Translations under genes and position numbers: made by a program
In this document: positions 1-64,000 of the stretch, piece by piece
How the letters are laid out: each line of letters starts with the position of its first letter
How positions within the stretch are numbered: the first letter of the stretch is position 1
Notes under the pieces: generated by a model
What the model saw: the letters and a program-made list of their open reading frames with translations, nothing else
Told to the model about the DNA's origin: nothing
Databases searched by the model: none
From: Candidatus Bathyarchaeota archaeon
Lineage (GTDB): Archaea; Thermoproteota; Bathyarchaeia; Bathyarchaeales; Bathycorpusculaceae
Assembly (NCBI GenBank): GCA_018396705.1
Contig: JAGTQZ010000004.1
Span: forward strand, 1 to 64,000
Length of the DNA: 64,000 bases
Direction of reading: 5' to 3'

Positions 1-1
1 A

Positions 2-679
2 GAGGGGATAGGCGAAATATTATCTGAAGGAGTTAAAATTGCAGCCCAAAAAATTGGCAAAGACTCGGAGAAATTAGCACTACATACTAAAGGTGTTGAA
101 ATAACCGGCTACGACCTTAGAACATTAAAGACGACTGCTCTAGGTTGCGCGGTTTCTTTCAGAGGAGACCACACCACACATGGCTGCCAAACTTTGGAAT
201 TGGCTGGAAAGCTTAGCCGCATCAAGTATGAGGCGGGAAGAGCTAAAATTGTTAAAGACATGGAGGATCAATACGCGTTGATGGACTCGCTGATACTATG
301 CAAGTTCTGCAGTGAAGCCTACTCGGGCTATGACGATTTTGCCAAGCTGTACTCGCTTGTAACGGGCTTAGAAATAACATCCGACGAAATGAGACTCACA
401 GCTGAAAGAATAGTTAACCTTACACGCCTGTTTAACATACGCGAAGGACTTGGAAGAAGAGATGACATGCTTCCATGGAAGGTTATGAACGTTCCCATAC
501 CAGGTAAAGGGCCATCTCACATCGCATCCATAAGCCAACAAGAACTCAACATGATGCTGGAAGACTACTACCTGGCTAGAGAATGGAGTGAGGAAGGAGT
601 GCCTAAGCTTGAAAAACTTAAAGAATTGGGCTTAGAGGAGTTCGCCAACATTGTTGACGCAAAATTTGTCAAGGCTTAG
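2..679 (+). CDS. Aldehyde:ferredoxin oxidoreductase, C-terminal part (5' end outside window)
   Basis: The reading frame is open from base 2 to the stop at 677-679, so about 226 C-terminal residues are visible and the start lies upstream. The text matches the C-terminal domains of the tungstopterin aldehyde:ferredoxin oxidoreductase (AOR) family: a helical stretch ending in GYDLRTLKTTALGCAVSFRG, and the SLILCKFC stretch that carries the last cysteine ligand of the [4Fe-4S] cluster. The family oxidises aldehydes to carboxylic acids with ferredoxin as electron acceptor in the cytoplasm. Which family branch this is (AOR, FOR, GOR or WOR) cannot be decided from the fragment. A strong Shine-Dalgarno sequence overlaps its stop codon and serves the next small ORF. 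It is another tungsten enzyme, in line with the Mo/W genes at the far end of the window. Confidence 0.9.
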   Translation, partial: EGIGEILSEGVKIAAQKIGKDSEKLALHTKGVEITGYDLRTLKTTALGCAVSFRGDHTTHGCQTLELAGKLSRIKYEAGRAKIVKDMEDQYALMDSLILCKFCSEAYSGYDDFAKLYSLVTGLEITSDEMRLTAERIVNLTRLFNIREGLGRRDDMLPWKVMNVPIPGKGPSHIASISQQELNMMLEDYYLAREWSEEGVPKLEKLKELGLEEFANIVDAKFVKA

Positions 680-692
680 GAGGTTATAACAG

Positions 693-794
693 TTGAGAGT
701 TAAAGCGGTTATGAAAAGTTATGCTCCGGTATTTGTTCTATTAATCGTTATGATAGGGCTGGCGTTTTGTTCCCTCACGCAGGGTTTGGCATGA
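693..794 (+). CDS. Tiny hydrophobic peptide (33 aa), TTG start
   Basis: A 33-codon ORF starts with TTG at 693, eight bases after a near-perfect Shine-Dalgarno GGAGGT (679-684) that overlaps the AOR stop. The product has one hydrophobic segment (VFVLLIVMIGLAFCSL) and is probably a single-pass membrane peptide. Its TGA stop (792-794) overlaps the ATG of the next small ORF in an ATGA junction, the arrangement typical of translational coupling. I do not recognise a family. It could also be the front half of a single gene broken by a frameshift. Confidence 0.4.
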   Translation: MRVKAVMKSYAPVFVLLIVMIGLAFCSLTQGLA

Positions 795-943
795 AAGATG
801 GGTTGCCATCCATAAACTTTCTTAATGGAGTTTTGCTTGTGATAGTTGGACTTGTAGCTGGCTTAATTGCGCGCGCGATTTTCATTCTCAACATAAAAAC
901 AAAATTCCTTCCCACAGCATTTATTTTTGAAGTGTTCCATTAG
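791..943 (+). CDS. Small membrane peptide (50 aa), coupled to the preceding ORF
   Basis: ATG at 791 overlaps the TGA of the preceding 33-aa ORF and opens 50 codons to TAG at 941-943. The product has a clear transmembrane segment (GVLLVIVGLVAGLIARAIFI) followed by a short basic tail. No family is recognised. The coupling with the previous ORF and the strong ribosome binding site in front of the pair argue for translation. Without homologues this stays a candidate. Confidence 0.35.
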   Translation: MKDGLPSINFLNGVLLVIVGLVAGLIARAIFILNIKTKFLPTAFIFEVFH

Positions 944-1136
944 TTGCAGCTAAGCGAAGATAGATTCCGAGATGGGTTTAGTTGGTTTTAAGGTTCTGAG
1001 GAGAGGCTACCACTTTTGACTTAAAAGTTGTAGTTTTTCGGGTGTTTTTGCTGGTTTAGGTTTGGAGAGAAGCCTAAATCTTGCTTGTTTGGAAGGTTGA
1101 AAATAAACTTAGATTTTTGGTTGTTTAAAAGAGGTG
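944..1136. other. Intergenic region with two small hairpins
   Basis: No gene is seen here. Two imperfect inverted repeats are visible: an ACTTTT/AAAAGT hairpin at about 1012-1028, followed by T-rich DNA, and GGTTTAGGTTT/AAGCCTAAATC at about 1055-1081 around a six-base loop. They lie between the + strand AOR/peptide genes and the 3' end of the - strand integrase, so they could help terminate either transcript. No copy of the tRNA-Leu 3' end (a possible attR) was found. Confidence 0.3.
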
Positions 1137-2093
1137 TTAAATCCCCAGTTTTGGTATACAGGCCAAATATGTTTTTCTTAGTTCTTCTTTGTCTATGTGG
1201 TGGTATATGTCTATGGCTTCCCTGCGCCGGTCGCCTCTAAGCTCCTTCACGTATTCGCGGGGCATACCGTTCCGTAAAAGCCAAGTTGTGAACCAGTGCC
1301 TAAAACAGTGGGGGCCGAAGTGGTCCTCCAGCCTCGGCGAGTCTGGGTTGTGGAAGCCAAGGCGCTTCGCATACTTTACTATGGCCGTGTATAGGCCGTT
1401 TCTATCCAGCCTCCCAAGACTTTGGTAACTTATGAAAAGCGCCTTTGTAGGCGGGTTAAGCTTCTCCCTAACCCTAAGCCATCTTCGTAGCGCGGCTGCG
1501 CATTCCTCATCAAAGAAAACCGTGCGGTTGCTTCTTTTAGGCGTGGGCTTAAGCGTAATGGAATACTCAGCCCAATTTATGTCCTCAACGTCAAGCCTCA
1601 AAAGTTCGCCGCGCCTTATCCCTGTTTTGGCCAGTAATATGGCTATGGCCTTGTCCCTTGGATCCAGAATGGAGTTTACCAGTCGGCTCATCTCCTCAAC
1701 GCTTAAAAGCCTCCTTTCAGGATCATCATAACCCGCTTTATAGCGTTTAAGATACCGTTTTCTGAAGGGCAGGACAATGTTGCTGGCAACATAGCCCTCA
1801 AATGTCAGATAGTCATAGAAGGCTGAAAGCGCCGAAAAATAGTTCTCAACAGTCTTATGCTTTGCTTTGCGTTCATAAACCACGTGTTGGAGAAAATCCC
1901 TGAGAACATTAACGTTCACATCGCTGATGTTCAAGCCATGTTTCTCGAGAAATTTTGCGAAGATTCTTAGGCTTGAAATGTATCTTCTTATGCTTTCTTT
2001 AGTCATGCCCCTGAGATGGCAGTCCTTGCTGAAATCCTCAATCAAAGCCGATGGTTTCTGCATGGTTTTCAGGCTTAGCCCGTCCACCGCCAA
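1137..2093 (-). CDS. Tyrosine recombinase / integrase (XerC/D-like)
   Basis: A 318-residue member of the phage integrase family. The N-terminal half is a SAM-like core-binding domain (about 15-105) and the C-terminal half the catalytic domain. Visible catalytic residues are Arg in TGIRRGELLRL, Lys in the KPTPKRSNRT hairpin, HxxR in HCFRHWFTTW, and the nucleophile Tyr in IDIYHHID. The position normally held by the second His or Trp (LGH) reads RGD, so one conserved catalytic residue is replaced by Asp. The start is TTG at 2093, overlapping the end of the upstream RHH gene by 19 bases, so the two are probably co-transcribed. An internal ATG at 2063 is an alternative. The neighbouring tRNA-Leu suggests an integrated element or its remnant, but an XerA-like host role cannot be excluded. 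Confidence 0.88.
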   Translation of the reverse strand: MAVDGLSLKTMQKPSALIEDFSKDCHLRGMTKESIRRYISSLRIFAKFLEKHGLNISDVNVNVLRDFLQHVVYERKAKHKTVENYFSALSAFYDYLTFEGYVASNIVLPFRKRYLKRYKAGYDDPERRLLSVEEMSRLVNSILDPRDKAIAILLAKTGIRRGELLRLDVEDINWAEYSITLKPTPKRSNRTVFFDEECAAALRRWLRVREKLNPPTKALFISYQSLGRLDRNGLYTAIVKYAKRLGFHNPDSPRLEDHFGPHCFRHWFTTWLLRNGMPREYVKELRGDRRREAIDIYHHIDKEELRKTYLACIPKLGI

Positions 2094-2614
2094 CCCCTAC
2101 CCTTATACTCAACCAGCCCATAGGCTTCAAGGGCTTGAAGCTGCCTATCAACAGCCCTAACCAAATCCACGTCAGACGGGCCAATGTTCAGACGGGCCAA
2201 GATTTCTTCCTGAGTGTAAGATTCGCCTTTCCTCAAGAGTTCTATAAGGTCTTTATCGAATCGCCTTACACCCTCAAAAGCCTCCTGCATAAATGGCTGA
2301 GCCCTGTAACGCTTAAGCTCATTATCCAAGTTCTCCGCTAACCTCTTCAAAAGCCTATTCTCCTCGCGTAGGCTCTTCAACTCCTCCTCGGCGCTGCGTA
2401 AACGCTTAACAAGCTCAGCACGGCTTAAGTAGCCTTCTTCGCCTTCCTCACGCCGGATAGAATCCTCAACCCGCTCAACAACAAACCTAGAAATCGACAC
2501 ACCCGCCTTTTCCGCCCGACGCCGCCAATCCTCAACCATCTCAACAGACGGCAGATAAACATAAACCGCACGATCCTTAATCGTACGCGTTTTACCCCTA
2601 TTAGGCCTCGTCAC
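2075..2614 (-). CDS. Ribbon-helix-helix / coiled-coil DNA-binding protein with C-terminal winged-helix-like part
   Basis: The N-terminus (AVYVYLPSVEMVEDWRRRA and onwards) looks like a ribbon-helix-helix fold. A highly charged coiled coil follows (about residues 60-115, leucine heptads). The C-terminus (LLRKGESYTQEEILARLNI to the end) looks like a winged-helix domain. I chose the GTG at 2614. A TATA-like sequence (+ strand 2641-2655) predicts transcription starting near 2622, so the upstream ATG at 2632 would not be on the mRNA. The gene overlaps the integrase and probably forms a two-gene unit with it, as expected for an element-encoded regulator or accessory factor. Function is inferred from architecture only. 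Confidence 0.7.
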   Translation of the reverse strand: MTRPNRGKTRTIKDRAVYVYLPSVEMVEDWRRRAEKAGVSISRFVVERVEDSIRREEGEEGYLSRAELVKRLRSAEEELKSLREENRLLKRLAENLDNELKRYRAQPFMQEAFEGVRRFDKDLIELLRKGESYTQEEILARLNIGPSDVDLVRAVDRQLQALEAYGLVEYKGRGWRWTG

Positions 2615-2668
2615 AACCACCAACAAAAACAACAGCGCACAAGTATTTATAATTTACCAGCAAATTAG

Positions 2669-2788
2669 TGCGGGGGGTGGGATTCGAACCCACGAAGGCC
2701 TACGCCAGAGGATCTTAAGTCCTCCCCCTTGTCTTAGGCTGGTCTGCGCCCCAAATAGCCTATTTAGACCTGGCTCGGGTACCCCCGC
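2669..2788 (-). tRNA. tRNA-Leu (anticodon UAA) with about 36-nt insertion in the D-loop
   Basis: Read on the minus strand, acceptor GCGGGGG/CCCCCGC with discriminator A, anticodon stem GAGGA/TCCTC around loop CTTAAGA (anticodon TAA), a class II variable arm and T-arm GTGGG/CCCAC all fit tRNA-Leu. The gene is 120 nt, and the excess lies in the D-loop between CCAGGTC and AAGGGG (about 2731-2766). The extra segment can fold as a hairpin: GTCT/AGAC, a three-base AAA bulge, then TAGGCT/AGCCTA. This suggests an intron at a non-canonical position, and removing it gives a normal 84-nt class II tRNA. Exact splice sites cannot be set by eye. Confidence 0.9.
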
Positions 2789-2875
2789 CCGGCAAATACT
2801 TTCAAAGAGTTTCCAAGGTTTAAGTTTTCCGTGTCAAGATACATTTAAGTTGAGATGCTGTTCTTCTATTGGATG

Positions 2876-2950
2876 GGGCGGGTAGCCTAGCAAGGATAGG
2901 GCGCAAGCCTCCTAAGCTTGTGGTCGTGGGTTCAAATCCCACCCCGCCCG
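2876..2950 (+). tRNA. tRNA-Arg (anticodon CCU)
   Basis: Acceptor GGGCGGG/CCCGCCC with discriminator G at 2950, anticodon stem CAAGC/GCTTG around loop CTCCTAA (anticodon CCT), and T-arm GTGGG TTCAAAT CCCAC. The length is 75 nt without an intron. CCA is not encoded. A TATA-like ACATTTAAG lies about 25 bases upstream. Confidence 0.95.
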
Positions 2951-3060
2951 TTAATAACGCTTATTAGAAATGAGATGTTAGGGTTTGTCTAGAGCATGGT
3001 TAATCAATGGTTGTTGAGTGAAAAAGCTGGTAAAATGGATCTTGATTTGAAGTGGTGTTT

Positions 3061-3840
3061 ATGAAAGTGGCTGTTTCTGGTAAGGGTGGCGTTGGTAAAA
3101 CGCTCGTCGCTGCCGGGTTAGCTGTTTCCTTTGTTAAGAGGGGGTTTAAGACTATAGCTATTGATGCTGATCCCTCGCCTAACCTTGCTTTGTCGTTGGG
3201 TTTATCGTCGGATGAAGCTCGTCGCATTGTGCCTATATCTGAGAATAAAGAGCTTGTGGAGGCGAAGACCGGTACTGGTTATGCAGGTGTTTACCGCCTA
3301 ACCTTTACCGTAGACGATATTGTCCGCGATTATGCTGTTGAGACTCCTTTAGGTGTGAATTTGATAGTGATGGGAACTGTACGTTCCGTGGGTGCTGGTT
3401 GCACTTGTCCGGCTAATGCTGTTGTGCGTTCGCTTTTGAGGCATTTGGTTGTTGAACGTGGCGAGGCGGTTGTTTTGGACATGGAAGCTGGTGTCGAGCA
3501 TATGGGACGTGGCACGGCCCGACATGTGGATGTTATGCTTGTTGTTGTTAACGCGAACATGAAATCTCTTGAAACCGCAGAACGTATCCATGAATTAGGA
3601 ATAAAAGCTGGAATGAAACGCATTCTATTGGTTGGAAACAAGATCGAAAATGAGGCTCAGAAAGAGGCTATCGAAAAATTTGCAGTGGAAAACGGTTTAA
3701 TAGTCTTGGATTATCTGCCTTTTGATCCCAAAGTTGTTGAGGCTGAAATGCGGGGGGAAACCCCCTTAAAATATAACGATGCTATAGTAGTGAGAGCTCT
3801 TGAGAGACTATGTGACAAACTTTTGCAAGATAACATATAA
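3061..3840 (+). CDS. cooC: CooC-type nickel-insertion ATPase (first copy)
   Basis: A 259-residue MinD/ParA-like P-loop ATPase. The deviant Walker A SGKGGVGKT is near residue 10, the Walker B region VVLDMEAGVEHMGRG near residue 140, and the Cys-x-Cys pair GCTCPANAVV expected for metal binding at the CooC dimer interface lies just before it. CooC proteins use ATP to load nickel into the C-cluster of carbon monoxide dehydrogenase. ATG 3061 is preferred over the in-frame GTG at 3052 because the GGTG upstream can then act as ribosome binding site. It precedes a second CooC gene and the cdh genes, which fits that role. Confidence 0.87.
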   Translation: MKVAVSGKGGVGKTLVAAGLAVSFVKRGFKTIAIDADPSPNLALSLGLSSDEARRIVPISENKELVEAKTGTGYAGVYRLTFTVDDIVRDYAVETPLGVNLIVMGTVRSVGAGCTCPANAVVRSLLRHLVVERGEAVVLDMEAGVEHMGRGTARHVDVMLVVVNANMKSLETAERIHELGIKAGMKRILLVGNKIENEAQKEAIEKFAVENGLIVLDYLPFDPKVVEAEMRGETPLKYNDAIVVRALERLCDKLLQDNI

Positions 3841-3908
3841 TAAGATTGAAGCATATTTAAGTAGATGGCCTCCAATACTAGAAAAAATGCCAAGGAGCTG
3901 ATAATAAC

Positions 3909-4679
3909 GTGAAAATATTAGTCACGATGGGACGGGGTGGAACGGGCAAAACAAGTTTTGTAGCTCTAGTGACAAAATACTTTATTGAGCTTGGGGAGAG
4001 TCCGCTACTTTTAGTGGACGCCGACCCTGACCAAAACTTGGGAGAAATGGTAGGCGTAGATCTTCACGCGGCCGGCAAAAAATCCATTTCAGAGCTTCTT
4101 GTGGAAACATTTCTTGAAGAAGGCGGAACTACTGTCGGTGTTCCGCCAACCGAGCGGATTGAAAGCCGCATTTGGGCTCAGGGAATGTATGAAAGTGAAC
4201 ATTTCGATTTCATAGCTCTTGGAACAAAATGGGTTGAGGGTTGCTATTGCCTCCCAAACGCAGCTTTAAAAGGAGCTTTAGAGTCGCTTACAAAGAACTA
4301 CAAATACGTCCTAATAGATTCTCCAGCCGGATTGGAACACCTTAACAGGAGAATAACCTCCAAGGTGGATGATATTTTTGACGTTATTGATCCTTCTAAG
4401 AAATCTTTTGACCATGTTGAACGGGCCTTTCGAGTGGCAAGAGAAGTGAAAATAGCGTTTAGAAACTTTTATGTTGTCGGTGGTTTTCGCTTTCCTGAAA
4501 GCTTAGAAGAAAAAGCCAAGAAAACTCTACAGTTCAGGTTTCTAGGAAGGGTTGCCTACGACGAAAATGTGGAGGAGTATGTACTTGCCGGAAGATCACT
4601 GCTGGAAATCTCGCCAGACACGCCTGCATATGTTTCGGTTAAAAAGATAATGGAAAATGCTGGTTACTGCAAAACATAG
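3909..4679 (+). CDS. CooC/AcsF-like nickel-insertion ATPase (second, divergent copy)
   Basis: A 256-residue paralogue of the preceding gene with a modified P-loop MGRGGTGKTS, a VDADPDQN switch region, a Cys-x-Cys motif GCYCLPNAAL and LIDSPAGLEHLNRR. The start is GTG at 3909. It is much diverged from its neighbour, so the two probably have separate clients. Known relatives mature either the CODH C-cluster (CooC) or the acetyl-CoA synthase A-cluster (AcsF/CooC2). One of each before cdhA-E would make sense, but this split is inference. Confidence 0.8.
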   Translation: MKILVTMGRGGTGKTSFVALVTKYFIELGESPLLLVDADPDQNLGEMVGVDLHAAGKKSISELLVETFLEEGGTTVGVPPTERIESRIWAQGMYESEHFDFIALGTKWVEGCYCLPNAALKGALESLTKNYKYVLIDSPAGLEHLNRRITSKVDDIFDVIDPSKKSFDHVERAFRVAREVKIAFRNFYVVGGFRFPESLEEKAKKTLQFRFLGRVAYDENVEEYVLAGRSLLEISPDTPAYVSVKKIMENAGYCKT

Positions 4680-4719
4680 ACTAGCCATTATACCATAAGT
4701 TTAGCGTATGTTTTTCTTA

Positions 4720-4735
4720 GAAAAGCTTAAAGCAT
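4720..4735 (+). promoter_or_regulatory. Possible BRE/TATA promoter before cdhA
   Basis: GAAAAGCTTAAAG, just upstream of cdhA, resembles an archaeal BRE plus TATA box. It would place a transcript start near 4757, about 20 bases before the chosen cdhA start. This would allow cdhA-E to be transcribed independently of the two CooC genes. Pattern match only. Confidence 0.3.
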
Positions 4736-4777
4736 AGAGCGTTAACATTAAACCTTCTATTCAAGGTCGTGCTTGCT

Positions 4778-7126
4778 TTGAGCAAAAAAGGATTACATGT
4801 CAAAATTGGCGAAATGAGGTCAGATTTGGGGCTTATTAAAAACCTTGAATTATCCATTGGCAAAATAGTTGAAGAAACATGGACGGAGCCCGTAGGGCCT
4901 ACACCTTTTCCGTCGCTTACAACTCTTCGTGAATGGGACATGAAGCTTCTACAGCGTTATAAGCCGTTTTATTTGCCTTTCTGTGATGTATGTTGCCTGT
5001 GCACTTTCGGCAAATGTGACTTAACAGGCGGAAAGCGTGGAGCATGCGGCATAGACATGGCTGCTCAACAGTCTCGAATAGTGCTTTTGGCATGTTGCAT
5101 TGGAGCGGCAACACACACTGGCCACGCCCGCCACTTAGTGGAGCATCTTATCGAAAAATATGGTAGAAGAATGCCGTTGGACGTTGGTGGATTAAATATT
5201 CAGGTAGAAGCTCCAATCACAAGGCTAGTCTGCGGGGTCAAACCCGAGACCCTCGGCGACCTGGAGGAGATACTTGATTATGTAGAGCAACAAATTACCC
5301 ACTGTCTGTCCGTTTGTCACACTGGACAAGAAGGCGGCAACCTAGACTTTGAATCGAAAGTGTTCCATGTAGGCATGTTGGACCACGTGGGCATGGAAGT
5401 GGCGGACATAGCCCAAATAGCGGCTTACGGTTTTCCGAAGGGAGATCCAGACGCACCCCTTGTAGATTTAGGTTACGGTACGGTTAACATTGAAAAACCA
5501 GTCATCCTATGTATAGGACATAATGTTGTTCCGTCTGTCGGTATAATTGACTACATGAAGGAGAACGGGCTGGATGGTGAAATAGAGGTTTGCGGCTTGT
5601 GCTGTACCGCCCATGATATGACCCGCTATTATAACCGGGGTAAGATTATTGGGCCGATTTCTTGGCAGTTGCGCTTCATAAGAAGTGGTGTTCCAGACGT
5701 TGTTGTTTTAGACGAACAGTGTATTCGGACAGATGCCTTTTACGAGGCCCAGCGAATAAAAGCTCCGGTTATTGTGACTTCTGAAAAGAATTGCATGGGC
5801 CTGCCAAACCGCACCAACGATTCAGCCGACGCCATAGTTGAAGATCTCGTAAGCGGCAAGACTCCGGGCGTTTTAATTCTTGACCCTGAGAAGGTGGGTG
5901 AAGTTGCAGTTAAGGTTGCCTTAAAAGTCACACCATTAAGGAAGAAGTTTAAAGCCATCCCAGAAGTGGACGAGATTCTTCAAATAGTGAAAGAGTGCCG
6001 TCAATGTGGCGACTGCCGTAGGGCTTGCCCCCAAGACTTGCACATTCCAGAAGCCATGAAAGCCGCCATGGAAGGCTCTTTGGCGAAGCTTGCAGATTTA
6101 TACGACTTGTGTGTTGGATGTGGCCGTTGCGAAGAAGCATGCCCAGCAGGTTTGCAGGTTCACAGTTTCATCATCAAGGCTGGCGAGAAAAAACTTAAAG
6201 AGGAAACTTACAAAGTGCGGGCTGGGCGAGGACCAATTCAAGATGTGGAAATCCGCAACGTTGGAAGCCCAATAGTGCTTGGCGAGATTCCAGGTGTAGT
6301 GGCCTTTGTCGGATGCTCCAACTATCCAAAAGGCGGGTTGGACGTTGCGGAGATGTGCCGCGAATTCGCCAACAGACGTTATATTGTTGTTACATCCGGT
6401 TGCTCAGCCATGACTGCTGGCATGTACAAAAATGAGGAGGGCAAAACACCCTATGAGGAGTTTACAGGTGAGTTCACTGCTGGGTGCCTAGTAAACGTTG
6501 GCTCGTGCGTGGCTAATGCTCACATAGCCGGAGCAGCCATAAAAATTGCCAATATATTTGCTAAAAGAAATCTCCGCGCCAATTATGAGGAAATTGCCGA
6601 CTATATCCTTAACCGTGTAGGCGCCGTGGGTGTCGCGTGGGGCGCCTATTCTCAAAAGGCTGCTTCAATAGCTGCCGGCTTCTGGCGTTTAGGCGTTCCG
6701 GTTATTGTTGGGCCTCATGGTATTAAGTATAGGCGGATGCTTTTGGGAAGGGCTGACCGTGAAGAAGACTGGTACGTTTACGACGCTAGGACAGGAGAGA
6801 AGGTGCACGTTGGGCCGGCACCCGAACACTTATTCTACGCTGCCGAAACCAAAGAGGAAGCCATGGTCATGATTGCCAAGCTTTGCATGCGCCCAAATGA
6901 CACAACAAAGGGCAGAGCCATAAAACTGACCCACTATATTGATTTGCATAAACGCTTATACGGAACCATGCCGGAAGATATCCATCGTTTCGTGCGCACA
7001 ATTGCCGACATTCCGGTTACAATGAAAGATGAAATAATAAAGATCCTTGAAGAAAAAGGCTGGAAAGAGACGGTGATTCCAGATCCAACGCTGTTGTCTA
7101 GACTCATAAGGAAGAAGAAGGAATAG
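4778..7126 (+). CDS. cdhA: CO dehydrogenase/acetyl-CoA synthase complex, alpha subunit (Ni-CODH)
   Basis: A 782-residue archaeal CODH subunit that interconverts CO2 and CO at a Ni-Fe-S C-cluster. Seen in order: the cysteine-rich B/D-cluster segment CDVCCLCTFGKC (about residues 70-95); C-cluster ligand regions CHTGQEGGN, GLCCTAHDM, KNCMGLPNR, SGCSAMTAGM and GSCVANAHI; and an inserted ferredoxin pair, CRQCGDCRRACP (near 410) and CVGCGRCEEACP (near 448), typical of the archaeal alpha subunit. The start is TTG 4778, ten bases after AAGGT. GTG 4769 would sit directly against that site. It is the first of five tightly spaced cdh genes, and its product forms the CODH core with the epsilon subunit. 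Confidence 0.97.
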   Translation: MSKKGLHVKIGEMRSDLGLIKNLELSIGKIVEETWTEPVGPTPFPSLTTLREWDMKLLQRYKPFYLPFCDVCCLCTFGKCDLTGGKRGACGIDMAAQQSRIVLLACCIGAATHTGHARHLVEHLIEKYGRRMPLDVGGLNIQVEAPITRLVCGVKPETLGDLEEILDYVEQQITHCLSVCHTGQEGGNLDFESKVFHVGMLDHVGMEVADIAQIAAYGFPKGDPDAPLVDLGYGTVNIEKPVILCIGHNVVPSVGIIDYMKENGLDGEIEVCGLCCTAHDMTRYYNRGKIIGPISWQLRFIRSGVPDVVVLDEQCIRTDAFYEAQRIKAPVIVTSEKNCMGLPNRTNDSADAIVEDLVSGKTPGVLILDPEKVGEVAVKVALKVTPLRKKFKAIPEVDEILQIVKECRQCGDCRRACPQDLHIPEAMKAAMEGSLAKLADLYDLCVGCGRCEEACPAGLQVHSFIIKAGEKKLKEETYKVRAGRGPIQDVEIRNVGSPIVLGEIPGVVAFVGCSNYPKGGLDVAEMCREFANRRYIVVTSGCSAMTAGMYKNEEGKTPYEEFTGEFTAGCLVNVGSCVANAHIAGAAIKIANIFAKRNLRANYEEIADYILNRVGAVGVAWGAYSQKAASIAAGFWRLGVPVIVGPHGIKYRRMLLGRADREEDWYVYDARTGEKVHVGPAPEHLFYAAETKEEAMVMIAKLCMRPNDTTKGRAIKLTHYIDLHKRLYGTMPEDIHRFVRTIADIPVTMKDEIIKILEEKGWKETVIPDPTLLSRLIRKKKE

Positions 7127-7135
7127 GAGGAATAG

Positions 7136-7672
7136 ATGGTAATGTCTGCTGAACCTTGGCAGACGGCAGAAATCCCTGGACCTAAAAAGGCTTTGGTTAT
7201 AACGAAGCCTGAGGTCGTTGCTGCCATGATTAAACGGGCGCAGCACCCGGTGCTTGTGGTTGGCCATAAAGCGTCTGAAACAGACTTTGAGGGTGGAAAA
7301 CTCGTAGATTTCATTATAGAGTTTTCAAAGAAAACAGGCATTCCAGTTGTAGCCACCGCTCATATGATTGGCGAGTTCGCCAAGCGAGGTTTTAAACCAG
7401 CGGCTTTCATGCCTGCAGTCGACATTGGAAATAGGCTTGTTGACCCATCGTGGACTGGTGTGGATGGCAAGGGGCCGCATGACCTAGCCTTGTTTGTGGG
7501 GCTTTATTATTACATGGAGTGGACAATTCTGTCGGGGCTGAAACATTTTGCCAAACATTTGAAGACAGTTTCGCTGGATAATGTTTATCATCCTCATGCA
7601 AGTTGGTCCTTCCCCAACCTTTCCCACGAAGAGTGGGTGAAAAACCTTAAAGTTATAATGGAAAAAGTTTGA
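7136..7672 (+). CDS. cdhB: CO dehydrogenase/acetyl-CoA synthase complex, epsilon subunit
   Basis: A 178-residue protein of the CdhB family, which binds the CdhA subunit in the archaeal alpha2-epsilon2 CODH and has no known catalytic centre of its own. Visible family features are the Rossmann-like beta-alpha pattern (HPVLVVGHKAS, GIPVVATAHMIGEF, HDLALFVGLYYYMEW) and the usual length of about 170 residues. AGGAGG at 7125-7130 overlaps the cdhA stop and precedes the ATG at 7136, nine bases downstream of cdhA. The 3' end abuts cdhC, which fits strict co-translation of the complex. Confidence 0.95.
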   Translation: MVMSAEPWQTAEIPGPKKALVITKPEVVAAMIKRAQHPVLVVGHKASETDFEGGKLVDFIIEFSKKTGIPVVATAHMIGEFAKRGFKPAAFMPAVDIGNRLVDPSWTGVDGKGPHDLALFVGLYYYMEWTILSGLKHFAKHLKTVSLDNVYHPHASWSFPNLSHEEWVKNLKVIMEKV

Positions 7673-7689
7673 AAGGAGGCGAACAGAAA

Positions 7690-9111
7690 ATGAGTATGTT
7701 TCAGGACATACCGGTTGATGTGGGCGTAGTCTACGAGGGCGAACGTATCCGCAGAAAAGACATGTACGTAGAACTCGGCGGACCGGACGTCAAAGAGAAG
7801 TTTGAGCTAGCGAGAGTCAAAAAGCCTGAAGAAGTTGAAGATGGAAAAATAACAATCATTGGACCAGATCTTAAAGATATGGAGGAGGGTAAATCCTACC
7901 CCTTTGGCATCCTCATTGAGGTGGCAGGCGCCAAACTTGAGCCAGAACTGGAAGGTGTCATTGAAAGGCGAATCCACGCATACTGCAACTACATTGAAGG
8001 TTTTATGCACTTAAACCAGCGTTACGATATTTGGCTAAGGCTTAGCAAAAAATCCTTCCAGAAAGGCCTAAATTCGTTTCAATACATTGGGAAAGTTTTG
8101 CATAGGTTGTTTAAGAGCGAACTACCTATTGTTGAGAAAATGCAAGTAACTTTCATAACTGATGTTGAAAAGATTAAGGAGCTTTATCCTCAAGCCTTGC
8201 AGATTTACGAGGCTAGAGACGCGAGGGCAAGAGGTCTCAAAGACGAGGAAGTGGACAGATTTTACGGATGCATCTTATGCCAGTCTTTCGCGCCAACTCA
8301 TTGCTGTGTAATAACGCCTCAGCGATATTCTAACTGCGGCGCCATAAGCTGGTTTGATGCACGGGCATCAGCCAACATCGATCCGAAAGGGCCTATCTTT
8401 GAGATCAATAGAGGCGAGCTTCTGGACCCAGCTAAAGGCGAGTTCTCCGGTGTAAACGAAGCTGTCAAGAAGAGGACGTTGGGCGAAATAACGCGAGTTT
8501 GGCTCTACACAGCTTTCGGCTACCCGCACACTTCTTGCGGATGCTTCGAGGCTGTCGCTTTCTATATTCCAGAGGTAGACGGCTTCGGCATAGTTCACAG
8601 AGGCTACAAGGATGTTACAGTGAACGGGCTGGCCTTTTCAACTCTTGCAGATTCAACAGCCGGTGGCCGACAAGTGGATGGATTTCACGGCGTATCCATT
8701 GAGTACATGCGTTCTCCGAAGTTCTTGCAAGCTGACGGCGGCTATAAACGTGTCGTCTGGATGCCTAAAGAAGTGAAAGAACGTGTCAAAAACTTCATTC
8801 CAGCGGACCTTGTGGACAAAATCGCCACCGAGGAAGACGCCAAGACTATTGATGAGTTGAAAGCTTTTCTGAAGGCTCGCGGTCATCCGGTTGTTGAACG
8901 TTGGAAAGAAGAGGCTGTAGCGGTTCCAGAGGCTGTTCCAGCGGAAGCCGAGGCAAAGGAAGAGGCTGTGCCTGCGATGGCACCTGTGGTTACGGCGGCG
9001 ACGCTGCCAATCACTGCTGGCGGATATAAGATCATACTTAAAGATGCAAAAATCTATGCTAAACGTGTCATAATCAGAGCCGTCAAAAGCGAGAAACCTG
9101 AGAAAAAATGA
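7690..9111 (+). CDS. cdhC: CO dehydrogenase/acetyl-CoA synthase complex, beta subunit (acetyl-CoA synthase)
   Basis: A 473-residue archaeal acetyl-CoA synthase that condenses CO, a corrinoid-bound methyl group and CoA at the A-cluster. The A-cluster cysteines are in FYGCILCQSFAPTHCC (about residue 192) and HTSCGCFEAV (about 282). As usual in archaea it lacks the bacterial N-terminal CODH-binding domain. The C-terminus has an Ala/Glu/Pro-rich linker followed by a short basic segment. ATG 7690 is chosen because AGGAGG (7674-7679) lies ten bases upstream. The longer frame from 7669 would overlap cdhB. Confidence 0.97.
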   Translation: MSMFQDIPVDVGVVYEGERIRRKDMYVELGGPDVKEKFELARVKKPEEVEDGKITIIGPDLKDMEEGKSYPFGILIEVAGAKLEPELEGVIERRIHAYCNYIEGFMHLNQRYDIWLRLSKKSFQKGLNSFQYIGKVLHRLFKSELPIVEKMQVTFITDVEKIKELYPQALQIYEARDARARGLKDEEVDRFYGCILCQSFAPTHCCVITPQRYSNCGAISWFDARASANIDPKGPIFEINRGELLDPAKGEFSGVNEAVKKRTLGEITRVWLYTAFGYPHTSCGCFEAVAFYIPEVDGFGIVHRGYKDVTVNGLAFSTLADSTAGGRQVDGFHGVSIEYMRSPKFLQADGGYKRVVWMPKEVKERVKNFIPADLVDKIATEEDAKTIDELKAFLKARGHPVVERWKEEAVAVPEAVPAEAEAKEEAVPAMAPVVTAATLPITAGGYKIILKDAKIYAKRVIIRAVKSEKPEKK

Positions 9112-9126
9112 GAAAGGTGAAAAAGT

Positions 9127-10338
9127 TTGGCTGAAAAGAAAGAGAAAGACGAAACCATTGTAGGGTTGAAGCTGGATTCACGGCTATTAGAGCTTATAGC
9201 TAAGATCCAAGAAGTTGAACTTGAAGACTTCGAGTTGCAAGCCAGTGATTTGGAAATTTGGTTTCAACCCGGCGCTGTTGCCGCTCCGGTGATTGCGCCG
9301 CCACAAAAGGCTGTTGCTCCACCGGCTAAGGCTAAACCGACACAGATTTTGGAGGCGGAGTTTGTTCCACCTGTTGAAACTTATCCCGGCAAAGTTGTTG
9401 AGGTTAAGCTTGGTCGTGTAAACGGCAAATCAATTGTTATTGGCGGCGAATCCACTCCAGCCTTTTACACTTTTGAGAGGCCGACTCCCCATCCACCAGT
9501 TATATCGTTAGACGTTTTCGACATGGAGGTACCATTACCTAAGGCTGTGAAAATGCACGTTAAAGACGTTATAGGCGACCCGGCGGCTTGGGCTAAACTA
9601 GCTGTGGACAAGTTCGGCGCAGACCTAATAACAATTCACCTTATTAGCATTGACCCGCTTGTAAAGAATGCATCGCCCAAAGAGGCCGTTAAAACAGTTG
9701 AGGCTGTCGCCCAAGCTGTAGACGTACCCCTTGTAATCGGAGGTTGCGGTGACCCGGCCAAAGATGCAGATGTTTTTCAAGAAGTTTGTGAAACCTTCGC
9801 CGGTGAACGTTTTCTAATAAGTTCCATAACAAGGGACATGGACGTGGAACGATGCGCCAAATTCATCAAGAAGAATGGACAAGCAGCTTTAGCGTTTACG
9901 CCAATGGACCTAAACATTGCTAGAGAATTGAACCGTCGGCTATACGATTTTCTGCCCAAAGAAGACATTGTAATGGACTTGACGACAGCGGCTCTTGGCT
10001 ACGGACTGGAGTACGCTTTCACAAACATGGAGCGTGCCCGCTTAGCGGCTTTGATGGGCGATCCTGAACTGGCACATCCAATGTCTTCCGGGACAACAAA
10101 CGCTTGGGCAGCTCGTGAGGCTTGGCTGAAAATGGCTCCGGAGTGGGAGCCTCGCGAACTTCGAGGACCCTTATGGGAGGTTGTTACCGCCTTGACACTA
10201 CTGTTAGCTGGCGTTGACCTGTTTATGATGATGCATCCAGCGGCAGTTAAAACAGTCAAAGATGTTATTGCCCAGTTAATGGGCGGCAAGTCTGGCAACT
10301 CTGAGAGTCTCATGGAATGGGTTACTGCCAAGATTTAA
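9127..10338 (+). CDS. cdhD: Corrinoid/iron-sulfur protein, delta subunit of the CODH/ACS complex
   Basis: A 403-residue delta subunit, the small half of the corrinoid Fe-S protein that carries the methyl group between tetrahydropterin methyltransferase and the A-cluster. After a variable, Ala/Pro-rich N-terminal segment (to about residue 85) comes the TIM-barrel part, with VKMHVKDVIGDPAAWAKLAV and PLVIGGCGDPAKDADVF. The start is TTG 9127, a few bases after AAAGGTGA, 15 bases downstream of cdhC. It works as a heterodimer with CdhE, encoded next. Confidence 0.96.
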   Translation: MAEKKEKDETIVGLKLDSRLLELIAKIQEVELEDFELQASDLEIWFQPGAVAAPVIAPPQKAVAPPAKAKPTQILEAEFVPPVETYPGKVVEVKLGRVNGKSIVIGGESTPAFYTFERPTPHPPVISLDVFDMEVPLPKAVKMHVKDVIGDPAAWAKLAVDKFGADLITIHLISIDPLVKNASPKEAVKTVEAVAQAVDVPLVIGGCGDPAKDADVFQEVCETFAGERFLISSITRDMDVERCAKFIKKNGQAALAFTPMDLNIARELNRRLYDFLPKEDIVMDLTTAALGYGLEYAFTNMERARLAALMGDPELAHPMSSGTTNAWAAREAWLKMAPEWEPRELRGPLWEVVTALTLLLAGVDLFMMMHPAAVKTVKDVIAQLMGGKSGNSESLMEWVTAKI

Positions 10339-10363
10339 ACCGTTTAAGGGGGCTTGCGACAAG

Positions 10364-11800
10364 ATGAGTGGAAAAGAAGATAAAGGCAAGGTCGGCGTTA
10401 AAGAGCTCAGTCCCATAGACGTTTACAAGCTTTTACCTCGCACAAACTGTAAAGAGTGCGGCGAAGAAAACTGTATGGCCTTCGCCACAAAAATCGTGAA
10501 CCGCGAAGTATCAATTGAAAAGTGTAAACCGCTTTTAAAGAAAGAGTTTGAAAAAGCCTACAAACAGCTTAAAGAAATGCTGAAACCCGCCATAAAAGAG
10601 ATTGTGGTTGGCGCTGGCGACAAAACTGTAAAGATCGGCGGAAAACTCGTCATGTATCGTCACGAACTCACATACTTCAACCCAACAGCCATAGCCATTG
10701 ACGTCGCAGATGAAATGCCCGAAGACGAAATTATAAGCCGCATAAGACGCGTCGAAGAGTTCCGCTATGAATACATCGGGCAAATTTTAAAGCTCGACAT
10801 GATCGCAGTACGTTCTACATCCAACGATCCGGACAAATTTAAGGCAACAGTGCGAAAAGTAGCCGAAAACACCAAACTGCCCATGATATTATGCTCTTTA
10901 AACCCAAATGTTCTGGAGGCTGGCTTAATGGCTGCGCCTAAAGCGCGGCCGTTGCTGTATGCAGCGACTAAGGATAATTGGCGAGAGATGGCTGAACTTG
11001 CCTTAATGTACGGATGTCCACTAACAGTTTCCGCACCTAACAACCCTAAATTGTTAAAGTCTTTAGCGAAGACTCTTGTCGAATATGGTGTTGAAGACCT
11101 TGTATTGGATCCGGGTACTTTTGCAGGCGATGGTTTAGCTGACACTTTAAACAACTTCACAATGATAAGGCGGGCTGCATGCAAACAAGGCGATGAACTT
11201 TTAGGTTTCCCGCTTATGGGCGTTCCTATGACTGTTTGGCTTAACAGTGCTGGTTTAGCCCAAGAAATTGTGAAGTGGCGAGAAGCCTATTTGGCAGCCA
11301 TGCTAATAGTGCGGTACGCTGACATTCTTATAATGCACAGCCTAGATGGATGGGCTCTATTGCCCGACGTCGTCTTGAGAGCTAACGTTTACACAGATCC
11401 CCGCAAACCAGTAGCCGTCGAACCGGGCTTGAAAGTGTTTGGCACACCCGACGAAAACTCACCAGTAATGTTCACAACAAACTTCGCCCTAACATACTAC
11501 ACTGTTGCTTCAGACATAGAATCAGCAAAAATAAACGCCTATTTACTGGTTATAGACACTGAAGGCACAGCGGTAGACAGCGGTGTTGCTGGACGAAAAC
11601 TCACAGCAGAAAAAGTAGCTGAAGCAATAAAAATTTCCGGCATAGAAAATAAGGTAAAACACAGAAAAATCATCATACCCGGCAAGGCAGCGCGTCTAAG
11701 CGGAGAAATAGAAGAACTAAGCGGCTGGCAAGTGCTGGTCGGCCCAAGAGACTCTTCGGAGATCCCTAAATTCTTACAGGAGAAATGGCAAAACCCATAA
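10364..11800 (+). CDS. cdhE: Corrinoid/iron-sulfur protein, gamma subunit of the CODH/ACS complex
   Basis: A 478-residue large subunit of the corrinoid Fe-S protein. The N-terminal [4Fe-4S] motif LLPRTNCKECGEENCMAFA with a later Cys (EKCKPLL, residues about 25-55) reduces the cobalt centre. The middle is a TIM barrel, and the C-terminal part (from about 330) is the cobamide-binding domain. ATG 10364 follows a GGGGG ribosome binding site. It is the last cdh gene here. No methyltransferase, methylene-H4MPT reductase or other methyl-branch gene follows, so those must lie elsewhere. Confidence 0.96.
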   Translation: MSGKEDKGKVGVKELSPIDVYKLLPRTNCKECGEENCMAFATKIVNREVSIEKCKPLLKKEFEKAYKQLKEMLKPAIKEIVVGAGDKTVKIGGKLVMYRHELTYFNPTAIAIDVADEMPEDEIISRIRRVEEFRYEYIGQILKLDMIAVRSTSNDPDKFKATVRKVAENTKLPMILCSLNPNVLEAGLMAAPKARPLLYAATKDNWREMAELALMYGCPLTVSAPNNPKLLKSLAKTLVEYGVEDLVLDPGTFAGDGLADTLNNFTMIRRAACKQGDELLGFPLMGVPMTVWLNSAGLAQEIVKWREAYLAAMLIVRYADILIMHSLDGWALLPDVVLRANVYTDPRKPVAVEPGLKVFGTPDENSPVMFTTNFALTYYTVASDIESAKINAYLLVIDTEGTAVDSGVAGRKLTAEKVAEAIKISGIENKVKHRKIIIPGKAARLSGEIEELSGWQVLVGPRDSSEIPKFLQEKWQNP

Positions 11801-12024
11801 ACCTATTTTCAGCTGATTTATCTCTCAACCAACCGCGTTTTGACTTTTTGAAAAGGAAAATGCATCTTACAAACAATACTACTTTGGATCTTTCCTTCTC
11901 TAGCATTTTCATTGCTGAGCTGCAAACAAAATTAGGAACTTAGAAATGTTATAAAAGTTGAATACTGGAAATTAGAGAGGCTATTGATCATTTTTAAGTC
12001 AAAACCTGTAAAAAGGTATTGATT

Positions 12025-13440
12025 TTAGCTGTTTAATGATCTTTCTTCTGTTGTTCTTTCTTTTACCACCGCTTTAGCCCAGTTTCCGTATCTTATCCAT
12101 AGTGTGGCTATAATTCCTCCTACAATGTTGCTTATTGCTATGGCCAGCCATATCCCAAAGGAGCCGATTCCAAGCGTGAAGGCTAAGATGTAGCCTAATG
12201 CTACTCTGAGTCCCCAAAGCCTAGAAATCCCAACAACTGTTGGGAAAAGAGTGTGTCCAGAACCTCTTCCAACGGATAAGGCAACCATGAAAAGGCCGAA
12301 GAACGGAAGGGTGGGCAACATTGTTTGAAGGAAAAAGTCGGTTTCGTTTATAATGTTTATGTCGTCTGCAAATGTATCCGCAATACTCCTTCTTATTGGG
12401 TAAACCACAGCCGCTCCAATTACCATCAGAAGAAATATGAGCAGGGCTGCCTTCCAGGCAACCTCTTTTGCTCTCTTTGGTTTTTCCGCTCCAAGGCTCT
12501 GACCGACCATTATGGCTGGGGCTCCGCTTAAACCCCAGAGCACAACGTCCACAATATCAAAAACCACAAATCCTATAGAAAAGGCTGTAGCCGTCACCAC
12601 ACCTAACATGTTTATAAGCTTCAACTGCATGAGAAAAGCGAAACCGTTCATTAAGCCAAGCGTTAAAATTGGTAGCCCTATGCGCAAAACAAGACATATC
12701 CATTCCACATTTACTTTCCTAGCGAATCTTACCTTGAGTTCAGGGTAACTTTTACGAAGAACGTATACTAGGGCTACTATTGATATAATTTTTCCCATAA
12801 CATCGGTAAGGCTTGCACCTACAACTCCAAGCCTTGGAAACGGACCTATACCTAAAACAAGGAATGGATCTAGAACAATGTTAACTATGACAGCAAACAC
12901 ATTAACCGCTGCCGGGCTTCTGGTATCTCCTATACTTTGAAGAATTGTGGTGTACATTAATGCTATGTAATTAAAAAATACGTCAAAGGCAATAACGCCC
13001 GAATAAGCCATCACATAGTCAAAGATTTCCAGAGGTGTGGATAAAATAATGGTAAAAATCGAATGTCTGAACGTTAGAAGAATCACACTTAAGGCTCCTC
13101 CGGAGAGGAAAGCCAAAGTAAAGAAACGTGATGCGGATATGCTGGCTTCTTTGTAAGATTTACTCCCTATGTACTGGGATATCATCCCTAAGCTTGCCGA
13201 TGTTAGAGCGTTTACCAACGCTTGAAAAAGCATAATAATCGGCCACATCTGCCTTGGGACAGCAACAGCCACTTCGCTGTACTTGCTTAACCAATAAGTG
13301 TCTGCAACATTATAGACTACTAGTACAAGCTGATTCAAAAGTGGTGGCGTGCCAAGCCAAAAGATTGTACGGATAATTGGACCGTTAATGATTTGGTCTC
13401 TATATCGGCTAATTCCAATATGCCCCGTTTCTTCGGCCAT
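12025..13440 (-). CDS. MATE-family multidrug/Na+ antiporter
   Basis: A 471-residue integral membrane protein with about 12 hydrophobic segments and the internal two-fold repeat of the MATE (NorM/DinF) family. LGTPPLLNQLVLVVYNVADTYWLSK in TM1 and the related GLPILTLGLMNGFAFLMQLKL at the start of the second half are typical. Such proteins export organic cations or drugs using Na+ or H+ gradients. It is transcribed away from the cdh operon and appears monocistronic. The substrate cannot be inferred. Confidence 0.92.
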   Translation of the reverse strand: MAEETGHIGISRYRDQIINGPIIRTIFWLGTPPLLNQLVLVVYNVADTYWLSKYSEVAVAVPRQMWPIIMLFQALVNALTSASLGMISQYIGSKSYKEASISASRFFTLAFLSGGALSVILLTFRHSIFTIILSTPLEIFDYVMAYSGVIAFDVFFNYIALMYTTILQSIGDTRSPAAVNVFAVIVNIVLDPFLVLGIGPFPRLGVVGASLTDVMGKIISIVALVYVLRKSYPELKVRFARKVNVEWICLVLRIGLPILTLGLMNGFAFLMQLKLINMLGVVTATAFSIGFVVFDIVDVVLWGLSGAPAIMVGQSLGAEKPKRAKEVAWKAALLIFLLMVIGAAVVYPIRRSIADTFADDINIINETDFFLQTMLPTLPFFGLFMVALSVGRGSGHTLFPTVVGISRLWGLRVALGYILAFTLGIGSFGIWLAIAISNIVGGIIATLWIRYGNWAKAVVKERTTEERSLNS

Positions 13441-13512
13441 AGGCTCCTTTTATGGCTATTGAAGAAACTTAAAAGCTTTCCTTTAAAATTTGAATCTTCT
13501 TTAAAGATTCAG

Positions 13513-14337
13513 CTATGGTCTTCGGAATCTTCGCTTTACCTTTTCAATCGGTTCTCCGACAATCTCTATTTCATCTAGCCGACATGTTCCAAGACCTTTC
13601 CTCTCAGCAAAAACGAGATGTTTAACCTCTGTTGGGGGCACTTCCATCACCGCTGCGCCTACAGCGTCCACCGCTACAGGGTCTGTGCCGGCGATAACTA
13701 AATTCATCTCCACGGGGTTCCCGTCCGTCTCATGCCCTTCCCCGGCGATGATTCCATCTATGACTGTTAAGCTTGGTGTTAAAACTGAAGCTAAGTCTGC
13801 GATGTTTTTATGTAAATTTCCATCGTGCATAGAACCTTTCGAGGCTAAGGCACCCATCATATTTTTAATGCCGAGCGTGACGGTTGTAAGTCTGTGAATT
13901 TTTAGTTTTGGAACGCTTATTATCAAGCTTTTAAGGGCGGTCTCCGCCACCATAACCTTTCTAAGAGCTAAAGGGTTTTTCGGATAAACCTCAATAAATC
14001 GGTCTTTGTTGAGGTCAATTAGCTTTACATTCGTTTTCTCAACCATCCTATCCAACCCTGCAACCTTAAAAGCCTCAAAAGTGTCTGCCCAACCGCTTCC
14101 TTCGCCGACAATAAGCTTATCTTTCCCATGATCCTTCAAAAATTTTATGATACCTTCGATGACTCTGCCGTCGGTTGTTAACCCACTGGATGGATGTTTA
14201 GCAGCTATATAGTTAGGTTTTATCAAAATAGGCTTTTTAGACGAAAGAACTTCAATTAAATTGGGCTTTATCATTTCTAGAGCTTTAACCGTTATCTCAA
14301 CCGGATTTACACCTTTAACTACCGCAACTATGCTCAT
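13513..14337 (-). CDS. DUF362 domain protein
   Basis: A 274-residue protein of the DUF362 family. Signatures include ILIKPNYIA near the start, VGEGSGWADTFEAF, KLKIHRLTTVTLGIKNMMGAL and an aspartate-rich end (AGTDPVAVDAVGAAVM). The function is not established. Many homologues carry ferredoxin domains, but this one has none. ATG 14337 is chosen over the TTG at 14352 because a TATA-like TTTAAAATTAAT just upstream would place the transcript start near it, giving a leaderless message. It is convergent with nothing and sits alone between the MATE and hypA genes. Confidence 0.85.
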   Translation of the reverse strand: MSIVAVVKGVNPVEITVKALEMIKPNLIEVLSSKKPILIKPNYIAAKHPSSGLTTDGRVIEGIIKFLKDHGKDKLIVGEGSGWADTFEAFKVAGLDRMVEKTNVKLIDLNKDRFIEVYPKNPLALRKVMVAETALKSLIISVPKLKIHRLTTVTLGIKNMMGALASKGSMHDGNLHKNIADLASVLTPSLTVIDGIIAGEGHETDGNPVEMNLVIAGTDPVAVDAVGAAVMEVPPTEVKHLVFAERKGLGTCRLDEIEIVGEPIEKVKRRFRRP

Positions 14338-14435
14338 TGATATTTGCGCCAATTAATTTTAAATTTAGAAGACGGATTTAGCTCTTCTCTTTTTACAATA
14401 AAAATGCGGGGTATAAGCATTATTTGAATTTTTTA

Positions 14436-14535
14436 GATGGCGATGCCAAAACCAAAACGTGTTGAGAGAATTTACTTCTTCTCTTCTTTCTTTTCTTCTT
14501 TCTTCTCTTCCTTCTTCTTCTTTGGCATAGCCATC
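14436..14535. repeat. Inverted repeat, 15-bp arms, 70-bp spacer
   Basis: GATGGCGATGCCAAA (14436-14450) is matched on the opposite strand by GATGGCTATGCCAAA (14521-14535), 14 of 15 identical. Each arm contains an ATG-x-x-ATG-CCA that could begin a Met-Ala-Met-Pro-Lys peptide, one per strand. The spacer is the purine/pyrimidine-skewed run that encodes the Lys/Glu peptide on the minus strand. Confidence 0.6.
14472..14534 (-). CDS. Possible Lys/Glu-repeat micropeptide (20 aa)
   Basis: On the minus strand an ATG at 14534 opens 20 codons reading Met-Ala-Met-Pro followed by KKKKEEKKEEKKEEKK and a TAA stop. The four-residue EEKK repeat predicts a single charged helix. A GGTGA-like site precedes the second ATG (14528). 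The DNA is a long GAA/GAG/AAG tract, so a low-complexity repeat with no product is equally possible. Confidence 0.25.
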   Translation of the reverse strand: MAMPKKKKEEKKEEKKEEKK

Positions 14536-14644
14536 ACCAACATTGGTTTGAAAAAGTTGGTTCTTAAAAAATTTTTCGTTTTTCCTCGGAGGATCCAGCG
14601 GTTTTCTACAATATTTTTAAATTTCACCATGCGAAGGCTTTCCT

Positions 14645-15043
14645 ATGCATGAGTGGGCATTAGCTGAAGCTATAATTTCATCTGTTAATAAGTTAGCTGA
14701 AAAAGAAGGGCTAACTGAAATTAAAGAGGTTAAGATAAAGGTTGGTGAGCTTCAACAAATAGAAGTTGAAATTTTAGAATTCGCTTTGTCAGAGCTTAAG
14801 ACTGGTAAGTTAAAAGGCGCCAAGTTTGTAATAGAAATGGTTAAAGCCAAGCTGCGCTGTCGCGTCTGCGGAAACCTGTGGGGTTTCAGTCGAAACAAAC
14901 TTGATGAACAGTCTATAGACGCCATACACTTCGTTCCTGAAACTGTCCATGCTTACATTAAATGCCCAAACTGTGGCAGTCCTGATTTTGAAATTCTTGA
15001 TGGGAGGGGTGTGCTGCTTGAAAGCGTTAAAGGAATCAAATAA
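14645..15043 (+). CDS. hypA: Nickel metallochaperone HypA
   Basis: A 132-residue HypA. It starts with the nickel-binding MHEW, then VKIKVGELQQIEVE, and carries the zinc ribbon as CRVCG and CPNCGSPDFEI separated by an unusually long insert, as in archaeal HypA. It delivers nickel during [NiFe]-hydrogenase maturation. A TATA-like run (about 14614-14622) about 27 bases before the ATG suggests a leaderless transcript. The next gene, two bases on, is its ATPase partner. No hydrogenase structural gene is in the window, and a role in supplying nickel for CODH is possible. Confidence 0.94.
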   Translation: MHEWALAEAIISSVNKLAEKEGLTEIKEVKIKVGELQQIEVEILEFALSELKTGKLKGAKFVIEMVKAKLRCRVCGNLWGFSRNKLDEQSIDAIHFVPETVHAYIKCPNCGSPDFEILDGRGVLLESVKGIK

Positions 15044-15044
15044 A

Positions 15045-15782
15045 ATGGTGGATCCGCGGGTAAACATCATAAACAAAAGGCTTAAAGATGTAAAGCGTGT
15101 GATAGCCGTCTCAAGCGGCAAAGGCGGTGTGGGCAAAAGTCTCGTCGCCTCAACCCTTGCCTTAACCCTCGCGGATAAAGGCTACAAGGTTGGGCTTTTT
15201 GATGCAGATTTCACTAGCCCGTCAACTCACCGAATTTTAGGCATCAAAAAACTCCAGATTAAAGAAGAAAAAGGCATAATTCCGTCACTTGTTCACGGCA
15301 TAAAGTATATGTCTATTGTTGCTTTTTCCGGTGAAAAAGCTTTACCATTACGGGGTGTTGATATTTCAAATGCCTTGATTGAGCTGTTATCCACGACATT
15401 GTGGGGCGGTCTGGACTTTTTAATAATCGACATGCCGCCTGGGATAAGCGATGTAACTCTCGACTTGATTAAGCTTGTTAAAAAAATGGAGTTTTTGATC
15501 GTTAGTACACCTTCATTGTTGGCTTGGGAAACTGTTAAAAAACTTTTAACACTCATTAAAGAGTTAAAAGTGCCAGTTTTGGGAGTTATTGAAAACATGA
15601 AAACGAAGAAGGAAACTTTCATAAAGAACTTAGCTGTGGCAACGGGGGTTTCATTCTTCGGTGAAATACCCTTTGATCCAGAAATTGAAGATGCCTTGGG
15701 TAATGTAGCGTCTCTCTCTCAAACTGTTTTCGCTGGAAAAATGGCTGAAATCGCTTTAAAGATTATTTTTCCGCAGGTTTAG
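15045..15782 (+). CDS. Mrp/MinD-type ATPase partner of HypA (HypB-AT-like)
   Basis: A 245-residue P-loop ATPase with SSGKGGVGKS near residue 22, DADFTSPSTHR and FLIIDMPPGISDVTLD. This is the Mrp/MinD layout and not that of GTPase HypB. In Thermococcus kodakarensis an ATPase-type HypB of this family forms a complex with HypA and drives nickel transfer, and here too the gene directly follows hypA. ATG 15045 is just after the hypA stop with AAAGGA upstream. The longer in-frame extension inside hypA is not used. A general Mrp/Nbp35-type Fe-S carrier role is the alternative, but the CxxC motif of that family is not seen at the C-terminus. Confidence 0.82.
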   Translation: MVDPRVNIINKRLKDVKRVIAVSSGKGGVGKSLVASTLALTLADKGYKVGLFDADFTSPSTHRILGIKKLQIKEEKGIIPSLVHGIKYMSIVAFSGEKALPLRGVDISNALIELLSTTLWGGLDFLIIDMPPGISDVTLDLIKLVKKMEFLIVSTPSLLAWETVKKLLTLIKELKVPVLGVIENMKTKKETFIKNLAVATGVSFFGEIPFDPEIEDALGNVASLSQTVFAGKMAEIALKIIFPQV

Positions 15783-16182
15783 GCAGCTTCTTTGATGTGT
15801 TTTTCTGTTTTTTATGTTCTTCTGCGACTGCAACTGTTTTTCTTGAAAGTAAAGCTTCTTCTAGAGAGTTCGCTTTACGAAGTTCATTCATGTACCAACT
15901 TCTATCTCTTGAATAGCTTATACCAGCCATTATTCCATAGACTATGAGAACCAAACCGCCAATAATTAGAGATAGCCCCATTACTGCACCCACATGAGGT
16001 TTTGTATAGTAGGGAATAAAAATGAACCATTCCGGGGATGCGCCGATAAACTGGTATATGAACAAAGTTTCCAGGATTCCGCCTATGAAGAACACGGTTC
16101 CCGCTAAAAACATGAGGTAGGCAGTTATCTCATTATGTCTTGATTCTTCGGCTTTTTCGTGTAGATAATCTCTGAATGACAT
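15763..16182 (-). CDS. Two-TM membrane protein of unknown function
   Basis: A 139-residue protein from ATG 16182 (MSFRDYLHEKAEESRHNE). There are two transmembrane segments (AYLMFLAGTVFFIGGILETLFI and VGAVMGLSLIIGGLVLIVYGIM), a short extracytoplasmic loop with SPEWFIFIPYYTKP between them, and a Lys-rich cytoplasmic tail. The longer frame to 16305 is less likely because it adds only a hydrophobic stretch with no ribosome site. The gene converges on the Mrp-like gene and overlaps its end by 20 bases. No family recognised. Confidence 0.65.
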   Translation of the reverse strand: MSFRDYLHEKAEESRHNEITAYLMFLAGTVFFIGGILETLFIYQFIGASPEWFIFIPYYTKPHVGAVMGLSLIIGGLVLIVYGIMAGISYSRDRSWYMNELRKANSLEEALLSRKTVAVAEEHKKQKNTSKKLPKPAEK

Positions 16183-16298
16183 AGGTAACACGTTTCTATT
16201 TAGAAAATGATTGAAATTGAGGATGTACCTAAATCTTATTAAACTGGAATAAGTATTGCAGAGAAGTACTGCAAATATGAAAGAGAAGAGGATATGCC

Positions 16299-17036
16299 TT
16301 GTCAAAAGTAAAGGCAGTTATTTTTGATTTTATTGGCACGCTAATAAACGTTAGAGGATACAATTTAGAAGTTTCAAAAGTGAAGTTGTACAAGGCTATT
16401 GTTAACGCTGGCTTCAAGGTAAATTCAAAAGACTTTTTAGATGCCTATACGCGAGCGCATGAAAAATATCGGGTTATACGCTACCAAAAGCTCGTGGAAG
16501 TTACAAACGCTATTTGGATTTCTGAAGCCTTAAACACGTTAGGTTTTGCAACAAACCCCGACGATGGTCGAATAAAAGCTGCAGTCAACATTTTCTTCGA
16601 AGACTATGTGAATTCATTTAGACTTAGAAAATGTGCAAAAAAGGTTTTACAGGTGCTTTCTGAAAATTATAAGCTTGGCCTAATTTCAAATTTCACTTAC
16701 GCACCAGTTATATACGCTGGGCTTACAAAAGTTGGAATAAACAAATTCTTTAACACTGTGTTAGTTTCAGATGCTGTGGGATGGCGCAAACCTCACGCGA
16801 AAATTTTTGAAGAAGCCCTAAAAAAATTAGGAGTCACTGCTGGAGAAACCCTTTATATCGGAGACAGTCCCGATGAAGACATTAAAGGGGCAAAACAGCT
16901 TGGAATGAAAACAATTTTTGTAGCATCCCAATTTCACACATTTGAAGCCTTGCGCAAAAGTGGACAAAAGCCCGATGCCACGGCAAGGAGTTTATGTGAA
17001 GCGTTTAAAAAGATAAGTGAAATATGCCTAGGCTAA
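16299..17036 (+). CDS. HAD-superfamily hydrolase
   Basis: A 245-residue HAD hydrolase with the nucleophile motif FDFIGTL at the start (TTG 16299), motif II LISNFT, motif III Lys (WRKPHAKIFEEAL) and motif IV GDSPDEDIKGAKQLGM. The cap is an inserted helical C1 domain (about 20-90). Motif I reads D-F-I-G-T, so the second Asp that phosphatases use as general acid/base is absent, as in haloacid dehalogenases. The substrate is unknown. It stands alone, followed by a 25-bp tandem repeat. Confidence 0.88.
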   Translation: MSKVKAVIFDFIGTLINVRGYNLEVSKVKLYKAIVNAGFKVNSKDFLDAYTRAHEKYRVIRYQKLVEVTNAIWISEALNTLGFATNPDDGRIKAAVNIFFEDYVNSFRLRKCAKKVLQVLSENYKLGLISNFTYAPVIYAGLTKVGINKFFNTVLVSDAVGWRKPHAKIFEEALKKLGVTAGETLYIGDSPDEDIKGAKQLGMKTIFVASQFHTFEALRKSGQKPDATARSLCEAFKKISEICLG

Positions 17037-17043
17037 ATTTTCC

Positions 17044-17093
17044 ATTTTACACATAAGCTTTCTTAATGATTTTACACATAAGCTTTCTTAATG
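17044..17093. repeat. Perfect tandem duplication, two 25-bp units
   Basis: The 25-base unit beginning ATTTTACACATAAGC and ending TTCTTAATG occurs at 17044-17068 and again, identical, at 17069-17093. The second copy contains the TAA stop and last codons of the minus-strand TIGR04076 gene. It looks like a recent slippage or duplication in the convergent intergenic space. Confidence 0.9.
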
Positions 17094-17402
17094 AATAGTT
17101 TCTCTTTTTACTTCGAAGATCACTGTTCCCCCATTTGTGTATGGTTCCCCTGGATCTAGGCACTGTAAGTATCCTATTTCGTCTTTTTCCTTTGCCAACC
17201 CTAAGTCTTTGAAGCTTATTCCACGGCCTAGTGGTACTAACATTGACAGCATACAGCCTAGAGCATGAATGCATAGATTGTCTGTTTCTTTAACTATTAT
17301 CTTTGGAGGCTCTACGACTATTTTGTCACCGACCTTAAAGACTGGACAGTTTCCCTTTATCTCTTTAACCGTTATAGTTAAGCGATATTTTCCTCTTTTC
17401 AT
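17088..17402 (-). CDS. TIGR04076 family protein
   Basis: A 104-residue protein with the pattern of the TIGR04076 family: a beta-rich start YRLTITVKEIKGNCPVFKVGDK, a middle CIHALGCMLSMLVPL with two cysteines, and LQCLDPGEPYTNGGTVIFEV near the end. The function is unknown. Members are found mainly in anaerobes and often sit beside redox genes. The last codons lie in the tandem 25-bp repeat, so the duplication may have created or preserved the stop. The promoter region is shared with the divergent thiolase gene. Confidence 0.75.
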   Translation of the reverse strand: MKRGKYRLTITVKEIKGNCPVFKVGDKIVVEPPKIIVKETDNLCIHALGCMLSMLVPLGRGISFKDLGLAKEKDEIGYLQCLDPGEPYTNGGTVIFEVKRETIH

Positions 17403-17493
17403 TCCGTTGCCTCATAACCGGTTTTGTCGATGGACACTAAGTTGGCAAACACTTAAAAGTCTTTTATGGATATTGTTGAAAGGTGCTTGGGTG

Positions 17494-18699
17494 ATGGGAA
17501 ATCGTCCAGTGATTGTTGCCGCTGGAAGGACAAAGTTTGGCGAGCACTACGAGAAGCAGCCTGAACGCTTAATTGAGGAGGCTTGGCTTAGGGCTTCGGA
17601 AGAAGCTGGGTTAGAGCGCAAAGACTTAGAGGCTTGCTATTTGTCAGATTATTTTTTGCTTTTAACAAATAAGCTTGGACTTGAGGAAGGCTTCCTGTCC
17701 GAGTTGACCGAACTACATGTTCCGATGGATGTGGTGCGCTCCTTTGGTTCAGCTTTTTCTAATGCTTGTAATGCTATTCAAGCTGGAAAATACAACTTGG
17801 TGCTTGTGGGTGGAATAGAAAAGATGGCCGACCGTTGGGATAAGATTCGTGACGACCTTATGCTCCTTGAAGACCCCTGGAGCTATTATGCTGGGTGCAC
17901 ACCTGAGGCTAACCACGAACTTATGCTTAGAGCTTACATTAAGCGTTACGGCATAACCAGCGGCGAAAACCTTGAAAAGTTTAACATCGCCTTGGCGCAA
18001 ATCGCTGTTAAAAATCATTTAAACGCCTTAAAAAACGAATACGCCCAGCTTCAGAGAAAAATAACAGTAGAGCAGGTGTTAGAAGCTAGAAAAGCCGCTA
18101 GGCGACCGTTGGGGCTTTACGACTTTGCACCAATATCCGACGGTGCTACAGCTGTGATTTTAGCCAGTGAGGAGATTGCCAAAAAGCTGACGGATAAACT
18201 TGTTTATGTGCTGGGTTCAGCCTCGGCAACTGACTATTTAACTTACCCGGCGAGGGAAGATTTAACAAGCTTCCTTGCAAGCCGTCTAGCCATGGACAAG
18301 GCTCTGAAAATGGCGGGAATAAGCCTCTGGGACATACAGATTTTGGAGCTTTATGACCAGTCAACAGTCATGGAAATGGTTTCCCTGGAGGATTTGGGCT
18401 TCTGTGACCGTGGAACGGCTTGGAGAACTGTTTTTGAAAGTTGCCAAGAGTATAAAGGCTATTACGCGATAGGAAAAAAGAAGCTTTTTGTAAATATGAA
18501 TGGCGGCTTAAAAGCCGATGGAAACCCGTTAGGTGCAACTGGTGGCGCCCAGATCTACGAAATTTTTAAGCAATTGAGAGGCGAGGCTGGCGGGCGTCAA
18601 GTTGTGGATGATCAGCCTTTAAAGTATGGATGCGCACTTGAACTTGGAGGTTTTGGCACCAAGGCTCACGTTCACATTTTTGGATTAGGGGGTGCCTAG
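17494..18699 (+). CDS. Archaeal acetyl-CoA C-acetyltransferase (thiolase)
   Basis: A 401-residue thiolase of the archaeal/SCP-x-like branch that would condense two acetyl-CoA to acetoacetyl-CoA for the mevalonate pathway. The nucleophilic Cys lies in FSNACNAIQAG (about residue 90), and the glycine-rich NMNGGLKADGNPLGATGGAQ is near 340. Two positions differ from classic thiolases: the GHP His reads GNP, and the final CxG motif is replaced by LELGGFGTK. ATG 17494 has AAGGTG eight bases upstream, and the longer frame from 17269 is untenable because it crosses the divergent gene. The stop is immediately followed by the ATG of the HMG-CoA synthase fusion. Confidence 0.9.
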   Translation: MGNRPVIVAAGRTKFGEHYEKQPERLIEEAWLRASEEAGLERKDLEACYLSDYFLLLTNKLGLEEGFLSELTELHVPMDVVRSFGSAFSNACNAIQAGKYNLVLVGGIEKMADRWDKIRDDLMLLEDPWSYYAGCTPEANHELMLRAYIKRYGITSGENLEKFNIALAQIAVKNHLNALKNEYAQLQRKITVEQVLEARKAARRPLGLYDFAPISDGATAVILASEEIAKKLTDKLVYVLGSASATDYLTYPAREDLTSFLASRLAMDKALKMAGISLWDIQILELYDQSTVMEMVSLEDLGFCDRGTAWRTVFESCQEYKGYYAIGKKKLFVNMNGGLKADGNPLGATGGAQIYEIFKQLRGEAGGRQVVDDQPLKYGCALELGGFGTKAHVHIFGLGGA

Positions 18700-20208
18700 A
18701 TGAGCAGCGAACCTATTGAAAGACGTGTTTCGTATTTAGGCGATAGGCTTAGAGGTAAACGTTGCCAGATCTGTGGAAAAGAATACTTCGAGTTAAGAAA
18801 CTACTGTGGTAGATGCGGTAGGAAAAGCTTCGGAAAAATGGAGGACATTGACTTTTTCTACGAAAAAGGACGGCTTGAACTTTGCACTTTAATAACCGAG
18901 CCTACAAACAAGTTTACAAAGCTTGGCAATTACATTTACGGCATAATTTCATTTCATAACGGAAAAATCAGATTCCCCGGCAGACTAACCGACAAAATAA
19001 TTAGAGAAGGCGAAGTTGTAGACTTCTCAAGTCTTGAAGGTAGAGAAGTTGTCCCAAGGTTTAGGAGACGCTATTCCGTTGAAAAAAGCGAAATAATCCC
19101 GACAATCTCGTTGGCTTTCACTTTTGCCGATGAATATTATCCACATCAGGAATATTGTCCAATGAAACCTAACAAGGAATATGCCACCCCCGGCATTGTC
19201 GGTTACGGTGTTTATACCTCAAAGTTTAGAATAAAAGAGAGCAACATGGAAAGAGCTGTTCCATTTATAGACGAGGACGCTATTACCGCGGCTGTTGAGG
19301 CTGGAAAACTTGCATTAATTCACTCGGGCGTTGACAGTTCACTTATCGGTAAAGTTTACGTGGGTTCGGAATCAAACCCCTATGCTGTTAAGCCAATTGC
19401 TTCAAAGGTCGCCCAAGTTCTCAAATTAGGAGAGGAGGACGATGATGTTCAAGGCGTGGATGCTGTAGATACTGAGTTTGCATGTAAGGCAGCTACAAGC
19501 ATGTTCAAGGATGCTATTTCCCTTGTAAGTTTTCCAAAGATGGGTGTAGCATACGCTATGGTTATCGGAGCGGATAACTCACAGGCAGCTCCAAGAGACA
19601 ATCCAGGGGGGGAACTTGACTTCTTTGTTGGTTTTGGCGGATGCGCCTATATTTTCGGGAAAACAGACGTTATAGCTGAACTTGAGGGCTGGTATTCTTG
19701 CACTTCCGATACTCCAGACTTTTGGCGACGGGATGGCGAACTCTATCCCATGCATGGCGGACGCTTTACAGGCGATCCTGCCTATTTTAAACACGTTCGA
19801 AAGGCGGCAATGAAACTTATGGAAAAGCTGGGTTTACAGCCAAGTGACATAAACTATTTTGTGGCTCATCAACCTAATGTTGCCTTTCCCGTTCGGGTAG
19901 CCAAAGAACTTGGCTTTAAGGAGGAACAGTATCTTCCATCCTTACAAGTGGCAAAGTTTGGCAACACCTATTCAGGTTCATCACCTATAGGTTTGGCAGC
20001 AGTTCTTGACATTGCAAAGCCTAATGAGCGCATTTTGATAGTCAGTTATGGTTCTGGAGCTGGAAGCGACGCCTATTCTTTCATAACGACAAGTCAAATC
20101 GTCGAGAAAAGGCGGCGTCAAAAAATGACTGTTAGGTATCAGGCGGAAAACCCGTTCCTTGAATATGTGGACTACACAACCTATCGACGGCTAAAACTCG
20201 GCATGTAG
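18700..20208 (+). CDS. DUF35 - HMG-CoA synthase fusion protein
   Basis: A 502-residue protein in two parts. Residues 1 to about 125 form a DUF35 module: zinc ribbon CQICGKEYFELRNYCGRCG and OB-fold (FFYEKGRLELCTLITEPT, FPGRLTDKII, EGEVVDF). Residues from about 165 are a full archaeal HMG-CoA synthase with catalytic Glu (VGSESNPYAVKP), Cys (TEFACKAATSMF) and His (FVAHQPNVAFP). In methanogens thiolase, HMGS and a separate DUF35 protein form one complex that channels acetoacetyl-CoA. Here the bridging DUF35 is covalently joined to HMGS and the thiolase gene directly abuts, so the product probably assembles with it. ATG 18700 follows the thiolase TAG without a gap. Confidence 0.93.
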   Translation: MSSEPIERRVSYLGDRLRGKRCQICGKEYFELRNYCGRCGRKSFGKMEDIDFFYEKGRLELCTLITEPTNKFTKLGNYIYGIISFHNGKIRFPGRLTDKIIREGEVVDFSSLEGREVVPRFRRRYSVEKSEIIPTISLAFTFADEYYPHQEYCPMKPNKEYATPGIVGYGVYTSKFRIKESNMERAVPFIDEDAITAAVEAGKLALIHSGVDSSLIGKVYVGSESNPYAVKPIASKVAQVLKLGEEDDDVQGVDAVDTEFACKAATSMFKDAISLVSFPKMGVAYAMVIGADNSQAAPRDNPGGELDFFVGFGGCAYIFGKTDVIAELEGWYSCTSDTPDFWRRDGELYPMHGGRFTGDPAYFKHVRKAAMKLMEKLGLQPSDINYFVAHQPNVAFPVRVAKELGFKEEQYLPSLQVAKFGNTYSGSSPIGLAAVLDIAKPNERILIVSYGSGAGSDAYSFITTSQIVEKRRRQKMTVRYQAENPFLEYVDYTTYRRLKLGM

Positions 20209-20253
20209 GAACCTTTAATAAAAAGTTAGCCAAATCATGCGCGGGTAAAAGCA

Positions 20254-21399
20254 TTGGTTATCGGTGAAATATTCAAAGTCATATATGCACCTCGCGAAGC
20301 CTTTAAAGAAATAGCTCAAAACCCCAAATACCTTGGGCCATTATTAGTAATGATCCTTTTTATTGCAATAAACCTTGGATCAGCCTACATACTTGCGGCG
20401 AAAACTTATGTGGAGGCAACGGTGCCCCCTCTATCACTGGAGCAAAAAGATTTATGGACTGAAAGCACAACGTTTTGGCAACCGGTTGATAATGCAAAAT
20501 GCTCAGAAAACTTTGTTGATCATATTTCCGGAAAATATTATGGAAATCTAAGCATCGAATTTTCAGCTGATCAAAACAGCCAAATCGCCATGGAACTGCG
20601 CAACATTACCGGAGTATACTGTTCCCTTAAAGGCGGCTATACAAGGCTCTATTTAAGGGTGAAATGGACAAGTCCAAGTAGTTCGCCAAATAATGTTTCG
20701 TTACATCTTTATTCCGATTCTGCAATTTTTTTCCATGACATAACTGATTACTTTTCCAATGCTGCCTTTGATGTTTGGAACAACTTGACAATTTCGCTTC
20801 CAGAGAGTCTGCTTGAAAATATTAACTGTAGGAACATCACCGGTTTAAAGCTGGGGTTCATGTGGAGCCAAAAGTCAAACATAAGAGTTCTGATTGACGG
20901 ACTATTCTTCGGTGGTCCTTACAAGCCTCTCGTGGAGGACAAAGCCATTTACCTTGCCAACCAAGCTGTCTACTCGTTCATGCAGTTCTTTTTAAGGTGG
21001 TTTTTATTTGGCGGGGTGATTCACGTTTTTATGAGAATTTTTAGAGCTAAAACCGTTTGGCGTGTTACCCTAATTCTGTCCGGTTTCGCGTTAATAACTA
21101 TGCTTGTTCAAGCTGTAATAGGTGCAGCGGTCTTCTCGGCGTTGCCGACGATCAAATATTCTTTCGAACTTATGGGTGGAGTCGAAGGCGAATCCCAAGA
21201 GGCTTACAATAGAATTTTAGAAGAATCCTCACTTGTGTTTCAAATTTATAATATCTTGCAAATTGTCATGATCATGTGGACTATAGTGTTGTGCGCTATC
21301 GCCATTCGCTTGACAGCAGAGCTTCCATGGACGTCAAGCTTTTTAATAGCGTTTACAGCATACTTTGCAGCTCTTTTCATTGAAAGTTTTCTAATGTGA
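20254..21399 (+). CDS. Yip1-family membrane protein with large extracytoplasmic insert
   Basis: A 381-residue protein beginning with the Yip1-type segment VIYAPREAFKEIAQNPKYLG followed by TM1. About 170 residues of beta-rich, Asn-glycosylation-prone sequence follow (NITGVYCSLKGGYTRLYLRV, LTISLPESLLENI), then four further TM helices (LRWFLFGGVIHVFM, LILSGFALITMLVQAVIG, LQIVMIMWTIVLCAIAI, SFLIAFTAYFAALF). The insert between TM1 and TM2 resembles a carbohydrate-binding-like jelly roll, which is inference. The start is TTG 20254. It is convergent with the ABC exporter operon. The function is unknown. Confidence 0.78.
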   Translation: MVIGEIFKVIYAPREAFKEIAQNPKYLGPLLVMILFIAINLGSAYILAAKTYVEATVPPLSLEQKDLWTESTTFWQPVDNAKCSENFVDHISGKYYGNLSIEFSADQNSQIAMELRNITGVYCSLKGGYTRLYLRVKWTSPSSSPNNVSLHLYSDSAIFFHDITDYFSNAAFDVWNNLTISLPESLLENINCRNITGLKLGFMWSQKSNIRVLIDGLFFGGPYKPLVEDKAIYLANQAVYSFMQFFLRWFLFGGVIHVFMRIFRAKTVWRVTLILSGFALITMLVQAVIGAAVFSALPTIKYSFELMGGVEGESQEAYNRILEESSLVFQIYNILQIVMIMWTIVLCAIAIRLTAELPWTSSFLIAFTAYFAALFIESFLM

Positions 21400-21418
21400 G
21401 GGCTAGCCTTTCGCACAG

Positions 21419-22627
21419 TTACTCATATCTTAGGGCTACTACTGGCGGTATTCTTGATGCCCTGTAAGCTGGAAGAACACCACCAGCCAAACCTATTAAA
21501 ACCGTTAAGGCCAGAGTTTGAGTTATAAGTGTTGGTGTTATTAATGGGTTAAGCTGTAAGGTTATGCCCTCCCCTATCCCGCCTATCGTGAAACCTCTTG
21601 ATGAAAGTATGTAAGCACCAACAACTCCTAGAAATATGCCAGCCGCGCCACCCACTAGACTCATAACGATAGACTCCATAAGAATTAACAGCAAAATTTG
21701 CCCGTTGGTGTAACCTATTGCCTTCATAACCCCAATTTCTCTGGTGCGTTCCATAACTGAAGTAATCATTGTAGCAGCCACACCTGCTACAGCAACTGCA
21801 AAGGCTGAAAGCGAGGTTGAAAAGTTTATGAAATTTATCGCTCCGGTGACGCTGGAAACAGCTTCTGCTATGGAGCTAAACGCAATTATCTGGGCTTTAT
21901 CCTCGTAATGCTGCCGTAGAATGGAGACTATGGGTTTAACGTTGGCTGGGCTGTCAGCCAAAACAAGAATTCCCGACCACCGGTCCATCCCAAGAAGCCT
22001 CTTGCCAGCCTCTAGGCATACAAAAATTGTTGAGTCCGGGTCGACGATTAATGCGCCACCATACTCCTTTAATATAGCACCCACTATAACGTATCTGGAC
22101 ATTCTGTCAATTATTTTTCCTTCCTTAATCCTTGGGACTGTTAAAGATATACCATCGTCTATGTAAAAGCATCTCTCATTATCTCTGTATGCTATCTTTC
22201 TACCGATAATTGCCCTTGAGATTTCTGTTTCTGCGGGTATAACACCCTCATCGACTTCTAGGCTTCCTATAGCTTCAAAAAGCAGGCTATATTCAACTGC
22301 GAATATTGAAACTCTAACGTCCTCAGTGTCACGTTTCACTATCCCTTGGGTATTGTAGAAAGGTTCAACCCTCTTAACTGCCTCTATAGTTCTGATATAA
22401 TTTAGATCTTCTTCATCAAGTCGATAGTTTTCCGTTGGAAAGATTGCAATCGCGTTTTGTCCCAAAGAAGTTATTCTCTCCTCTATGTAATTAGAATAGC
22501 TTCCAACAACCGAACTCATCATGACTAGGACTAGTGGGCCGATGGCTATGCCTGCTATCGTTAGAGCCGCCCTCATCCTTCTTTCGCTTAAAGCTTTAAG
22601 CGAAAGCCGAACAAAGTCCATAAACAT
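21419..22627 (-). CDS. ABC exporter permease, MacB/FtsX type
   Basis: A 402-residue permease: TM1 near the N-terminus (ALTIAGIAIGPLVLVMMSSV), a periplasm-side MacB_PCD-like domain (about 45-260), and three C-terminal TM helices with the FtsX signature TREIGVMKAIGYTNGQILLLIL. Such proteins act with a LolD/MacB ATPase in extruding or mechanically handling envelope substrates and do not have a classical transport channel. It is the last gene of a three-gene minus-strand operon, ten bases after the large surface protein. Confidence 0.92.
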   Translation of the reverse strand: MFMDFVRLSLKALSERRMRAALTIAGIAIGPLVLVMMSSVVGSYSNYIEERITSLGQNAIAIFPTENYRLDEEDLNYIRTIEAVKRVEPFYNTQGIVKRDTEDVRVSIFAVEYSLLFEAIGSLEVDEGVIPAETEISRAIIGRKIAYRDNERCFYIDDGISLTVPRIKEGKIIDRMSRYVIVGAILKEYGGALIVDPDSTIFVCLEAGKRLLGMDRWSGILVLADSPANVKPIVSILRQHYEDKAQIIAFSSIAEAVSSVTGAINFINFSTSLSAFAVAVAGVAATMITSVMERTREIGVMKAIGYTNGQILLLILMESIVMSLVGGAAGIFLGVVGAYILSSRGFTIGGIGEGITLQLNPLITPTLITQTLALTVLIGLAGGVLPAYRASRIPPVVALRYE

Positions 22628-22636
22628 TTCCGCATT

Positions 22637-25600
22637 TCACCGTTGCCCCATCATTTCGGGAGGCATGCTTCCCTCAATTCTAGTTTTCTTCATCATTCTA
22701 TAAATTAGCAGGATTGACACAACCAAAAAGACAATAACCCCAGCAACAATAACCCATCTTTCAATCGGCCATTTTTCCTCTTCTGCTGTTGGGGATACCG
22801 CTTCCTCTCGCTTTGCTATGGTGACGCTAATTTCTTTTGATTCTTCCTCGTTGAAAATATTGTAATACCGTACTGTTAGAATGGCGTTTTCATTATACTC
22901 ATTTATGTCCACTCTGAAGGCAATCTCTTCGCCTGGACCAATATCACCTATATTTTCAGAAGCTGCTGTATCTCCTATTTTCAGTTCTACTTCAACTCGG
23001 TAGGCGGTTGAGGAGCCATAGTTGATTATGGTTCCAGTCACGGTTGATGATACGTTTGTTCCAGTTGCCTTAACACTTCTTATGACGAGTTCTATGAATG
23101 GTTCCACGACAATCGTTACGGAGTTGTTGAAGGTTCGATAGTATCCGCTTGCGTCCCTATAGACGACTGAAACCATAAGTGGGACCGGCCCGTACGTTAT
23201 GTAGGATGCAGCACCAGTTTGAGTGTAAAATCCTAGCGGGTTATATGCCAATGTTAATGGTATTGTGCATGGCTCATCAGGGTTTATTCTATGAATGTAG
23301 TTCACTGCCGGAGAGGCTATCAGAGTTGGGTTTCCTTGGTATGGTGAAACTACTATGTAAGCGTCGTACATGGGTGTGCTTCCATGATTCACGATCGTAA
23401 GAGTTGTGTTTACATAGCGGCTTTTAACGCTCACGCTTTTGTTAACGGCTACTTCAATATAGCCCGCTCTGCCAAGCACTGTGACTGGGACTGTCAATTG
23501 GATTTCTCTGTTTCCACCCCATGAGTCAATGTATGAAAGTGTTCCGTTAAACTTGTAGTCGCCGACTTCAACGTTGAAAATATTTAAGCTAGCCATGAAG
23601 GTTAAAATGTCACCTCGGCTGTAAGTCTGCGTTGGGTTTGCGTATTGAGCGCTAAGAAAAGCGTTTAGAATTTCCGTAAGATCCAATGTTTGCAATTGTT
23701 GAGGTAACTGCACTGATAAAGGCGGAGTTTTAACTCTTGTGGAGTTATTTACCGCATTGCGGAAACCGTTTGGCAGTTCAAGCTCAAGCACGACACCCCT
23801 TAAACCATCCACGTAGACGTTTCTCACCATTATCATAAGGTGGGCGCCGTAGGTGTATGGCCCGACACTACCCTCATACCATCTAGTTTCCACATGCTCA
23901 AGGGCTGAGTTGTCATCGTTAACCATTATCTGCACATCAAATTCTTCGACGCATCTAACACCGGGACCGCCGGAAAGCAGTATACAGTCAACAGTTAAGT
24001 TTGCGTTATAGCTTCCTGGTGGCACATCCCCAACCGATATTGTAAAGGATGCCGTGAACGTGGCTAAGCTTCTAACTGGCCCTTCAATGTAGGCGGTGGC
24101 TTCGCTCTGTCCCTTCGAGGTTATGCCGTATGGAAGTTTAAATTTGAGATTTATTCCACCAAGAGAATATGGTGCTCGATTCGCCAATGTCACCTGGTAG
24201 GTGGTGTTACTAGTCTTTGGAAAAACGTTAAAATTGTTTTGCCAGCCAGCGCTAATAAGAGATAACACGCTTTCGGAGGCTGGATAATTTTCAACGGGCA
24301 AAAAAGTTGTGAAATTTCTAACAAGGCTTATGTGAGTTCCAAATTCGGTGAACAAGTAACTCGCAGAAACTTTTACGGTTACTGTCGGTGAGGTTGTGTT
24401 TATGTCGAAGTAAAGGATCGCCGTGCAGGAACCGCCGCTTGCGACGGTTGTGGCACAAACTTCTGAATCCTTAATTGGCGTAAGATGTTGAGAGAAAGCG
24501 TTGACCGTAACGCCCCAAACCGGATAGCGTCCCTTATTGGCAAACCTTAAAGTTAAGGGTACGTAGCGTGAAGTTGAATAAACTGGTGCGGGATCTGGAG
24601 AACCCCAATAAGCCTCAACAAGCGTTAACTCTGAAATGTGGCTGTGTGGGCTTTCAATGTTTATTGGGAAGAAAACGGTTTGATTCATGGGAAAAGAGGA
24701 TCCGCCAACAATTTTGAAGTAGATTATATCTAAAATGCCATTACGCTTAGTCAAGTTCATGTTTGGGGAGACATCCACGGTCAAGTCAACAAAACATGTT
24801 CCGCCCGCGGTCATGCCATTTATGTATGTTCCTGAAATGGCTCTGAGCGTTATGCCTTCTGGAAATGTGGCGTTCACAATCATGGTGTTTATGGCTTCTG
24901 GTAGCCTATTAACAAGGTAGATTCTCAAAACAACACCCCTAGCTGAAGGCAATAGCGGAGATGGCTCTCCGTTATAGAGTGTATTCACAAACGCTAACAT
25001 AACGGGCTCTTCTGGAGGTGGGGCTTCCACATTTACTGAGGCGGTTAATGTTGTGTTTTTGCTGTAGGTTACGTCGTCTTCAGTTCTGGCGCTGCAGTCA
25101 GCAAAGATAACCGCTGTGTATGTTCCGACGGAAGCGTTTGATGGTATAGATATGCCCGTGAAAGTTAAGGTGAAACGTTCTCCCTTGTTAACGAGTCCGG
25201 TGCTCGCCCGTGGATTTTTAACGGTGAACCCATTTAGGCTGGTGAGTTTAAAATATGCAGAATTTATAGTGCTGCCGTTATTTTCCAAAACCACGTATAG
25301 GTTTGTGTCTACAGATCCAGGATAGGCGGCTGGCGAAAAATAGGAATCCACAACCCTCAATGAAATCTCCGGGTATGGTGAAACGTTAATTTTTATTTCA
25401 TTTGAATGTAAATCGTAAAGCTGAGTGGTGCCTCTCAGATAAGTTATGTTTAAAGTTAATGCATGATCGCCTTGAGGTAAGCTTTCAGAAAAATCTAGTA
25501 AATACTCAAAAGTTACAACCATGCCGAAGCTAACTTCTCTGACCACGCTTCCATTGAACCTCGCCGGAGAGGATATGTCGCTTCCAGAACTGAAACTGAT

Positions 25601-25861
25601 GCCTTCATGTTCTATTATTAGCCGTCCGAAAACCATTGTAGCGCTGGCTATGCTATTTTGATATTCTACCTCAATTTTCAAGTAAACTCTCCTGCTGCCA
25701 GGGTAAATGTTTGAAGTGCCCGCTGAAGATCTGGCATAATAACTTCTTATAGCGAAATCTGAAGAGTTTCCAAAAGCTATTTCGTTGATGAGCGTGTATG
25801 TAAACTGTAATGTGAAAACCGCAATCAACATGATGATTAAGATTTTCTTTAGAGCTTCCAA
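22637..25861 (-). CDS. Large membrane-anchored surface protein with COG1361-type repeats
   Basis: A 1074-residue protein with an N-terminal signal segment (ILIIMLIAVFTLQFTYT) and a C-terminal TM anchor (WVIVAGVIVFLVVSILLIY) followed by a short basic tail. Between them are at least five repeats of an S-layer/CARDB-like beta-sandwich domain. Each repeat contains a pattern such as PYPEISLRVVDSYFSPAAYPG, VPLTLRFANKGRYPVWGVTV or YEGSVGPYTYGAHLMIMVRN. It is wedged between the ABC ATPase and permease genes. It is probably the extracellular partner that gives the exporter its specificity, or an envelope scaffold it acts on. Confidence 0.85.
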   Translation of the reverse strand: MEALKKILIIMLIAVFTLQFTYTLINEIAFGNSSDFAIRSYYARSSAGTSNIYPGSRRVYLKIEVEYQNSIASATMVFGRLIIEHEGISFSSGSDISSPARFNGSVVREVSFGMVVTFEYLLDFSESLPQGDHALTLNITYLRGTTQLYDLHSNEIKINVSPYPEISLRVVDSYFSPAAYPGSVDTNLYVVLENNGSTINSAYFKLTSLNGFTVKNPRASTGLVNKGERFTLTFTGISIPSNASVGTYTAVIFADCSARTEDDVTYSKNTTLTASVNVEAPPPEEPVMLAFVNTLYNGEPSPLLPSARGVVLRIYLVNRLPEAINTMIVNATFPEGITLRAISGTYINGMTAGGTCFVDLTVDVSPNMNLTKRNGILDIIYFKIVGGSSFPMNQTVFFPINIESPHSHISELTLVEAYWGSPDPAPVYSTSRYVPLTLRFANKGRYPVWGVTVNAFSQHLTPIKDSEVCATTVASGGSCTAILYFDINTTSPTVTVKVSASYLFTEFGTHISLVRNFTTFLPVENYPASESVLSLISAGWQNNFNVFPKTSNTTYQVTLANRAPYSLGGINLKFKLPYGITSKGQSEATAYIEGPVRSLATFTASFTISVGDVPPGSYNANLTVDCILLSGGPGVRCVEEFDVQIMVNDDNSALEHVETRWYEGSVGPYTYGAHLMIMVRNVYVDGLRGVVLELELPNGFRNAVNNSTRVKTPPLSVQLPQQLQTLDLTEILNAFLSAQYANPTQTYSRGDILTFMASLNIFNVEVGDYKFNGTLSYIDSWGGNREIQLTVPVTVLGRAGYIEVAVNKSVSVKSRYVNTTLTIVNHGSTPMYDAYIVVSPYQGNPTLIASPAVNYIHRINPDEPCTIPLTLAYNPLGFYTQTGAASYITYGPVPLMVSVVYRDASGYYRTFNNSVTIVVEPFIELVIRSVKATGTNVSSTVTGTIINYGSSTAYRVEVELKIGDTAASENIGDIGPGEEIAFRVDINEYNENAILTVRYYNIFNEEESKEISVTIAKREEAVSPTAEEEKWPIERWVIVAGVIVFLVVSILLIYRMMKKTRIEGSMPPEMMGQR

Positions 25862-25888
25862 GGCTTACTCCCCCCTAAAGGCTGGTTT

Positions 25889-26623
25889 TCATTCCTTGCT
25901 TATAAGGGATTCCGACTTTTTAGCAAGGAACTCACCTCTAATTTCTCCGTCTCTTATGACATATATTTTATCCATGCAGTTCGCCACCTCCGGATCATGT
26001 GTAACAACAACCACGGTGTGGCCAGCCTTATTGAGGTTTAGGAAAGTTTCCACCACCGTTTTAGCTGAGGCTCTGTCCAAGTTGCCAGTCGGCTCGTCAG
26101 CCAACAAAACAACAGGTTTTCCAACAATGGCCCTAGCTATCGCGACCCTTTGTTGCTGTCCACCGGAAAGCTGGTTTGGCTTTTTGTAAAGCCAACTTTC
26201 TTCTCCACCCGCTTTGGATAACGCGTCTAGGACCATCTTTGCCCTTATACTGCGTGGTATACCTCTAGGTATAAGAGGTAACTCAATATTTTCAAATACT
26301 GTTAACCTGTTGACAAGGTTAAACGTTTGGAAGACAAAACCAAGTTTAGTGTTGCGCAGATTCGCCAGAGTTTTGTCGTCAAGCCTTGAAACGTCAATTC
26401 CGTCAAAGAAAATCTTGCCTTTCGAGGGTCTGTCCAGGAGCCCTATCATGTTTAGGAGGGTCGTTTTCCCGGAGCCTGAAGGCCCCATTATGGCGATGAG
26501 CTGCCCATTATACACTTGAAAATTCACTCTTTTTAAAGCCACACTTGAAATGGCGCCAACTCTGTATTCTTTGTAAACGTCCACTAGCTGAATTATCGGT
26601 TTTGTCTCCGTTTTTTCTTGCAA
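25889..26623 (-). CDS. ABC exporter ATP-binding protein, LolD/MacB type
   Basis: A 244-residue ATPase with Walker A GPSGSGKTT, Q-loop FQTFNLVNRL, signature LSGGQQQR, Walker B VLLADEPTG and switch His VVVVTHD, all in the spacing of the LolD/MacB family. The start is TTG 26623 with GAGG upstream. It is the first gene of the operon with the 1074-residue surface protein and the MacB-like permease, driven by the divergent promoter region shared with the TRAM cluster. Confidence 0.95.
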   Translation of the reverse strand: MQEKTETKPIIQLVDVYKEYRVGAISSVALKRVNFQVYNGQLIAIMGPSGSGKTTLLNMIGLLDRPSKGKIFFDGIDVSRLDDKTLANLRNTKLGFVFQTFNLVNRLTVFENIELPLIPRGIPRSIRAKMVLDALSKAGGEESWLYKKPNQLSGGQQQRVAIARAIVGKPVVLLADEPTGNLDRASAKTVVETFLNLNKAGHTVVVVTHDPEVANCMDKIYVIRDGEIRGEFLAKKSESLISKE

Positions 26624-26670
26624 TTTTAAGCCTCACACCGTCGCTGGTATTAAGCCTAATAAGATGCCAT

Positions 26671-26680
26671 GTTATATACT
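26671..26680 (-). promoter_or_regulatory. TATA box for the ABC exporter operon
   Basis: AGTATATAAC on the minus strand predicts a transcript start near 26649, some 25 bases before the TTG start of the ATPase gene. It faces away from the TRAM-cluster TATA box about 25 bp further on, forming a compact divergent promoter. Confidence 0.45.
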
Positions 26681-26696
26681 GTTTACTCTAGCAAGA

Positions 26697-26703
26697 TTTA
26701 TAT
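26697..26703 (+). promoter_or_regulatory. TATA box for the TRAM cluster
   Basis: TTTATAT centred at 26700 predicts transcription from about 26725, which is the first base of the long hairpin that precedes the first TRAM gene. The 5' UTR would be about 90 nt. Confidence 0.5.
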
Positions 26704-26724
26704 GCATGGATGTTGTCTGTACAA

Positions 26725-26789
26725 ACAAGCCTCAGCCTAAAACTCAGTGTTTCCAGCGAGGCACTTGAGTTTTCGGCTTGAAGGCTTGT
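26725..26789 (+). promoter_or_regulatory. Long imperfect 5'-UTR hairpin before the first TRAM gene
   Basis: The arm 26725-26749 (ACAAGCC...AACTCAGTG) pairs with 26762-26789 (CACTTGAG...GGCTTGT) over roughly 25 base pairs with a few bulges, around a 12-base loop. It begins at the predicted transcript start and ends eight or nine bases before an AAGGA ribosome site. The size and placement suggest a cis-acting RNA element, perhaps bound by the TRAM protein itself or melted by temperature. This is inference. Confidence 0.5.
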
Positions 26790-26814
26790 TCCGCGATAAG
26801 GACGAAAAAACAGT

Positions 26815-27099
26815 ATGCCACGAAGGCTTCCAGAAAAGACAAAAAACATTGAAAGAAAACCGCGACGGTTTGGGAGTAGTAGACGCTTCAACCCCGGTAG
26901 ACCCTATTTTCAAATGGCTCCTGTTAAAGAAAACCAAGAGCTGGAAGTGGTTATAGATGACATTGGAAGCAGGGGAGATGGCATAGCACGTATTCAAGGC
27001 TACTTGATTTTTGTTCCAAACAGCAAGATAGGTGAACGCGTCAGGGTGCGTATTCTGTCCGTCGGCGGAAAATTTGCTATCGCGGAAAGAATAACATAA
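26815..27099 (+). CDS. TRAM-domain RNA-binding protein (first copy)
   Basis: A 94-residue protein with a basic, Arg-rich N-terminal tail (about 40 residues) and a C-terminal TRAM domain from ELEVVIDDIGSRGDGIARIQ through FVPNSKIGERVRVRIL. Small single-TRAM proteins bind RNA and act as RNA chaperones in archaea, with roles proposed in cold adaptation. The gene leads a TRAM / OB-fold / TRAM cluster and is preceded by the long 5'-UTR hairpin. Confidence 0.88.
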   Translation: MPRRLPEKTKNIERKPRRFGSSRRFNPGRPYFQMAPVKENQELEVVIDDIGSRGDGIARIQGYLIFVPNSKIGERVRVRILSVGGKFAIAERIT

Positions 27100-27120
27100 A
27101 CCTAGCTGGATGGTGAATAA

Positions 27121-27411
27121 GTGAAAATTAAGGAACTGCGAAATGGAATGAAACGTGTAAATATTAAAGCCAAAGTCATAGATAAAACTACCCCACGCGA
27201 AGTCATCTCAAGGTTCAAAGACACAACTCACAAGGTGGCAACAGCCATAATCGCAGACGAAACAGGAACCGTAAAGCTGACACTTTGGAACGAGCAAGTA
27301 GATCAAGTAAACATCAACGACACCGTCAAAGTGGAGAATGGTTACGTGACAAGTTTCAAAGGCGAAATTCAACTTAACGTTGGAAGATATGGAAAACTTA
27401 CAGTCGAATAG
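27121..27411 (+). CDS. Single OB-fold nucleic-acid-binding protein (RPA-like)
   Basis: A 96-residue single OB-fold of the RPA/SSB-like type (MKRVNIKAKVIDKTTPREV, ATAIIADETGTVKLTLWNEQ, VKVENGYVTSFKGEIQLNVG). The WNEQVD and VENGYV motifs are typical of archaeal ssDNA- or RNA-binding OB domains. The start is GTG 27121. It lies 21 bases after the first TRAM gene and 40 before the second, so the three are probably co-transcribed and may act together in RNA handling. Confidence 0.87.
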   Translation: MKIKELRNGMKRVNIKAKVIDKTTPREVISRFKDTTHKVATAIIADETGTVKLTLWNEQVDQVNINDTVKVENGYVTSFKGEIQLNVGRYGKLTVE

Positions 27412-27451
27412 CTCGCGGAACGTTTTATCCACGCATAAGAGGTGAACACGT

Positions 27452-27706
27452 ATGGAAGAAAGAAGAGGGTTTGGCGGAAAGAGAGGCTTCGGAAGAGGCG
27501 GACCAAGACGCTTCCCACCAAAACCAGTGGAGATAGGCAAGGAATACGAAGTAGACGTTACAGAAACAAGTCGGCGAGGCGAAGGAATAGCCCGAATTCA
27601 GGGACTAGTAACCTTCATACCAAACACCAAACCAGGTGATCATGTCAAAATAAAAATAACAAGAATAAGCCGGAGATTCGCCGAAGCCGAAGTAGTGACC
27701 CCCTAG
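27452..27706 (+). CDS. TRAM-domain RNA-binding protein (second copy)
   Basis: An 84-residue paralogue of the first TRAM protein. A Gly/Arg-rich tail (RRGFGGKRGFGRGGPRRF) resembling RGG-type RNA-binding segments is followed by a TRAM domain (YEVDVTETSRRGEGIARIQG, TFIPNTKPGDHVKIKI). It is the third gene of the TRAM / OB / TRAM cluster. The shared RxGxGIARIQG core with the first copy points to a local duplication. Confidence 0.88.
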   Translation: MEERRGFGGKRGFGRGGPRRFPPKPVEIGKEYEVDVTETSRRGEGIARIQGLVTFIPNTKPGDHVKIKITRISRRFAEAEVVTP

Positions 27707-27822
27707 GAGAAAAACACAACAAACCAATTATCACCGCTGTTTTACACACCCTTATTTTCAACTTCAGACCGCAAAATTAATTACCGATTTTATATAAGCC
27801 CCACGGGCAAGGGTAGGCTAAA

Positions 27823-28533
27823 ATGGAAGTTGCTGAAGCAAACACTACCAAAAATCGGCATATAACAACCTCAAAACAACTAGCCTTAGCGGTTTGCTTT
27901 TCAGGCTTATACACGATCACATGTTTTATTCCTATCTTCCGAATAGTTGGTTCACAAAACTTCATAACATTAGCAGCTGTGCTTGCCCCTATAATGGGAA
28001 TTTTGTTCGGGCCTCTGGTAAGCGCAACGGCTACTCTTGTTGGCGGCTTTATAGGGTTTTTTGCAGGGGCTCTATCACCACCAAGCCTTGTCTCTGGCGT
28101 AGTTGCCGGACTATTTGCAGGCTTCCTTCAAGTGAGGAAGAGAAAATTGTGTATTTTCTTTTACATAGTCTTGCTTCTTGTTTTCGGTCTTTATCCGCTT
28201 GTGGGACCAGTTTGGCTATTTCCGCCTTACATGTGTTTTCAAGCGGTGGGGCTTTTAATTCTAATCTGGCTGGCTCGGAATAGACGCAACATAAACCTCC
28301 CTGTCAAGTTTTTGATGCTCTCCATGGCATCAACCTTGGCTGGCCAAATTGCAGGTTCCTTGACTTTCGAGGTGCTTTATTGGCCATTTATTCTGCCTGA
28401 CTTGAATGTTTGGAAGGCAATATGGCAAGCGACGACGTTCATCTATCCCGTGGAACGTATTCTCATAGCGTTTGGCTCTACCATTATTGGAGTTGCAGTC
28501 CACAAAGCCCTACAGAATGTTGGGCTCGTTTAA
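27823..28533 (+). CDS. ECF transporter S-component-like membrane protein
   Basis: A 236-residue protein with six or so TM segments. The start of the membrane part (GSQNFITLAAVLAPIMGILF) and GPLVSATATLVGGFIGFFAG resemble the conserved core of ECF-type vitamin-uptake S components. The S component binds the vitamin and relies on a shared EcfAAT module, absent here. The substrate is unknown. It is convergent with cofE, four bases apart. A TATA-like sequence (TTTTATATAAG, about 27788-27798) precedes it. Confidence 0.72.
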   Translation: MEVAEANTTKNRHITTSKQLALAVCFSGLYTITCFIPIFRIVGSQNFITLAAVLAPIMGILFGPLVSATATLVGGFIGFFAGALSPPSLVSGVVAGLFAGFLQVRKRKLCIFFYIVLLLVFGLYPLVGPVWLFPPYMCFQAVGLLILIWLARNRRNINLPVKFLMLSMASTLAGQIAGSLTFEVLYWPFILPDLNVWKAIWQATTFIYPVERILIAFGSTIIGVAVHKALQNVGLV

Positions 28534-28537
28534 GAGT

Positions 28538-29302
28538 TTAATAGCCATGGCCGAATGCGCTCATAAAAACGCATTGGTTATTAGGTAAAGCCAAATCTTC
28601 AGGACCGTAAAAACCATCATCAAACTTTAGAGGGGCTTCCTTAACAAGCACGACAGGGTTTCTTTCAGCAGATTCGCCCATGAGCAAGTGAGCGGCGGAT
28701 GCCAAGTCTTCGGCAACTGCGCGTTGCGTGATCACTATCTCTTTTCCATATAGGTCTTTTAATCCTCGATAGTCCTCTATAGGTTTAAAGCCAGCGACAG
28801 CCAAAGCGATACCTATAGTTCCCTTTCTCAACGGTATTAAGCCACTATCAACGATCATAACTGCCACCTTCTTTCCAGTTCTGCGAAGGATTTCTTCCCT
28901 TAACTGCTTGGCTGTCTCCTTAACGTTTTCAGGCCACAAAACAGCATGGTCCAATGGTGCATTCTTATTGTCTATACCTGCATTAACCGTTAACACATGA
29001 TTTTTGAGTGTTAAAACAGCCTTCTCAACACCACCGTAGATCACGTCCGCTTCACGTAATATCAACTCTGCAAACTCCTTTCGAAGAGAGAACTTTTCAG
29101 CAAGTTCCACTGCCATTTTAGAAGGTTTCACATCACCAAATTTAACAATACGACCCTGTGCATACGCCACAATCTTTGATGCAAAAACCAGAACATCATT
29201 ATCCTCCAATGGAAGCTTCTGTTCAGACAGCGCCTTCAAAACTATATCAACAAGATTGTCGCCAATTCGCACAAGTTTAGTCCTAATAGCGTACAACTTC
29301 AT
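28538..29302 (-). CDS. cofE: Coenzyme F420-0:L-glutamate ligase
   Basis: A 254-residue CofE, which adds gamma-linked glutamates to F420-0 using GTP. Family motifs include an N-terminal DVLVFASKIVAYAQGR, VNAGIDNKNAPLDHAVLWP, VMIVDSGLIPLRKGTIGIAL with the metal/GTP-binding Asp, and DLASAAHLLMGES. Length and layout match archaeal CofE without the FMN-reductase extension found in bacteria. Its presence indicates that the organism makes coenzyme F420, as expected alongside an archaeal Wood-Ljungdahl pathway. No other cof gene is in the window. Confidence 0.95.
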   Translation of the reverse strand: MKLYAIRTKLVRIGDNLVDIVLKALSEQKLPLEDNDVLVFASKIVAYAQGRIVKFGDVKPSKMAVELAEKFSLRKEFAELILREADVIYGGVEKAVLTLKNHVLTVNAGIDNKNAPLDHAVLWPENVKETAKQLREEILRRTGKKVAVMIVDSGLIPLRKGTIGIALAVAGFKPIEDYRGLKDLYGKEIVITQRAVAEDLASAAHLLMGESAERNPVVLVKEAPLKFDDGFYGPEDLALPNNQCVFMSAFGHGY

Positions 29303-29400
29303 GTGTCAATCATCACCTTACCATACAACTAATTTTACGAATCAACATTAATGGTGGGGCCGGATAGATGAAAACTTACGTTTAAATTTTACAAATCAAA

Positions 29401-29601
29401 TTATTTTTTGAGTGCTCTGGCTTTGAAGTTTGTTATGGTTATGCCTACTATTTCGTTGTCTGCTATGCGGTAGATTATTCCATCCTCAACTTCAACGCTA
29501 TCTTGGGCTTGTCTGGGCTTTCCAAAGCTTATATATAGCACATCCGCTTCTTCGTCGTAGTCCAAATCAATTTTTTCTAGGCTTACCGCAACTTTTTCCA
29601 T
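29401..29601 (-). CDS. DUF2283 protein, putative antitoxin
   Basis: A 66-residue DUF2283 protein: DYDEEADVLYISFGKP, then VEVEDGIIYRIADNEIVGIT. Small DUF2283 proteins commonly sit beside a small RNase-like partner in bacteria and archaea and are thought to be antitoxins. The gene overlaps the end of its upstream neighbour by 19 bases, so the pair is co-translated. It lies between 10-bp direct repeats, the right one at the 3' end of tRNA-Trp. Confidence 0.8.
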   Translation of the reverse strand: MEKVAVSLEKIDLDYDEEADVLYISFGKPRQAQDSVEVEDGIIYRIADNEIVGITITNFKARALKK

Positions 29602-29888
29602 ACTATTTCGCCTTTAGCCCTAGCTACATTAGAAGTGAAGTAGGCGGTTATAATAACCTTTTCTTCGCCTTTTTCACGGTAAATAACAATGAGATACTTC
29701 GGTCTAATATGGAGGTTGGCGTAAAATTTTAAAGCTTTAAACTCGCCCCTCAACCCTTTAATAATTAAACCAGGATCTTGAACCGCCATAGCTATTTCAT
29801 GCGTGTAACGTGCAACTTCCGGATGCCTACTAACAATATGATTAAGAACCTTTCTAGATATTTTTATGCTCATTGCTTTCATCTTCAT
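29583..29888 (-). CDS. Small RelE/PBECR-like protein, putative toxin
   Basis: A 101-residue protein with VLNHIVSRHPEVARYTHEIA (a His/Arg-rich helix), PGLIIKGL and a final beta pair YLIVIYREKGEEKVIITAYF, a layout like the BECR-fold RNase toxins (DUF4258/PBECR group). It directly precedes the DUF2283 antitoxin candidate with overlapping ends. ATG 29873 (fifth codon in the frame after two other Met) fits a leaderless transcript from the upstream TATA-like ACCTAAATAAT. The frame is open to 29888. The toxin call is inference from fold pattern and partner. Confidence 0.6.
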   Translation of the reverse strand: MKMKAMSIKISRKVLNHIVSRHPEVARYTHEIAMAVQDPGLIIKGLRGEFKALKFYANLHIRPKYLIVIYREKGEEKVIITAYFTSNVARAKGEIVWKKLR

Positions 29889-30091
29889 ATGCTAGATTAT
29901 TTAGGTTGCAATATTTCTAAGCTACAAGAGGTTACTTGGCTTACGTTATTTAAAAGGGAAATACGAATTAGCATTGACTTTTGTAAAATTTAAATGGTCA
30001 AAATAATCCAGCCGTCTCGTGTTAGGCAAGTTTCTTACTCTGTTTTTGCGAAGCCGCTGCATAAAAGTTACTTTGAAATTGCTTAAAAATG

Positions 30092-30264
30092 TGGGGCCGG
30101 CCGGATTTGAACCGACGACCTTTCCCCGAAACAGCCATCTGAAGGCTGTTTCTACGGGTTTCTCTACCGACCGCTCCAGAACCTCTTCACTCCGCATAGC
30201 GGTCCGCAAACCCGTGTAGACGTGTTCTGGAGCCCGTCGTCATACCTGCCTAGACTACGGCCCC
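30092..30264 (-). tRNA. tRNA-Trp (anticodon CCA) with two apparent introns
   Basis: Minus strand: acceptor GGGGCCG/CGGCCCC with A73, D-arm GTC/GAC, anticodon stem ACGGG/CCCGT around CTCCAG-A (anticodon CCA), T-arm GTCGG TTCAAAT CCGGC. The gene spans 173 nt. A 67-nt intron occupies the canonical position 37/38 (30160-30226), flanked by pairing CTC/GAG and a three-base AAA bulge. A further 37 nt lie where the five-base variable region should be (30117-30153), with a perfect 9-bp hairpin GAAACAGCC/GGCTGTTTC, suggesting a second intron of about 32 nt. Removing both leaves a normal tRNA of about 74 nt. Confidence 0.9.
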
Positions 30265-30334
30265 TTGATGGTTCGCTTAAAATCTACTTGAAAAAGAACA
30301 GATATATGTGTTATTCTTTTTGAATTAGGCGTTA

Positions 30335-30348
30335 CCGAAAAGTTAATG
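30335..30348 (+). promoter_or_regulatory. BRE/TATA-like promoter for 5S rRNA
   Basis: CCGAAA followed by AGTTAATG is centred about 29 bases before the 5' end of the 5S gene, the expected distance for an archaeal BRE/TATA. Confidence 0.4.
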
Positions 30349-30373
30349 TGGAATGGTTTAGGGTGTATTTTGG

Positions 30374-30494
30374 GGTTGCCGGCCATAGGGCGCGGGACCC
30401 ACCCGATCCCATTCCGAACTCGGAAGTTAAACCGCGCTCCGTTCCCGGCAGTAGTGTGGTCTTCGGCCACGCGAACCCGGGAAAGCCGGCAGCC
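30374..30494 (+). rRNA. 5S ribosomal RNA (solitary)
   Basis: Helix I is formed by GGTTGCCGGC (30374-30383) and GCCGGCAGCC (30485-30494). The internal CCCGATCCCATTCCGAACTC and GGAAGTTAA are the conserved loop B/C sequence of 5S rRNA. No 16S or 23S gene is nearby, so the 5S gene is transcribed alone. Confidence 0.95.
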
Positions 30495-30598
30495 CTGTTC
30501 TCACTTGTTTGTTCTAATCTTTATTTAGGCATGCCTTAAATAGTGGACACGTTAAACATATTCTTTCTCTGATGTCATAATCTGCTTGAGGCTTTGGC

Positions 30599-31412
30599 AT
30601 GTTGGAATGGCTATTGCCCTTGTTCGGCTTTATTATAAGCATTGCTGCGGCAGTTACTGGTGTTGGAGGCGGAATATTTATTGTGCCCTTGTTGACGCTT
30701 CTCTATAATTTTGAGCCGGTTGTAGCTATTGGCACAAGTTTGGCCGTAATAATTATCACTTCCTTGGCTTCATCGGCGAGTTACTTAAGACAGAAACGTG
30801 TTTACGTTAGGGCCGGGCTAGTTTTAGCTTGCTCCTCTTCTCTAGGCGGCTACACTGGGGCGGCAATTACAGCTTTTGCAGCGGTGAAAATGTGGCTTGG
30901 AGTACTTTTTGGAGTTTTTTTAATGTTTGTTGCATTTCAAATAACGTATAAAGCTTTGCGGGCAAAATCTGTGAAGGCTTCAGAAATGATTGATCCGGCC
31001 TTTGAGGAGATGCTTCTTAAAGACTTGAAACGGATGTTTTTGGGTTTGTTACTAAGTTTTTTTGGAGGTTTTGCCTCAGGGCTTTTGGGCATAGGTGGGG
31101 GTCGTCCTTGTGCCAGTTATGTGTTATTCGCTCGGTTTTTCAATTTATTTTTCGATCCCCACATCCATGTTTATAATGGTTTTTACGTCTATTTTCGGCG
31201 TGGCCAATCACTTGCAGCAAGGGCATGTTAATTCGCTCTATGCTGTTTATCTCGGCATTGGCTCGGTTGTTGGTGCTCCGGTGGGTGCCTACATCAGCAA
31301 GCGGCTTTCAAGTAAAGGTTTAAGTTTTATTTTTGCTGCCATGCTTATTGTGGCAAGTGTAAACATGATGCTTAAGAATCTGAATTTTGCATATCTACTT
31401 GGAATATCCTAA
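30599..31412 (+). pseudogene. TSUP (TauE/SafE-like) membrane transporter with a frameshift
   Basis: Two consecutive frames encode halves of one TSUP-family permease (putative sulfite or organosulfonate exporter). The first (30599-31231) holds FIISIAAAVTGVGGGIFIVP and runs to FASGLLGIGGG. The second (from GTG 31095 to 31412) continues with VVLVPVMCYSLGFS and GSVVGAPVGAYISKRL. The switch occurs at a run of five G (31097-31101): with four G the reading GGT-GGG-GTC-GTC-CTT would be continuous, giving about 270 residues. A sequencing error, a recent mutation or a programmed frameshift could each explain this. Confidence 0.85.
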
Positions 31413-31455
31413 AACTTATAACTAAGATTTTGCTAGTTTCACGGAAGGTGAGTTT

Positions 31456-32595
31456 GTGATCATCGCGGTCGTATGGGTCGTACTGCAAAGTTGGTTGTTA
31501 CAGATTCCGGGAGACCTGCTCTCCCAGATTTTCTCAGCTGTGTTCATAATCATGTTGTTTATTTCTATGTTTTACGGTCAGAGGCTTCAGCTTCATATTT
31601 GGCTCAAGGAGATTGAAGGTTCTCTCTACAAACTGAAGTATATTAGGGATGAGGGACGGAGAATAGCCATTGATGCAATTAAGGAGATTGGAAAGCCTCA
31701 AGCCGATCCTACGCCTAGGGTCGACCGTTTCCTTGAATATTTCACTATTTCGCCTCAAAGTCTTGACCCGGTTGGTATCGTTTGGAAGTTAGAGCACATT
31801 TTGGATGTTAGGGATGAACGGTTTAAGGATGAAGTTAAGCTCTTGGCGCCTTCTGCTGATGAAACACAGGTGAATAATTTAGAGAACACCCTTGAAGCTG
31901 CTATGGCTTTAAACTATATTTACAAGGTTATTAGACATTACTTTTTGCTTGGAAAGAAGACATTAAGCCTATACGTTATAATGCAAATTCAAATGATACT
32001 GCCCCTGGTGATGCGGGAGGCTGAAGCCTACGCCAGCGCCCTTAAAGCTTTTGCCTATGGCCAGCCCATAGGTGACGGGGTTGGCGCCCTTGTAGCTGCT
32101 AAGCTTATGCATGGCTACCCCATTAGAAAAGTGCCGAAAGACTGTGTTGTAGCAACTGTTCCAATAGAGGGAAGAACCGCCTATGTGATAAAAGCTGAGG
32201 GTCCAGGTGGCAACGTTGGCAAACCAGGAGACGCCATTAAAGCAATCATTGAAGAAAATGAGGGTAAAATTGCCAACATTATCATGATTGATGCTGCTTT
32301 GAAACTTGAAGGTGAAGAAATAGGTGATGTGGCCGATGGTGTCGGTGCGGCTATAGGCGGACCTGGTGTAGACCAGTTTAAGATTGAAGAAACAATATTA
32401 AAGTATCGAATACCAATAAACGCCGTAATAATTAAAGAGGACATTGGCGACGCGGTTTCCCCTATGCGAAGGGAAATATTTGAGGCTGCGGATAAAGCCA
32501 TTGAAAGGATTAAGCAGCTTATACTTGAAAGAACAAAAGAAGGTGACAAGGTTATAATCTGCGGTGTTGGAAATACGATAGGCATAGGACAGTAA
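31456..32595 (+). CDS. DUF1512 family membrane-anchored protein
   Basis: A 379-residue archaeal DUF1512 protein: an N-terminal TM segment (about 10-40), a helical region, and a conserved C-terminal domain with IGDGVGALVAAKLMHG, AEGPGGNVGKPGDAI, GVGAAIGGPGVDQFKIE and IICGVGNTIGIG. The glycine-rich loops suggest nucleotide or metabolite binding, but the function is not known. GTG 31456 follows GGAAGGTG. The next gene starts 18 bases downstream, and the two may be co-transcribed. Confidence 0.88.
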   Translation: MIIAVVWVVLQSWLLQIPGDLLSQIFSAVFIIMLFISMFYGQRLQLHIWLKEIEGSLYKLKYIRDEGRRIAIDAIKEIGKPQADPTPRVDRFLEYFTISPQSLDPVGIVWKLEHILDVRDERFKDEVKLLAPSADETQVNNLENTLEAAMALNYIYKVIRHYFLLGKKTLSLYVIMQIQMILPLVMREAEAYASALKAFAYGQPIGDGVGALVAAKLMHGYPIRKVPKDCVVATVPIEGRTAYVIKAEGPGGNVGKPGDAIKAIIEENEGKIANIIMIDAALKLEGEEIGDVADGVGAAIGGPGVDQFKIEETILKYRIPINAVIIKEDIGDAVSPMRREIFEAADKAIERIKQLILERTKEGDKVIICGVGNTIGIGQ

Positions 32596-32613
32596 TGATG
32601 GAGGAGATATCTG

Positions 32614-33039
32614 TTGAGTCAAGCTTCCTCTGAACCTTCGCCTGCTGTAAAAATTTCATCATTCGTTTTGATTGCAATAATTGTTACGTTAGTTGTCGCC
32701 ATCATGGCGCTTGCGAATGCAATTCAAGCCTATTTTAATGGAAACTTAGAAGTTGCCACAGTTCTTTTGATAATAGGGTTCATAGGTGTGGGTGCATGCA
32801 CTTACGTCCTTTTCCAAATGAGACAGCGTATAATACGGTTAAGAATAGAGGCACCGCCGATAACAACAACTATTGAATGTCGAAAATGCGGCTTTAAAAC
32901 CGTTAGGGCTTTCCAGCGAGGCGATTATATTTTTAAGGAGGTTGATATCTGCCAAAAATGTAACGAGAAAATGTTGATAACCGCCATCTACCGGGAGGTT
33001 CGCGAAAAAGTAAAGGCATCCTCTCCATTTTTACGTTAA
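32614..33039 (+). CDS. Two-TM protein with C-terminal zinc ribbon
   Basis: A 141-residue protein: two TM helices (SSFVLIAIIVTLVVAIMALA and VATVLLIIGFIGVGACTYVL), then a cytoplasmic zinc ribbon, CRKCGFKTVRAF and CQKCNEKM. TTG 32614 is supported by GGAGGAGAT at 32600-32608. It lies 18 bases after the DUF1512 gene, suggesting a shared function at the membrane. It overlaps the convergent MetAP gene by nine bases. No family recognised. Confidence 0.78.
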   Translation: MSQASSEPSPAVKISSFVLIAIIVTLVVAIMALANAIQAYFNGNLEVATVLLIIGFIGVGACTYVLFQMRQRIIRLRIEAPPITTTIECRKCGFKTVRAFQRGDYIFKEVDICQKCNEKMLITAIYREVREKVKASSPFLR

Positions 33040-33927
33040 CATTATACAGCCATTTTCAACTATTAACACAGTGTGCTCCGCTTGGGCGACTGGTTTACCG
33101 CTTGCCTCTACAAAAACCGGATAACCCATAACAGCCTTCGAAAGTAAGAGTTCTCTAAAGGCTTCTCTAAAATGTTGTTGAGGTATTACACCTTGAAGCC
33201 ATCTTTCAGCGAATGGTAATGTTTTGAAGGTCTCCTCAATATATTGCAAAAGTTTTTTCGCGTAGTGGTTTTTCATGGGCTTTTGTTTCACGAAACGGAA
33301 TATCGTAACTTCGCTGCTGTTTTCCACTTTTCCAATAGCGTTTTGCGTTGTTACAAAAGGTTCAATAGCATAAGCTTCTCCCGGCCTAACTTTTGCGATG
33401 GAAACATGCGCCACATTTGGTAATGATGTGCCGGCATGTACTAAAAACCGGCCAACTTGATGTCCCGTCAAGTTTGAGATTGGCTTATAACCTCTAGATT
33501 TTATGGCATGCTCGATAATGGCGCCGAGTTTTGAAGTTGACATGTGAGGCTGAATATTTTCAATAGCTTTTTTCAAAGCATGTTCAGCTGTTTCCACCAT
33601 ATCCTTTAATTCATGATTGAAACATATTGTTACCGCTGTATCAGTCACGTAACCGTCCACATGGGCACCTATATCCACCTTTACTAGGGAGTTTTCTGGG
33701 ATTCGTCTTTCGTCACCTGGTGGCGAAGTATAGTGGGCTGCAACTTCGTTTATTGAAATGTTACATGGGAAAGCTGGGTTTCCACCCTTCCGTCTAATAA
33801 GTTCTTCCGCTTTTTCACAGATCTCTATGACAAGCATGTTTTCACGGATGAAGCCCTTGAGCTCTTCACGAGTTTCGCGAAGGATTTTGCCAGACTGGCG
33901 AAGCTTTTTTAGGGCTTCTTCTTCCAA
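33031..33927 (-). CDS. map: Methionine aminopeptidase, type II (archaeal)
   Basis: A 298-residue MetAP-2-type enzyme that removes initiator methionine. The five metal ligands are visible: Asp in VKVDIGAHVDG, Asp in YVTDTAV, His in LTGHQVGRF, Glu in YAIEPFVT and Glu in VAQAEHTVLI. An archaeal helical insert (about 190-260) identifies type II. It converges on the zinc-ribbon gene with a nine-base overlap. Confidence 0.96.
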   Translation of the reverse strand: MEEEALKKLRQSGKILRETREELKGFIRENMLVIEICEKAEELIRRKGGNPAFPCNISINEVAAHYTSPPGDERRIPENSLVKVDIGAHVDGYVTDTAVTICFNHELKDMVETAEHALKKAIENIQPHMSTSKLGAIIEHAIKSRGYKPISNLTGHQVGRFLVHAGTSLPNVAHVSIAKVRPGEAYAIEPFVTTQNAIGKVENSSEVTIFRFVKQKPMKNHYAKKLLQYIEETFKTLPFAERWLQGVIPQQHFREAFRELLLSKAVMGYPVFVEASGKPVAQAEHTVLIVENGCIMLT

Positions 33928-34007
33928 GCTTTTCGGTGCGCCTCCACTTTAAACTTTATTAACCTAACAAGAGCCTTAAAAGGTTTGATTGGAGGGATGC
34001 TTAGATA

Positions 34008-34679
34008 ATGGCAAAAGCAACATGGTTTGGACACGCAGCCTTTAAGCTTGAGTTAGCTGATAAAACAGTTTTGATAGATCCTTGGCTTGACGGTAATCCA
34101 ACATCGCCTATAAAAGCCTCTGAAATAGACAAGGCGGACATTGTTTATGTTACACATGATCATGGCGACCATTTAGGCGACGCAATAGCAATATGCAAAA
34201 GAACAGGTGCCACTTTTGTGTCAACGTTCGAGCTTGGCAACTATGCCAGCGAAAGCGGGGTTCCAGATGTTGTTGGACTAAATATTGGGGGCTCAGTGGA
34301 AATTAAAGGCATAAAACTACACGTTGTGCATGCTTTCCACACATGTTCAAGGGGGGCTCCCACAGGAGTTATTGTTGAAGGTGAAGATAAAACGGTTTAC
34401 CATGCAGGGGATACTGGACTTTTTGGTGATTTGAAATTTATTGGACAATTTTACAAGCCGAACTTGGCGCTCCTACCTATAGGAGGCTACTACACCATGG
34501 GCGCTTCAGAAGCGGCCGAAGCTGTTAAACTCTTAAAGCCTAAGTCCGTTATTCCAATGCACTATAAGACTTTTCCAGTGCTGGCGCAATCGGCTGACGA
34601 ATTTGTAGAACGAGTGAAGAAAAAAGCACCTAGGATTAAGATTGTAGTTCTAAATCCCGGTGAAAGCTTCGAATTTTAA
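34008..34679 (+). CDS. Metal-dependent hydrolase, UPF0173 (metallo-beta-lactamase fold)
   Basis: A 223-residue MBL-fold protein of the UPF0173 group. TWFGHAAFKLEL opens the fold, VTHDHGDHLGD provides the zinc ligands, VHAFHTCSRGAPTGV and YHAGDTGLFGD follow, and a late His lies in VIPMHYKTFP. The family is broadly distributed and its substrate is unknown. ATG 34008 stands alone between the divergent MetAP and the convergent flavin reductase genes. Confidence 0.93.
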   Translation: MAKATWFGHAAFKLELADKTVLIDPWLDGNPTSPIKASEIDKADIVYVTHDHGDHLGDAIAICKRTGATFVSTFELGNYASESGVPDVVGLNIGGSVEIKGIKLHVVHAFHTCSRGAPTGVIVEGEDKTVYHAGDTGLFGDLKFIGQFYKPNLALLPIGGYYTMGASEAAEAVKLLKPKSVIPMHYKTFPVLAQSADEFVERVKKKAPRIKIVVLNPGESFEF

Positions 34680-34695
34680 GCTTCTGTTTTTCTTT

Positions 34696-35262
34696 TTAGA
34701 TTTTAGCGGTGAAAATTTTCGGTTCCAGTGTTGCAAATTCGTTTCCGCCAATGTGGAAAATCATTTTAGCCTTTTCGAGATTGTAACCTGCTTCGCTAAA
34801 ACAGTCTCTGTCAGCGTAGGCTTCAACAACCTCGCCGACAAAAATTGTGTGGTCCCCCGTTGGAAATCTGCTGTGAAGCTTGCATTCTAAGTGGGCAATG
34901 CACTCTTTTATAATGGGTGGCTTAACTTTCTTGGCTGGAAGAGGTGTTAAACCAGTCTCCTTAAACTTGTTATGGCTTCTCCCGCTTACCCGTCCACAGT
35001 AAAGTGTTGCCTTCAAAATGTCCATGGTTGGGATATTCACCACAAACTCACCGGTCTCCTCAATGAGGCTGTGCGAGTGTCTGCCAGGCGCGATGCTAAC
35101 TGCGATAAGCGGTGGATTAATGGACGTTGGCATAGCCCAAGCTAAAGTGATAATATTGGGGTTTCCCTCCTTACCAACACATGACACTAGAACCGTGTGC
35201 ATAGGGTGAACAAGTCTGTAAGCGTTTGACAAGCCAACGTTAACTACATCTTTTTCCTTCAT
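34696..35262 (-). CDS. Flavin reductase family protein (flavoredoxin-like)
   Basis: A 188-residue FMN-binding split-barrel protein. HTVLVSCVGKEGNPNIITLA and PPLIAVSIAPGRHSHSLI form the FMN-binding core, followed by GEFVVNIPT and a C-terminal IFHIGGNEFATLEP. Archaeal members include flavoredoxins that carry electrons or bind FMN as redox partners. The gene lies 17 bases after trpS on the same strand and may be transcribed with it. The substrate cannot be deduced. Confidence 0.9.
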   Translation of the reverse strand: MKEKDVVNVGLSNAYRLVHPMHTVLVSCVGKEGNPNIITLAWAMPTSINPPLIAVSIAPGRHSHSLIEETGEFVVNIPTMDILKATLYCGRVSGRSHNKFKETGLTPLPAKKVKPPIIKECIAHLECKLHSRFPTGDHTIFVGEVVEAYADRDCFSEAGYNLEKAKMIFHIGGNEFATLEPKIFTAKI

Positions 35263-35279
35263 TTTGGCTTCTCTCCCTT

Positions 35280-36410
35280 CTAACGTTTCAAGTGGAACTT
35301 GTCTATTATGTTTCTGGCTTTCTCTCTTCGTTTCTGGTGTTCAGTTAAAAACTTTACAACTCTTTCAGTTAATTCTGTTTTGCATTCGCCGCAGAGGATT
35401 TCTCCAGCTCTGCATTTTCTTTCTCTTTCTACAAGTCTGCTGTCATTCTCTTCGAAAAGGAAATAGAAGTATTGAAAGATAGAGCAGATGTTGGGGTCTC
35501 CGCCCATTTTCCGCTGTTCGGCCACGGTGGGTTTGCCACCGGTGAAGGCATTCCAAATTTTACGTTTAACAACGTTAGGCGGGTCTATGGTGAATATGGA
35601 TGTTTCAGGCTCTGACGCGCTCATTTTTCCACCGACACCAAGTCCTGGCAAAAAGCGGCAGTGAATCTGGGCGGGCTTATAGTAGCCAAGCTTAGGCGCT
35701 ACGTCGCGGGTTATCCTCCAGTAGGGATCCTGATCGATGGCTGCCGGGATCAATGCTGGAACATTTTCGCCTGTTAGTTTGGCGTGGATAAAGCATGGAA
35801 CTGCTTGAATGGCCGGCCAGAAAATCCAGCCTATGTTGGTGCTTTCTTGAAAGCCGAAGGTAGCTTTTGCCGTTGAATAAGTTACGCGTTTGGCCACTTC
35901 GAGAGCTATGTCGTAAAGTACGCCAATGTCCTCCACGTCGAAGATTATGAAGGTTTTTTCAGGTTCGAAGCCTAAAGCGATTAGGTCTAAAGCGTTTTCG
36001 TAGGCAAATCTTCTCGTGTCTTCAAGTTTAAGCTCGTCGTCTACAACGAACTTCTCGTCGTCCGTCATCTGGAAATACAGCCTAGTTCCAAATTTTTCCT
36101 GCAAGTGCTTCGTGAAAATCCATGGAACTAAATGTCCAATGTGAACTGGGCCGGATGGTCCTCTGCCCGTGTAAAGGACAAATCGTGTCCCTTCCTCATA
36201 TAAGTCTAGAACTGTGTCTAGGTCTCGGTGGGAAAAGAAGATTCTGCGCCTAAGCTGAAGGTGAAGCTCACCAGTGTATTTGGCTATTTTTCGTAATAGT
36301 TCTTCAGTTAGTGGTTGAGTTCCAAACTCGCGAATCAAGCGTTCATAGTCTACTTTGCCCCTAACTTCCCAGGGAGTGACGATCATTTCGTTTTTATCTT
36401 CGTTGGTCAA
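35280..36410 (-). CDS. trpS: Tryptophanyl-tRNA synthetase
   Basis: A 376-residue class I synthetase of the archaeal/eukaryotic TrpRS type. The HIGH motif is GPVHIGHLVPW (about residue 87), the KMSKS motif is GGKMSASEPETS (about 265), and the AAIDQDPYWR segment forms the tryptophan pocket. Archaeal features include the N-terminal VTPWEVRGKVDYERLIREFG. It would charge the intron-bearing tRNA-Trp encoded 5 kb upstream. It diverges from pheS across a 263-bp intergenic region. Confidence 0.96.
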   Translation of the reverse strand: MTNEDKNEMIVTPWEVRGKVDYERLIREFGTQPLTEELLRKIAKYTGELHLQLRRRIFFSHRDLDTVLDLYEEGTRFVLYTGRGPSGPVHIGHLVPWIFTKHLQEKFGTRLYFQMTDDEKFVVDDELKLEDTRRFAYENALDLIALGFEPEKTFIIFDVEDIGVLYDIALEVAKRVTYSTAKATFGFQESTNIGWIFWPAIQAVPCFIHAKLTGENVPALIPAAIDQDPYWRITRDVAPKLGYYKPAQIHCRFLPGLGVGGKMSASEPETSIFTIDPPNVVKRKIWNAFTGGKPTVAEQRKMGGDPNICSIFQYFYFLFEENDSRLVERERKCRAGEILCGECKTELTERVVKFLTEHQKRREKARNIIDKFHLKR

Positions 36411-36673
36411 CCCGGCTCCTCTCTGGTTTTTCTGGCTTCTAATACAAGCCGGCTATCCGTATTAAGCTTTGTGAGACGGCTTTTTGGAATAAGCTATAAA
36501 TATGCGGTTGATGTTTCCATTTCCTTGTTGCTGGTGAAGGGATGTTACGCCAATTTCAATAGAAAGTGGTGCTTTCTCGATTTTTGACGGGCATAGCTTA
36601 AAAAGTCTTCAATGCTTTTTATGTAAACATTCCAGCACTGTTAAAGGTTTGAACGTGATTTGGGTGTTTAAAA
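36411..36673. promoter_or_regulatory. Divergent trpS / pheS intergenic region
   Basis: A 263-bp space between divergent synthetase genes. GCTTTTTATGTAA (about 36611-36623) resembles a TATA box and predicts a start for pheS near 36645-36650. No tRNA-like or T-box-like structure is evident. Confidence 0.35.
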
Positions 36674-38182
36674 ATGACTGGTTTAAGACTTCATGAAAAG
36701 AAGGCTTTAATTGCTTTGAGAATACTTGATGGAAAAGCCTCTGTTGATGATATAGCCGAAAAAAGCGGCTTAGCACATGCTGCGGTTATGAGAGCTGCCT
36801 TAACTCTTTCGGAAAGGAACCTTGTAAGAATTCAAGAGCGGAAATGGAACGTTGCTATCCTAAGCGAGGAGGGCGAGAATTACGCCCAATACGGATTGCC
36901 GGAGCGCCGTTTGCTCCGTGCTCTGCTTAGGCTTGGCGGCGAGGCAGACGTGGATGAAGCTGCCAAGGAGGCTGACCTAGATGCAAAAATGGTTCCAATA
37001 GCTCTAGGCTGGCTTAAACGGAAAAACTGGGGCGATATAAAAGGAAAAAAATGCACATTAAACGTGGATTCTGAGCCGCCATTTGGTATCGACGAGAAAC
37101 TTTTAGCCATCATGTTTGAGAAGCGTTCCATAAAAGTTGAAGACCTAGACAAAGACTTGAGGCAAGTCTTAGAAGTTCTTCGAAAGCGCAACTTGGTGGA
37201 GATTGAGGAAAAAGTCCACCGCGAACTTGAGCTGACTGAAGAGGGCTGGCAGGCAGCCAAAAAAGGCTTAGAAATAACTGAAGAAGTTACGCAGCTTACT
37301 CCTGAACTCATAGTTTCTGGCCGTTGGAGAAACGTGAAACTTACAAAGTTTGATGTAGCTGCTCCCGTACCCACTGTTTACCCGGGTAAAATGCATCCAT
37401 TGCAGCAGATTATTCAGCGTGCCAGAGAGATTTTCTTGGAAATGGGTTTCACTGAAATCCGTGGTCCATTAGTGGAAACGGCCTTTTGGAACTTCGATGC
37501 CCTATTCCAGCCTCAAGACCATCCTGCTCGCGAAATGATGGACACTTTTTATTTAGCTAATCCGCAAACTGGAAGATTGCCGTCTCAAAGGCTTGTGGAG
37601 GCTGTGGCGAAAACCCATGAGGACGGATGGATCACGGGTTCTAAAGGCTGGGGGTACAAGTGGAGCAGCGAAGAAGCCAAAAAGCTTGTTTTGAGGACGC
37701 ATACAACGGCTGAAACAATAAAGTATTTGGCAACCCACAGGAAGCCGCCGATAAAAGTGTTCTCGGTGGATAGGGTCTACAGAAACGAGCAAGTCACGTA
37801 CAAGCACCTTGCCGAATTTCACCAAATTGAAGGCATAATCATGGATAAGAGGGTCACATTGCGGGATTTAATGGGCACCTTGAAAACGTTCTACACGAAG
37901 TTTGGCATTGAAAAAATTGAGTTTTGGCCAAGCTACTTCCCCTACACTGAGCCTTCAGCCCAGGCAGTGGCTTATCACCCAAAACTTAAGCGTTGGATAG
38001 AGCTTTGCGGCATGGGCATGTTTCGCCCAGAGGTTTTAGCGCCCATGGGCATTAAATATCCGGTGCTGGCTTGGGGCGGAGGCTTAGAGCGTTTAGCCAT
38101 GATTGAGCTTGGTTTAGATGATATCCGCACGCTATATGCGAACAGTGTTGGCTGGCTTAGGAGGATTCCATTATGCCGGTAA
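36674..38182 (+). CDS. pheS: Phenylalanyl-tRNA synthetase, alpha subunit
   Basis: A 502-residue archaeal PheRS alpha subunit. The N-terminal 200 residues hold tandem winged-helix domains involved in tRNA binding. The C-terminal half is the class II catalytic domain: motif 1 around MHPLQQIIQRAREIFLEMGF, motif 2 DRVYRNEQVTYKHLAEFHQI, and motif 3 GGGLERLAMIELGL. It works as an (alpha-beta)2 tetramer with PheT, whose gene overlaps the last ten bases, indicating coupled translation. Confidence 0.97.
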   Translation: MTGLRLHEKKALIALRILDGKASVDDIAEKSGLAHAAVMRAALTLSERNLVRIQERKWNVAILSEEGENYAQYGLPERRLLRALLRLGGEADVDEAAKEADLDAKMVPIALGWLKRKNWGDIKGKKCTLNVDSEPPFGIDEKLLAIMFEKRSIKVEDLDKDLRQVLEVLRKRNLVEIEEKVHRELELTEEGWQAAKKGLEITEEVTQLTPELIVSGRWRNVKLTKFDVAAPVPTVYPGKMHPLQQIIQRAREIFLEMGFTEIRGPLVETAFWNFDALFQPQDHPAREMMDTFYLANPQTGRLPSQRLVEAVAKTHEDGWITGSKGWGYKWSSEEAKKLVLRTHTTAETIKYLATHRKPPIKVFSVDRVYRNEQVTYKHLAEFHQIEGIIMDKRVTLRDLMGTLKTFYTKFGIEKIEFWPSYFPYTEPSAQAVAYHPKLKRWIELCGMGMFRPEVLAPMGIKYPVLAWGGGLERLAMIELGLDDIRTLYANSVGWLRRIPLCR

Positions 38183-39834
38183 TAAACCTCGATGTGGAAA
38201 AATTGTCAAATTTTCTCGGTAAAACCGTCACTAGCGAAGAGTTGGCTAAGTGGCTGCCATGGCTCGGCTTCGATTTTGAGGAAATTGGCAAAGATTATGT
38301 TAAGGCGGAATACAACCCAAACCGCATAGACTTCTGCAGTCATGCTGGCGTCGCTCGTGCCTTGAAAGGCTTCTTGGAGTTGGAGACGGGGATACCAAAA
38401 TATTATGCTGACCCGCCGAAAATAACGTTGAACGTTGACAACGCAGTTTCCAGCATTAGGCCATATATGTTGGCTGCTGTGGTCCGCGACGTCAAGCTGG
38501 ACGGAGAGGCGGTTGTGGAGCTTATGGAGATGCAAGAGGACCTTCACTGGGGTATTGGAAGAAACCGCAAAAAGGCTTCTATAGGCATCCACAACTTGGA
38601 CGCTGTTGAGCCGCCCTTTACCTACACGGCTGTGGAACCCACAAGCGTGAAATTTGTACCTCTTGGCAAAACAGAAGAGATGACGCTTAAGGAGATTCTG
38701 GAGAAACACGAGAAGGGAATAGCGTACCGCCACCTAATCGATTGGGCGCCCAAATATCCACTTCTCATAGACAAGCATGGAAGAGTTTTATCCATGCCGC
38801 CCATCATAAACGGCGAGCTAACAAGAGTAGACGAAAACACCAGAAATCTCTTCTTGGATGTTACGGGTCCAAGCTTTGAGGCGGTGGAGAAAAGTCTAAA
38901 AGTTTTGGCAACGGCGCTGGCGGACATGGGCGGCAGACTAGAGAAGGTGGTTGTGCATTATCCAGACCGCACATTGGTTTCGCCGAACCTTGAAACGGAG
39001 AAAATGAGGCTTAGGTTGGGCTACGCCAACAGAATGCTTGGCTTAAGGCTTTCCATAGATGAGGCTGCCTACTGCCTACGGAAATGCCGGTTTGACACAA
39101 GGGCTATTGGAAAGGATGTCCTGGAGGTTGCCATTCCACCCTACCGCATCGACATACTCCACGAAATAGACCTCGTGGAGGAGGTTGCCATAGGCTACGG
39201 CTATTACAGGCTTGAACCAACAATACCAGCCACCATAACAGTTGGCGAAAAGCATCCAGTTAACAAGCTGGCGGAAGTTATCCGTCAAATCATGGTGGGC
39301 TTGGGATTCCTGGAAGTTATGAACTTCACGCTAACAAATGAGCGGATTCATTATGAGTTCATGAGGTTGAAGCCCAAAAACTCTGTGCGCATAGCCAACC
39401 CAGTTTCAGCTGAATACACCATAGTGAGGGAGATGCTTCTGCCGGGACTATTGAAGAACCTGGCCGAAAACAAGCATGAAAGCTACCCTCAAAAGCTTTT
39501 CGAGGTGTCGGATGTCGCAAAAATAAACCGCCGCCAAGAAACCATGTGCGAAAGACGCTTGCACTTGGCGGCCGTCACATGCCATTCCACAGCCAACTAC
39601 ACAGAAATAAGGGCTGTCTGCGAGGCACTCCTAGCCAACATGGGCTTAACCAACTGGCAAGTAAGGGAAGCTAAGCATTCAAGCTTCTTGACGGGGAGAA
39701 CAGCCGCCCTCTACGTCGGCAACAAGCAAGTTGGCTTTTTAGGCGAGATTCACCCGCAAGTCTTAAACAACTTTGAAATCGAAAATCCAACAGCAGCCCT
39801 TGAAATAGACCTAGAAATGCTGCTGTTAAGATAG
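38173..39834 (+). CDS. pheT: Phenylalanyl-tRNA synthetase, beta subunit
   Basis: A 553-residue archaeal PheRS beta subunit, shorter than the bacterial one because it lacks the N-terminal EMAP-like and C-terminal anticodon-binding domains. It has B3/B4 editing domain sequence (YNPNRIDFCSHAGVARAL, HWGIGRNRKKASIGIHNLD), B5 (IPPYRIDILHEIDLVEEVAI) and the pseudo-catalytic core to FLGEIHPQVLNNFEIENP. ATG 38173 overlaps the pheS stop. Confidence 0.97.
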   Translation: MPVINLDVEKLSNFLGKTVTSEELAKWLPWLGFDFEEIGKDYVKAEYNPNRIDFCSHAGVARALKGFLELETGIPKYYADPPKITLNVDNAVSSIRPYMLAAVVRDVKLDGEAVVELMEMQEDLHWGIGRNRKKASIGIHNLDAVEPPFTYTAVEPTSVKFVPLGKTEEMTLKEILEKHEKGIAYRHLIDWAPKYPLLIDKHGRVLSMPPIINGELTRVDENTRNLFLDVTGPSFEAVEKSLKVLATALADMGGRLEKVVVHYPDRTLVSPNLETEKMRLRLGYANRMLGLRLSIDEAAYCLRKCRFDTRAIGKDVLEVAIPPYRIDILHEIDLVEEVAIGYGYYRLEPTIPATITVGEKHPVNKLAEVIRQIMVGLGFLEVMNFTLTNERIHYEFMRLKPKNSVRIANPVSAEYTIVREMLLPGLLKNLAENKHESYPQKLFEVSDVAKINRRQETMCERRLHLAAVTCHSTANYTEIRAVCEALLANMGLTNWQVREAKHSSFLTGRTAALYVGNKQVGFLGEIHPQVLNNFEIENPTAALEIDLEMLLLR

Positions 39835-39925
39835 CGAAAATAACTCAGCGACTGATTTATAGGTTTAATTCAGAATTACTAGGATTTCTTAGAATTCTTT
39901 GTATGTAATCGTTCGACGGAACCTT

Positions 39926-39942
39926 TTTAATATATTTTTTCG
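39926..39942 (+). promoter_or_regulatory. TATA-rich promoter before the surface-protein gene
   Basis: CCTTTTTAATATATTTT is an AT-rich box about 26 bases before the expected transcript start near 39960. It drives the two consecutive secreted-protein genes. Confidence 0.45.
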
Positions 39943-39969
39943 TAATACATACGATAAATGGGTGAAAAA

Positions 39970-41802
39970 ATGCTAAAAAATAAAATTTTATCCATCGCCA
40001 CAATAGCAACGATTCTAGCTTCAACAATACTCGGACTCTGCGGAAATTCTTTTGTGGGCGCATCTCCACCTAGTGTTAGTGCCAATCCAAGGATTGTTTA
40101 TTGGGCAGATCATATATTTGTCAATGGGACTAGCCTAAGTTGGTGGTTCTATCCCAACCCAAATGCATATCACATTATGTGGTCCCCTTCAGGACGAATG
40201 CTTTTGCTAGTAGTTAACGAAATGGAAGTTTACGGTCCTTCTTATGTGACCAAAGTTGTGGCGATTAATGCCAGCAACATGGAAGTGATCCACAAATTTT
40301 CAGCTCCGAGCGCCATTTGTGACCGCATGCGGAGCAGTTTTGCCATATCCCCAGATGAAACAAGAATCTTATTCGCGAACAGCGGCAGGGACTCTGTGGA
40401 AATAGTTTCAGCAAATCTTGACGGTTCAAGCCAAACAATCATAAAAAGAATCTCCATAGTTCAGGATCAACTTTACGAAACCATCATTGACGTTGCACGA
40501 GACGGCTCGTTCCTAGTTTACACGGAAAGAGGCTCGTTCTACGATTACGAGGACTATAGAACAGTCTTTTTCAGTCGAATCAAAAAGTTCGACTTTAACA
40601 CGAACGAAACATCTTTGGTCCTTGAATTTGAGGGATGCATCACAAGTTTGAAGATTGCACCCTCAAACGACAAGATAGCTTTCACAGCAAACAAAAATCC
40701 GTTTGTATCCAGCTCCGAAAATAGCTACGAGGGCCTCTATATTGTTAATTTAGATGGAACCAACGTGACGAGAGTCCCCGCTGTCGCAGATGCAAACGTT
40801 GCACTTTGGGTTAATTGGGCGTCTAACGAAACACTAACATATACCGAGGTGTCAAACAAGATATTAACGAGCTATAACGAGTATGAATGGGCACCCACTG
40901 CCAATATAACCGCTGTAAATGTAGATGGAAGCAACAAGCGAATAATTTGTGAGGGTTTCTGCGGTTCACCATCACCAGTCGATGATGGCCTGGTCGCCTT
41001 TCTGCAATTTTCAGACGCTGAGGGTTTGAAGTTCGTTCCATACCTTCTAAATCGAAATCTTCCAATAACACCCAATCCAGACAGCGACGGAGACGGCTTA
41101 CCAGATATGGATGAGCTTCGGAATCATCTTAATCCATGCAACCCCACAGACGTCCATAAAGACTATGACGATGATGGGTTAACAAACCTTGAAGAAATTA
41201 CTTATGGTACATTAATGTTCAACCGTGATTCCGATGGAGACGGGCTCAGCGACGGTGTTGAAATCAAAGTTTTCTCGACGAATCCGATGAAGCGGGATAC
41301 GGATGGCGACGGCGTAGATGATGGCCTTGAGGCTGCAGCGACTGGTCTGAACGCTTTCGTCTCTGTTTTGCCCGCGGGATGGATTCGCATGCAGCTCGAG
41401 TGGCGGAACAAGAGAATGTATGTTTCAACAAACTCTTCTGTTCTTGGCGTGGTTTTCAACTCTACGAGCATGGCTTTAACCGTCAACGTTGGCGGTCCCG
41501 ATGGAACAGCAGGAGTAGCCAACATAACAGTGCCGATAGATATGATTAGCTCCCTTTCAGCTGTAACAGTCACATTGGACAATCAACCCCTAGAGTTTCA
41601 AATAAGCCAAGCTGGCGGATACGCACAAATCTTTGTGCAATATCATCACAGCTATCACCAGTTGACCACTCACTTAAGTGGCGGCGGCGGAGTTGGCGGC
41701 GTGGACCTAGCAGGTATATTAAACTACTGGTGGCTGATATTGTCAGTTGCCATCGTGGCAGTGGCTTCTGTCATAGCGGTCATAATCGTTAAACGCGGAT
41801 AA
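39970..41802 (+). CDS. Secreted, membrane-anchored beta-propeller protein with calcium-binding repeats
   Basis: A 610-residue protein: signal peptide (LSIATIATILASTILGLCGN), a TolB/WD40-like propeller (about 60-350, blades such as FAISPDETRILFANSGRDSV and LKIAPSNDKIAFTA), four thrombospondin type 3-like calcium repeats (DSDGDGLPDMDELR, DYDDDGLTNLEE, DSDGDGLSDGVE, DTDGDGVDDGLE), a beta domain, and a C-terminal TM anchor (ILSVAIVAVASVIAVIIV). ATG 39970 fits GGTGA just upstream better than ATG 39958. It is probably a cell-surface protein. It is followed 14 bases later by another anchored protein. Confidence 0.85.
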   Translation: MLKNKILSIATIATILASTILGLCGNSFVGASPPSVSANPRIVYWADHIFVNGTSLSWWFYPNPNAYHIMWSPSGRMLLLVVNEMEVYGPSYVTKVVAINASNMEVIHKFSAPSAICDRMRSSFAISPDETRILFANSGRDSVEIVSANLDGSSQTIIKRISIVQDQLYETIIDVARDGSFLVYTERGSFYDYEDYRTVFFSRIKKFDFNTNETSLVLEFEGCITSLKIAPSNDKIAFTANKNPFVSSSENSYEGLYIVNLDGTNVTRVPAVADANVALWVNWASNETLTYTEVSNKILTSYNEYEWAPTANITAVNVDGSNKRIICEGFCGSPSPVDDGLVAFLQFSDAEGLKFVPYLLNRNLPITPNPDSDGDGLPDMDELRNHLNPCNPTDVHKDYDDDGLTNLEEITYGTLMFNRDSDGDGLSDGVEIKVFSTNPMKRDTDGDGVDDGLEAAATGLNAFVSVLPAGWIRMQLEWRNKRMYVSTNSSVLGVVFNSTSMALTVNVGGPDGTAGVANITVPIDMISSLSAVTVTLDNQPLEFQISQAGGYAQIFVQYHHSYHQLTTHLSGGGGVGGVDLAGILNYWWLILSVAIVAVASVIAVIIVKRG

Positions 41803-41815
41803 GGAAGGATGAGAC

Positions 41816-42496
41816 ATGAAGACAATCGCCGTCCTTGGAGTTATTGCAATGGCGTTTCTGCTCTGCCTAAACATAGCCTATGCAGAAGCGCAAGTAGGCG
41901 TCAAAGTGGGCGACTGGGTAAAATATGAACTTACAGCTAGCGGCATTACTCCTCCACCAGACATGCCTCAGTGGGCTAAAGCAGAATGCACATCCATCAC
42001 TGGAACGACAGTAACTTTGAAAATGACCATGCACATGAGCGATGGAACTGAGCACACGGAAACTTGGACCATCGGCATCGCAACTGGTTCCGGAAACGCA
42101 GCTTTCCAAATAATTATCCCGGCAAACTCGGAAACAGGAGACACCATCCAATTAGTGAATAACAGGAGTTTAACAATTGCCGGAGAATCAACCAGCACAT
42201 ACGCTGGAGCGAGCAGAACATACGTATACGCAAGCGTGGCTGAAGAGGATGGGCAGTATACTTACCACTGGGACAAACAAACAGGAATCCTCTTAGAAGT
42301 AAGCGGCACGAAAGGCTCCGCATCAATTGCCTACAAGGCGACCAGCACAAACATTTGGCAGTCGTCGTCAAATCCACTGTCACTTCCAAGTCTGTCAAAT
42401 TTGCCAATAGAAACGCTTTCCATTAGCATTTCCGTGATGGCTGCAATAGCCATGATAACAGCAGCCATAGTCTACACAAAACACAAAAGAAACTAA
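41816..42496 (+). CDS. Secreted protein with C-terminal membrane anchor
   Basis: A 226-residue protein: signal peptide (VLGVIAMAFLLCLNIAYAEA), an ectodomain beginning VGVKVGDWVKYEL that is rich in beta strands (VTLKMTMHMSDGTEHTETW, YTYHWDKQTGILLEV), and a C-terminal TM helix (VMAAIAMITAAIVYT) with a basic tail. AAGGAAGGATGA precedes the ATG. The KVGDWVKYE pattern is shared by many small archaeal surface proteins of unknown role. It is probably co-transcribed with the preceding propeller protein. Confidence 0.8.
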   Translation: MKTIAVLGVIAMAFLLCLNIAYAEAQVGVKVGDWVKYELTASGITPPPDMPQWAKAECTSITGTTVTLKMTMHMSDGTEHTETWTIGIATGSGNAAFQIIIPANSETGDTIQLVNNRSLTIAGESTSTYAGASRTYVYASVAEEDGQYTYHWDKQTGILLEVSGTKGSASIAYKATSTNIWQSSSNPLSLPSLSNLPIETLSISISVMAAIAMITAAIVYTKHKRN

Positions 42497-42585
42497 GCAA
42501 GTAATTCAGATCCATTTTTCTCTTTTTTATCACCCTGCCACTATTGCGCAACTCGCTTTTTAAATGCTTATTCATTCTGTTGTAT

Positions 42586-42933
42586 CTATTCAGAAGATTG
42601 CTCATTGATAGATTCTAGCTCGTAATCTTTTGGAATAGCCCAATTTTTGTATTCTATGTACATGCCAATTAGCGCGAATGTACCGCCAAAAAGCATGATC
42701 AAACCTCCGATGACATAAACCCAAAAACTCCCAACATTTAAGATGTACCTAAGCGAGAAAATAGATGAGCCGATGGCAAGAAATAAAACTCCAATGCAAA
42801 CAAAGCGCCACGGCCTATCCATGATTCCTCCTTTAAAAACAGAAAATAATCGACAAGCGAAATAGACAAGGCAAACATTTACAACCAAAGCGGTTACATT
42901 TAGCACGACACTGATAATCTCCATATCCATCAC
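42586..42933 (-). CDS. Four-TM membrane protein
   Basis: A 115-residue protein with four predicted TM segments (ISVVLNVTALVVNVCLVYFA, FVCIGVLFLAIGSSIFSL, VYVIGGLIMLFGGTFALI among them) and a short acidic cytoplasmic tail. No family recognised. It is monocistronic and faces away from the isocitrate dehydrogenase gene. Confidence 0.68.
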   Translation of the reverse strand: MMDMEIISVVLNVTALVVNVCLVYFACRLFSVFKGGIMDRPWRFVCIGVLFLAIGSSIFSLRYILNVGSFWVYVIGGLIMLFGGTFALIGMYIEYKNWAIPKDYELESINEQSSE

Positions 42934-43184
42934 TATTCAAATTTGCAAATGCGTAATAGTCAAAATACTTTACACTTTAGGGTTATGAACCCAGAATTCA
43001 TACAAGAAATTCGGATCATACAGACTTTACTGTTATAAAGGAACCAGCTTTTGGAGAAATAATCTAAAACAAACCGACTTTTTGCTTCTATGATATAATA
43101 GGGGCCTTTTAACATTGTAAAAAAGTTTAAGAGAAAAAGCATGTCAATAACCTATAAACATGAAAAGGAAGGCTTCAGATCGAT

Positions 43185-44423
43185 TTGACTGAAAAGATTA
43201 CAATGGAAAATCCCATTGTGGAAATTGATGGAGACGAAATGGCTAGGGTTATGTGGGCTTGGGTTAAAGAGAAACTCATCTTACCATACGTGGATCTAAA
43301 AGTTGAATACTATGATCTTAACATCAAAAACAGGGACGAAACCAATGATCAAATTACCGTGCAAGCAGCTGAAGCAGTGAAAAGATGGAGAGTTGGTGTT
43401 AAGTGCGCTACAATAACACCGAATGTGGAAAGAGTAAAGGAGTATAATTTAAAAAGAGAGTTGAAGAGTCCCAATGCGACCATTAGAAATCTTTTGGACG
43501 GAACAATTTTCAGAACCCCCATAATGTTGAGTAACATTGTTCCGGCAGTACGTTTCTGGAAGAAACCAATAGTTGTAGCAAGGCATGCATTTGGAGACAT
43601 ATACGATGGCGTAGGTTTCAGATTTGATGGACCTGCTGAGGCTGAAATCGTTGTTAAACAACATTGCGGTAAAGAAACACGAATAAAATTTCCCGCCTTC
43701 CGTGACGCTGGTGTCCTCCAAGGAATATATAATTTAGATTCTTCCATAGAAAGCTTCGCCAAGACATCTTTTAGGTTTGCTTTAGAAAACAAGCTGGACT
43801 TATGGTTTGCTGCAAAGGATACTGTCTCAAAGGTTTACGATGGCAGATTTAAGGAAATTTTCATTAAAGTTTTCGAGGAGGAGTATGAAAGAGCATTTGA
43901 AGAAGCTAGATTGACGTTTCACTACTTTCTTGTGGATGACGCGGTGGCTAGAGCGATTAGATCTCCAGGAGGTTTCGTCTGGGCTTGTAAAAATTATGAT
44001 GGTGATGTAATCTCAGACCTAATAGCATCTGCCTATGGAGGCAGCATAGCTTTAATGACTTCGATTCTTTTTTCGCCGGAAGGCCACTTCTTGTCTGAAG
44101 CAGCTCACGGCACGGTACAAAAGCATTATTACAAACACTTGAAAGGCGAGAAAACTTCGACAAATCCCATAGGTATAATATTCGCTTGGACCGCTGCTCT
44201 TAGAAGACGGGGTGAACTGGATGGAACAAAAGAACTGGTAAATTTTGCATTCATGTTGGAAAAAGCTGTAAGAGTTACTGTTGAAAAAGACGGAATAATG
44301 ACCGCCGATATAGCAAAAATTTCGGAGCCTGCTGTGGCTAACGCCGCCTCAACACAAGAGTTCATAGAAGCTGTTAAAAAGAATTTTGAAACGATTCTGA
44401 AACATAAATTTGCGAATATTTAA
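43185..44423 (+). CDS. icd: Isocitrate dehydrogenase, NADP-dependent, eukaryotic-like (type II)
   Basis: A 412-residue homodimeric type II isocitrate dehydrogenase, which converts isocitrate to 2-oxoglutarate and CO2 with NADP+. Diagnostic segments are VEIDGDEMARVMWAWVKEKL, SPNATIRNLLDGTIFRTPI (substrate-binding Ser/Asn/Arg), VARHAFGDIYDGVGFRF, and HGTVQKHYYKHLKGE for the coenzyme site. The start is TTG 43185. It lies just before leuC/leuD-like dehydratase genes and near a LeuA/HCS-like synthase, so it is the last step of a probable citrate-to-2-oxoglutarate cassette. This is not the IPMDH-like family used for homoisocitrate. Confidence 0.95.
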   Translation: MTEKITMENPIVEIDGDEMARVMWAWVKEKLILPYVDLKVEYYDLNIKNRDETNDQITVQAAEAVKRWRVGVKCATITPNVERVKEYNLKRELKSPNATIRNLLDGTIFRTPIMLSNIVPAVRFWKKPIVVARHAFGDIYDGVGFRFDGPAEAEIVVKQHCGKETRIKFPAFRDAGVLQGIYNLDSSIESFAKTSFRFALENKLDLWFAAKDTVSKVYDGRFKEIFIKVFEEEYERAFEEARLTFHYFLVDDAVARAIRSPGGFVWACKNYDGDVISDLIASAYGGSIALMTSILFSPEGHFLSEAAHGTVQKHYYKHLKGEKTSTNPIGIIFAWTAALRRRGELDGTKELVNFAFMLEKAVRVTVEKDGIMTADIAKISEPAVANAASTQEFIEAVKKNFETILKHKFANI

Positions 44424-44506
44424 AAGGACGTGCGATATAATCGCTTGTTATATGGTCTACATGATCATTGAAAAGAAAAAGAACAGTAAGTGGGAGAGTA
44501 TTCAAT

Positions 44507-45715
44507 ATGACAACAACCGTTGAAAAAATCCTCGCCGAGGCTTCGGGAGCAAAACGTGTTGCTCCCGGAGAGTTCGTTGTTGCTGACGTTAACTTTGTCT
44601 TCGCTCATGACGGAACAGCGCCTCTAATGATTGATGTAATAACCGAATTTGGGGTGAAAAACCTTAAAATGGCCGGCAAAAGCGCTCTATTCATAGACCA
44701 TGCGGCACCAAGCCCCTCCGTACAAAATGCTATTCTTCACATAAAAATGAGGGAGTTCGCAAATCGATTTGGAGTTAAACTCTTTGACGTTGGAGAAGGC
44801 ATTTGTCATCAAGTAATTATGGATCACCAGTTTGTTAAGCCTGGAGACATCGTAGTCGGTGCAGACTCACACACAACACTCCATGGAGCTGTAGGTGCCT
44901 TTGGAGTGGGCGTCGGCAGCACGGATGCCGCTTTTGCAATTGCATTTGGAAAATTATGGTTTAAGGTTCCTGAAAGCATAAAAATAACATTTAAAGGTAC
45001 ATTAAATCCTGGAGTAAGCTCAAAGGATATAGCCTTAGCTTTGCTAAAAGAATTGGGAACCGATGGCGCCAGCTACATGGCTATTGAGTATCACGATGAA
45101 CTTTCACCAAAACTTTCCCAATCTTCAAGGGCTACAATTTCAAATCTATCAGCGGAAATGGGTGCAAAAGTCGCCATATTTCCGGCAGCGCCTTTCACTC
45201 CCGAGAAAAATGCCTCTTATGCCTCAGAAATTGACCTAGATTGCAGCAGGCTTGAGCCACTAATCGCCAAGCCCCCTCTTCCATCCAATGTTGTTCCGGT
45301 TTCAGACATTGAAGGCTTAGAGGTAGATGAAGTGTTCATAGGAAGCTGTACAAACGGTAGACTTGAAGATCTAGAAATAGCTGCCAAGATATTGAAAGGG
45401 AAAAAGGTTAAGAGAAATGTGAGGTGCATTGTTATTCCAGCGTCAAGGCAGATCTACGAAAAAGCTGTCGAAAACGGCATAATAGAAACGCTGGTTAAAT
45501 CAGGCTGTGTCATAGGACCACCAACATGTGGGCCATGCGTAGGTGCTCACATGGGACTGCTCGGTCCTGAAGAGACTGCAATATCAACTGCAAACAGAAA
45601 CTTTACAGGAAGAATGGGTGACCCAAAAGCCAAGATATTTCTAGCAAGTCCCGCAACGGCCGCGGCTTCAGCTCTGGAAGGAAAAATATCTGACCCAAGA
45701 AAATATTTGGGGTGA
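44507..45715 (+). CDS. Aconitase-family dehydratase large subunit (LeuC/HacA/aconitase-like)
   Basis: A 402-residue large subunit of the split aconitase/isopropylmalate isomerase family. [4Fe-4S] ligands lie in GSCTNGRLEDLEIAAKIL and GPPTCGPCVGAHMG. VGADSHTTLHGAVGAFGVG and ATANRNFTG-like STANRNFTGRMGD are typical. ATG 44507 has GGGAGAG about eight bases upstream, and the TTG at 44468 adds a non-conserved basic stretch. Annotators would call it 3-isopropylmalate or homoaconitate dehydratase. The isocitrate dehydrogenase next door suggests that citrate/isocitrate may be the substrate. Confidence 0.9.
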   Translation: MTTTVEKILAEASGAKRVAPGEFVVADVNFVFAHDGTAPLMIDVITEFGVKNLKMAGKSALFIDHAAPSPSVQNAILHIKMREFANRFGVKLFDVGEGICHQVIMDHQFVKPGDIVVGADSHTTLHGAVGAFGVGVGSTDAAFAIAFGKLWFKVPESIKITFKGTLNPGVSSKDIALALLKELGTDGASYMAIEYHDELSPKLSQSSRATISNLSAEMGAKVAIFPAAPFTPEKNASYASEIDLDCSRLEPLIAKPPLPSNVVPVSDIEGLEVDEVFIGSCTNGRLEDLEIAAKILKGKKVKRNVRCIVIPASRQIYEKAVENGIIETLVKSGCVIGPPTCGPCVGAHMGLLGPEETAISTANRNFTGRMGDPKAKIFLASPATAAASALEGKISDPRKYLG

Positions 45716-45722
45716 AGTATTC

Positions 45723-46250
45723 ATGATTAAAGGTAAGGCAATTAAACTTGGAGATGACATTAACACAGATCTAGTCATTGCTGGCAGGTATAAGTTTAAA
45801 TCTGTTTCCATCGAAGAAATGGCGCAACACATATTCGAGGATATTGACCCCTCCCTTGCCTCTCGAATAAAACCTGGCGACATAGTTGTTGCTGGAAAAA
45901 ACTTTGGTTGCGGTTCAAGCAGAGAGCAAGCTCCAAGAGTTATGGTGAAAGCAGGAATTTCCGCAGTTATTGCAAAATCTTTTGCCAGAATCTTTTTCAG
46001 GAACGCCATAAATGTCGGCCTACCTGCCATTGTAGTTGAAGGAAAATTTGTGGATTCCACGTCGGAGTATGACTTGCTTGAAATAGACCTTACAAAAAAC
46101 ACTATTAAAAACTTGACAAAAGACATAGAAGCAAAATTTAAGCCGTTCCCGCAACAGCTTCTACAAATATTGGAGGCCGGAGGGCTCGTCTCATACGTGA
46201 AAAAGAAAATTTCTCTTAATGAGCTAGACAGTGACGTTTCAATCTGGTAA
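45723..46250 (+). CDS. Aconitase-family dehydratase small subunit (LeuD/HacB-like)
   Basis: A 175-residue swivelling-domain subunit. INTDLVIAGRYKFK at the start and KNFGCGSSREQAPRVMVKAG are diagnostic. The loop after Gly-Arg, which in studied archaeal paralogues reads YLRT-like (homoaconitase) or YLV-like (isopropylmalate isomerase) and sets substrate choice, reads YKFK here, so neither substrate is predicted. It lies seven bases after the large subunit and forms a heterodimer with it. Confidence 0.92.
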   Translation: MIKGKAIKLGDDINTDLVIAGRYKFKSVSIEEMAQHIFEDIDPSLASRIKPGDIVVAGKNFGCGSSREQAPRVMVKAGISAVIAKSFARIFFRNAINVGLPAIVVEGKFVDSTSEYDLLEIDLTKNTIKNLTKDIEAKFKPFPQQLLQILEAGGLVSYVKKKISLNELDSDVSIW

Positions 46251-46261
46251 GTTATTGAAAA

Positions 46262-47464
46262 CTAAGCGAGCAGTTTCAACGTTCTCAATATGGACTTGAA
46301 TTCCTCCTCTTTTAAAGAAGCTTTCCGCCCGCTCTCGTAAAGCTCCCTAACTTTTTCCACAACAGCCATCAAGGCTTCGTCGCTTGGAGCTTTTCCGGTT
46401 ATCTCAATAATCTTATATTTAATGACATTTTTTCCAGAGTTTCTACCTATTGTTATCCGTCGTTCATTTCCTACAAGCTCCGGTGGATATGGTTCATATG
46501 TTAGTGGGTCGTTTATAACTCCGTGGGTGTGAATGCCGGACTCGTGGGCAAAGCAATAGCTGCCCACTATCGCCTTGTTTGGCGGAATAACGTAGCCAGT
46601 TGCACGGCTTATAAGATCGGCGAGCTGTGTCAATTTTTGAGTTTTCCCTTCAAATTTCTTGACACAGTAATGCATGTAAAGGTTCATAAGAACTTTTTCT
46701 GTTTCCGCGTTTCCGGCACGTTCACCTATACCTAGAAAAGTTGTGCTTGCGTAGATTTTATCCCACACTCCAGAGGCAGCCCTTATAGCAGCAATAGTGT
46801 TCTCAACAGCGTTTCCAAAGTCATCGTGAGCATGAATTTCAATATTCTTGATTTTTGTTTCTTTAAGAGCTTTCACTTTCGCTGGAATACCATTGGGCAA
46901 CGGTGCATTTGGATCAGAGAGCCCTATCCCAACAGTATCGCAGATGCGGTAGCATTCAGCACCTGCATCGGCTATAGCGTTAACGAACTTTTTCTCAAAG
47001 TTCCAGTCAGCTCGGGTGCTGTCCTCTCCATGGACAAAAACTCTAAGCCCGTGGTCCTTGGCGTATTCAACTACGTCAACAACTTTTTCCAAAAGTTGGT
47101 CAGGTGTCTTATCCGGCCATTTCGCCTTAAAATGAATATAAGAAACTGGATGGGATATCCCAACTTCTTTAAAATCACATTGTAGCGCACTGTCTATATC
47201 TTCTCGAGCAGCTCTGCACCATCCGGCAACTCTGAAATCCAAACCCATATCGAGAATCAGTTTTGCCGCCTTCTTGTCTGTTTTCTGATAATGAAAAAGC
47301 TCAATGCGTTCCACACCAACTTCATATAGAAGTTGCGCTATTTTCGCCGCATCCTCGGGATCCACTGCTAAACCCGGCATTTGGATGCCGTCTCTCAGCG
47401 TAGTATCATCGATTATTGGGTCCGTTTTCAAGCACATTTTAAAATAGAAATCTCTAAAGCTCAT
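46262..47464 (-). CDS. Homocitrate synthase / isopropylmalate synthase-family enzyme (possible citrate synthase)
   Basis: A 400-residue member of the DRE-TIM metallolyase family: metal-binding DDTTLRDGIQMPG, FHYQKTDKKAAKLILDMGLD, EIHAHDDFGNAVENTIAA, and the family loop TFLGIGERAGNAETEKVL. It condenses acetyl-CoA with a 2-oxoacid. The regulatory C-terminal domain of LeuA is missing, as in NifV/HCS and Re-type citrate synthases. The active-site Glu of DGEQ is Ile here. It is convergent with the small subunit, 11 bases apart. Substrates could be 2-oxoglutarate (homocitrate), pyruvate (citramalate) or oxaloacetate (citrate), and the neighbouring NADP-IDH favours the last, by inference. Confidence 0.88.
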   Translation of the reverse strand: MSFRDFYFKMCLKTDPIIDDTTLRDGIQMPGLAVDPEDAAKIAQLLYEVGVERIELFHYQKTDKKAAKLILDMGLDFRVAGWCRAAREDIDSALQCDFKEVGISHPVSYIHFKAKWPDKTPDQLLEKVVDVVEYAKDHGLRVFVHGEDSTRADWNFEKKFVNAIADAGAECYRICDTVGIGLSDPNAPLPNGIPAKVKALKETKIKNIEIHAHDDFGNAVENTIAAIRAASGVWDKIYASTTFLGIGERAGNAETEKVLMNLYMHYCVKKFEGKTQKLTQLADLISRATGYVIPPNKAIVGSYCFAHESGIHTHGVINDPLTYEPYPPELVGNERRITIGRNSGKNVIKYKIIEITGKAPSDEALMAVVEKVRELYESGRKASLKEEEFKSILRTLKLLA

Positions 47465-47906
47465 CTAGGTAGCCTCACGTGTAAAACGGTTTTGCGCGGT
47501 TGCTTAAGATCGTATGACTCCCTCATTATCCTTCGCTTTTTCACCATGCATTAACAATTCCGTTTTTAAATTTCAATGGGTGTATAAAAATATTTTGTTT
47601 AAGAAAACTTTTATAAAATTGCTAAAACCGCTATATGAATAAATGTTCAATAAAATATCATAAATTACATACAAAATTTTAGCAATGATTATCAATAATT
47701 GGACGTTTAGACTCTTAACCGAGACTTCGCAATCACTATGTTGAGCTTTATGGATAAGGAAAGTTGAATCAATTCATTAATGTTTGTCAGCCCGCCTTAC
47801 TGCAAATATCCGTCTAAATACAAAAGACAACATCCTCCATTAGCTCTAACATAAGCTAAACCTTTTATATTACATGTACAGCTAAAAATATGCTTGGTGA
47901 TTATTG
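47465..47906. other. Gene-free AT-rich intergenic region
   Basis: A 440-bp, AT-rich space between divergent synthase and CBS genes. No ORF with a ribosome site, no tRNA and no repeat was found. A TATA-like CCTTTTATATTAC (about 47861-47873) precedes the CBS gene. Confidence 0.5.
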
Positions 47907-48326
47907 ATGCCTCTTTCCTTGAAAGTTCGAGATGTTATGGAGAGCAATGTTGTGATTCTCGATGGCAAACGCACGGCTGGAGAAGCGTTGAAAGAGATGA
48001 TGGAGAATAATGTGTGGTCGATAATTGTTAGTGTTGATGGTATTCCAACAGGGGTTGTTACCGAGAGGGACTTGTTGAGGAGGATCATCGCCAAAAACCT
48101 CGATATCAAAAAGGTGCTATTGAAAGATATAATGTCATGTCCTTTAATAACCATAAAACCAGACGCGCCTATTGGCGAAGCATGGGACCTTATGGCCGAG
48201 AAGAATGTTAGGCGCTTGTACGTTGTCGAAGGTGGAAAGATTATAGGTAGGGTCACACAGACAGGTTTATTCAAAAAGATGTTGGATGTATTGTTAGCGC
48301 TAGCGTCTGTAAAATATACACTATAA
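47907..48326 (+). CDS. CBS-domain pair protein
   Basis: A 139-residue stand-alone CBS pair. The first CBS is VRDVMESNVVILDGKRTAGEALK to IPTGVVTERDLLRRIIAKN. The second is LKDIMSCPLITIKPDAPIGE to KIIGRVTQTGLFKKM. Such proteins bind adenine nucleotides and often modulate enzymes or transporters encoded nearby, but no partner is evident. ATG 47907 is preceded by GGTGAT. A TATA box lies about 40 bases upstream. Confidence 0.92.
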   Translation: MPLSLKVRDVMESNVVILDGKRTAGEALKEMMENNVWSIIVSVDGIPTGVVTERDLLRRIIAKNLDIKKVLLKDIMSCPLITIKPDAPIGEAWDLMAEKNVRRLYVVEGGKIIGRVTQTGLFKKMLDVLLALASVKYTL

Positions 48327-48440
48327 ACATTCTCTGAAATCCTTTTTATTTGTAGCTAAATGCCTAGCATTTTTATAAAAATGTTTATAGCTATATAACT
48401 GATATAAAACTATGTGTATGGAGTTAATGGAGTTATCCTT

Positions 48441-48617
48441 ATGTCTAAAGAATGTCCCCATGATAAAACGGAATTCCTTGGAGAGCAGAAAGGCGAAAAA
48501 GGAGCTAATCGCTATTACAGATGTTTAAAATGCGGTTGTGTTTTGATACTGTCAGAGGACGGTGTCTTATATAGCGTACAAAAGAAAGATGAAAGTATTA
48601 GTGACAAGTCCACTTAA
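48441..48617 (+). CDS. Small zinc-ribbon protein
   Basis: A 58-residue protein from ATG 48441 with one Cys in KECPHDKTEFLG and CLKCGCVLILSEDG, a pattern like other small archaeal zinc ribbons of unknown function. The frame upstream to 48414 is a non-conserved extension. It sits alone in a 400-bp interval between the CBS and U32 genes. Confidence 0.65.
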   Translation: MSKECPHDKTEFLGEQKGEKGANRYYRCLKCGCVLILSEDGVLYSVQKKDESISDKST

Positions 48618-48730
48618 TTGAGAGCTTAGTCTTCTCCAAGCCCTTCGGAGTTTGGTATTGATTCTAAAAACATTCTCCACAATATAAATTAAACCGTAAC
48701 TCCCTCCATTTTATTCGAGGTTTAAATAAG

Positions 48731-49927
48731 ATGACTGTGAAGCTCTGCATACCCACAACTTTTGAGGATTCCTTTTTAGAAAAATTAAAGGAGTTAAATT
48801 ACAAATATTCACAAACAAATGTTCAAATTTATGAAGTATACGGTTCGCTTAAAACGTCGATTCTAGGAACAGGGTGGCCCTCAACGGTCCTCCCAGAAAT
48901 TAACGAAGAAGGACTTGCTCGCCACGTTGAGAAAGCCCATTCCTGCGGTTTTAAGTTTGCATATACTTTAAATGCTGTTTGTATGAACTTGGTTGAATAT
49001 ACCGAAGAGGGGAGAAGCGCCCTTAACGAGCTTTTAGAGAAACTTTCGAAAATGAAAGTTGACATTTTGATAGTTGCAATACCTTACCTTATCGATTATA
49101 TAGCAAACAACTATCCAGAATTCAAAATTAACGCTTCTTCGCTGTGTTACATAGACTCTTTGAATAGAGCCCGCGTTTATGAAAGTCTAGGAGCTTCCAG
49201 ACTAACATTGAGCGAGGATGTTAATCGCTGTTTCAGCTTAATAAAGCTCATAAGAGAGAACGTCAAAGTCGAACTGGAAGTTATAGCCAACAACGGTTGT
49301 CTACTTAAGTGTCCCTTCAGAACTTATCATAACACGATAACCGCCCATGTATCGCAAAATATCATTTCTGATTCAATAGGATTCACATACAAACCTTACC
49401 CTTTCATGAGATGCACGTTGGAAAGATTGAGTAATCATAAGGAGATTATCAAGGCACCATGGTTTAGACCGGAAGATGTCAAATATTACTCCATGTTGGG
49501 AATAGATTACATCAAAATAGCTGGACGCGGGTTGCCTGAAAGAGACTTACTAAAACTTGTTGAAGCTTACCTTTCAGGCGGGTACGATGGCGATATTTAT
49601 GCCTTAATTGATAATTCTTACATGCATTTTTGCTGGGACATGTTTGACACAACAGCCGAGCCGTTGCCACCATTGAAAATATCTATTGATAACCGATCTT
49701 TAGACGGTTGGTATGAATATTTCGTGAATAACAATCCACCATGTTTAATTGGATGTGGAGACTGCAATTACTGTGGGAAGATTGCCGAAAAAGTTGTTAA
49801 AACAGATCCATACGTCGAAAAGATGTATATTGAGAGAATAAAGAAGATTATAGGCAAGATTACGTCAACTAAACCTCCAATAAAAATACAACAAAGCGAT
49901 AAGGGAAGAATTGTAACGTATACCTGA
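48731..49927 (+). CDS. U32-family (peptidase U32 / UbiU-UbiV-like) Fe-S protein
   Basis: A 398-residue TIM-barrel protein of the U32 family. The typical iron-sulfur region ELEVIANNGCLLKCPFR is in the middle (about 190-205), later Cys lie in FMRCTLERL, and a C-terminal CLIGCGDCNYCGKIAEK resembles a second metal site. Members such as UbiU/V and RlhA use [4Fe-4S] clusters in oxygen-independent hydroxylation. Many others, including this one, have unknown substrates. It precedes a CCG-domain Fe-S protein by about 70 bases, and both face the oxidoreductase genes. Confidence 0.83.
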   Translation: MTVKLCIPTTFEDSFLEKLKELNYKYSQTNVQIYEVYGSLKTSILGTGWPSTVLPEINEEGLARHVEKAHSCGFKFAYTLNAVCMNLVEYTEEGRSALNELLEKLSKMKVDILIVAIPYLIDYIANNYPEFKINASSLCYIDSLNRARVYESLGASRLTLSEDVNRCFSLIKLIRENVKVELEVIANNGCLLKCPFRTYHNTITAHVSQNIISDSIGFTYKPYPFMRCTLERLSNHKEIIKAPWFRPEDVKYYSMLGIDYIKIAGRGLPERDLLKLVEAYLSGGYDGDIYALIDNSYMHFCWDMFDTTAEPLPPLKISIDNRSLDGWYEYFVNNNPPCLIGCGDCNYCGKIAEKVVKTDPYVEKMYIERIKKIIGKITSTKPPIKIQQSDKGRIVTYT

Positions 49928-49997
49928 AGGCTGAAACGAAAGCTTAAAGTCTATTACTGCCTTGTAATACTCTGCATCAAAAGAGGACAATTTGAAA

Positions 49998-51083
49998 ATG
50001 GATACATTAACCAGTATAATTGAGAATTGTACTGAATGCCAACTTTGCGTTCAAGAATGCCCATTTTTGTTGAAACATAACAAAACGCCAAAGAAACTTG
50101 CAGAAGAACTTGCAGAAAACGTTAAATTAAGTAAAAATTATGTTAAGGAATGTTTTTTATGCGGCTTATGCCGGGCAGTTTGCCCTTTAGATCTAGATTT
50201 TCCTCAAGTTGTTTCACAAGCAAGACAAAAGCTGGCGCGTGAACTTGCCGCCAACTCATGTTACAAGCTTTCTCTACCCGATGAAAGCCTCTTTTTTCCA
50301 ACAGCGTATAGAACGCATAAAAACTTGCGGTATGATTCACTTAAGAGAGAATTTTTCAAGTATGCCTTTTTTCCTGGCTGCGCTATGTCATGTTATTCTC
50401 CGGAAGCCACTGTAAAAGTTTACGAAAAGCTTGTAGAAAGATTTAATGATGTAAGCTTGGTTGATCAATGTTGCGGTAAACCATTAACAGACGTGGGCCT
50501 AAGCGATAGAGCCTCGAAATGGCTTACGCGGCTAAAGTTATATCTGAAAGAGCATGGTTGCACGGACATCGTGACAGCTTGCCCTATGTGTTATTACTAT
50601 TTACAGTCCAATTTTCAAGGTAAATTTCACATAGTCACAATTTACGAAACTTTACGGGATTTCTTTAGAGAAAGTATAAAAACAGTTGATTTAAAAGTCG
50701 CAGTCCACGACAGTTGTCCGGACAGATTTAAAGGAATTTTCGCTAAACAGGTTAGAGAATTATTCAGAGACAATCAACTTGTAGAGATGACCCATAATAA
50801 GGAAAGGTCTGTGTGTTGCGGAGCGGGGGGACTTGTTTCATGCGCTGACCCAAACCTTACAGTCGCTTCCTCATTAATTAGAGTGGGGGAGTTTTTGGAA
50901 TCTGGAGCTGACCTGATGATTGTTTACTGTTATACATGTGCACAAGTATTTTGGGCTTCCCAGCCCATGGTGCAAACAAAACACGTTATAGATCTAGCTC
51001 TGAAAACCAAAGACGCGTCAGAAAACATTAAAAATCAAGAGGTTAGCAAATTTGCAGAGGGGCTGTTAATAGGAAGAATTTAA
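49998..51083 (+). CDS. CCG-domain Fe-S oxidoreductase (HdrD/GlcF-like)
   Basis: A 361-residue protein: two N-terminal ferredoxin clusters (CTECQLCVQECPFL and CFLCGLCRAVCPLD), then two CCG domains, FFPGCAMSCYS ... VDQCCGKPLTD and VHDSCPDRFKG ... SVCCGAGGLVS. In heterodisulfide reductase D and relatives these motifs bind an unusual [4Fe-4S] cluster for disulfide or oxidation chemistry. Here it is a stand-alone unit without HdrA/E-type partners. ATG 49998 is preferred over the TTG at 49992. The U32 gene precedes it on the same strand. Confidence 0.88.
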   Translation: MDTLTSIIENCTECQLCVQECPFLLKHNKTPKKLAEELAENVKLSKNYVKECFLCGLCRAVCPLDLDFPQVVSQARQKLARELAANSCYKLSLPDESLFFPTAYRTHKNLRYDSLKREFFKYAFFPGCAMSCYSPEATVKVYEKLVERFNDVSLVDQCCGKPLTDVGLSDRASKWLTRLKLYLKEHGCTDIVTACPMCYYYLQSNFQGKFHIVTIYETLRDFFRESIKTVDLKVAVHDSCPDRFKGIFAKQVRELFRDNQLVEMTHNKERSVCCGAGGLVSCADPNLTVASSLIRVGEFLESGADLMIVYCYTCAQVFWASQPMVQTKHVIDLALKTKDASENIKNQEVSKFAEGLLIGRI

Positions 51084-51144
51084 TTTTGGCCCTAAACTCA
51101 ACGTCGGCATGGATTTTTTGTTCCGTTAAATTAAGTAGGTTAGG

Positions 51145-51285
51145 ATGATTAGAAAAAGCCAGTATTGTTCTTTTGCAGATGATTTTTGGCTATACTGCAA
51201 TAAGATTGGTCTTTGCTGCTGTAAGTGCAAAGGTATTAAATTAAACTTGTATCAAAAAGAGTGTATCTTTGTGTTTACCATTTAA
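51145..51285 (+). CDS. Possible cysteine-rich small protein (46 aa)
   Basis: ATG 51145 with AGGT nearby opens 46 codons. The product has seven cysteines, five of them clustered in YCNKIGLCCCKCKG, with one near each end (QYCSF and YQKECIF), a pattern suited to zinc or Fe-S binding. It lies between the CCG-domain gene and the convergent Fe-S subunit gene, where no other feature is seen. No family recognised; the ORF could be chance. Confidence 0.35.
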   Translation: MIRKSQYCSFADDFWLYCNKIGLCCCKCKGIKLNLYQKECIFVFTI

Positions 51286-51377
51286 GTTAGTGTTTTTTCT
51301 TAAACATTTGAGCTTGTGTCTTAATCACGGCTATGCTTTTTCTGTATTGTCCGCAAAGAAATGTCTGCTTTTAAAGG

Positions 51378-51842
51378 CTACCACGGGATCCCTAAAGGGT
51401 AATATGGATCATTATAGCATAAAGCCTTGCTCATGCAGTGTTTAACGCACGGGGGTATTTCCAAGTTTTTATCTACACACATGTCACATTTCTCAATTTT
51501 TCCAGTTTCCGGATTGAGCCATATAGCATGAATCGGGCATGCCTCTATGCATTCTCCACATCCATTACACAAATCTTTGTCGACAGTTACTACGCCGCTG
51601 TTTTGCTTTTTTAAGGCCTTTGTAGGACAAGCAAACACACATCTTGGCTTTTCACATTGCGTACAACGCACTATCCTAAACCTAATAGTCAATTTTCCAT
51701 TTTTATCGTAACAAGGCCCGTTTCTTTCAACTTTAATTCGAAAAACTCCAATGGGTAGTTTGTTAATCTGCTTGCAAGCAACCTCACAGGAGTGGCATCC
51801 GACACAAAGTCGGGGATTCACCACTATGGTTTTCTTCGCCAT
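51378..51842 (-). CDS. Four-cluster ferredoxin-type electron-transfer subunit (HycB/CooF/DmsB-like)
   Basis: A 154-residue protein with four Cys groups: CVGCHSCEVAC, CTQCEKPRCVFACP, CNGCGECIEACP, and CDMC ... CVKHC. This is the 16-Cys layout of DmsB, HycB and CooF subunits that shuttle electrons for molybdopterin enzymes. It lies two bases after the 722-residue oxidoreductase and is almost certainly its partner. It has no TM segment or twin-arginine signal, so it is likely cytoplasmic. Confidence 0.93.
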   Translation of the reverse strand: MAKKTIVVNPRLCVGCHSCEVACKQINKLPIGVFRIKVERNGPCYDKNGKLTIRFRIVRCTQCEKPRCVFACPTKALKKQNSGVVTVDKDLCNGCGECIEACPIHAIWLNPETGKIEKCDMCVDKNLEIPPCVKHCMSKALCYNDPYYPLGIPW

Positions 51843-51844
51843 GG

Positions 51845-54013
51845 TTAGTCCTCCGCTTTGTAAACTTTACAGAGAAGCCCCCTCATGACCGTTGTCCCAA
51901 CTATTGCTTCATAGCCGTAGGTAGGTTTTAGCGGTATCAGCACGTTTATGTTTGGTTCGAACGTTTTCTTTTCATAGTTTTTCTCCTCTGGATACCACCA
52001 TAAAGCTTGAGCAGAAACAACTTGTGGATGAATGCCATAGGTTAGCGCAGCTTTCATCCTTACGCGTCCATTGCCTTTGGGAGTTTCTATGTAAACCCAG
52101 TCTCCATCCTTAATACCAAGTTTTTCGGCTGTTTCAGGATGGATCTCAACCGAGGGATATGGTAAAAGCTCCCGTAAGTATGGGATATTATGGCCCATTG
52201 TTTGATAGGAGGATATGTGTCTCGCACCTGTTATCAGTATTAGCGGGTACTCCCTCACCAATTCAGGAGTAGAGTACGGGCTTTCAGGCGGCTCAACATA
52301 ATTTGGCAGTGGGTCATATCCATACTTTTCAAGAAGAGTTGAGTATAACTCACACTTACCAGTGGGTGTTCTAAAACCAGGCTTACCATCCTCTCGAAGC
52401 AAGCCTTTCTTATATCTCTCCTCAATAACTTGAGAGAACACATATCCTTTTTTCTTAAAATCTTCAAAAGCCATGTTCAACTCTTTTAGGCGATAGTCTA
52501 AAAACTCCTTATAAGTGGATACTGGAAAGGGCAGTTTAATGCCCATTCTTTTCACAAGTTCAAAGAGCACCTCGTTGTCGTCTCTACATTCACCAATAGG
52601 TTCTATAGCTTTCTGGCGTGCTGCTATAAAATTTGTATAACAAAATGCATCACATATATCGTCACATTCAAGGTATGTTGCTGATGGTAAAACGTAATCT
52701 GCAAGCTCAGCAGTTGGAGTCATAAAGAAATCCATTACGACCAGCAATTCCAAATTTTTGAATGCATCCACAACCTTTCTGCTATCTTCAAAGCTAACCG
52801 CAAGATTGGAAGTTGCAATCAACGCTTTGACTGGATATGGTTTCCCAGTTAACATGGCCTCAATAACGCTTGGCGGGTGAGTTAAACATCTAAAAGAGTT
52901 AGGTCCAGAAAGAAGTGGATAAGTTTCGGAGCCTATCGCCTTTTTTTCCATTTCCCTGCTTAAGCGCAGTTGCTTTTTGATGTTCATGTAAGTGAGCTTT
53001 ATCGGGTAATTTGAAATTTCCGCACCTCCTCTTATGTCTATGTTGCCCGTTATGGCCACAAGAATTGACAACGCTCTGCTGGTTTGCACCGAATTGTAAC
53101 TCATTGACACTCCAAGGTGAGACTGAAGCGACGCAGGTTTTAAAGTTGCATAAATTTCAGCCGCCTCGATTATGTCTTCTTTCGGCACCCAAGTGATTTT
53201 CTCAACTTTTTCTGGCGGGTATTCTTGAACCCTTTCAGCTAATTGATCAAAACCATAACACCATTTTTCCACAAAATCAGAATCGTAAAGCTTCCGGTTT
53301 ATTATAACGTTAAGCATACCAAGAGCCAGAGCTCCATCTGTTCCAGGTCTGATCTGCAACCAAACATCAGCCATTGCTGCCAGCTCGGTTAAGCGCGGAT
53401 CAACAACAATAAGTTTTGCGCCCTTATTTTTTGCTTTAATAATCTTTTTCCCTAATGGCGGGTAAGTGTGCAGCGGATTGTATCCCCACAAAACTATACA
53501 TTTGCTCTTTCTATAGTCTGGCACACCAAACTCACACGTGTACACTTCGCCACAAGTAAGCAAGTCGGCGGTTAAGTGAGGAGTATAACAGTAGTGGCAA
53601 TTTCCAATGAGTTGGTTAGGCGAGCCTACTGCGGCTAAGAATATGCTTAACCCAATGGCCGCCCTTTTCGGATACGTTCCATATGAAACCGCAATGGCCT
53701 CGGGTCCGTACTCGTTTTTTATTCTTAAGAGCTCTCTGGTTATGTCATTTAACGCTTCTTCCCATGTTACTCGTTTCCACAGTCCTTCCCCCTTTGCTCC
53801 CGCTCTTTTAAGAGGATACTTTAGCCTTTCCGAATGATAAACTAGTTGCAAGAAAGCTAAACCCTTAGGACACATGTAGCCTTCATTCAAGGGGTGATGA
53901 GGGTCTCCTTCAATTCTAAAGGCTTTCCCATTGTCATCGATGTGAACTAGTACTCCGCATTCGCACATGCAACCTCCGCATACAGTCCGCACTACTTTGG
54001 CCATAATAACCAT
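51845..54013 (-). CDS. Molybdopterin (Mo/W-bisMGD) oxidoreductase, catalytic subunit 1
   Basis: A 722-residue member of the DMSO-reductase superfamily. The N-terminal Fe-S motif is CGGCMCECGVLV with CPKG about 30 residues on. The four domain landmarks are WEEALNDITRELLRI, VDPRLTELAAMADVWLQIRPG, TPTAELADYVLPSATYLE, and a C-terminal LITGARHISSYQT ... HPETAEKLGIKDGDWVYIETP. The metal-ligand region reads SPNQLIGNCHYC, and no Sec or FDH-type Cys motif is evident. Overall closer to acetylene-hydratase- and thiosulfate-reductase-like branches than to FDH. The substrate is unknown. It has no Tat signal, so it is cytoplasmic. Confidence 0.93.
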   Translation of the reverse strand: MVIMAKVVRTVCGGCMCECGVLVHIDDNGKAFRIEGDPHHPLNEGYMCPKGLAFLQLVYHSERLKYPLKRAGAKGEGLWKRVTWEEALNDITRELLRIKNEYGPEAIAVSYGTYPKRAAIGLSIFLAAVGSPNQLIGNCHYCYTPHLTADLLTCGEVYTCEFGVPDYRKSKCIVLWGYNPLHTYPPLGKKIIKAKNKGAKLIVVDPRLTELAAMADVWLQIRPGTDGALALGMLNVIINRKLYDSDFVEKWCYGFDQLAERVQEYPPEKVEKITWVPKEDIIEAAEIYATLKPASLQSHLGVSMSYNSVQTSRALSILVAITGNIDIRGGAEISNYPIKLTYMNIKKQLRLSREMEKKAIGSETYPLLSGPNSFRCLTHPPSVIEAMLTGKPYPVKALIATSNLAVSFEDSRKVVDAFKNLELLVVMDFFMTPTAELADYVLPSATYLECDDICDAFCYTNFIAARQKAIEPIGECRDDNEVLFELVKRMGIKLPFPVSTYKEFLDYRLKELNMAFEDFKKKGYVFSQVIEERYKKGLLREDGKPGFRTPTGKCELYSTLLEKYGYDPLPNYVEPPESPYSTPELVREYPLILITGARHISSYQTMGHNIPYLRELLPYPSVEIHPETAEKLGIKDGDWVYIETPKGNGRVRMKAALTYGIHPQVVSAQALWWYPEEKNYEKKTFEPNINVLIPLKPTYGYEAIVGTTVMRGLLCKVYKAED

Positions 54014-54165
54014 CTTTATTAAGGAAAGACACCTTAGAGGTAAAAGGTGATATATCCTTTTTCTTTGAAATTTCTACGCTCTAATGATGCTTTGATGCTT
54101 ACGCTAAAGAAAAGCAAAGTCTAGTTAATGTAATAAAAAAGTATGTGATGGTTGTATCTGATTTA

Positions 54166-56727
54166 CTATCTATTCGCTGGGAATTGCATGAAGGGCGCAA
54201 AGCCTACTGCTCGGTAAACTTTGCATAAGAGAGCCCTGTTTTGCCAAGAGCCAGTGTAGGGATCTAGAGTTTCAAGGTCGTCTGGCACAAGCACGTTGGT
54301 GTTTGATATAAAGTTGCCATACCACCAGTACTTGTCTCCCGGAAGCTCCGGGTACCACCAGCTGGCCTCGGCGTTAACAACCTTGGGATGTATTGCGCTT
54401 GATATTTTTGCTTTCATGAGTATTTTGCCTCTTTTTGTTTCTATCCAAACCCATTCGCCTTCAGCTATACCAAGTTCTCGCGCTGTCTCGGGGTGTATTT
54501 CAACAAGCGGATCTGGGTGTTGTTCCCGCATTCCCATTCCCCATTGTCTCAGCTCAGAATGGAATTGTGGCCTGAACCTACCTCCAGTAGTGAGTATTAA
54601 TGGATACTCTTTAGCTAATTCCGGTTGCGTCACAGGACTTTCATAAGGTTCAATGTAGTATGGAAGAGGACTTCTTCCAAGTTGTTTAAATATTGTCACC
54701 CAGATTTCAGCTCTACCAGTGGGGGTGCCAAAGCCTCTCGGCCTACCCGTGTCCGGGTTGATATGCTCATAGCTCCTCGGCTTCCATGTAGCTATTACGT
54801 AAAGGTCTTTAGCCTCTTCAAGAGTTAACCCAATAGGTTCAAGCCTAGCATTGTCAGCCTCCTCCAAAGTTTCCCATGGAAAAGCGTCTCTCCATTTTTC
54901 TTCCGGCAATAGTCTTTTTGCAAGCTCTCTAAACATCCAATACTCATCTTTTCTTTCGCCTAAAGGTTCAATCGCTTTCTCCCAAACGGTTAATCCTGGA
55001 TGGAAGTCTTCAAACGTTGCTACATAAGGCCTTTCAAGAGACTTTGTCGCAGCGGGCAACACGTAGTCTGCAAAAGTGCATGACGGGTTCATCCAACGAT
55101 CTATCACAACTGTCAGCTCTAGGTTTGGGCTACTTAATGCTTGATAGACAAGTTTGGTGTTGGGGGCCCACACAGCTGGGTTTCCAGCCCATATTATTAG
55201 GCTTTTAATTGGATATGGCTTACCCGTGATTATTGCCCTAGCCAAGACTGGCCAGTTCACACCGAACATGTGCCCTGAAACACACGGATTAATTCTCCAA
55301 ACCCTTTTATAATGAGGTTTCACAAGGTCGAACATAGGCCAAGCCATTATTGGGAATATGTCTGCTCCAAGCTGCTTCTTTTTCATTTCAGGTGAAAGGT
55401 GATCTTGATAGTCTAGCAAAGCTTCCCTCAGAAACATTCTTCCGCCTATCTCTGGACCTGGCTGCGTCATAATGTCTCCGCCAACCACGTCTAGGTTTCC
55501 GGTGAGTATTCTCAGCATGCAGCGGGCTATTTCAACAGACATTGAAGCCCTGCCTAGCTGGTCTGGAGCCACACCTCTATACATGCATGCAGGCTTTGTC
55601 GTGGCGTAAAGCCTAGCCGACTCCGCTAAGAGCTTTTCCGGAACCCACGTAATCTCGGACATTTTCTCTGGAGGATACTCCATAACTCTTTCTTTAAAGG
55701 CTGTAAACGCAGTTTTACATTCAACAGTTTGCCCGTCGATGTCCTCCACTTTGAAGTATCCTTCCAGTTCAACTTTAACGTCCCCGTCTGGAATAGGCTC
55801 ACCGCTCAGTGTGTAGAATTGCTGCATAACTGGATCCCATATGACAGGGCCTCGCTTTTTGTCTATGGCTACATATCTGTCATCCCTGCCGCCCTTAACA
55901 AGGTCTTTCTCAGTGAGCCACCAATCTTTGTCTATTCTAAGCAATAATGGCCCGTTAGACCATCTCTCAATAAACTCTTGATCATACAGTTTCTCTTTGA
56001 GTATGACGTACATCCATGCTAAGAAAACTCCAGCGTCTGTTCCTGGTCTCAGTTGAAGCCAATAATCCGCCACTCTAGCCTCTTCAGTAAATCTTGGATC
56101 CAAAACTATGAGGTGAACCTCTTCTCCGCTTGCCTTCCGTCTCATTATGTTATTCCATTGTTGCGGTAGCGACTCTGAAGGGTGTCTACTATCCAGAACG
56201 ATACATTTTGAATTAGCTATATCCGGTGTATGCGTATTGTTACCGTAAATGCAATATTGCATAGAAACATCACACGTAGAGCATATGGTTCCAGGCGAAG
56301 TAACATTACCAGGGTTGCCTATTGCAAACAAAAATCTAGATCTTGCCCAATAAAGATCAGTTCGATAGGTTCCTTCAGCAACGGCTATGCATTCTGGACC
56401 GTACTTATTAATTAACTCCTTAAGTTTGGCAGCAATTTCATCAAGGGCTTGATTCCACGATATTCTTTGCCATTGCCCTGAACCTTTTTCGCCGACACGT
56501 TTAAAAGGATACTTAAGTTGGTCAGGATGGTAAATAAAGTCCACCATATGGCGTATTCTTTCTTCGCATACAAATCCTCGACTCACAGGGTGTTCCGGGT
56601 TGCCTGTAACCTTTACAAGACGCCCAGTCTTTTTATCTACATAAGCTAACAAGCCACAACGGCACCAACACCCTGGCTCACCACTGTGGCAGCCTATTTT
56701 TTTAACTTCTAGTTCTTCTTCAACCAT
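54166..56727 (-). CDS. Molybdopterin (Mo/W-bisMGD) oxidoreductase, catalytic subunit 2
   Basis: An 853-residue paralogue with the same domain order (WNQALDEIAAKLKELINKYG, VLDPRFTEEARVADYWLQLRP, NPSCTFADYVLPAATKSLERP, HPETARELGIAEGEWVWIET) but an insert of about 90 residues (about 265-350). The Fe-S motif is altered: a Cys six residues before CWCRC, giving C-x6-C-x3-C with an extra Cys in between. The probable metal-ligand segment reads SPGTICSTCDVSM. ATG 56727 is preferred to the frame start at 56772. The gene is transcribed ahead of oxidoreductase 1 with a 152-bp gap. Confidence 0.93.
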   Translation of the reverse strand: MVEEELEVKKIGCHSGEPGCWCRCGLLAYVDKKTGRLVKVTGNPEHPVSRGFVCEERIRHMVDFIYHPDQLKYPFKRVGEKGSGQWQRISWNQALDEIAAKLKELINKYGPECIAVAEGTYRTDLYWARSRFLFAIGNPGNVTSPGTICSTCDVSMQYCIYGNNTHTPDIANSKCIVLDSRHPSESLPQQWNNIMRRKASGEEVHLIVLDPRFTEEARVADYWLQLRPGTDAGVFLAWMYVILKEKLYDQEFIERWSNGPLLLRIDKDWWLTEKDLVKGGRDDRYVAIDKKRGPVIWDPVMQQFYTLSGEPIPDGDVKVELEGYFKVEDIDGQTVECKTAFTAFKERVMEYPPEKMSEITWVPEKLLAESARLYATTKPACMYRGVAPDQLGRASMSVEIARCMLRILTGNLDVVGGDIMTQPGPEIGGRMFLREALLDYQDHLSPEMKKKQLGADIFPIMAWPMFDLVKPHYKRVWRINPCVSGHMFGVNWPVLARAIITGKPYPIKSLIIWAGNPAVWAPNTKLVYQALSSPNLELTVVIDRWMNPSCTFADYVLPAATKSLERPYVATFEDFHPGLTVWEKAIEPLGERKDEYWMFRELAKRLLPEEKWRDAFPWETLEEADNARLEPIGLTLEEAKDLYVIATWKPRSYEHINPDTGRPRGFGTPTGRAEIWVTIFKQLGRSPLPYYIEPYESPVTQPELAKEYPLILTTGGRFRPQFHSELRQWGMGMREQHPDPLVEIHPETARELGIAEGEWVWIETKRGKILMKAKISSAIHPKVVNAEASWWYPELPGDKYWWYGNFISNTNVLVPDDLETLDPYTGSWQNRALLCKVYRAVGFAPFMQFPANR

Positions 56728-56772
56728 AACTAATATTCTCCCATAGGAGGAGAAGGTTTGGCAACACTCCAT

Positions 56773-57033
56773 AAAAAAATTTCGGTAACTTTATTATTTC
56801 TTTAATGGCAATGTACCAATGATGAGAATTTTAAGTGTTCAACCGGCTGCAACTAACGCGGGATACAATGCTTGAACAAGCACTCAATCTTTTGAGGGAC
56901 GTTTACGTGAAAACATAATATTAACTTAAAATTTTTAGTGTTTGCGGCCTGCTATTAATGCTCTGGGATACTGTTTATCTGCGAAGGGTGAGAGCCCTCA
57001 AGATTTATTTGCCGTAATCATGAAATATAGTTT
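56773..57033. promoter_or_regulatory. Divergent intergenic region between oxidoreductase 2 and radical SAM genes
   Basis: About 260 bp with no ORF. AGATTTATTTG (about 57000-57010), 27 bases before ATG 57034, could be a TATA box for a leaderless radical SAM transcript. Several short hairpins are possible but no clear operator or riboswitch was recognised. Confidence 0.3.
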
Positions 57034-58431
57034 ATGAACACACTTGCTGAGACGAGTAGTCTATGCCCAGAATGTTTGCAAGTTGTCTTTGCTAGGATAG
57101 TCGCTGACGGCACAAGAGTTTACATGAAGAAATTTTGCAGACAACACGGAGAAAAAACAGCATTGATATGGAATGATCTTAAACTCTACACACGGGCGTT
57201 ACGTTTTTCTAGGCCGGGTAAACCTGCCAAACCATATGTTGAAAAAACTGTAAGGGGTTGCCCTTTCGATTGTGGTCTTTGTCCATCTCACAGGCAACAT
57301 ACCTGCCTAGCCATATTGGAAGTTACGGATGCCTGCAACCTATTGTGTCCCATATGCCTCGCGGATTCCAAGAGTATCCCAAAATGGAACCCTACAACTG
57401 AAGACATTGAAATAATGCTTAAAGAACTTTTGAAATGTGAGGGCAAACCTACAGCCATCCAACTGTCGGGAGGGGAACCAACCGTTAGAAAAGACCTCCT
57501 TGACATAGTTGGATTATGCCAGGATCTGGGTTTTAAACTAATTGAGATAGATACAAATGGGATCGAACTTGCAAAAAATCCAGGCCTTGCCAGAGACTTG
57601 GCTGACGCTGAAGTCAGCGGGATATACCTACAATTTGATGGTCTGTCGCCAAAAATCCATCAAATTATAAGAGGGCGTGACTTAACAAAAATTAAGGAAA
57701 AAGCTATTAAAAATTGTCTGAATGCAGGCTTGAGCATAACTTTGGCGGTAACTGTTCTGAAAGGCGTTAACGAACATCAGTTGTGGGACATAATTAAGTA
57801 TGCGGTGTCGAGGAAAGCCATAGGAGTTAACTTTCAACCCTTCGCCGCCCTTGGGAGATACCCACCTAATTTATTCGACCCATTAAACAGAACAACAGTA
57901 GGTGACGTGCAAATCGGGATTGAACAACAAAGCGGTGGAAAAGTGAAAGCCGTTGATTTCATGCCTGTGCCATGTCCAGACCCTAGGTGTTCATCGCTTC
58001 TCTATGCCTATTACCGCACAGACAAGGAGCTAAGCACTATCAGCACACTTGCGGATATGGAACAGTTGATAGATAAATATTCGCTTAAAAACGAGTTTGT
58101 TGAATTTGACAAACTACTGAAAGCTGTCGCTGATGAACTTGCAGTTTCACACGCCATTTTAAGACACTTTAAACCTCAAGCAATCGGCTCATCCCTTAGG
58201 CTTTTGCTGGAACATATAAAGCCAGAAGGCTTTTTCTCTGTAGGATGCCACTTCGCTCAAGACGCTTGGACAGTTGATTTAGAGAGACTGTCCAAGTGCT
58301 GTGTCCATGAGTTGAGAGAAAATGGGAGGCTTATACCGTTCTGCCTCTATAACATTACATCGGTAAATGGCGAAAGGCTATATAGAGATAGTAATCTATT
58401 CCTTAAGCTGTCTGGAGCTCAACGGGTATAG
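57034..58431 (+). CDS. Radical SAM protein, COG1964 family (tetraether-synthase-like)
   Basis: A 465-residue radical SAM enzyme. The N-terminal zinc/rubredoxin-like part starts LCPECLQVVFARIV and ends FCRQHGEK. A CPFDCGLCPSHRQHTCLAIL segment comes next, then the SAM motif CNLLCPICLADS (about residue 108), then SGGEPTVRKDL and TNGIEL. Extra Cys near the C-terminus (PVPCPDPRCSSLL, CCVHELR) suggest auxiliary clusters. This architecture is shared with the archaeal lipid-coupling Tes/MJ0619 enzymes and their relatives, so a role in tetraether lipid synthesis is possible; several COG1964 members have unknown function. It is leaderless or has a very short leader. Confidence 0.85.
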   Translation: MNTLAETSSLCPECLQVVFARIVADGTRVYMKKFCRQHGEKTALIWNDLKLYTRALRFSRPGKPAKPYVEKTVRGCPFDCGLCPSHRQHTCLAILEVTDACNLLCPICLADSKSIPKWNPTTEDIEIMLKELLKCEGKPTAIQLSGGEPTVRKDLLDIVGLCQDLGFKLIEIDTNGIELAKNPGLARDLADAEVSGIYLQFDGLSPKIHQIIRGRDLTKIKEKAIKNCLNAGLSITLAVTVLKGVNEHQLWDIIKYAVSRKAIGVNFQPFAALGRYPPNLFDPLNRTTVGDVQIGIEQQSGGKVKAVDFMPVPCPDPRCSSLLYAYYRTDKELSTISTLADMEQLIDKYSLKNEFVEFDKLLKAVADELAVSHAILRHFKPQAIGSSLRLLLEHIKPEGFFSVGCHFAQDAWTVDLERLSKCCVHELRENGRLIPFCLYNITSVNGERLYRDSNLFLKLSGAQRV

Positions 58432-58675
58432 GTGACTGCTGATTTATACAATCAACAATTGCGTTAAAGTTTGGGTTCTCACCTGAAAGGTTAAGTTTAC
58501 CCCCCGCAAGTTTAACAGTGAAGCCCTTAGCACACTGTTTAAAAGTCATGACGAAAGTGGCGAAAATCATTGGCTCAAGTTTAGGTTCCGTCGTTATTTC
58601 ATAGTCTTTATCGGCAACCTTCTTGACGATTACTAACAATTTGGGCGGAAGATTTGATCTTGGTAGGAATATCAT
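58403..58675 (-). CDS. Small protein of unknown function (90 aa)
   Basis: A 90-residue ORF from 58675, antiparallel to the radical SAM gene and overlapping its 3' end by 29 bases. The product has an alternating hydrophobic/charged pattern (KLLVIVKKVADKDYEITT, FVMTFKQCAKGFTVKLAGG) and ends NQQSPIPVELQTA. It has two cysteines but no motif I recognise. It may be a real gene, since it has a good codon pattern and a CAT start near a TTGCATCC region, but no family can be named. Confidence 0.5.
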   Translation of the reverse strand: MIFLPRSNLPPKLLVIVKKVADKDYEITTEPKLEPMIFATFVMTFKQCAKGFTVKLAGGKLNLSGENPNFNAIVDCINQQSPIPVELQTA

Positions 58676-58804
58676 TGTTGCATCCTCTCAGTAAGGAGTG
58701 TCCAAACAAATTTAAAGCTTTTCGATAAAACTGCACAACTTTTAATAAATTAACACCGAAAATAAAAAAGTAGGCTAAGCCTGGTGAGGGAGGAATAACG
58801 AAGA

Positions 58805-59164
58805 ATGTCCACCGCATTATATCCGAAAATTAAGCTATGGCTTGTCAACGAAAATGATGAGGCTGTATTAGGTGAGGGCTTGGCGAGGCTTTTAGAAGCG
58901 GTTGAAAAATGTGGCTCAATCCTTGAAGCTTCTTCAAACTTAAACATGTCATATCGATACGCCCTTCACAGAATTTCCCTAGCAGAAAAACGTTTAGGTT
59001 TCAAAATCGTTAAGCGAAGTCGCGGCGGGGCTTCTGGAGGTTCTTCAGAGTTAACAAGTGAAGGAAAAGCCCTTCTTGTAAAATATGAGAAAATAGAGAA
59101 GGATATAACCAAATTTTTGAAATCTGGGAAATATCAATTCAAAGCTAAAGAGAAAGATCCTTAA
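58805..59164 (+). CDS. ModE-type winged-helix transcriptional regulator (DNA-binding domain only)
   Basis: A 119-residue protein with the ModE N-terminal winged helix: LGEGLARLLEAVEKCGSILE, LNMSYRYALHRISLAEKRLG, then VKRSRGGASGGSSELTSEGKALL. The C-terminal molybdate-binding TOBE domain of E. coli ModE is absent, as in many archaeal forms. It probably controls the Mo/W genes around it. ATG 58805 follows GAGGGAGGAATAACGAAGA. Confidence 0.85.
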   Translation: MSTALYPKIKLWLVNENDEAVLGEGLARLLEAVEKCGSILEASSNLNMSYRYALHRISLAEKRLGFKIVKRSRGGASGGSSELTSEGKALLVKYEKIEKDITKFLKSGKYQFKAKEKDP

Positions 59165-59166
59165 TA

Positions 59167-59955
59167 TTATTTGGGCTTGATTGTTATCTGCTTGCAGGCT
59201 CCTTTAAAACTCGGTGTTCCCCCTCCCTCTGATACTACTTGCAAAATCTTTTCGCTATCTGTAATTTTTATGCTGCCTATAATTGACACCCCGTGTCTAA
59301 ATAAGGGGTCAGGAAGCATGCTTGCTGTGGGGCCTACGAGAGCTACTTCTCTTGCAGTTCTAGAAAGTTCCAAAAGGCGATCTATTGTTCCGTTAGCTAA
59401 AGCTGTGCCGGTGATTATTGCGACTGTGGCTTGTGGAAGAATCTCCTCGATAGCCGTGTCTGGAAAAACATTTGCTTCGCGCAGTTTCGGGTTTCTCTCT
59501 ATTATGAAAATGTTTCTTGTTTTCTCCATGATCTTTGGGATAAAGGGATGAATGTTTCCGACAAGGACGACAATATCGTTTCGTCTAATTTCAAGTTGAT
59601 CAATAAGATCTCCTTCGGTAATCACGTATCTATCCAAATTTCTCTCAATAGCCAGCTGGGAAAGAGCGTTTAAAGCCGCCACGCCTACAACCGCTTCGCT
59701 TAAATCCCATGACAAAGATAATTCAGCAATTTTTATGGCTGGGTTGCCAGCCAATGTTCCAGCTCTTCTCCAAATTTGGCAACAATTCGGTGCTATTTCG
59801 CTACTAAAAGTGTAGCATAAACCTACGTGTCGCGTACTAAGCTGAACTGCTGTGTAACCCAGCCCTATAACAACCTTTTTAGCTTCTACCGCATCTACAT
59901 TCTCAACTTCAGCCTTAACTGATTGTAATAATTCTCTGATTATTCTTCCAGGCAT
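59167..59955 (-). CDS. DUF364 / heavy-metal-chelation-domain protein
   Basis: A 262-residue member of the DUF4213/DUF364 family: VVIGLGYTAVQLSTRHVGLC, RAGTLAGNPAIKIAELSLSW, LVGNIHPFIPKI, ATVAIITGTALANGTID and VGPTASMLPDPLFRHGVSIIG. Members sit beside molybdenum, siderophore or cobalt genes and are predicted to handle metals. It lies two bases from the end of the convergent ModE-like gene, between it and the FmdE gene, which supports a Mo/W role. The start is ATG 59955. Confidence 0.88.
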   Translation of the reverse strand: MPGRIIRELLQSVKAEVENVDAVEAKKVVIGLGYTAVQLSTRHVGLCYTFSSEIAPNCCQIWRRAGTLAGNPAIKIAELSLSWDLSEAVVGVAALNALSQLAIERNLDRYVITEGDLIDQLEIRRNDIVVLVGNIHPFIPKIMEKTRNIFIIERNPKLREANVFPDTAIEEILPQATVAIITGTALANGTIDRLLELSRTAREVALVGPTASMLPDPLFRHGVSIIGSIKITDSEKILQVVSEGGGTPSFKGACKQITIKPK

Positions 59956-60072
59956 TATGAAACCTCAATGTGAGAATTTCGATCGCGGAATATTAAAGCT
60001 TTTATACCGATGTTACAAACTTATAATATCGCTTTAAAGAAGTCCACATTGAAAACCAGAGGAGGTTGAAGA

Positions 60073-60657
60073 ATGAAAGATGATGTAAAGTTGGCTGAGG
60101 TGCTTCATGGGCACTTTTCTCCCGGGGTTGCCCTTGGGGTTCGAATGGGTCGAATTGGGTTGAAAGCACTCGGCCTTTCAAAGGGTGATAAAAGGCTTTT
60201 CGCTATAGTTGAAACGGCGTTATGCTTGGCTGATGGTGTCCAGGCCAGCACTGGTTGTACACTGGGGCATTCTTCTTTGCGTGTTGAGGATTTCGGGAAA
60301 CTCGCCGTTTGTATAGCCCGATCCGACACAAAAGAGGGTGTGCGGATATCCCTTAAACATGGGTCTATGCCTCCAGTTGTTGAGGATTGGGTGATGCGCA
60401 AGAAAAAGTTTAGCCATGACGAGGAGGAAAAAATTGCCAAAGAACTGTTGCATTTGGACGAGGAGTCTTTCCACGTTGAACCAGTGTCCGTCGAGCCGTT
60501 TTCAAAGTTTGATGAAGCTGAAATAGTGAAGTGCGACGTGTGCGGCGAATGGGTTGTCGAAACAAAAGCAATCAAGGCTGAGGGAAAAACCATTTGTAAG
60601 GCATGCAGTGGTGCAAGATATTACCAACCGCTCAAGCCTTCCCAAACAAACCTTTAA
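60073..60657 (+). CDS. FmdE family protein
   Basis: A 194-residue FmdE-family protein: HGHFSPGVALGVRMGRIGLKAL, then TALCLADGVQASTGCTLGHSSL, and a C-terminal zinc ribbon VKCDVCGEWVVETK ... ICKACSG. FmdE occurs in operons for molybdenum formylmethanofuran dehydrogenase, and its exact role is unsettled. GAGGAGGTTGAAGA just upstream is a strong ribosome site. The gene begins a probable operon with the following metal ABC importer, 15 bases on. Confidence 0.92.
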   Translation: MKDDVKLAEVLHGHFSPGVALGVRMGRIGLKALGLSKGDKRLFAIVETALCLADGVQASTGCTLGHSSLRVEDFGKLAVCIARSDTKEGVRISLKHGSMPPVVEDWVMRKKKFSHDEEEKIAKELLHLDEESFHVEPVSVEPFSKFDEAEIVKCDVCGEWVVETKAIKAEGKTICKACSGARYYQPLKPSQTNL

Positions 60658-60672
60658 AAGGGAGGGTTGAAA

Positions 60673-61770
60673 ATGCGGAAAAGCTTTATCGCCTTGATAC
60701 TTTCTCTCTTACTCTTGGTTCTATGTTTGACAGCCTATTACGCTTGGCTTTCTCCAAACCTCAATGAAGGAACTATCGTGTTCACCGACGCTCTCGGCAG
60801 GACCGTTAAAATTAAAATGCCAGTAAATAAGGTGATAATTACCGGAAAAAGTGCATGGCCTATAACAACAGTAGCGTATATGTTTCCAAACGCCAAAAAC
60901 GTTTTATATGGTTTAAGTGCAAGCATAAACGTTTCACTATTCCAAAAAATTGATCCAGACCTAGCATCCAAGATTGTTCCAACAACTGAACTTAGTGTTG
61001 AAGAAATAGCCAAGGCACAGCCTGACGTTGTTATACTCAAGTCTACACCTTCAATGAAGGAATTAGGTGACCAGCTTGAAGGGTTAGGCATTAACGTTGT
61101 TTATGTTGATTTTGAAAACTTAGAAAGCTACATTCGAGACCTAAAAGTGCTAGGAAAAATTTTCATGGACGAGGAAAGAGGCGAAAAACTAGCAAAATAC
61201 TACAACGAAACATACAACATTATTGCTTCAAAAACAAAGACACTCACAGAATCTGAACGCAAAAAAGTCTTGTTCCTATACTATAGCATCAAAAATGGCT
61301 TTCAAGTGCCTGGTAGCAGTTGGCTGCAAACGTTCATGATAGAGGCTGCAGGTGGCTACGCCTTGTCAAAGGAAGTTTCTGGAACCGGATGGAACCCTGT
61401 AAATTTTGAGCATATTGCAGAATGGAACCCTGACATAATATTTCTAGTCACCTACTCAAACTCTCCGACCTCTAGCATGGTGAAAAAACAGCTTTTAGAA
61501 AACGCTACATGGAATGAGATATCTGCCATCAAAAGTGGAATGGTTTACGCCTTTCCTGACGACTGTAGTGTTGGCGCTTTGGGAAGCTGGGATTGCCCAG
61601 GTTCACGCTGGATCCTTGGGCTAGAATGGATGGCAAAGAAAATATGCCCAGAGCTTTTCAGCGAATTAGACATTAGAGAGGAAACTAAAAGGTTTTATGT
61701 AGAAATGTATGGCCTAAGCCGGTCAGACGCTGAAACAATCATTGGCCAAATTACTGGAGATTTCCTATAG
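60673..61770 (+). CDS. ABC importer substrate-binding protein, TroA/FecB-like (Mo/W uptake candidate)
   Basis: A 365-residue lipoprotein-like or anchored solute-binding protein. An N-terminal hydrophobic signal (FIALILSLLLLVLCLTAYYAW) is followed by the class III binding fold DALGRTVKIKMPVNKVIITG, VEEIAKAQPDVVILKSTPS and FEHIAEWNPDIIFLVTY. GGGAGG sits seven bases before ATG 60673. Related FecCD-type systems include MolABC for molybdate/tungstate as well as siderophore and cobalamin importers. The ModE/FmdE/MobB surroundings favour Mo/W. Confidence 0.9.
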   Translation: MRKSFIALILSLLLLVLCLTAYYAWLSPNLNEGTIVFTDALGRTVKIKMPVNKVIITGKSAWPITTVAYMFPNAKNVLYGLSASINVSLFQKIDPDLASKIVPTTELSVEEIAKAQPDVVILKSTPSMKELGDQLEGLGINVVYVDFENLESYIRDLKVLGKIFMDEERGEKLAKYYNETYNIIASKTKTLTESERKKVLFLYYSIKNGFQVPGSSWLQTFMIEAAGGYALSKEVSGTGWNPVNFEHIAEWNPDIIFLVTYSNSPTSSMVKKQLLENATWNEISAIKSGMVYAFPDDCSVGALGSWDCPGSRWILGLEWMAKKICPELFSELDIREETKRFYVEMYGLSRSDAETIIGQITGDFL

Positions 61771-61789
61771 TGGCTTAAAGGTGACGCTT

Positions 61790-62764
61790 GTGGGCGGATA
61801 CGCCAAACGCTTTCTAGCGCTTGTGTGCGTTTTAGCCCTCGTCTTCATCATTTCCATTTTTTTTGTCGGTAGATTCACGTTTAATATTTTTCAGCTTATG
61901 AATGACGAGTTAGCCTTAAACATAGTTTTGAGAATTAGGTTGCCCAGAGTATTAGCGGCGATGATGCTTGGCATGGCTTTATCCGTGGCTGGGGCAGTCA
62001 TGCAGTCTGCATTTAAGAATCCGTTGGTGGGGCCGGAAATTTTAGGTGTAAGCCAAGGAGCAGCTTTTGGTGCAGCATTTGCAATACTCTTTCTGCCAGG
62101 AGACCCATTGAAACTTGAGATTCTTTCAACGATCTTCGGGCTATCAGCACTCGTGGCCTCTTACGCTTTTTCTTCGGCGATAAAGTATGGTGGAAGAATA
62201 CTTAGACTTGTTTTAGCCGGTTTGGCCGTTTCAGCCATGTTTTCAGCAGGCGTCGGTGTTATGAAGTATATGGCGGATCCTCTTAAACAGTTGCCCGAGC
62301 TAACTTTTTGGCTTTTAGGCGGCTTATCAGGTGTTGTATGGAGAGACTTTCTCTATATGGCTCCTTTAGCCACAACAGCTATTGCAATCTTATTTATTGT
62401 TAGATGGCGAATAAACCTGTTAACACTAGATGATGACGTAATCACATCGCTTGGAACAGACCCTAAAAAACTTAGAGCATCAGTCGTCACGTTGGCTGTG
62501 ATTGCTACGGCCGCCGTGACCTCTGTAGCTGGAATTATAGGCTGGATTGGGCTAACGGTTCCTCATGTCTGTAGGAAGCTTTTCGGAGCTGAAAGTAGCA
62601 AAGTGATACCAGCGTCCATACTTTTAGGTGCCATATTAATGATCATTTTTGATGACATAGCGCGGGCTGCTTCGGTTGGGGAAATTCCTCTGGGCATAGT
62701 TACATCATTTTTAGGCGCAATTCTCTTTGTATTATTCCTTTCAAGAGGCGTGCCGCATGAGTAA
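61790..62764 (+). CDS. ABC importer permease, FecCD/BtuC family
   Basis: A 324-residue permease with about ten TM helices and the family signatures LRIRLPRVLAAMMLGMALSV, GAVMQSAFKNPLVGPEILGV and GIIGWIGLTVPHVCRKLFG. GTG 61790 has GGTGA just upstream. The frame upstream of this, overlapping the binding-protein gene, is unlikely to be used. The last 8 bases overlap the ATPase gene. It forms a dimer in the inner membrane and works with the ATPase next door. Confidence 0.94.
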   Translation: MGGYAKRFLALVCVLALVFIISIFFVGRFTFNIFQLMNDELALNIVLRIRLPRVLAAMMLGMALSVAGAVMQSAFKNPLVGPEILGVSQGAAFGAAFAILFLPGDPLKLEILSTIFGLSALVASYAFSSAIKYGGRILRLVLAGLAVSAMFSAGVGVMKYMADPLKQLPELTFWLLGGLSGVVWRDFLYMAPLATTAIAILFIVRWRINLLTLDDDVITSLGTDPKKLRASVVTLAVIATAAVTSVAGIIGWIGLTVPHVCRKLFGAESSKVIPASILLGAILMIIFDDIARAASVGEIPLGIVTSFLGAILFVLFLSRGVPHE

Positions 62765-63551
62765 GATACTCTTCAAAAATTTGAAGTACCGGTATCCAAT
62801 TTCCAAAGTAGATGTGTTAAAAGGAATATCCCTACAAATTCCAGAAGGTAAAGTCACCGCACTCTTAGGACCCAACGGATCGGGAAAATCTACTCTTTTC
62901 AAAGTTTTAATAAAAGTTTTAACACCTTACGAAGGCAACGTCTATATAAACGGTGAAGAGCTAAAACATATTAACGTTGACTCCTTAAGCAAGACAATAG
63001 CATGGGTTCCCCAAGAGGAAGATTCGCTTTTTCCCTATACGGTCTTAGACTACGTGCTTTTGGGCAGAACTCCACATCTCGGCTTTTTTAATATGCCAAG
63101 TAAAAAAGACGAGGAAATCGCACACAACATCTTGACACAACTAAACTTGTCTAGCATAGTCCATAGAAAGGTTACAACATTAAGTGGTGGAGAAAAGAAA
63201 CTTGTTTCCATAGCTAGAGCGCTTGCTCAAGAATCTGACACTCTAATCTTGGATGAACCCACAGCGCATCTAGATATTGGAAACAAAGTGAAGGTGCTTA
63301 ACATTATTAGGAAGATGGCTGATTCTGGAAAAACAGTTATATTTTCGACGCATGACCCTAATGAAGCTTTTCTTGTTGCTGACAATGTGGCCATAATGAA
63401 TGGTGGTGAAATAATAAGTGAAGGTTCACCAGCTACAGCTATAACCGAGGAATCGTTGGGAAAGGTTTATGGTATACCTGTAACAGTACATAGGATAGAT
63501 GATAAGCAGGTTTTAGTGGGAATTCACCTCCAAGGCTTTAGGCCTTCCTAA
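62757..63551 (+). CDS. ABC importer ATP-binding protein, FecE/BtuD family
   Basis: A 264-residue ATPase: Walker A LLGPNGSGKST, Q-loop WVPQEE, signature LSGGEKK, Walker B LILDEPTAHLD, switch His STHDPNEAF. ATG 62757 overlaps the end of the permease gene by eight bases (coupled translation). It is the last gene of the FmdE / binding protein / permease / ATPase unit, and overlaps the end of the convergent MobB fragment by 14 bases. Confidence 0.96.
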   Translation: MSKILFKNLKYRYPISKVDVLKGISLQIPEGKVTALLGPNGSGKSTLFKVLIKVLTPYEGNVYINGEELKHINVDSLSKTIAWVPQEEDSLFPYTVLDYVLLGRTPHLGFFNMPSKKDEEIAHNILTQLNLSSIVHRKVTTLSGGEKKLVSIARALAQESDTLILDEPTAHLDIGNKVKVLNIIRKMADSGKTVIFSTHDPNEAFLVADNVAIMNGGEIISEGSPATAITEESLGKVYGIPVTVHRIDDKQVLVGIHLQGFRPS

Positions 63552-64000
63552 CTATGAGTTTTATTTCTGTCACATGATTGACACCATTTAAGGAAGAAAC
63601 CATCCCAATTAAGGTTCTCTCTATAAAAAGGCTTGGGAAAAACTTTAGCGGCACAACTTGTCCATTTACCTCTAAAACTACATTCGTTCTGCCATAAAGT
63701 GGACATCCCCTAAGATCTGCGACTCCGGCGATTATGGCTTTCGCAAGTTCATGACACGTGTCATATCCGCATTCCTTACAATGCGCAAGGTTTGGGAAAA
63801 GCGGGAGGGCCTTTTGCTCAACCAAGTCTGCAAGTTTATTGACTTCAACTTTGCAATTAAGTATTGGAACATTAAATGTTGAAGCTTTTTCTACTTCCTC
63901 TTTGGATTCGGCTATAATTCCAGAAACTGCAATAGCTAGACCGTCGCAAAATGTTCGCACTTCAGACGCATCTTTAGCTGCAATTATCTTCGCCACAGCT
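63538..64000 (-). CDS. MobB-like protein with C-terminal Fe-S domain (5' end outside window)
   Basis: The visible 153 residues are the C-terminal part of a longer protein whose start is beyond base 64000. A segment like the end of a MobB P-loop domain (KIIAAKDASEVRTFCDGLAIAVSGI) is followed by a Cys cluster, HCKECGYDTCHELAKAI and LRGCPLYGRTN, matching archaeal MobB fusions. MobB participates in adding nucleotide to molybdopterin. The GTG at 63996 is not a credible start for a complete gene. It closes the Mo/W island at the right edge. Confidence 0.65.
   Translation of the reverse strand, partial: AVAKIIAAKDASEVRTFCDGLAIAVSGIIAESKEEVEKASTFNVPILNCKVEVNKLADLVEQKALPLFPNLAHCKECGYDTCHELAKAIIAGVADLRGCPLYGRTNVVLEVNGQVVPLKFFPSLFIERTLIGMVSSLNGVNHVTEIKLIVRKA

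Follow-up and report, generated by a model that had tools for sequence, protein, structure and literature searches.

The window, that is, the whole stretch of 64,000 nucleotides analysed here, belongs to a Candidatus Bathyarchaeota archaeon with a genome of 1.7 Mb (G000) and shows three small contiguous genes on the plus strand. The first ORF (26815-27099) encodes a TRAM protein of 94 aa (TRAM1; PF01938, E 1.9e-11), the second (27121-27411), which has a GTG start and an SD-like sequence, GGATGGTGA, at 27108-27116, encodes an OB-fold SSB-like protein of 96 aa (PF21473, E 1.2e-14), and the third (27452-27706) encodes a second TRAM protein of 84 aa (TRAM2; PF01938, E 5.8e-18). A match to the OB gene was found in 160 of the 162 genomes of the order, and TRAM2 comes after it, on its 3' side, at most of the loci compared. 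Upstream of the first ORF and on the same strand are a BRE/TATA-like promoter element, AGCAAGATTTATATG (26690-26704), whose position is shared by nearly all relatives, an imperfect hairpin, H1 (26724-26790), a short strand, UUCCGCGAU (26789-26797), whose first two U are common to the foot of H1, and the block AGGACGAA (26799-26806), which is conserved in relatives and probably serves the first ORF as its initiation signal. From the usual archaeal distance between TATA and start, the transcript is predicted to begin at about 26722-26726, that is, at the foot of H1. Further downstream, the minus strand contains an ORF of 254 aa (28538-29302), which from its translation we take to resemble F420-0:gamma-glutamyl ligase, and two small overlapping ORFs of 66 and 101 aa (29401-29888), presumably similar, judging by their translations, to a DUF2283-like protein and a toxin-like partner.

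In the minimum free energy (MFE) fold, H1 has a 4-nt loop and a stem of 29 pairs, interrupted at four places by a bulge or mismatch of one base. The energy of the 151-nt region is -49 kcal/mol, versus -32.7 +/- 3.6 in dinucleotide shuffles (z -4.5, reached by 0 of 200). A preliminary description of this DNA had reported a long structured 5' UTR with a hairpin at the predicted transcript start, and was right in both; its dimensions of about 25 bp with a 12-base loop have to be corrected; a loop of that size results if G-U and terminal pairs are left out. Conservation in relatives, on which it had made the hairpin depend, is found: leader DNA was detected in 29 of the 90 genomes of the family, and the same kind of hairpin is formed at the same place, with varying sequence, in all 31 unique upstream regions folded singly. 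In a structural alignment of 42 leaders, 89.9% of cells are paired, 20 of the 24 pairs show a double-sided change, and the covariation score is 0.384 versus 0.04-0.09 with slid partners; none of 500 shuffles reached the values observed. This alignment includes 42 of 50 sources (L146, L148, L187, L189, L190, L199, L201 and L203 fell below its threshold) and was fitted to the structure of model R1, so its counts lean towards that structure, while the 31 single folds are independent of it; the relatives are non-independent and the shuffle statistics ignore kinship. A weak H1 (z -0.7) is seen in L036, a member of a genus without OB downstream. On this comparative evidence, H1 is conserved as an RNA structure.

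The block AGGACGAA starts 8 nt after the end of H1 and ends 8 nt before the ATG at 26815, so the placing of the hairpin just before the ribosome site in the preliminary description is fair. The 16S 3' end was read as ...GGATCACCTCCT, and the AGGA of AGGACGAA can pair with its UCCU. The block is missing where the leader has no first ORF, and it is retained in two loci, L048 and L054, despite the loss of the long-range helix described below. As a general start signal, AGGACGAA-N-ATG was rejected, with eight occurrences in the genome versus six for the reversed control. In the MFE fold, AGGACGAA and the ATG lie outside H1, and GGA can pair weakly with a leader UCC (MFE folding only, at one temperature setting). 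The proposal of an RNA thermometer is unsupported: nothing in these folds shows the start region pairing in a temperature-dependent way, and the available part of a study of archaeal TRAM genes reports no thermometer-like 5' UTR in its organism (PMC5572242).

Model R1 matches 31 of the 90 family genomes, and 30 of these are exactly the 30 in which the TRAM1 ortholog is full-length or nearly so (E below 1e-27); a match in G029, antisense in an unrelated gene, was judged to be chance. In the order, R1 matches 56 of 162 genomes. Model R2 matches 61 of the 256 genomes of the class: 60 belong to the order and one, G173, lies outside it and was judged to be chance, since OB or TRAM matches beside it reach E 0.59 at best. 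The match G129:C41, in another gene, was also judged to be chance. By these matches the element is a feature at the level of one order of Bathyarchaeia, where in 60 of 162 genomes it precedes an operon formed by a first ORF, the OB-fold/SSB-like gene and TRAM2. The leader is present as a single copy in its own genome, which also excludes a repeat element. A search of the window at 26400-27900 against 4227 Rfam families gave no match at E<=5, and nine relative loci gave two chance-level matches only (E 0.77 and 0.93), both outside the element. A hammerhead ribozyme, prompted by GGACGAAA, was discarded: the core of that ribozyme is CUGAUGA...GAAA, and no CUGAUGA is found here. Searches of open-licence literature showed no account of this element.

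The first ORF is a TRAM gene in some lineages and an in-frame-gutted TRAM gene or an unrelated short ORF in others. The gutted ORFs (L126, L131, L136, L140 and L143) retain the N-terminus and the final IAEK, with an in-frame loss of the TRAM core, and the unrelated ORFs of other families encode about 40-84 aa, with OB and then TRAM2 downstream. Seven leaders without a first ORF (L180-L183, L193, L194 and L196) show an H1-like hairpin directly before OB, with z from -0.6 to -4.1 and above -1.5 in two of the seven. Since the same leader precedes non-TRAM ORFs and H1 stands directly before OB where there is no first ORF, the leader is not tied to TRAM1; as judged from these arrangements, it belongs to the OB operon. 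The TRAM autoregulation suggested in the preliminary description is thus weakened for TRAM1, where it is unlikely to be the core function, and regulation by another product of the operon is possible. The OB upstream regions of 52 genomes without a family or order match, a subset of such genomes, were also compared. Other genera of the window's family (e.g. g3-g5 and g16) show OB with a short leader and neither a long H1 nor the long-range helix, so the element is dispensable there. In L152-L178, from other genera of this family, the OB leader is much shorter, and some of these leaders form a small hairpin, GCCUUCC...GGAAG, which may be a reduced H1. In L151/L167 (G047), TRAM1 is broken, with only its 3' half left behind the apparent start of another gene; the leader is gone and OB follows. 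TRAM1 is frameshifted in L199, from one of the genomes of L199-L202 (family f6).

The preliminary description stopped at the hairpin. Right after H1, the conserved strand UUCCGCGAU is able to pair with AUCGCGGAA at 27079-27087 on the plus strand, its complement near the end of the first ORF, where it forms the TRAM1 codons I-A-E. This long-range helix, P2, loops out the first ORF. Both strands are present in 54 of 59 leaders; the other five, L195 and L199-L202, show no P2 or a changed one. In L199-L202, a variant long-range helix, CCGC + AGGG with CCCU + GCGG, was seen by eye in place of UUCCGCGAU/AUCGCGGAA. Over nine pairs, 96.6% of cells are paired in 43 distinct strand pairs, versus 31-56% with slid partners. 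Double-sided changes (e.g. GAU/AUC to GAC/GUC) occur in 11 cells, a count reached by 47 of 2000 shuffles; this covariation is modest because the core of P2 is invariant. P2 is part of the MFE of 39 of the 54 transcripts, with a median probability of 0.97, and is missing from 15; in the window's own transcript it is outside the MFE, its probability is 0.007 and the fold containing it is 3.6 kcal/mol worse. A further inner helix (GGACGAA/UUCGCC or CAGGAC/GUUCCUG), seen in some MFEs or by eye, differs between lineages and was not retained.

The 3' strand of P2 shows a codon lock in the TRAM1 genes: the third base is C, as (G/A)TC, in 29 of 30 Val or Ile codons, and the Ala codon is GCG in 29 of 30; at other positions, in 28 of those genes, GCG makes up 24 of 126 Ala codons. 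Among the short first ORFs, each of the frames 0, 1 and 2 is used to read this strand, so the constraint on it is on the RNA. In one genus (L048 and L054), the TRAM1 protein is kept (81% identity) and there is no OB or TRAM2 downstream; here the leader strand and the ORF strand of P2 are both changed and their complementarity is gone, so that both strands were lost jointly with the OB gene.

The reading frame is nearly always open through the 3' strand of P2. This is so in 21 of 23 short first ORFs, versus 3.7 expected (sum of shuffle fractions), the two closed ones being L145 and L201; for L190, the ATG giving the longest frame was taken from several nearby, a choice biased towards openness, the sequence of L189 includes a run of N, and the count leaves out L131 (50 aa, open by eye) and L130 (at a contig end). 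A frameshift separates L187 from the closely related L188 and L191, and all three are open. Together with the excess of open frames, these frameshifted ORFs point to selection for translation through P2, and not for a peptide. Relative to the OB start, the 21 open short ORFs stop between -26 and +14 nt, and in the window the stop of the first ORF lies about 21 nt before it, at or near the next start, as is typical of termination-reinitiation coupling. By this comparison, the amino-acid sequence of the first ORF is free to vary, with the frame nearly always open through P2 and ending near the OB start. The spacing is also kept: in all 54 leaders, 24-27 nt separate the 5' strand of P2 from the first ATG and 24-38 nt separate the 3' end of P2 from the OB start. 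In the seven leaders folded that lack a first ORF, the distance from H1 to the OB start is, by eye, about 23-32 nt, so a formed P2 gives OB about the same spacing to H1 as these leaders do.

The features named so far, H1, P2, the open frame, the spacing and the joint loss, all come from comparison among relatives, and as a structure the element is well supported by it. The reading we prefer, with a probability of about 0.55, is that of a cis-acting leader RNA of the operon, in which H1 would be the control domain, P2 would loop out the first ORF, and the control of OB and TRAM2 would be sensitive to translation. Readings which need only one of the two helices agree less well with the data. That P2 is a side effect, with the TRAM end conserved as protein (FAIAE), the leader match arising by chance and only H1 mattering, is consistent with an invariant core that limits covariation, but it is hard to reconcile with the codon lock, with the use of three frames and of non-TRAM ORFs, with the joint loss in L048 and L054 or with the fall in pairing on sliding, and we regard it as very improbable. 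Plain autoregulation of TRAM1, or an RNA thermometer, acting through H1 alone would agree with the position of H1 next to the TRAM1 start and with the unfolding of 5' UTR hairpins by a Methanococcus TRAM protein, as given in the available text of PMC6705878. However, the leader is kept before non-TRAM first ORFs, H1 is kept without any first ORF, and P2 is left unexplained, which makes this reading doubtful at best.

Two further readings assign the element to another process. A role of H1 and P2 in RNA processing or stability, in which a closed 5' domain protects the transcript or a cut separates the first cistron from OB-TRAM2, would fit the location of H1 at the very 5' end with P2 right behind it, enclosing one cistron, and a cut between cistrons would agree equally well with the disappearance of P2 along with the OB gene. 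But no bulge-helix-bulge splice pattern was seen at P2 on inspection by eye, and the open frame through P2 in 21 of 23 ORFs has no explanation under processing, which we therefore hold to be unlikely. The locus could also make a trans-acting non-coding RNA, sharing only its promoter with the operon, since the enclosed ORF is short and its sequence is not conserved in several families; the single copy, the presence of OB as the next gene in nearly every case, the open frames kept and the lack of an Rfam match leave little room for it. The preferred reading, a leader RNA acting in cis, has its own difficulty: the OB ribosome site is downstream of P2 and is not covered by it, so the route of repression is not obvious.

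The nearest known design is that of the E. coli L20 operon, in which the leader pairs across a small cistron with a sequence beside the downstream cistron. That pairing sits on the downstream ribosome site and is opened when the enclosed cistron is translated, and the protein encoded downstream binds RNA. The element studied here resembles it in its likely working, without being a member. Both show a long-range pairing which encloses a cistron, here P2, which is adjacent to H1 and is outside the MFE of the window's own transcript. The genes differ, TRAM and OB-fold SSB-like here versus infC, rpmI and rplT (IF3, L35 and L20), and sequence and structure are unrelated; in addition, P2 is upstream of the OB ribosome site instead of on it, the enclosed ORF is replaced or gutted in several lineages, and the ligand is putative. 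The L20 pseudoknot and the rpmI-rplT coupling are cited in the available texts of PMC6728339 and PMC12548453. In the cases treated in the available text of PMC12548453, translation of an upstream ORF is likewise expected to melt a long-range helix, but that helix covers the downstream initiation region, whereas P2 stops 24-38 nt short of the start codon. According to the available text of PMC7247131, whose main text contains no word beginning with TRAM or Bathyarch, the cis-regulatory RNAs known from archaea are few. The archaeal ribosomal-protein leaders described there (S15, eL15 and L4) share with this element a structured 5' leader and an operon for nucleic-acid-binding proteins; they differ in genes and structure, and the present element spans a cistron. 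TRAM0076 of Methanococcus maripaludis acts on 5' UTR hairpins and so joins TRAM proteins and such hairpins, but the three tested hairpins are of 9-13 bp and lie in 5' UTRs of other genes, and the available text describes no conserved element or long-range pairing (PMC6705878).

In the leader RNA model, H1 would be the regulatory domain, needed about 25-35 nt before the OB start; without a first ORF it stands there directly, and with one P2 would bring it there. Translation of the first ORF would start from AGGACGAA-ATG, and its ribosomes would melt P2 and finish beside the OB start, P2 thereby serving as a reporter of first-ORF translation. We infer the regulator and the direction of control as follows: an abundant product of the operon, OB protein or TRAM2, would most likely bind H1/P2 and reduce initiation at the first ORF, P2 would then form, and OB-TRAM2 would be shut down. 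When the product is scarce, translation would open P2 and OB would be made by coupling. The OB gene is, as far as the comparison indicates, probably controlled by the second, long-range stem, and autoregulation by the OB-fold protein or TRAM2 is possible.

More tentatively, this may be a kind of control new to archaea, an RNA clasp that senses translation. The first ORF would be a "ribosome track" (TRAM, gutted TRAM or arbitrary) where selection keeps the P2 strands and the open frame, and one hairpin would control the adjacent ORF as well as an SSB-like gene at a distance of up to about 300 nt. The element spans a whole cistron and is strongly supported by comparison, in a lineage that is largely uncultured. 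Its evolutionary series, with the first ORF present, gutted, replaced or absent and P2 kept or co-lost, allows the hairpin, the clasp and the ORF to be told apart in their roles, and the element suggests how the doses of an archaeal SSB-like protein and of an RNA chaperone may be set jointly.

Follow-up and report, generated by a model that had tools for sequence, protein, structure and literature searches.

Several described systems resemble parts of the locus analyzed here. Pyrogallol-phloroglucinol degradation involves a transhydroxylase with a small Fe-S subunit. In the clostridial phloroglucinol route, the two steps that follow are catalyzed by SDR and cyclase-family enzymes (PMC10470551). 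Catechol dehydroxylases have been placed closest to acetylene hydratase (AH), with archaeal members noted (PMC7028382), and a further relative makes ergothioneine (PMC9516567). The TrsS cassette of anaerobic bacteria (NF045646, NF045667, and NF045663) combines a TrsS-type radical SAM protein, a DVU_1556-type methyltransferase, and a dicluster/CCG protein with Mo enzymes; TrsS is listed among predicted selenoproteins (PMC13188914). Loci for Mo/W uptake and bis-MGD insertion carry a FecCD-type ABC importer, ModE, MoeA, and MobA/B. We compared these systems with the window, i.e., the whole stretch of 64,000 nucleotides analyzed (C4:1-64000), which comes from a bathyarchaeial genome of 1.7 Mb that is 96.7% complete.

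Three gene units meet in the window

An initial annotation had proposed that positions 48731-64000 hold a self-contained pathway, in which two divergent bis-MGD oxidoreductases are served by their own uptake, control, and cofactor genes. Every gene it named was found there, as follows (A, B, and C denote the units described below):

48731..49927, +, U32-family protein, unit A (Pfam PF01136, E 1e-14)
49992..51083, +, protein with a 4Fe-4S dicluster and two CCG domains, unit A (matches the C-terminal half of NF045663)
51378..51842, -, 4Fe-4S ferredoxin-type electron-transfer subunit of Mo722, unit C
51845..54013, -, Mo722, bis-MGD Mo/W enzyme on the AH side of the DMSO reductase family, unit C
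54166..56772, -, Mo868, bis-MGD Mo/W enzyme, tree sister of AH, unit A
57034..58431, +, TrsS-like radical SAM protein, CxxxCxxC at residue 101, unit A
58403..58675, -, orf90, no Pfam or NCBIfam family, convergent with TrsS and overlapping it by 29 nt, unit A
58805..59164, +, ModE-type HTH protein without the molybdate-binding domain (TIGR00637, 69.6 bits, cutoff 98.5)
59167..59955, -, DUF4213/DUF364 putative metal chelation protein
60073..60657, +, FmdE-family protein, unit B (62% identity in the G025 synteny)
60667..61770, +, FecB-type substrate-binding protein, unit B
61742..62764, +, FecCD-type permease, candidate Mo/W importer, unit B
62727..63551, +, ABC ATPase of the FecBCD importer, unit B
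63538..64000, -, MobB-FeS domain protein, full gene to C4:64308, unit B (NF011064)

The two oxidoreductases, Mo868 and Mo722, and the Fe-S subunit all lie on the minus strand and are transcribed in one direction, not divergently. The conserved 90-aa gene orf90 was absent from the earlier gene list. MobB is present as reported, and in full is a MobB-FeS fusion extending past the window end, followed by MoeA, MobB, and MobA-like genes.

Comparison with other genomes showed that this 15-kb stretch is the meeting point of three units, not one self-contained system. Unit A consists of U32, the CCG protein, Mo868, the TrsS-like protein, and orf90, unit B is the metal uptake and cofactor block, and unit C is Mo722 with its ferredoxin. 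The combination noted initially does recur in other archaeal genomes, but the uptake/cofactor block and Mo722 with its ferredoxin are distributed independently. All genomes compared were MAGs, in which absence from a contig is weaker evidence than presence. The window genome has 14 Molydop_binding genes, six of them within C4:51-93 kb (Poisson P about 5e-6), indicating that the cluster continues past position 64000. With 39-45% GC in the units versus 44% in the rest of the window, base composition did not point clearly to recent transfer.

Two bis-MGD enzymes on the acetylene hydratase side

AH (2e7z) was the best solved structure for both oxidoreductases, with scores of 407 and 380 bits versus 284 and 204 bits for Psr. 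In a 23-sequence tree, Mo868 grouped with AH as its sister (97/94), and Mo722 lay on the AH side in a different subclade. Both enzymes share full-length similarity with the AH/catechol dehydroxylase branch, as well as the Cys metal ligand (AH Cys141), which is kept in the alignment. By contrast, the catalytic Asp13 of AH is replaced by Met16 in Mo722 and by Trp36 in Mo868, on which ground AH identity was rejected for both. Mo868 further differs from AH in that the first cluster Cys is missing at the usual spacing. In line with the initial description of both oxidoreductases as having no assignable substrate, neither reached the cutoff of any characterized NCBIfam group, such as formate dehydrogenase or thiosulfate reductase. 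Because catechol dehydroxylases lie beside AH and a further relative makes ergothioneine, the substrate is not readable from clade membership.

Ten of the 151 class genomes had a Mo722 match at E 1e-130 or better; JZ_bin_23 (G126), a relative from the same order and another family, was not among them. In genome G027 (contig C3), a ferredoxin gene sits beside one of the closest Mo722 homologs. Judged by these matches, unit C is distributed independently of unit A.

A probable block for Mo/W uptake and cofactor insertion

The genes ModE-FmdE-FecBCD-MobB-FeS-MoeA-MobB-MobA were found in full synteny, with 47-71% identity, in a genome from another family (G025). This genome yielded no U32 or Mo868 match, and its only hit to the TrsS query was of the long tetraether synthase (Tes) type, which speaks against the view that the uptake, control, and cofactor genes belong to a pathway of the oxidoreductases' own. 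DUF364 is absent from the G025 block; in another genome (G122), it adjoins FecBCD-FmdE, and the three stand alone there. ModE is common to the unit A side, where it lies beside TrsS-orf90 in G126, and to unit B in G025.

By its conserved linkage with ModE, MoeA, and MobA/B, FecBCD is a candidate Mo/W importer. Since unit B recurs in synteny in G025 without unit A, it is probably an independent block for Mo/W uptake and cofactor insertion that serves the Mo/W enzymes of the genome at large, about 14 in all. Its gene content and synteny are like those of described Mo/W uptake and bis-MGD insertion loci, but its ModE lacks the molybdate-binding domain and its metal cargo is putative. Three MoeA genes are present in the window genome, in which no binding protein of the ModA/WtpA type scored over the cutoff. 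Reading by eye upstream of the ModE-linked genes for a shared operator revealed only archaeal promoter-like stretches.

Unit A lies at the edge of a conserved gene set

The U32 protein carries an extra C-terminal Cys cluster (C338-x3-C-x2-C-x2-C) and has orthologs with 71-72% identity in JZ_bin_23 and JZ_bin_36.1. The CCG protein gene starts 64 bp after U32, and a 51% ortholog adjoins U32 at another locus (L039). orf90 adjoins TrsS in three other genomes, with 70-78% identity; its AlphaFold2 model (pLDDT 79) gave no convincing fold match, with weak, mixed hits only (Prp-like and eIF1-like).

Among the 151 class genomes, orthologs of U32 (at least 70% identity) and of Mo868 (at least 74%) occurred only in the window genome and JZ_bin_23, and these were the two genomes in which U32, Mo868, and the window TrsS clade were found together. 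The two further genomes sampled from the genus of the window genome had no matches. A scan of named genomes revealed the TrsS clade, orf90, and Mo868 in both JZ_bin_36.1 and Guaymas B19_G17; in the latter, the contig breaks off after TrsS-orf90 and the N-terminus of Mo868.

One contig of JZ_bin_23 has the order U32...HdrA-MT-FeS-Mo708-HdrCB...TrsS-orf90-ModE (MT, methyltransferase). In JZ_bin_36.1 (G481), one contig carries TrsS-orf90-U32-CCG and then thiolase-like, DUF35, enoyl-CoA hydratase, SDR, cyclase, and CoA-transferase (CaiB) genes, and a second carries Mo868 (88%)-HdrB-HdrC-Mo708-FeS-MT-HdrA-polyferredoxin-transhydroxylase homolog. Counterparts of these JZ_bin_36.1 genes lie at C4:68.8-99.6 kb in the window genome. 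Gene order varies among the three fullest copies, all of them MAGs. In both relatives, the partners of the oxidoreductase/U32/TrsS side are instead genes for HdrABC, a methyltransferase, a transhydroxylase, and the CoA pathway, which lie outside the 15 kb initially delimited. By this conservation of sequence and linkage, unit A forms the border of a ~50-kb set (C4:48.7-99.6 kb) that reaches beyond the window and there includes HdrA/B/C, a methyltransferase, a pyrogallol-transhydroxylase homolog, a cyclase, an SDR, and CoA-linked genes.

The radical SAM protein is closer to TrsS than to Tes

The radical SAM enzyme, initially assigned to COG1964, is present, and its closer family is TrsS (NF045646; 424.4 bits, under the curated cutoff of 490) rather than Tes (NF045702; 340 bits, cutoff 450). 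In a tree of 34 sequences, TrsS and Tes were separated at 100/100, and the window protein formed its own clade with those of JZ_bin_23, JZ_bin_36.1, and Guaymas B19_G17 (100/100). A separate Tes-type gene of the genome lies at C4:365885; on the basis of this gene and the tree split, tetraether synthase was rejected as the identity of the COG1964 protein.

The named-genome scan yielded 80 TrsS loci. These match the window protein best, and counts from them are therefore not unbiased frequencies: the neighbors were a methyltransferase in 62, a CoA ligase in 46, a dicluster/CCG protein in 43, an aldehyde oxidoreductase in 29, XdhC in 29, and MocA in 26. Of the bacterial loci flanked by 8 kb or more on each side (n=34), 29 had the methyltransferase and 22 a Mo enzyme. 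TrsS-MT pairs in Chloroflexi and Actinomycetota had no Mo enzyme adjacent.

Like the bacterial TrsS cassette, the window genome has a TrsS-type radical SAM protein and Mo enzymes, together with candidates for the DVU_1556-type methyltransferase (C4:82968; 122.8 bits, under the cutoff of 155) and the dicluster/CCG protein (covering half of NF045663). In contrast to the cassette, its TrsS belongs to a long-stemmed archaeal clade of its own under the NF045646 cutoff and has no adjacent aldehyde oxidoreductase, XdhC, or MocA, its methyltransferase is 25 kb off, and U32, orf90, HdrABC, and bis-MGD enzymes are added.

A possible island for anaerobic aromatic catabolism

Outside the window, C4:73162-75744 matched pyrogallol hydroxytransferase (4v4c) over its whole length (1086 bits over residues 8-858) with the NPDSWEG active-site motif kept, and by this homology is a close homolog of that enzyme. 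The SDR and cyclase of the island gave family-level matches only, in broad families, and the cyclase matched solved structures weakly (best E 7e-13). As in pyrogallol-phloroglucinol degradation, the transhydroxylase homolog has a small Fe-S subunit and is accompanied by SDR and cyclase-family genes; here, however, the genes are archaeal and embedded with HdrABC, U32, TrsS, and CoA-transferase/thiolase-like genes. The CaiB and thiolase-like genes suggest CoA chemistry, which the clostridial phloroglucinol cluster does not include.

The transhydroxylase homolog, the SDR/cyclase families, and the AH-side enzymes make a polyphenol/aromatic catabolic island the best explanation. We give roughly even chances to a reading of the 15-kb stretch at 48731-64000 in which its left part forms one edge of an island of ~50 kb, with which a few Bathyarchaeia catabolize an aromatic or polyphenol-like compound anaerobically, and its right part is an independent Mo/W block. 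This reading builds on the homologies, the conservation of the set in relatives, and the loss of the AH catalytic Asp; from these we infer the substrate and the roles of TrsS and U32. The substrate would be taken in by a Liv-type ABC importer. The pyrogallol-hydroxytransferase homolog and Mo868 would then rearrange the hydroxyls of the ring, or remove or add them, without oxygen, the SDR and cyclase would dearomatize and open the ring, and CoA transferase, enoyl-CoA hydratase, and thiolase-like genes would serve to degrade the product. Electrons may be handled by HdrABC with the polyferredoxin. TrsS, its methyltransferase, and U32/CCG would form an accessory module whose most likely task is to supply the Mo/W enzymes with a cofactor or substrate that it makes or modifies.

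A more specific proposal, which we advance with quite low confidence, is that an undescribed cofactor or small redox/methyl carrier, needed by aromatic-acting Mo/W enzymes, is the joint product of TrsS, its methyltransferase, U32/CCG, and orf90, the TrsS-MT core being common to bacterial molybdenum hydroxylases and bathyarchaeial AH-side bis-MGD enzymes. The island would offer uncultured Bathyarchaeia a possible oxygen-free route to polyphenol-like carbon. It also ties TrsS, an uncharacterized radical SAM family, to two unrelated folds of Mo/W enzymes in two domains of life, and this tie makes TrsS function testable.

These readings compete with the self-contained pathway proposed initially, in which the importer, ModE, FmdE, DUF364, and MobB feed the two adjacent oxidoreductases. 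Physical proximity speaks for such a pathway, as do ModE, which lies between the units here and beside TrsS-orf90 in G126, and the occurrence of FmdE and an AH-side MopB near TrsS in Syntrophorhabdus-type bacteria. It is nevertheless very unlikely, given the full synteny of unit B in G025 without U32, Mo868, or a TrsS-type protein, the failure to find FecC and DUF364 in G126 at the thresholds used, and the 14 Molydop_binding genes in the genome. Mo868 and Mo722 might instead be respiratory reductases or dehydrogenases acting on polysulfide, thiosulfate, or formate rather than on aromatics, for TIGR01591 (formate dehydrogenase) and PRK15488 (PhsA) were among the best-scoring NCBIfam models, and a Psr-side relative, Mo708, belongs with its ferredoxin to the conserved set. 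The scores (355 of 666 and 335 of 694 bits) are far under all cutoffs, however, and AH exceeds Psr as the best solved structure for both enzymes, so that we consider a respiratory role quite improbable.

For the accessory module, the alternative to cofactor or substrate chemistry is that the TrsS-like protein, the methyltransferase, and orf90 modify membrane lipids as Tes does and travel with the Mo/W island by chance. The closest solved homolog of the TrsS-like protein is indeed tetraether synthase (7tol, 264 bits), Tes-type motifs are kept, and many TrsS-MT pairs occur without a Mo enzyme. We judge a lipid role unlikely in view of the TrsS/Tes split in the tree, the genome's own Tes-type gene, and the Mo enzymes in 22/34 well-flanked TrsS loci, many of which also carry MocA and XdhC.

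The genome from which the window derives (G000) contains a second instance of the theme that combines the bis-MGD Mo/W enzyme Mo868 with CCG and U32 proteins. At C4:442689-452886 (loci L145 and L157), on the window's own contig, two GlcD-like FAD genes, a gene for a CCG Fe-S protein, and a U32-like gene pair (333 and 268 aa) lie in the vicinity of a Mo868 paralogue (about 50%). The first of this pair is weakly UbiU-like, and the second was assigned by eye.

Another transhydroxylase-type gene pair, encoding an 874-aa protein and an Fe-S subunit, is present at C4:174092-179270 (locus L146), with a second cyclase-family gene close to it. Upstream of the island, window positions 43185-47464 encode isocitrate dehydrogenase, large and small aconitase-type subunits, and an isopropylmalate/homocitrate-synthase-like protein, as judged from translations only.

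At three loci of Syntrophorhabdus and unclassified Deltaproteobacteria (L071, L076, and L113), the cassette of the radical SAM gene TrsS, its methyltransferase, CoA ligase, and CCG is adjoined by genes for a corrinoid protein and an AcsV-like corrinoid activator, as well as by FmdE and a MopB gene of the acetylene-hydratase side. At L040:2696-3001, the conserved 90-aa gene orf90 is adjoined by a 101-aa gene, which looks like a diverged orf90 paralogue by sequence (27% identity).
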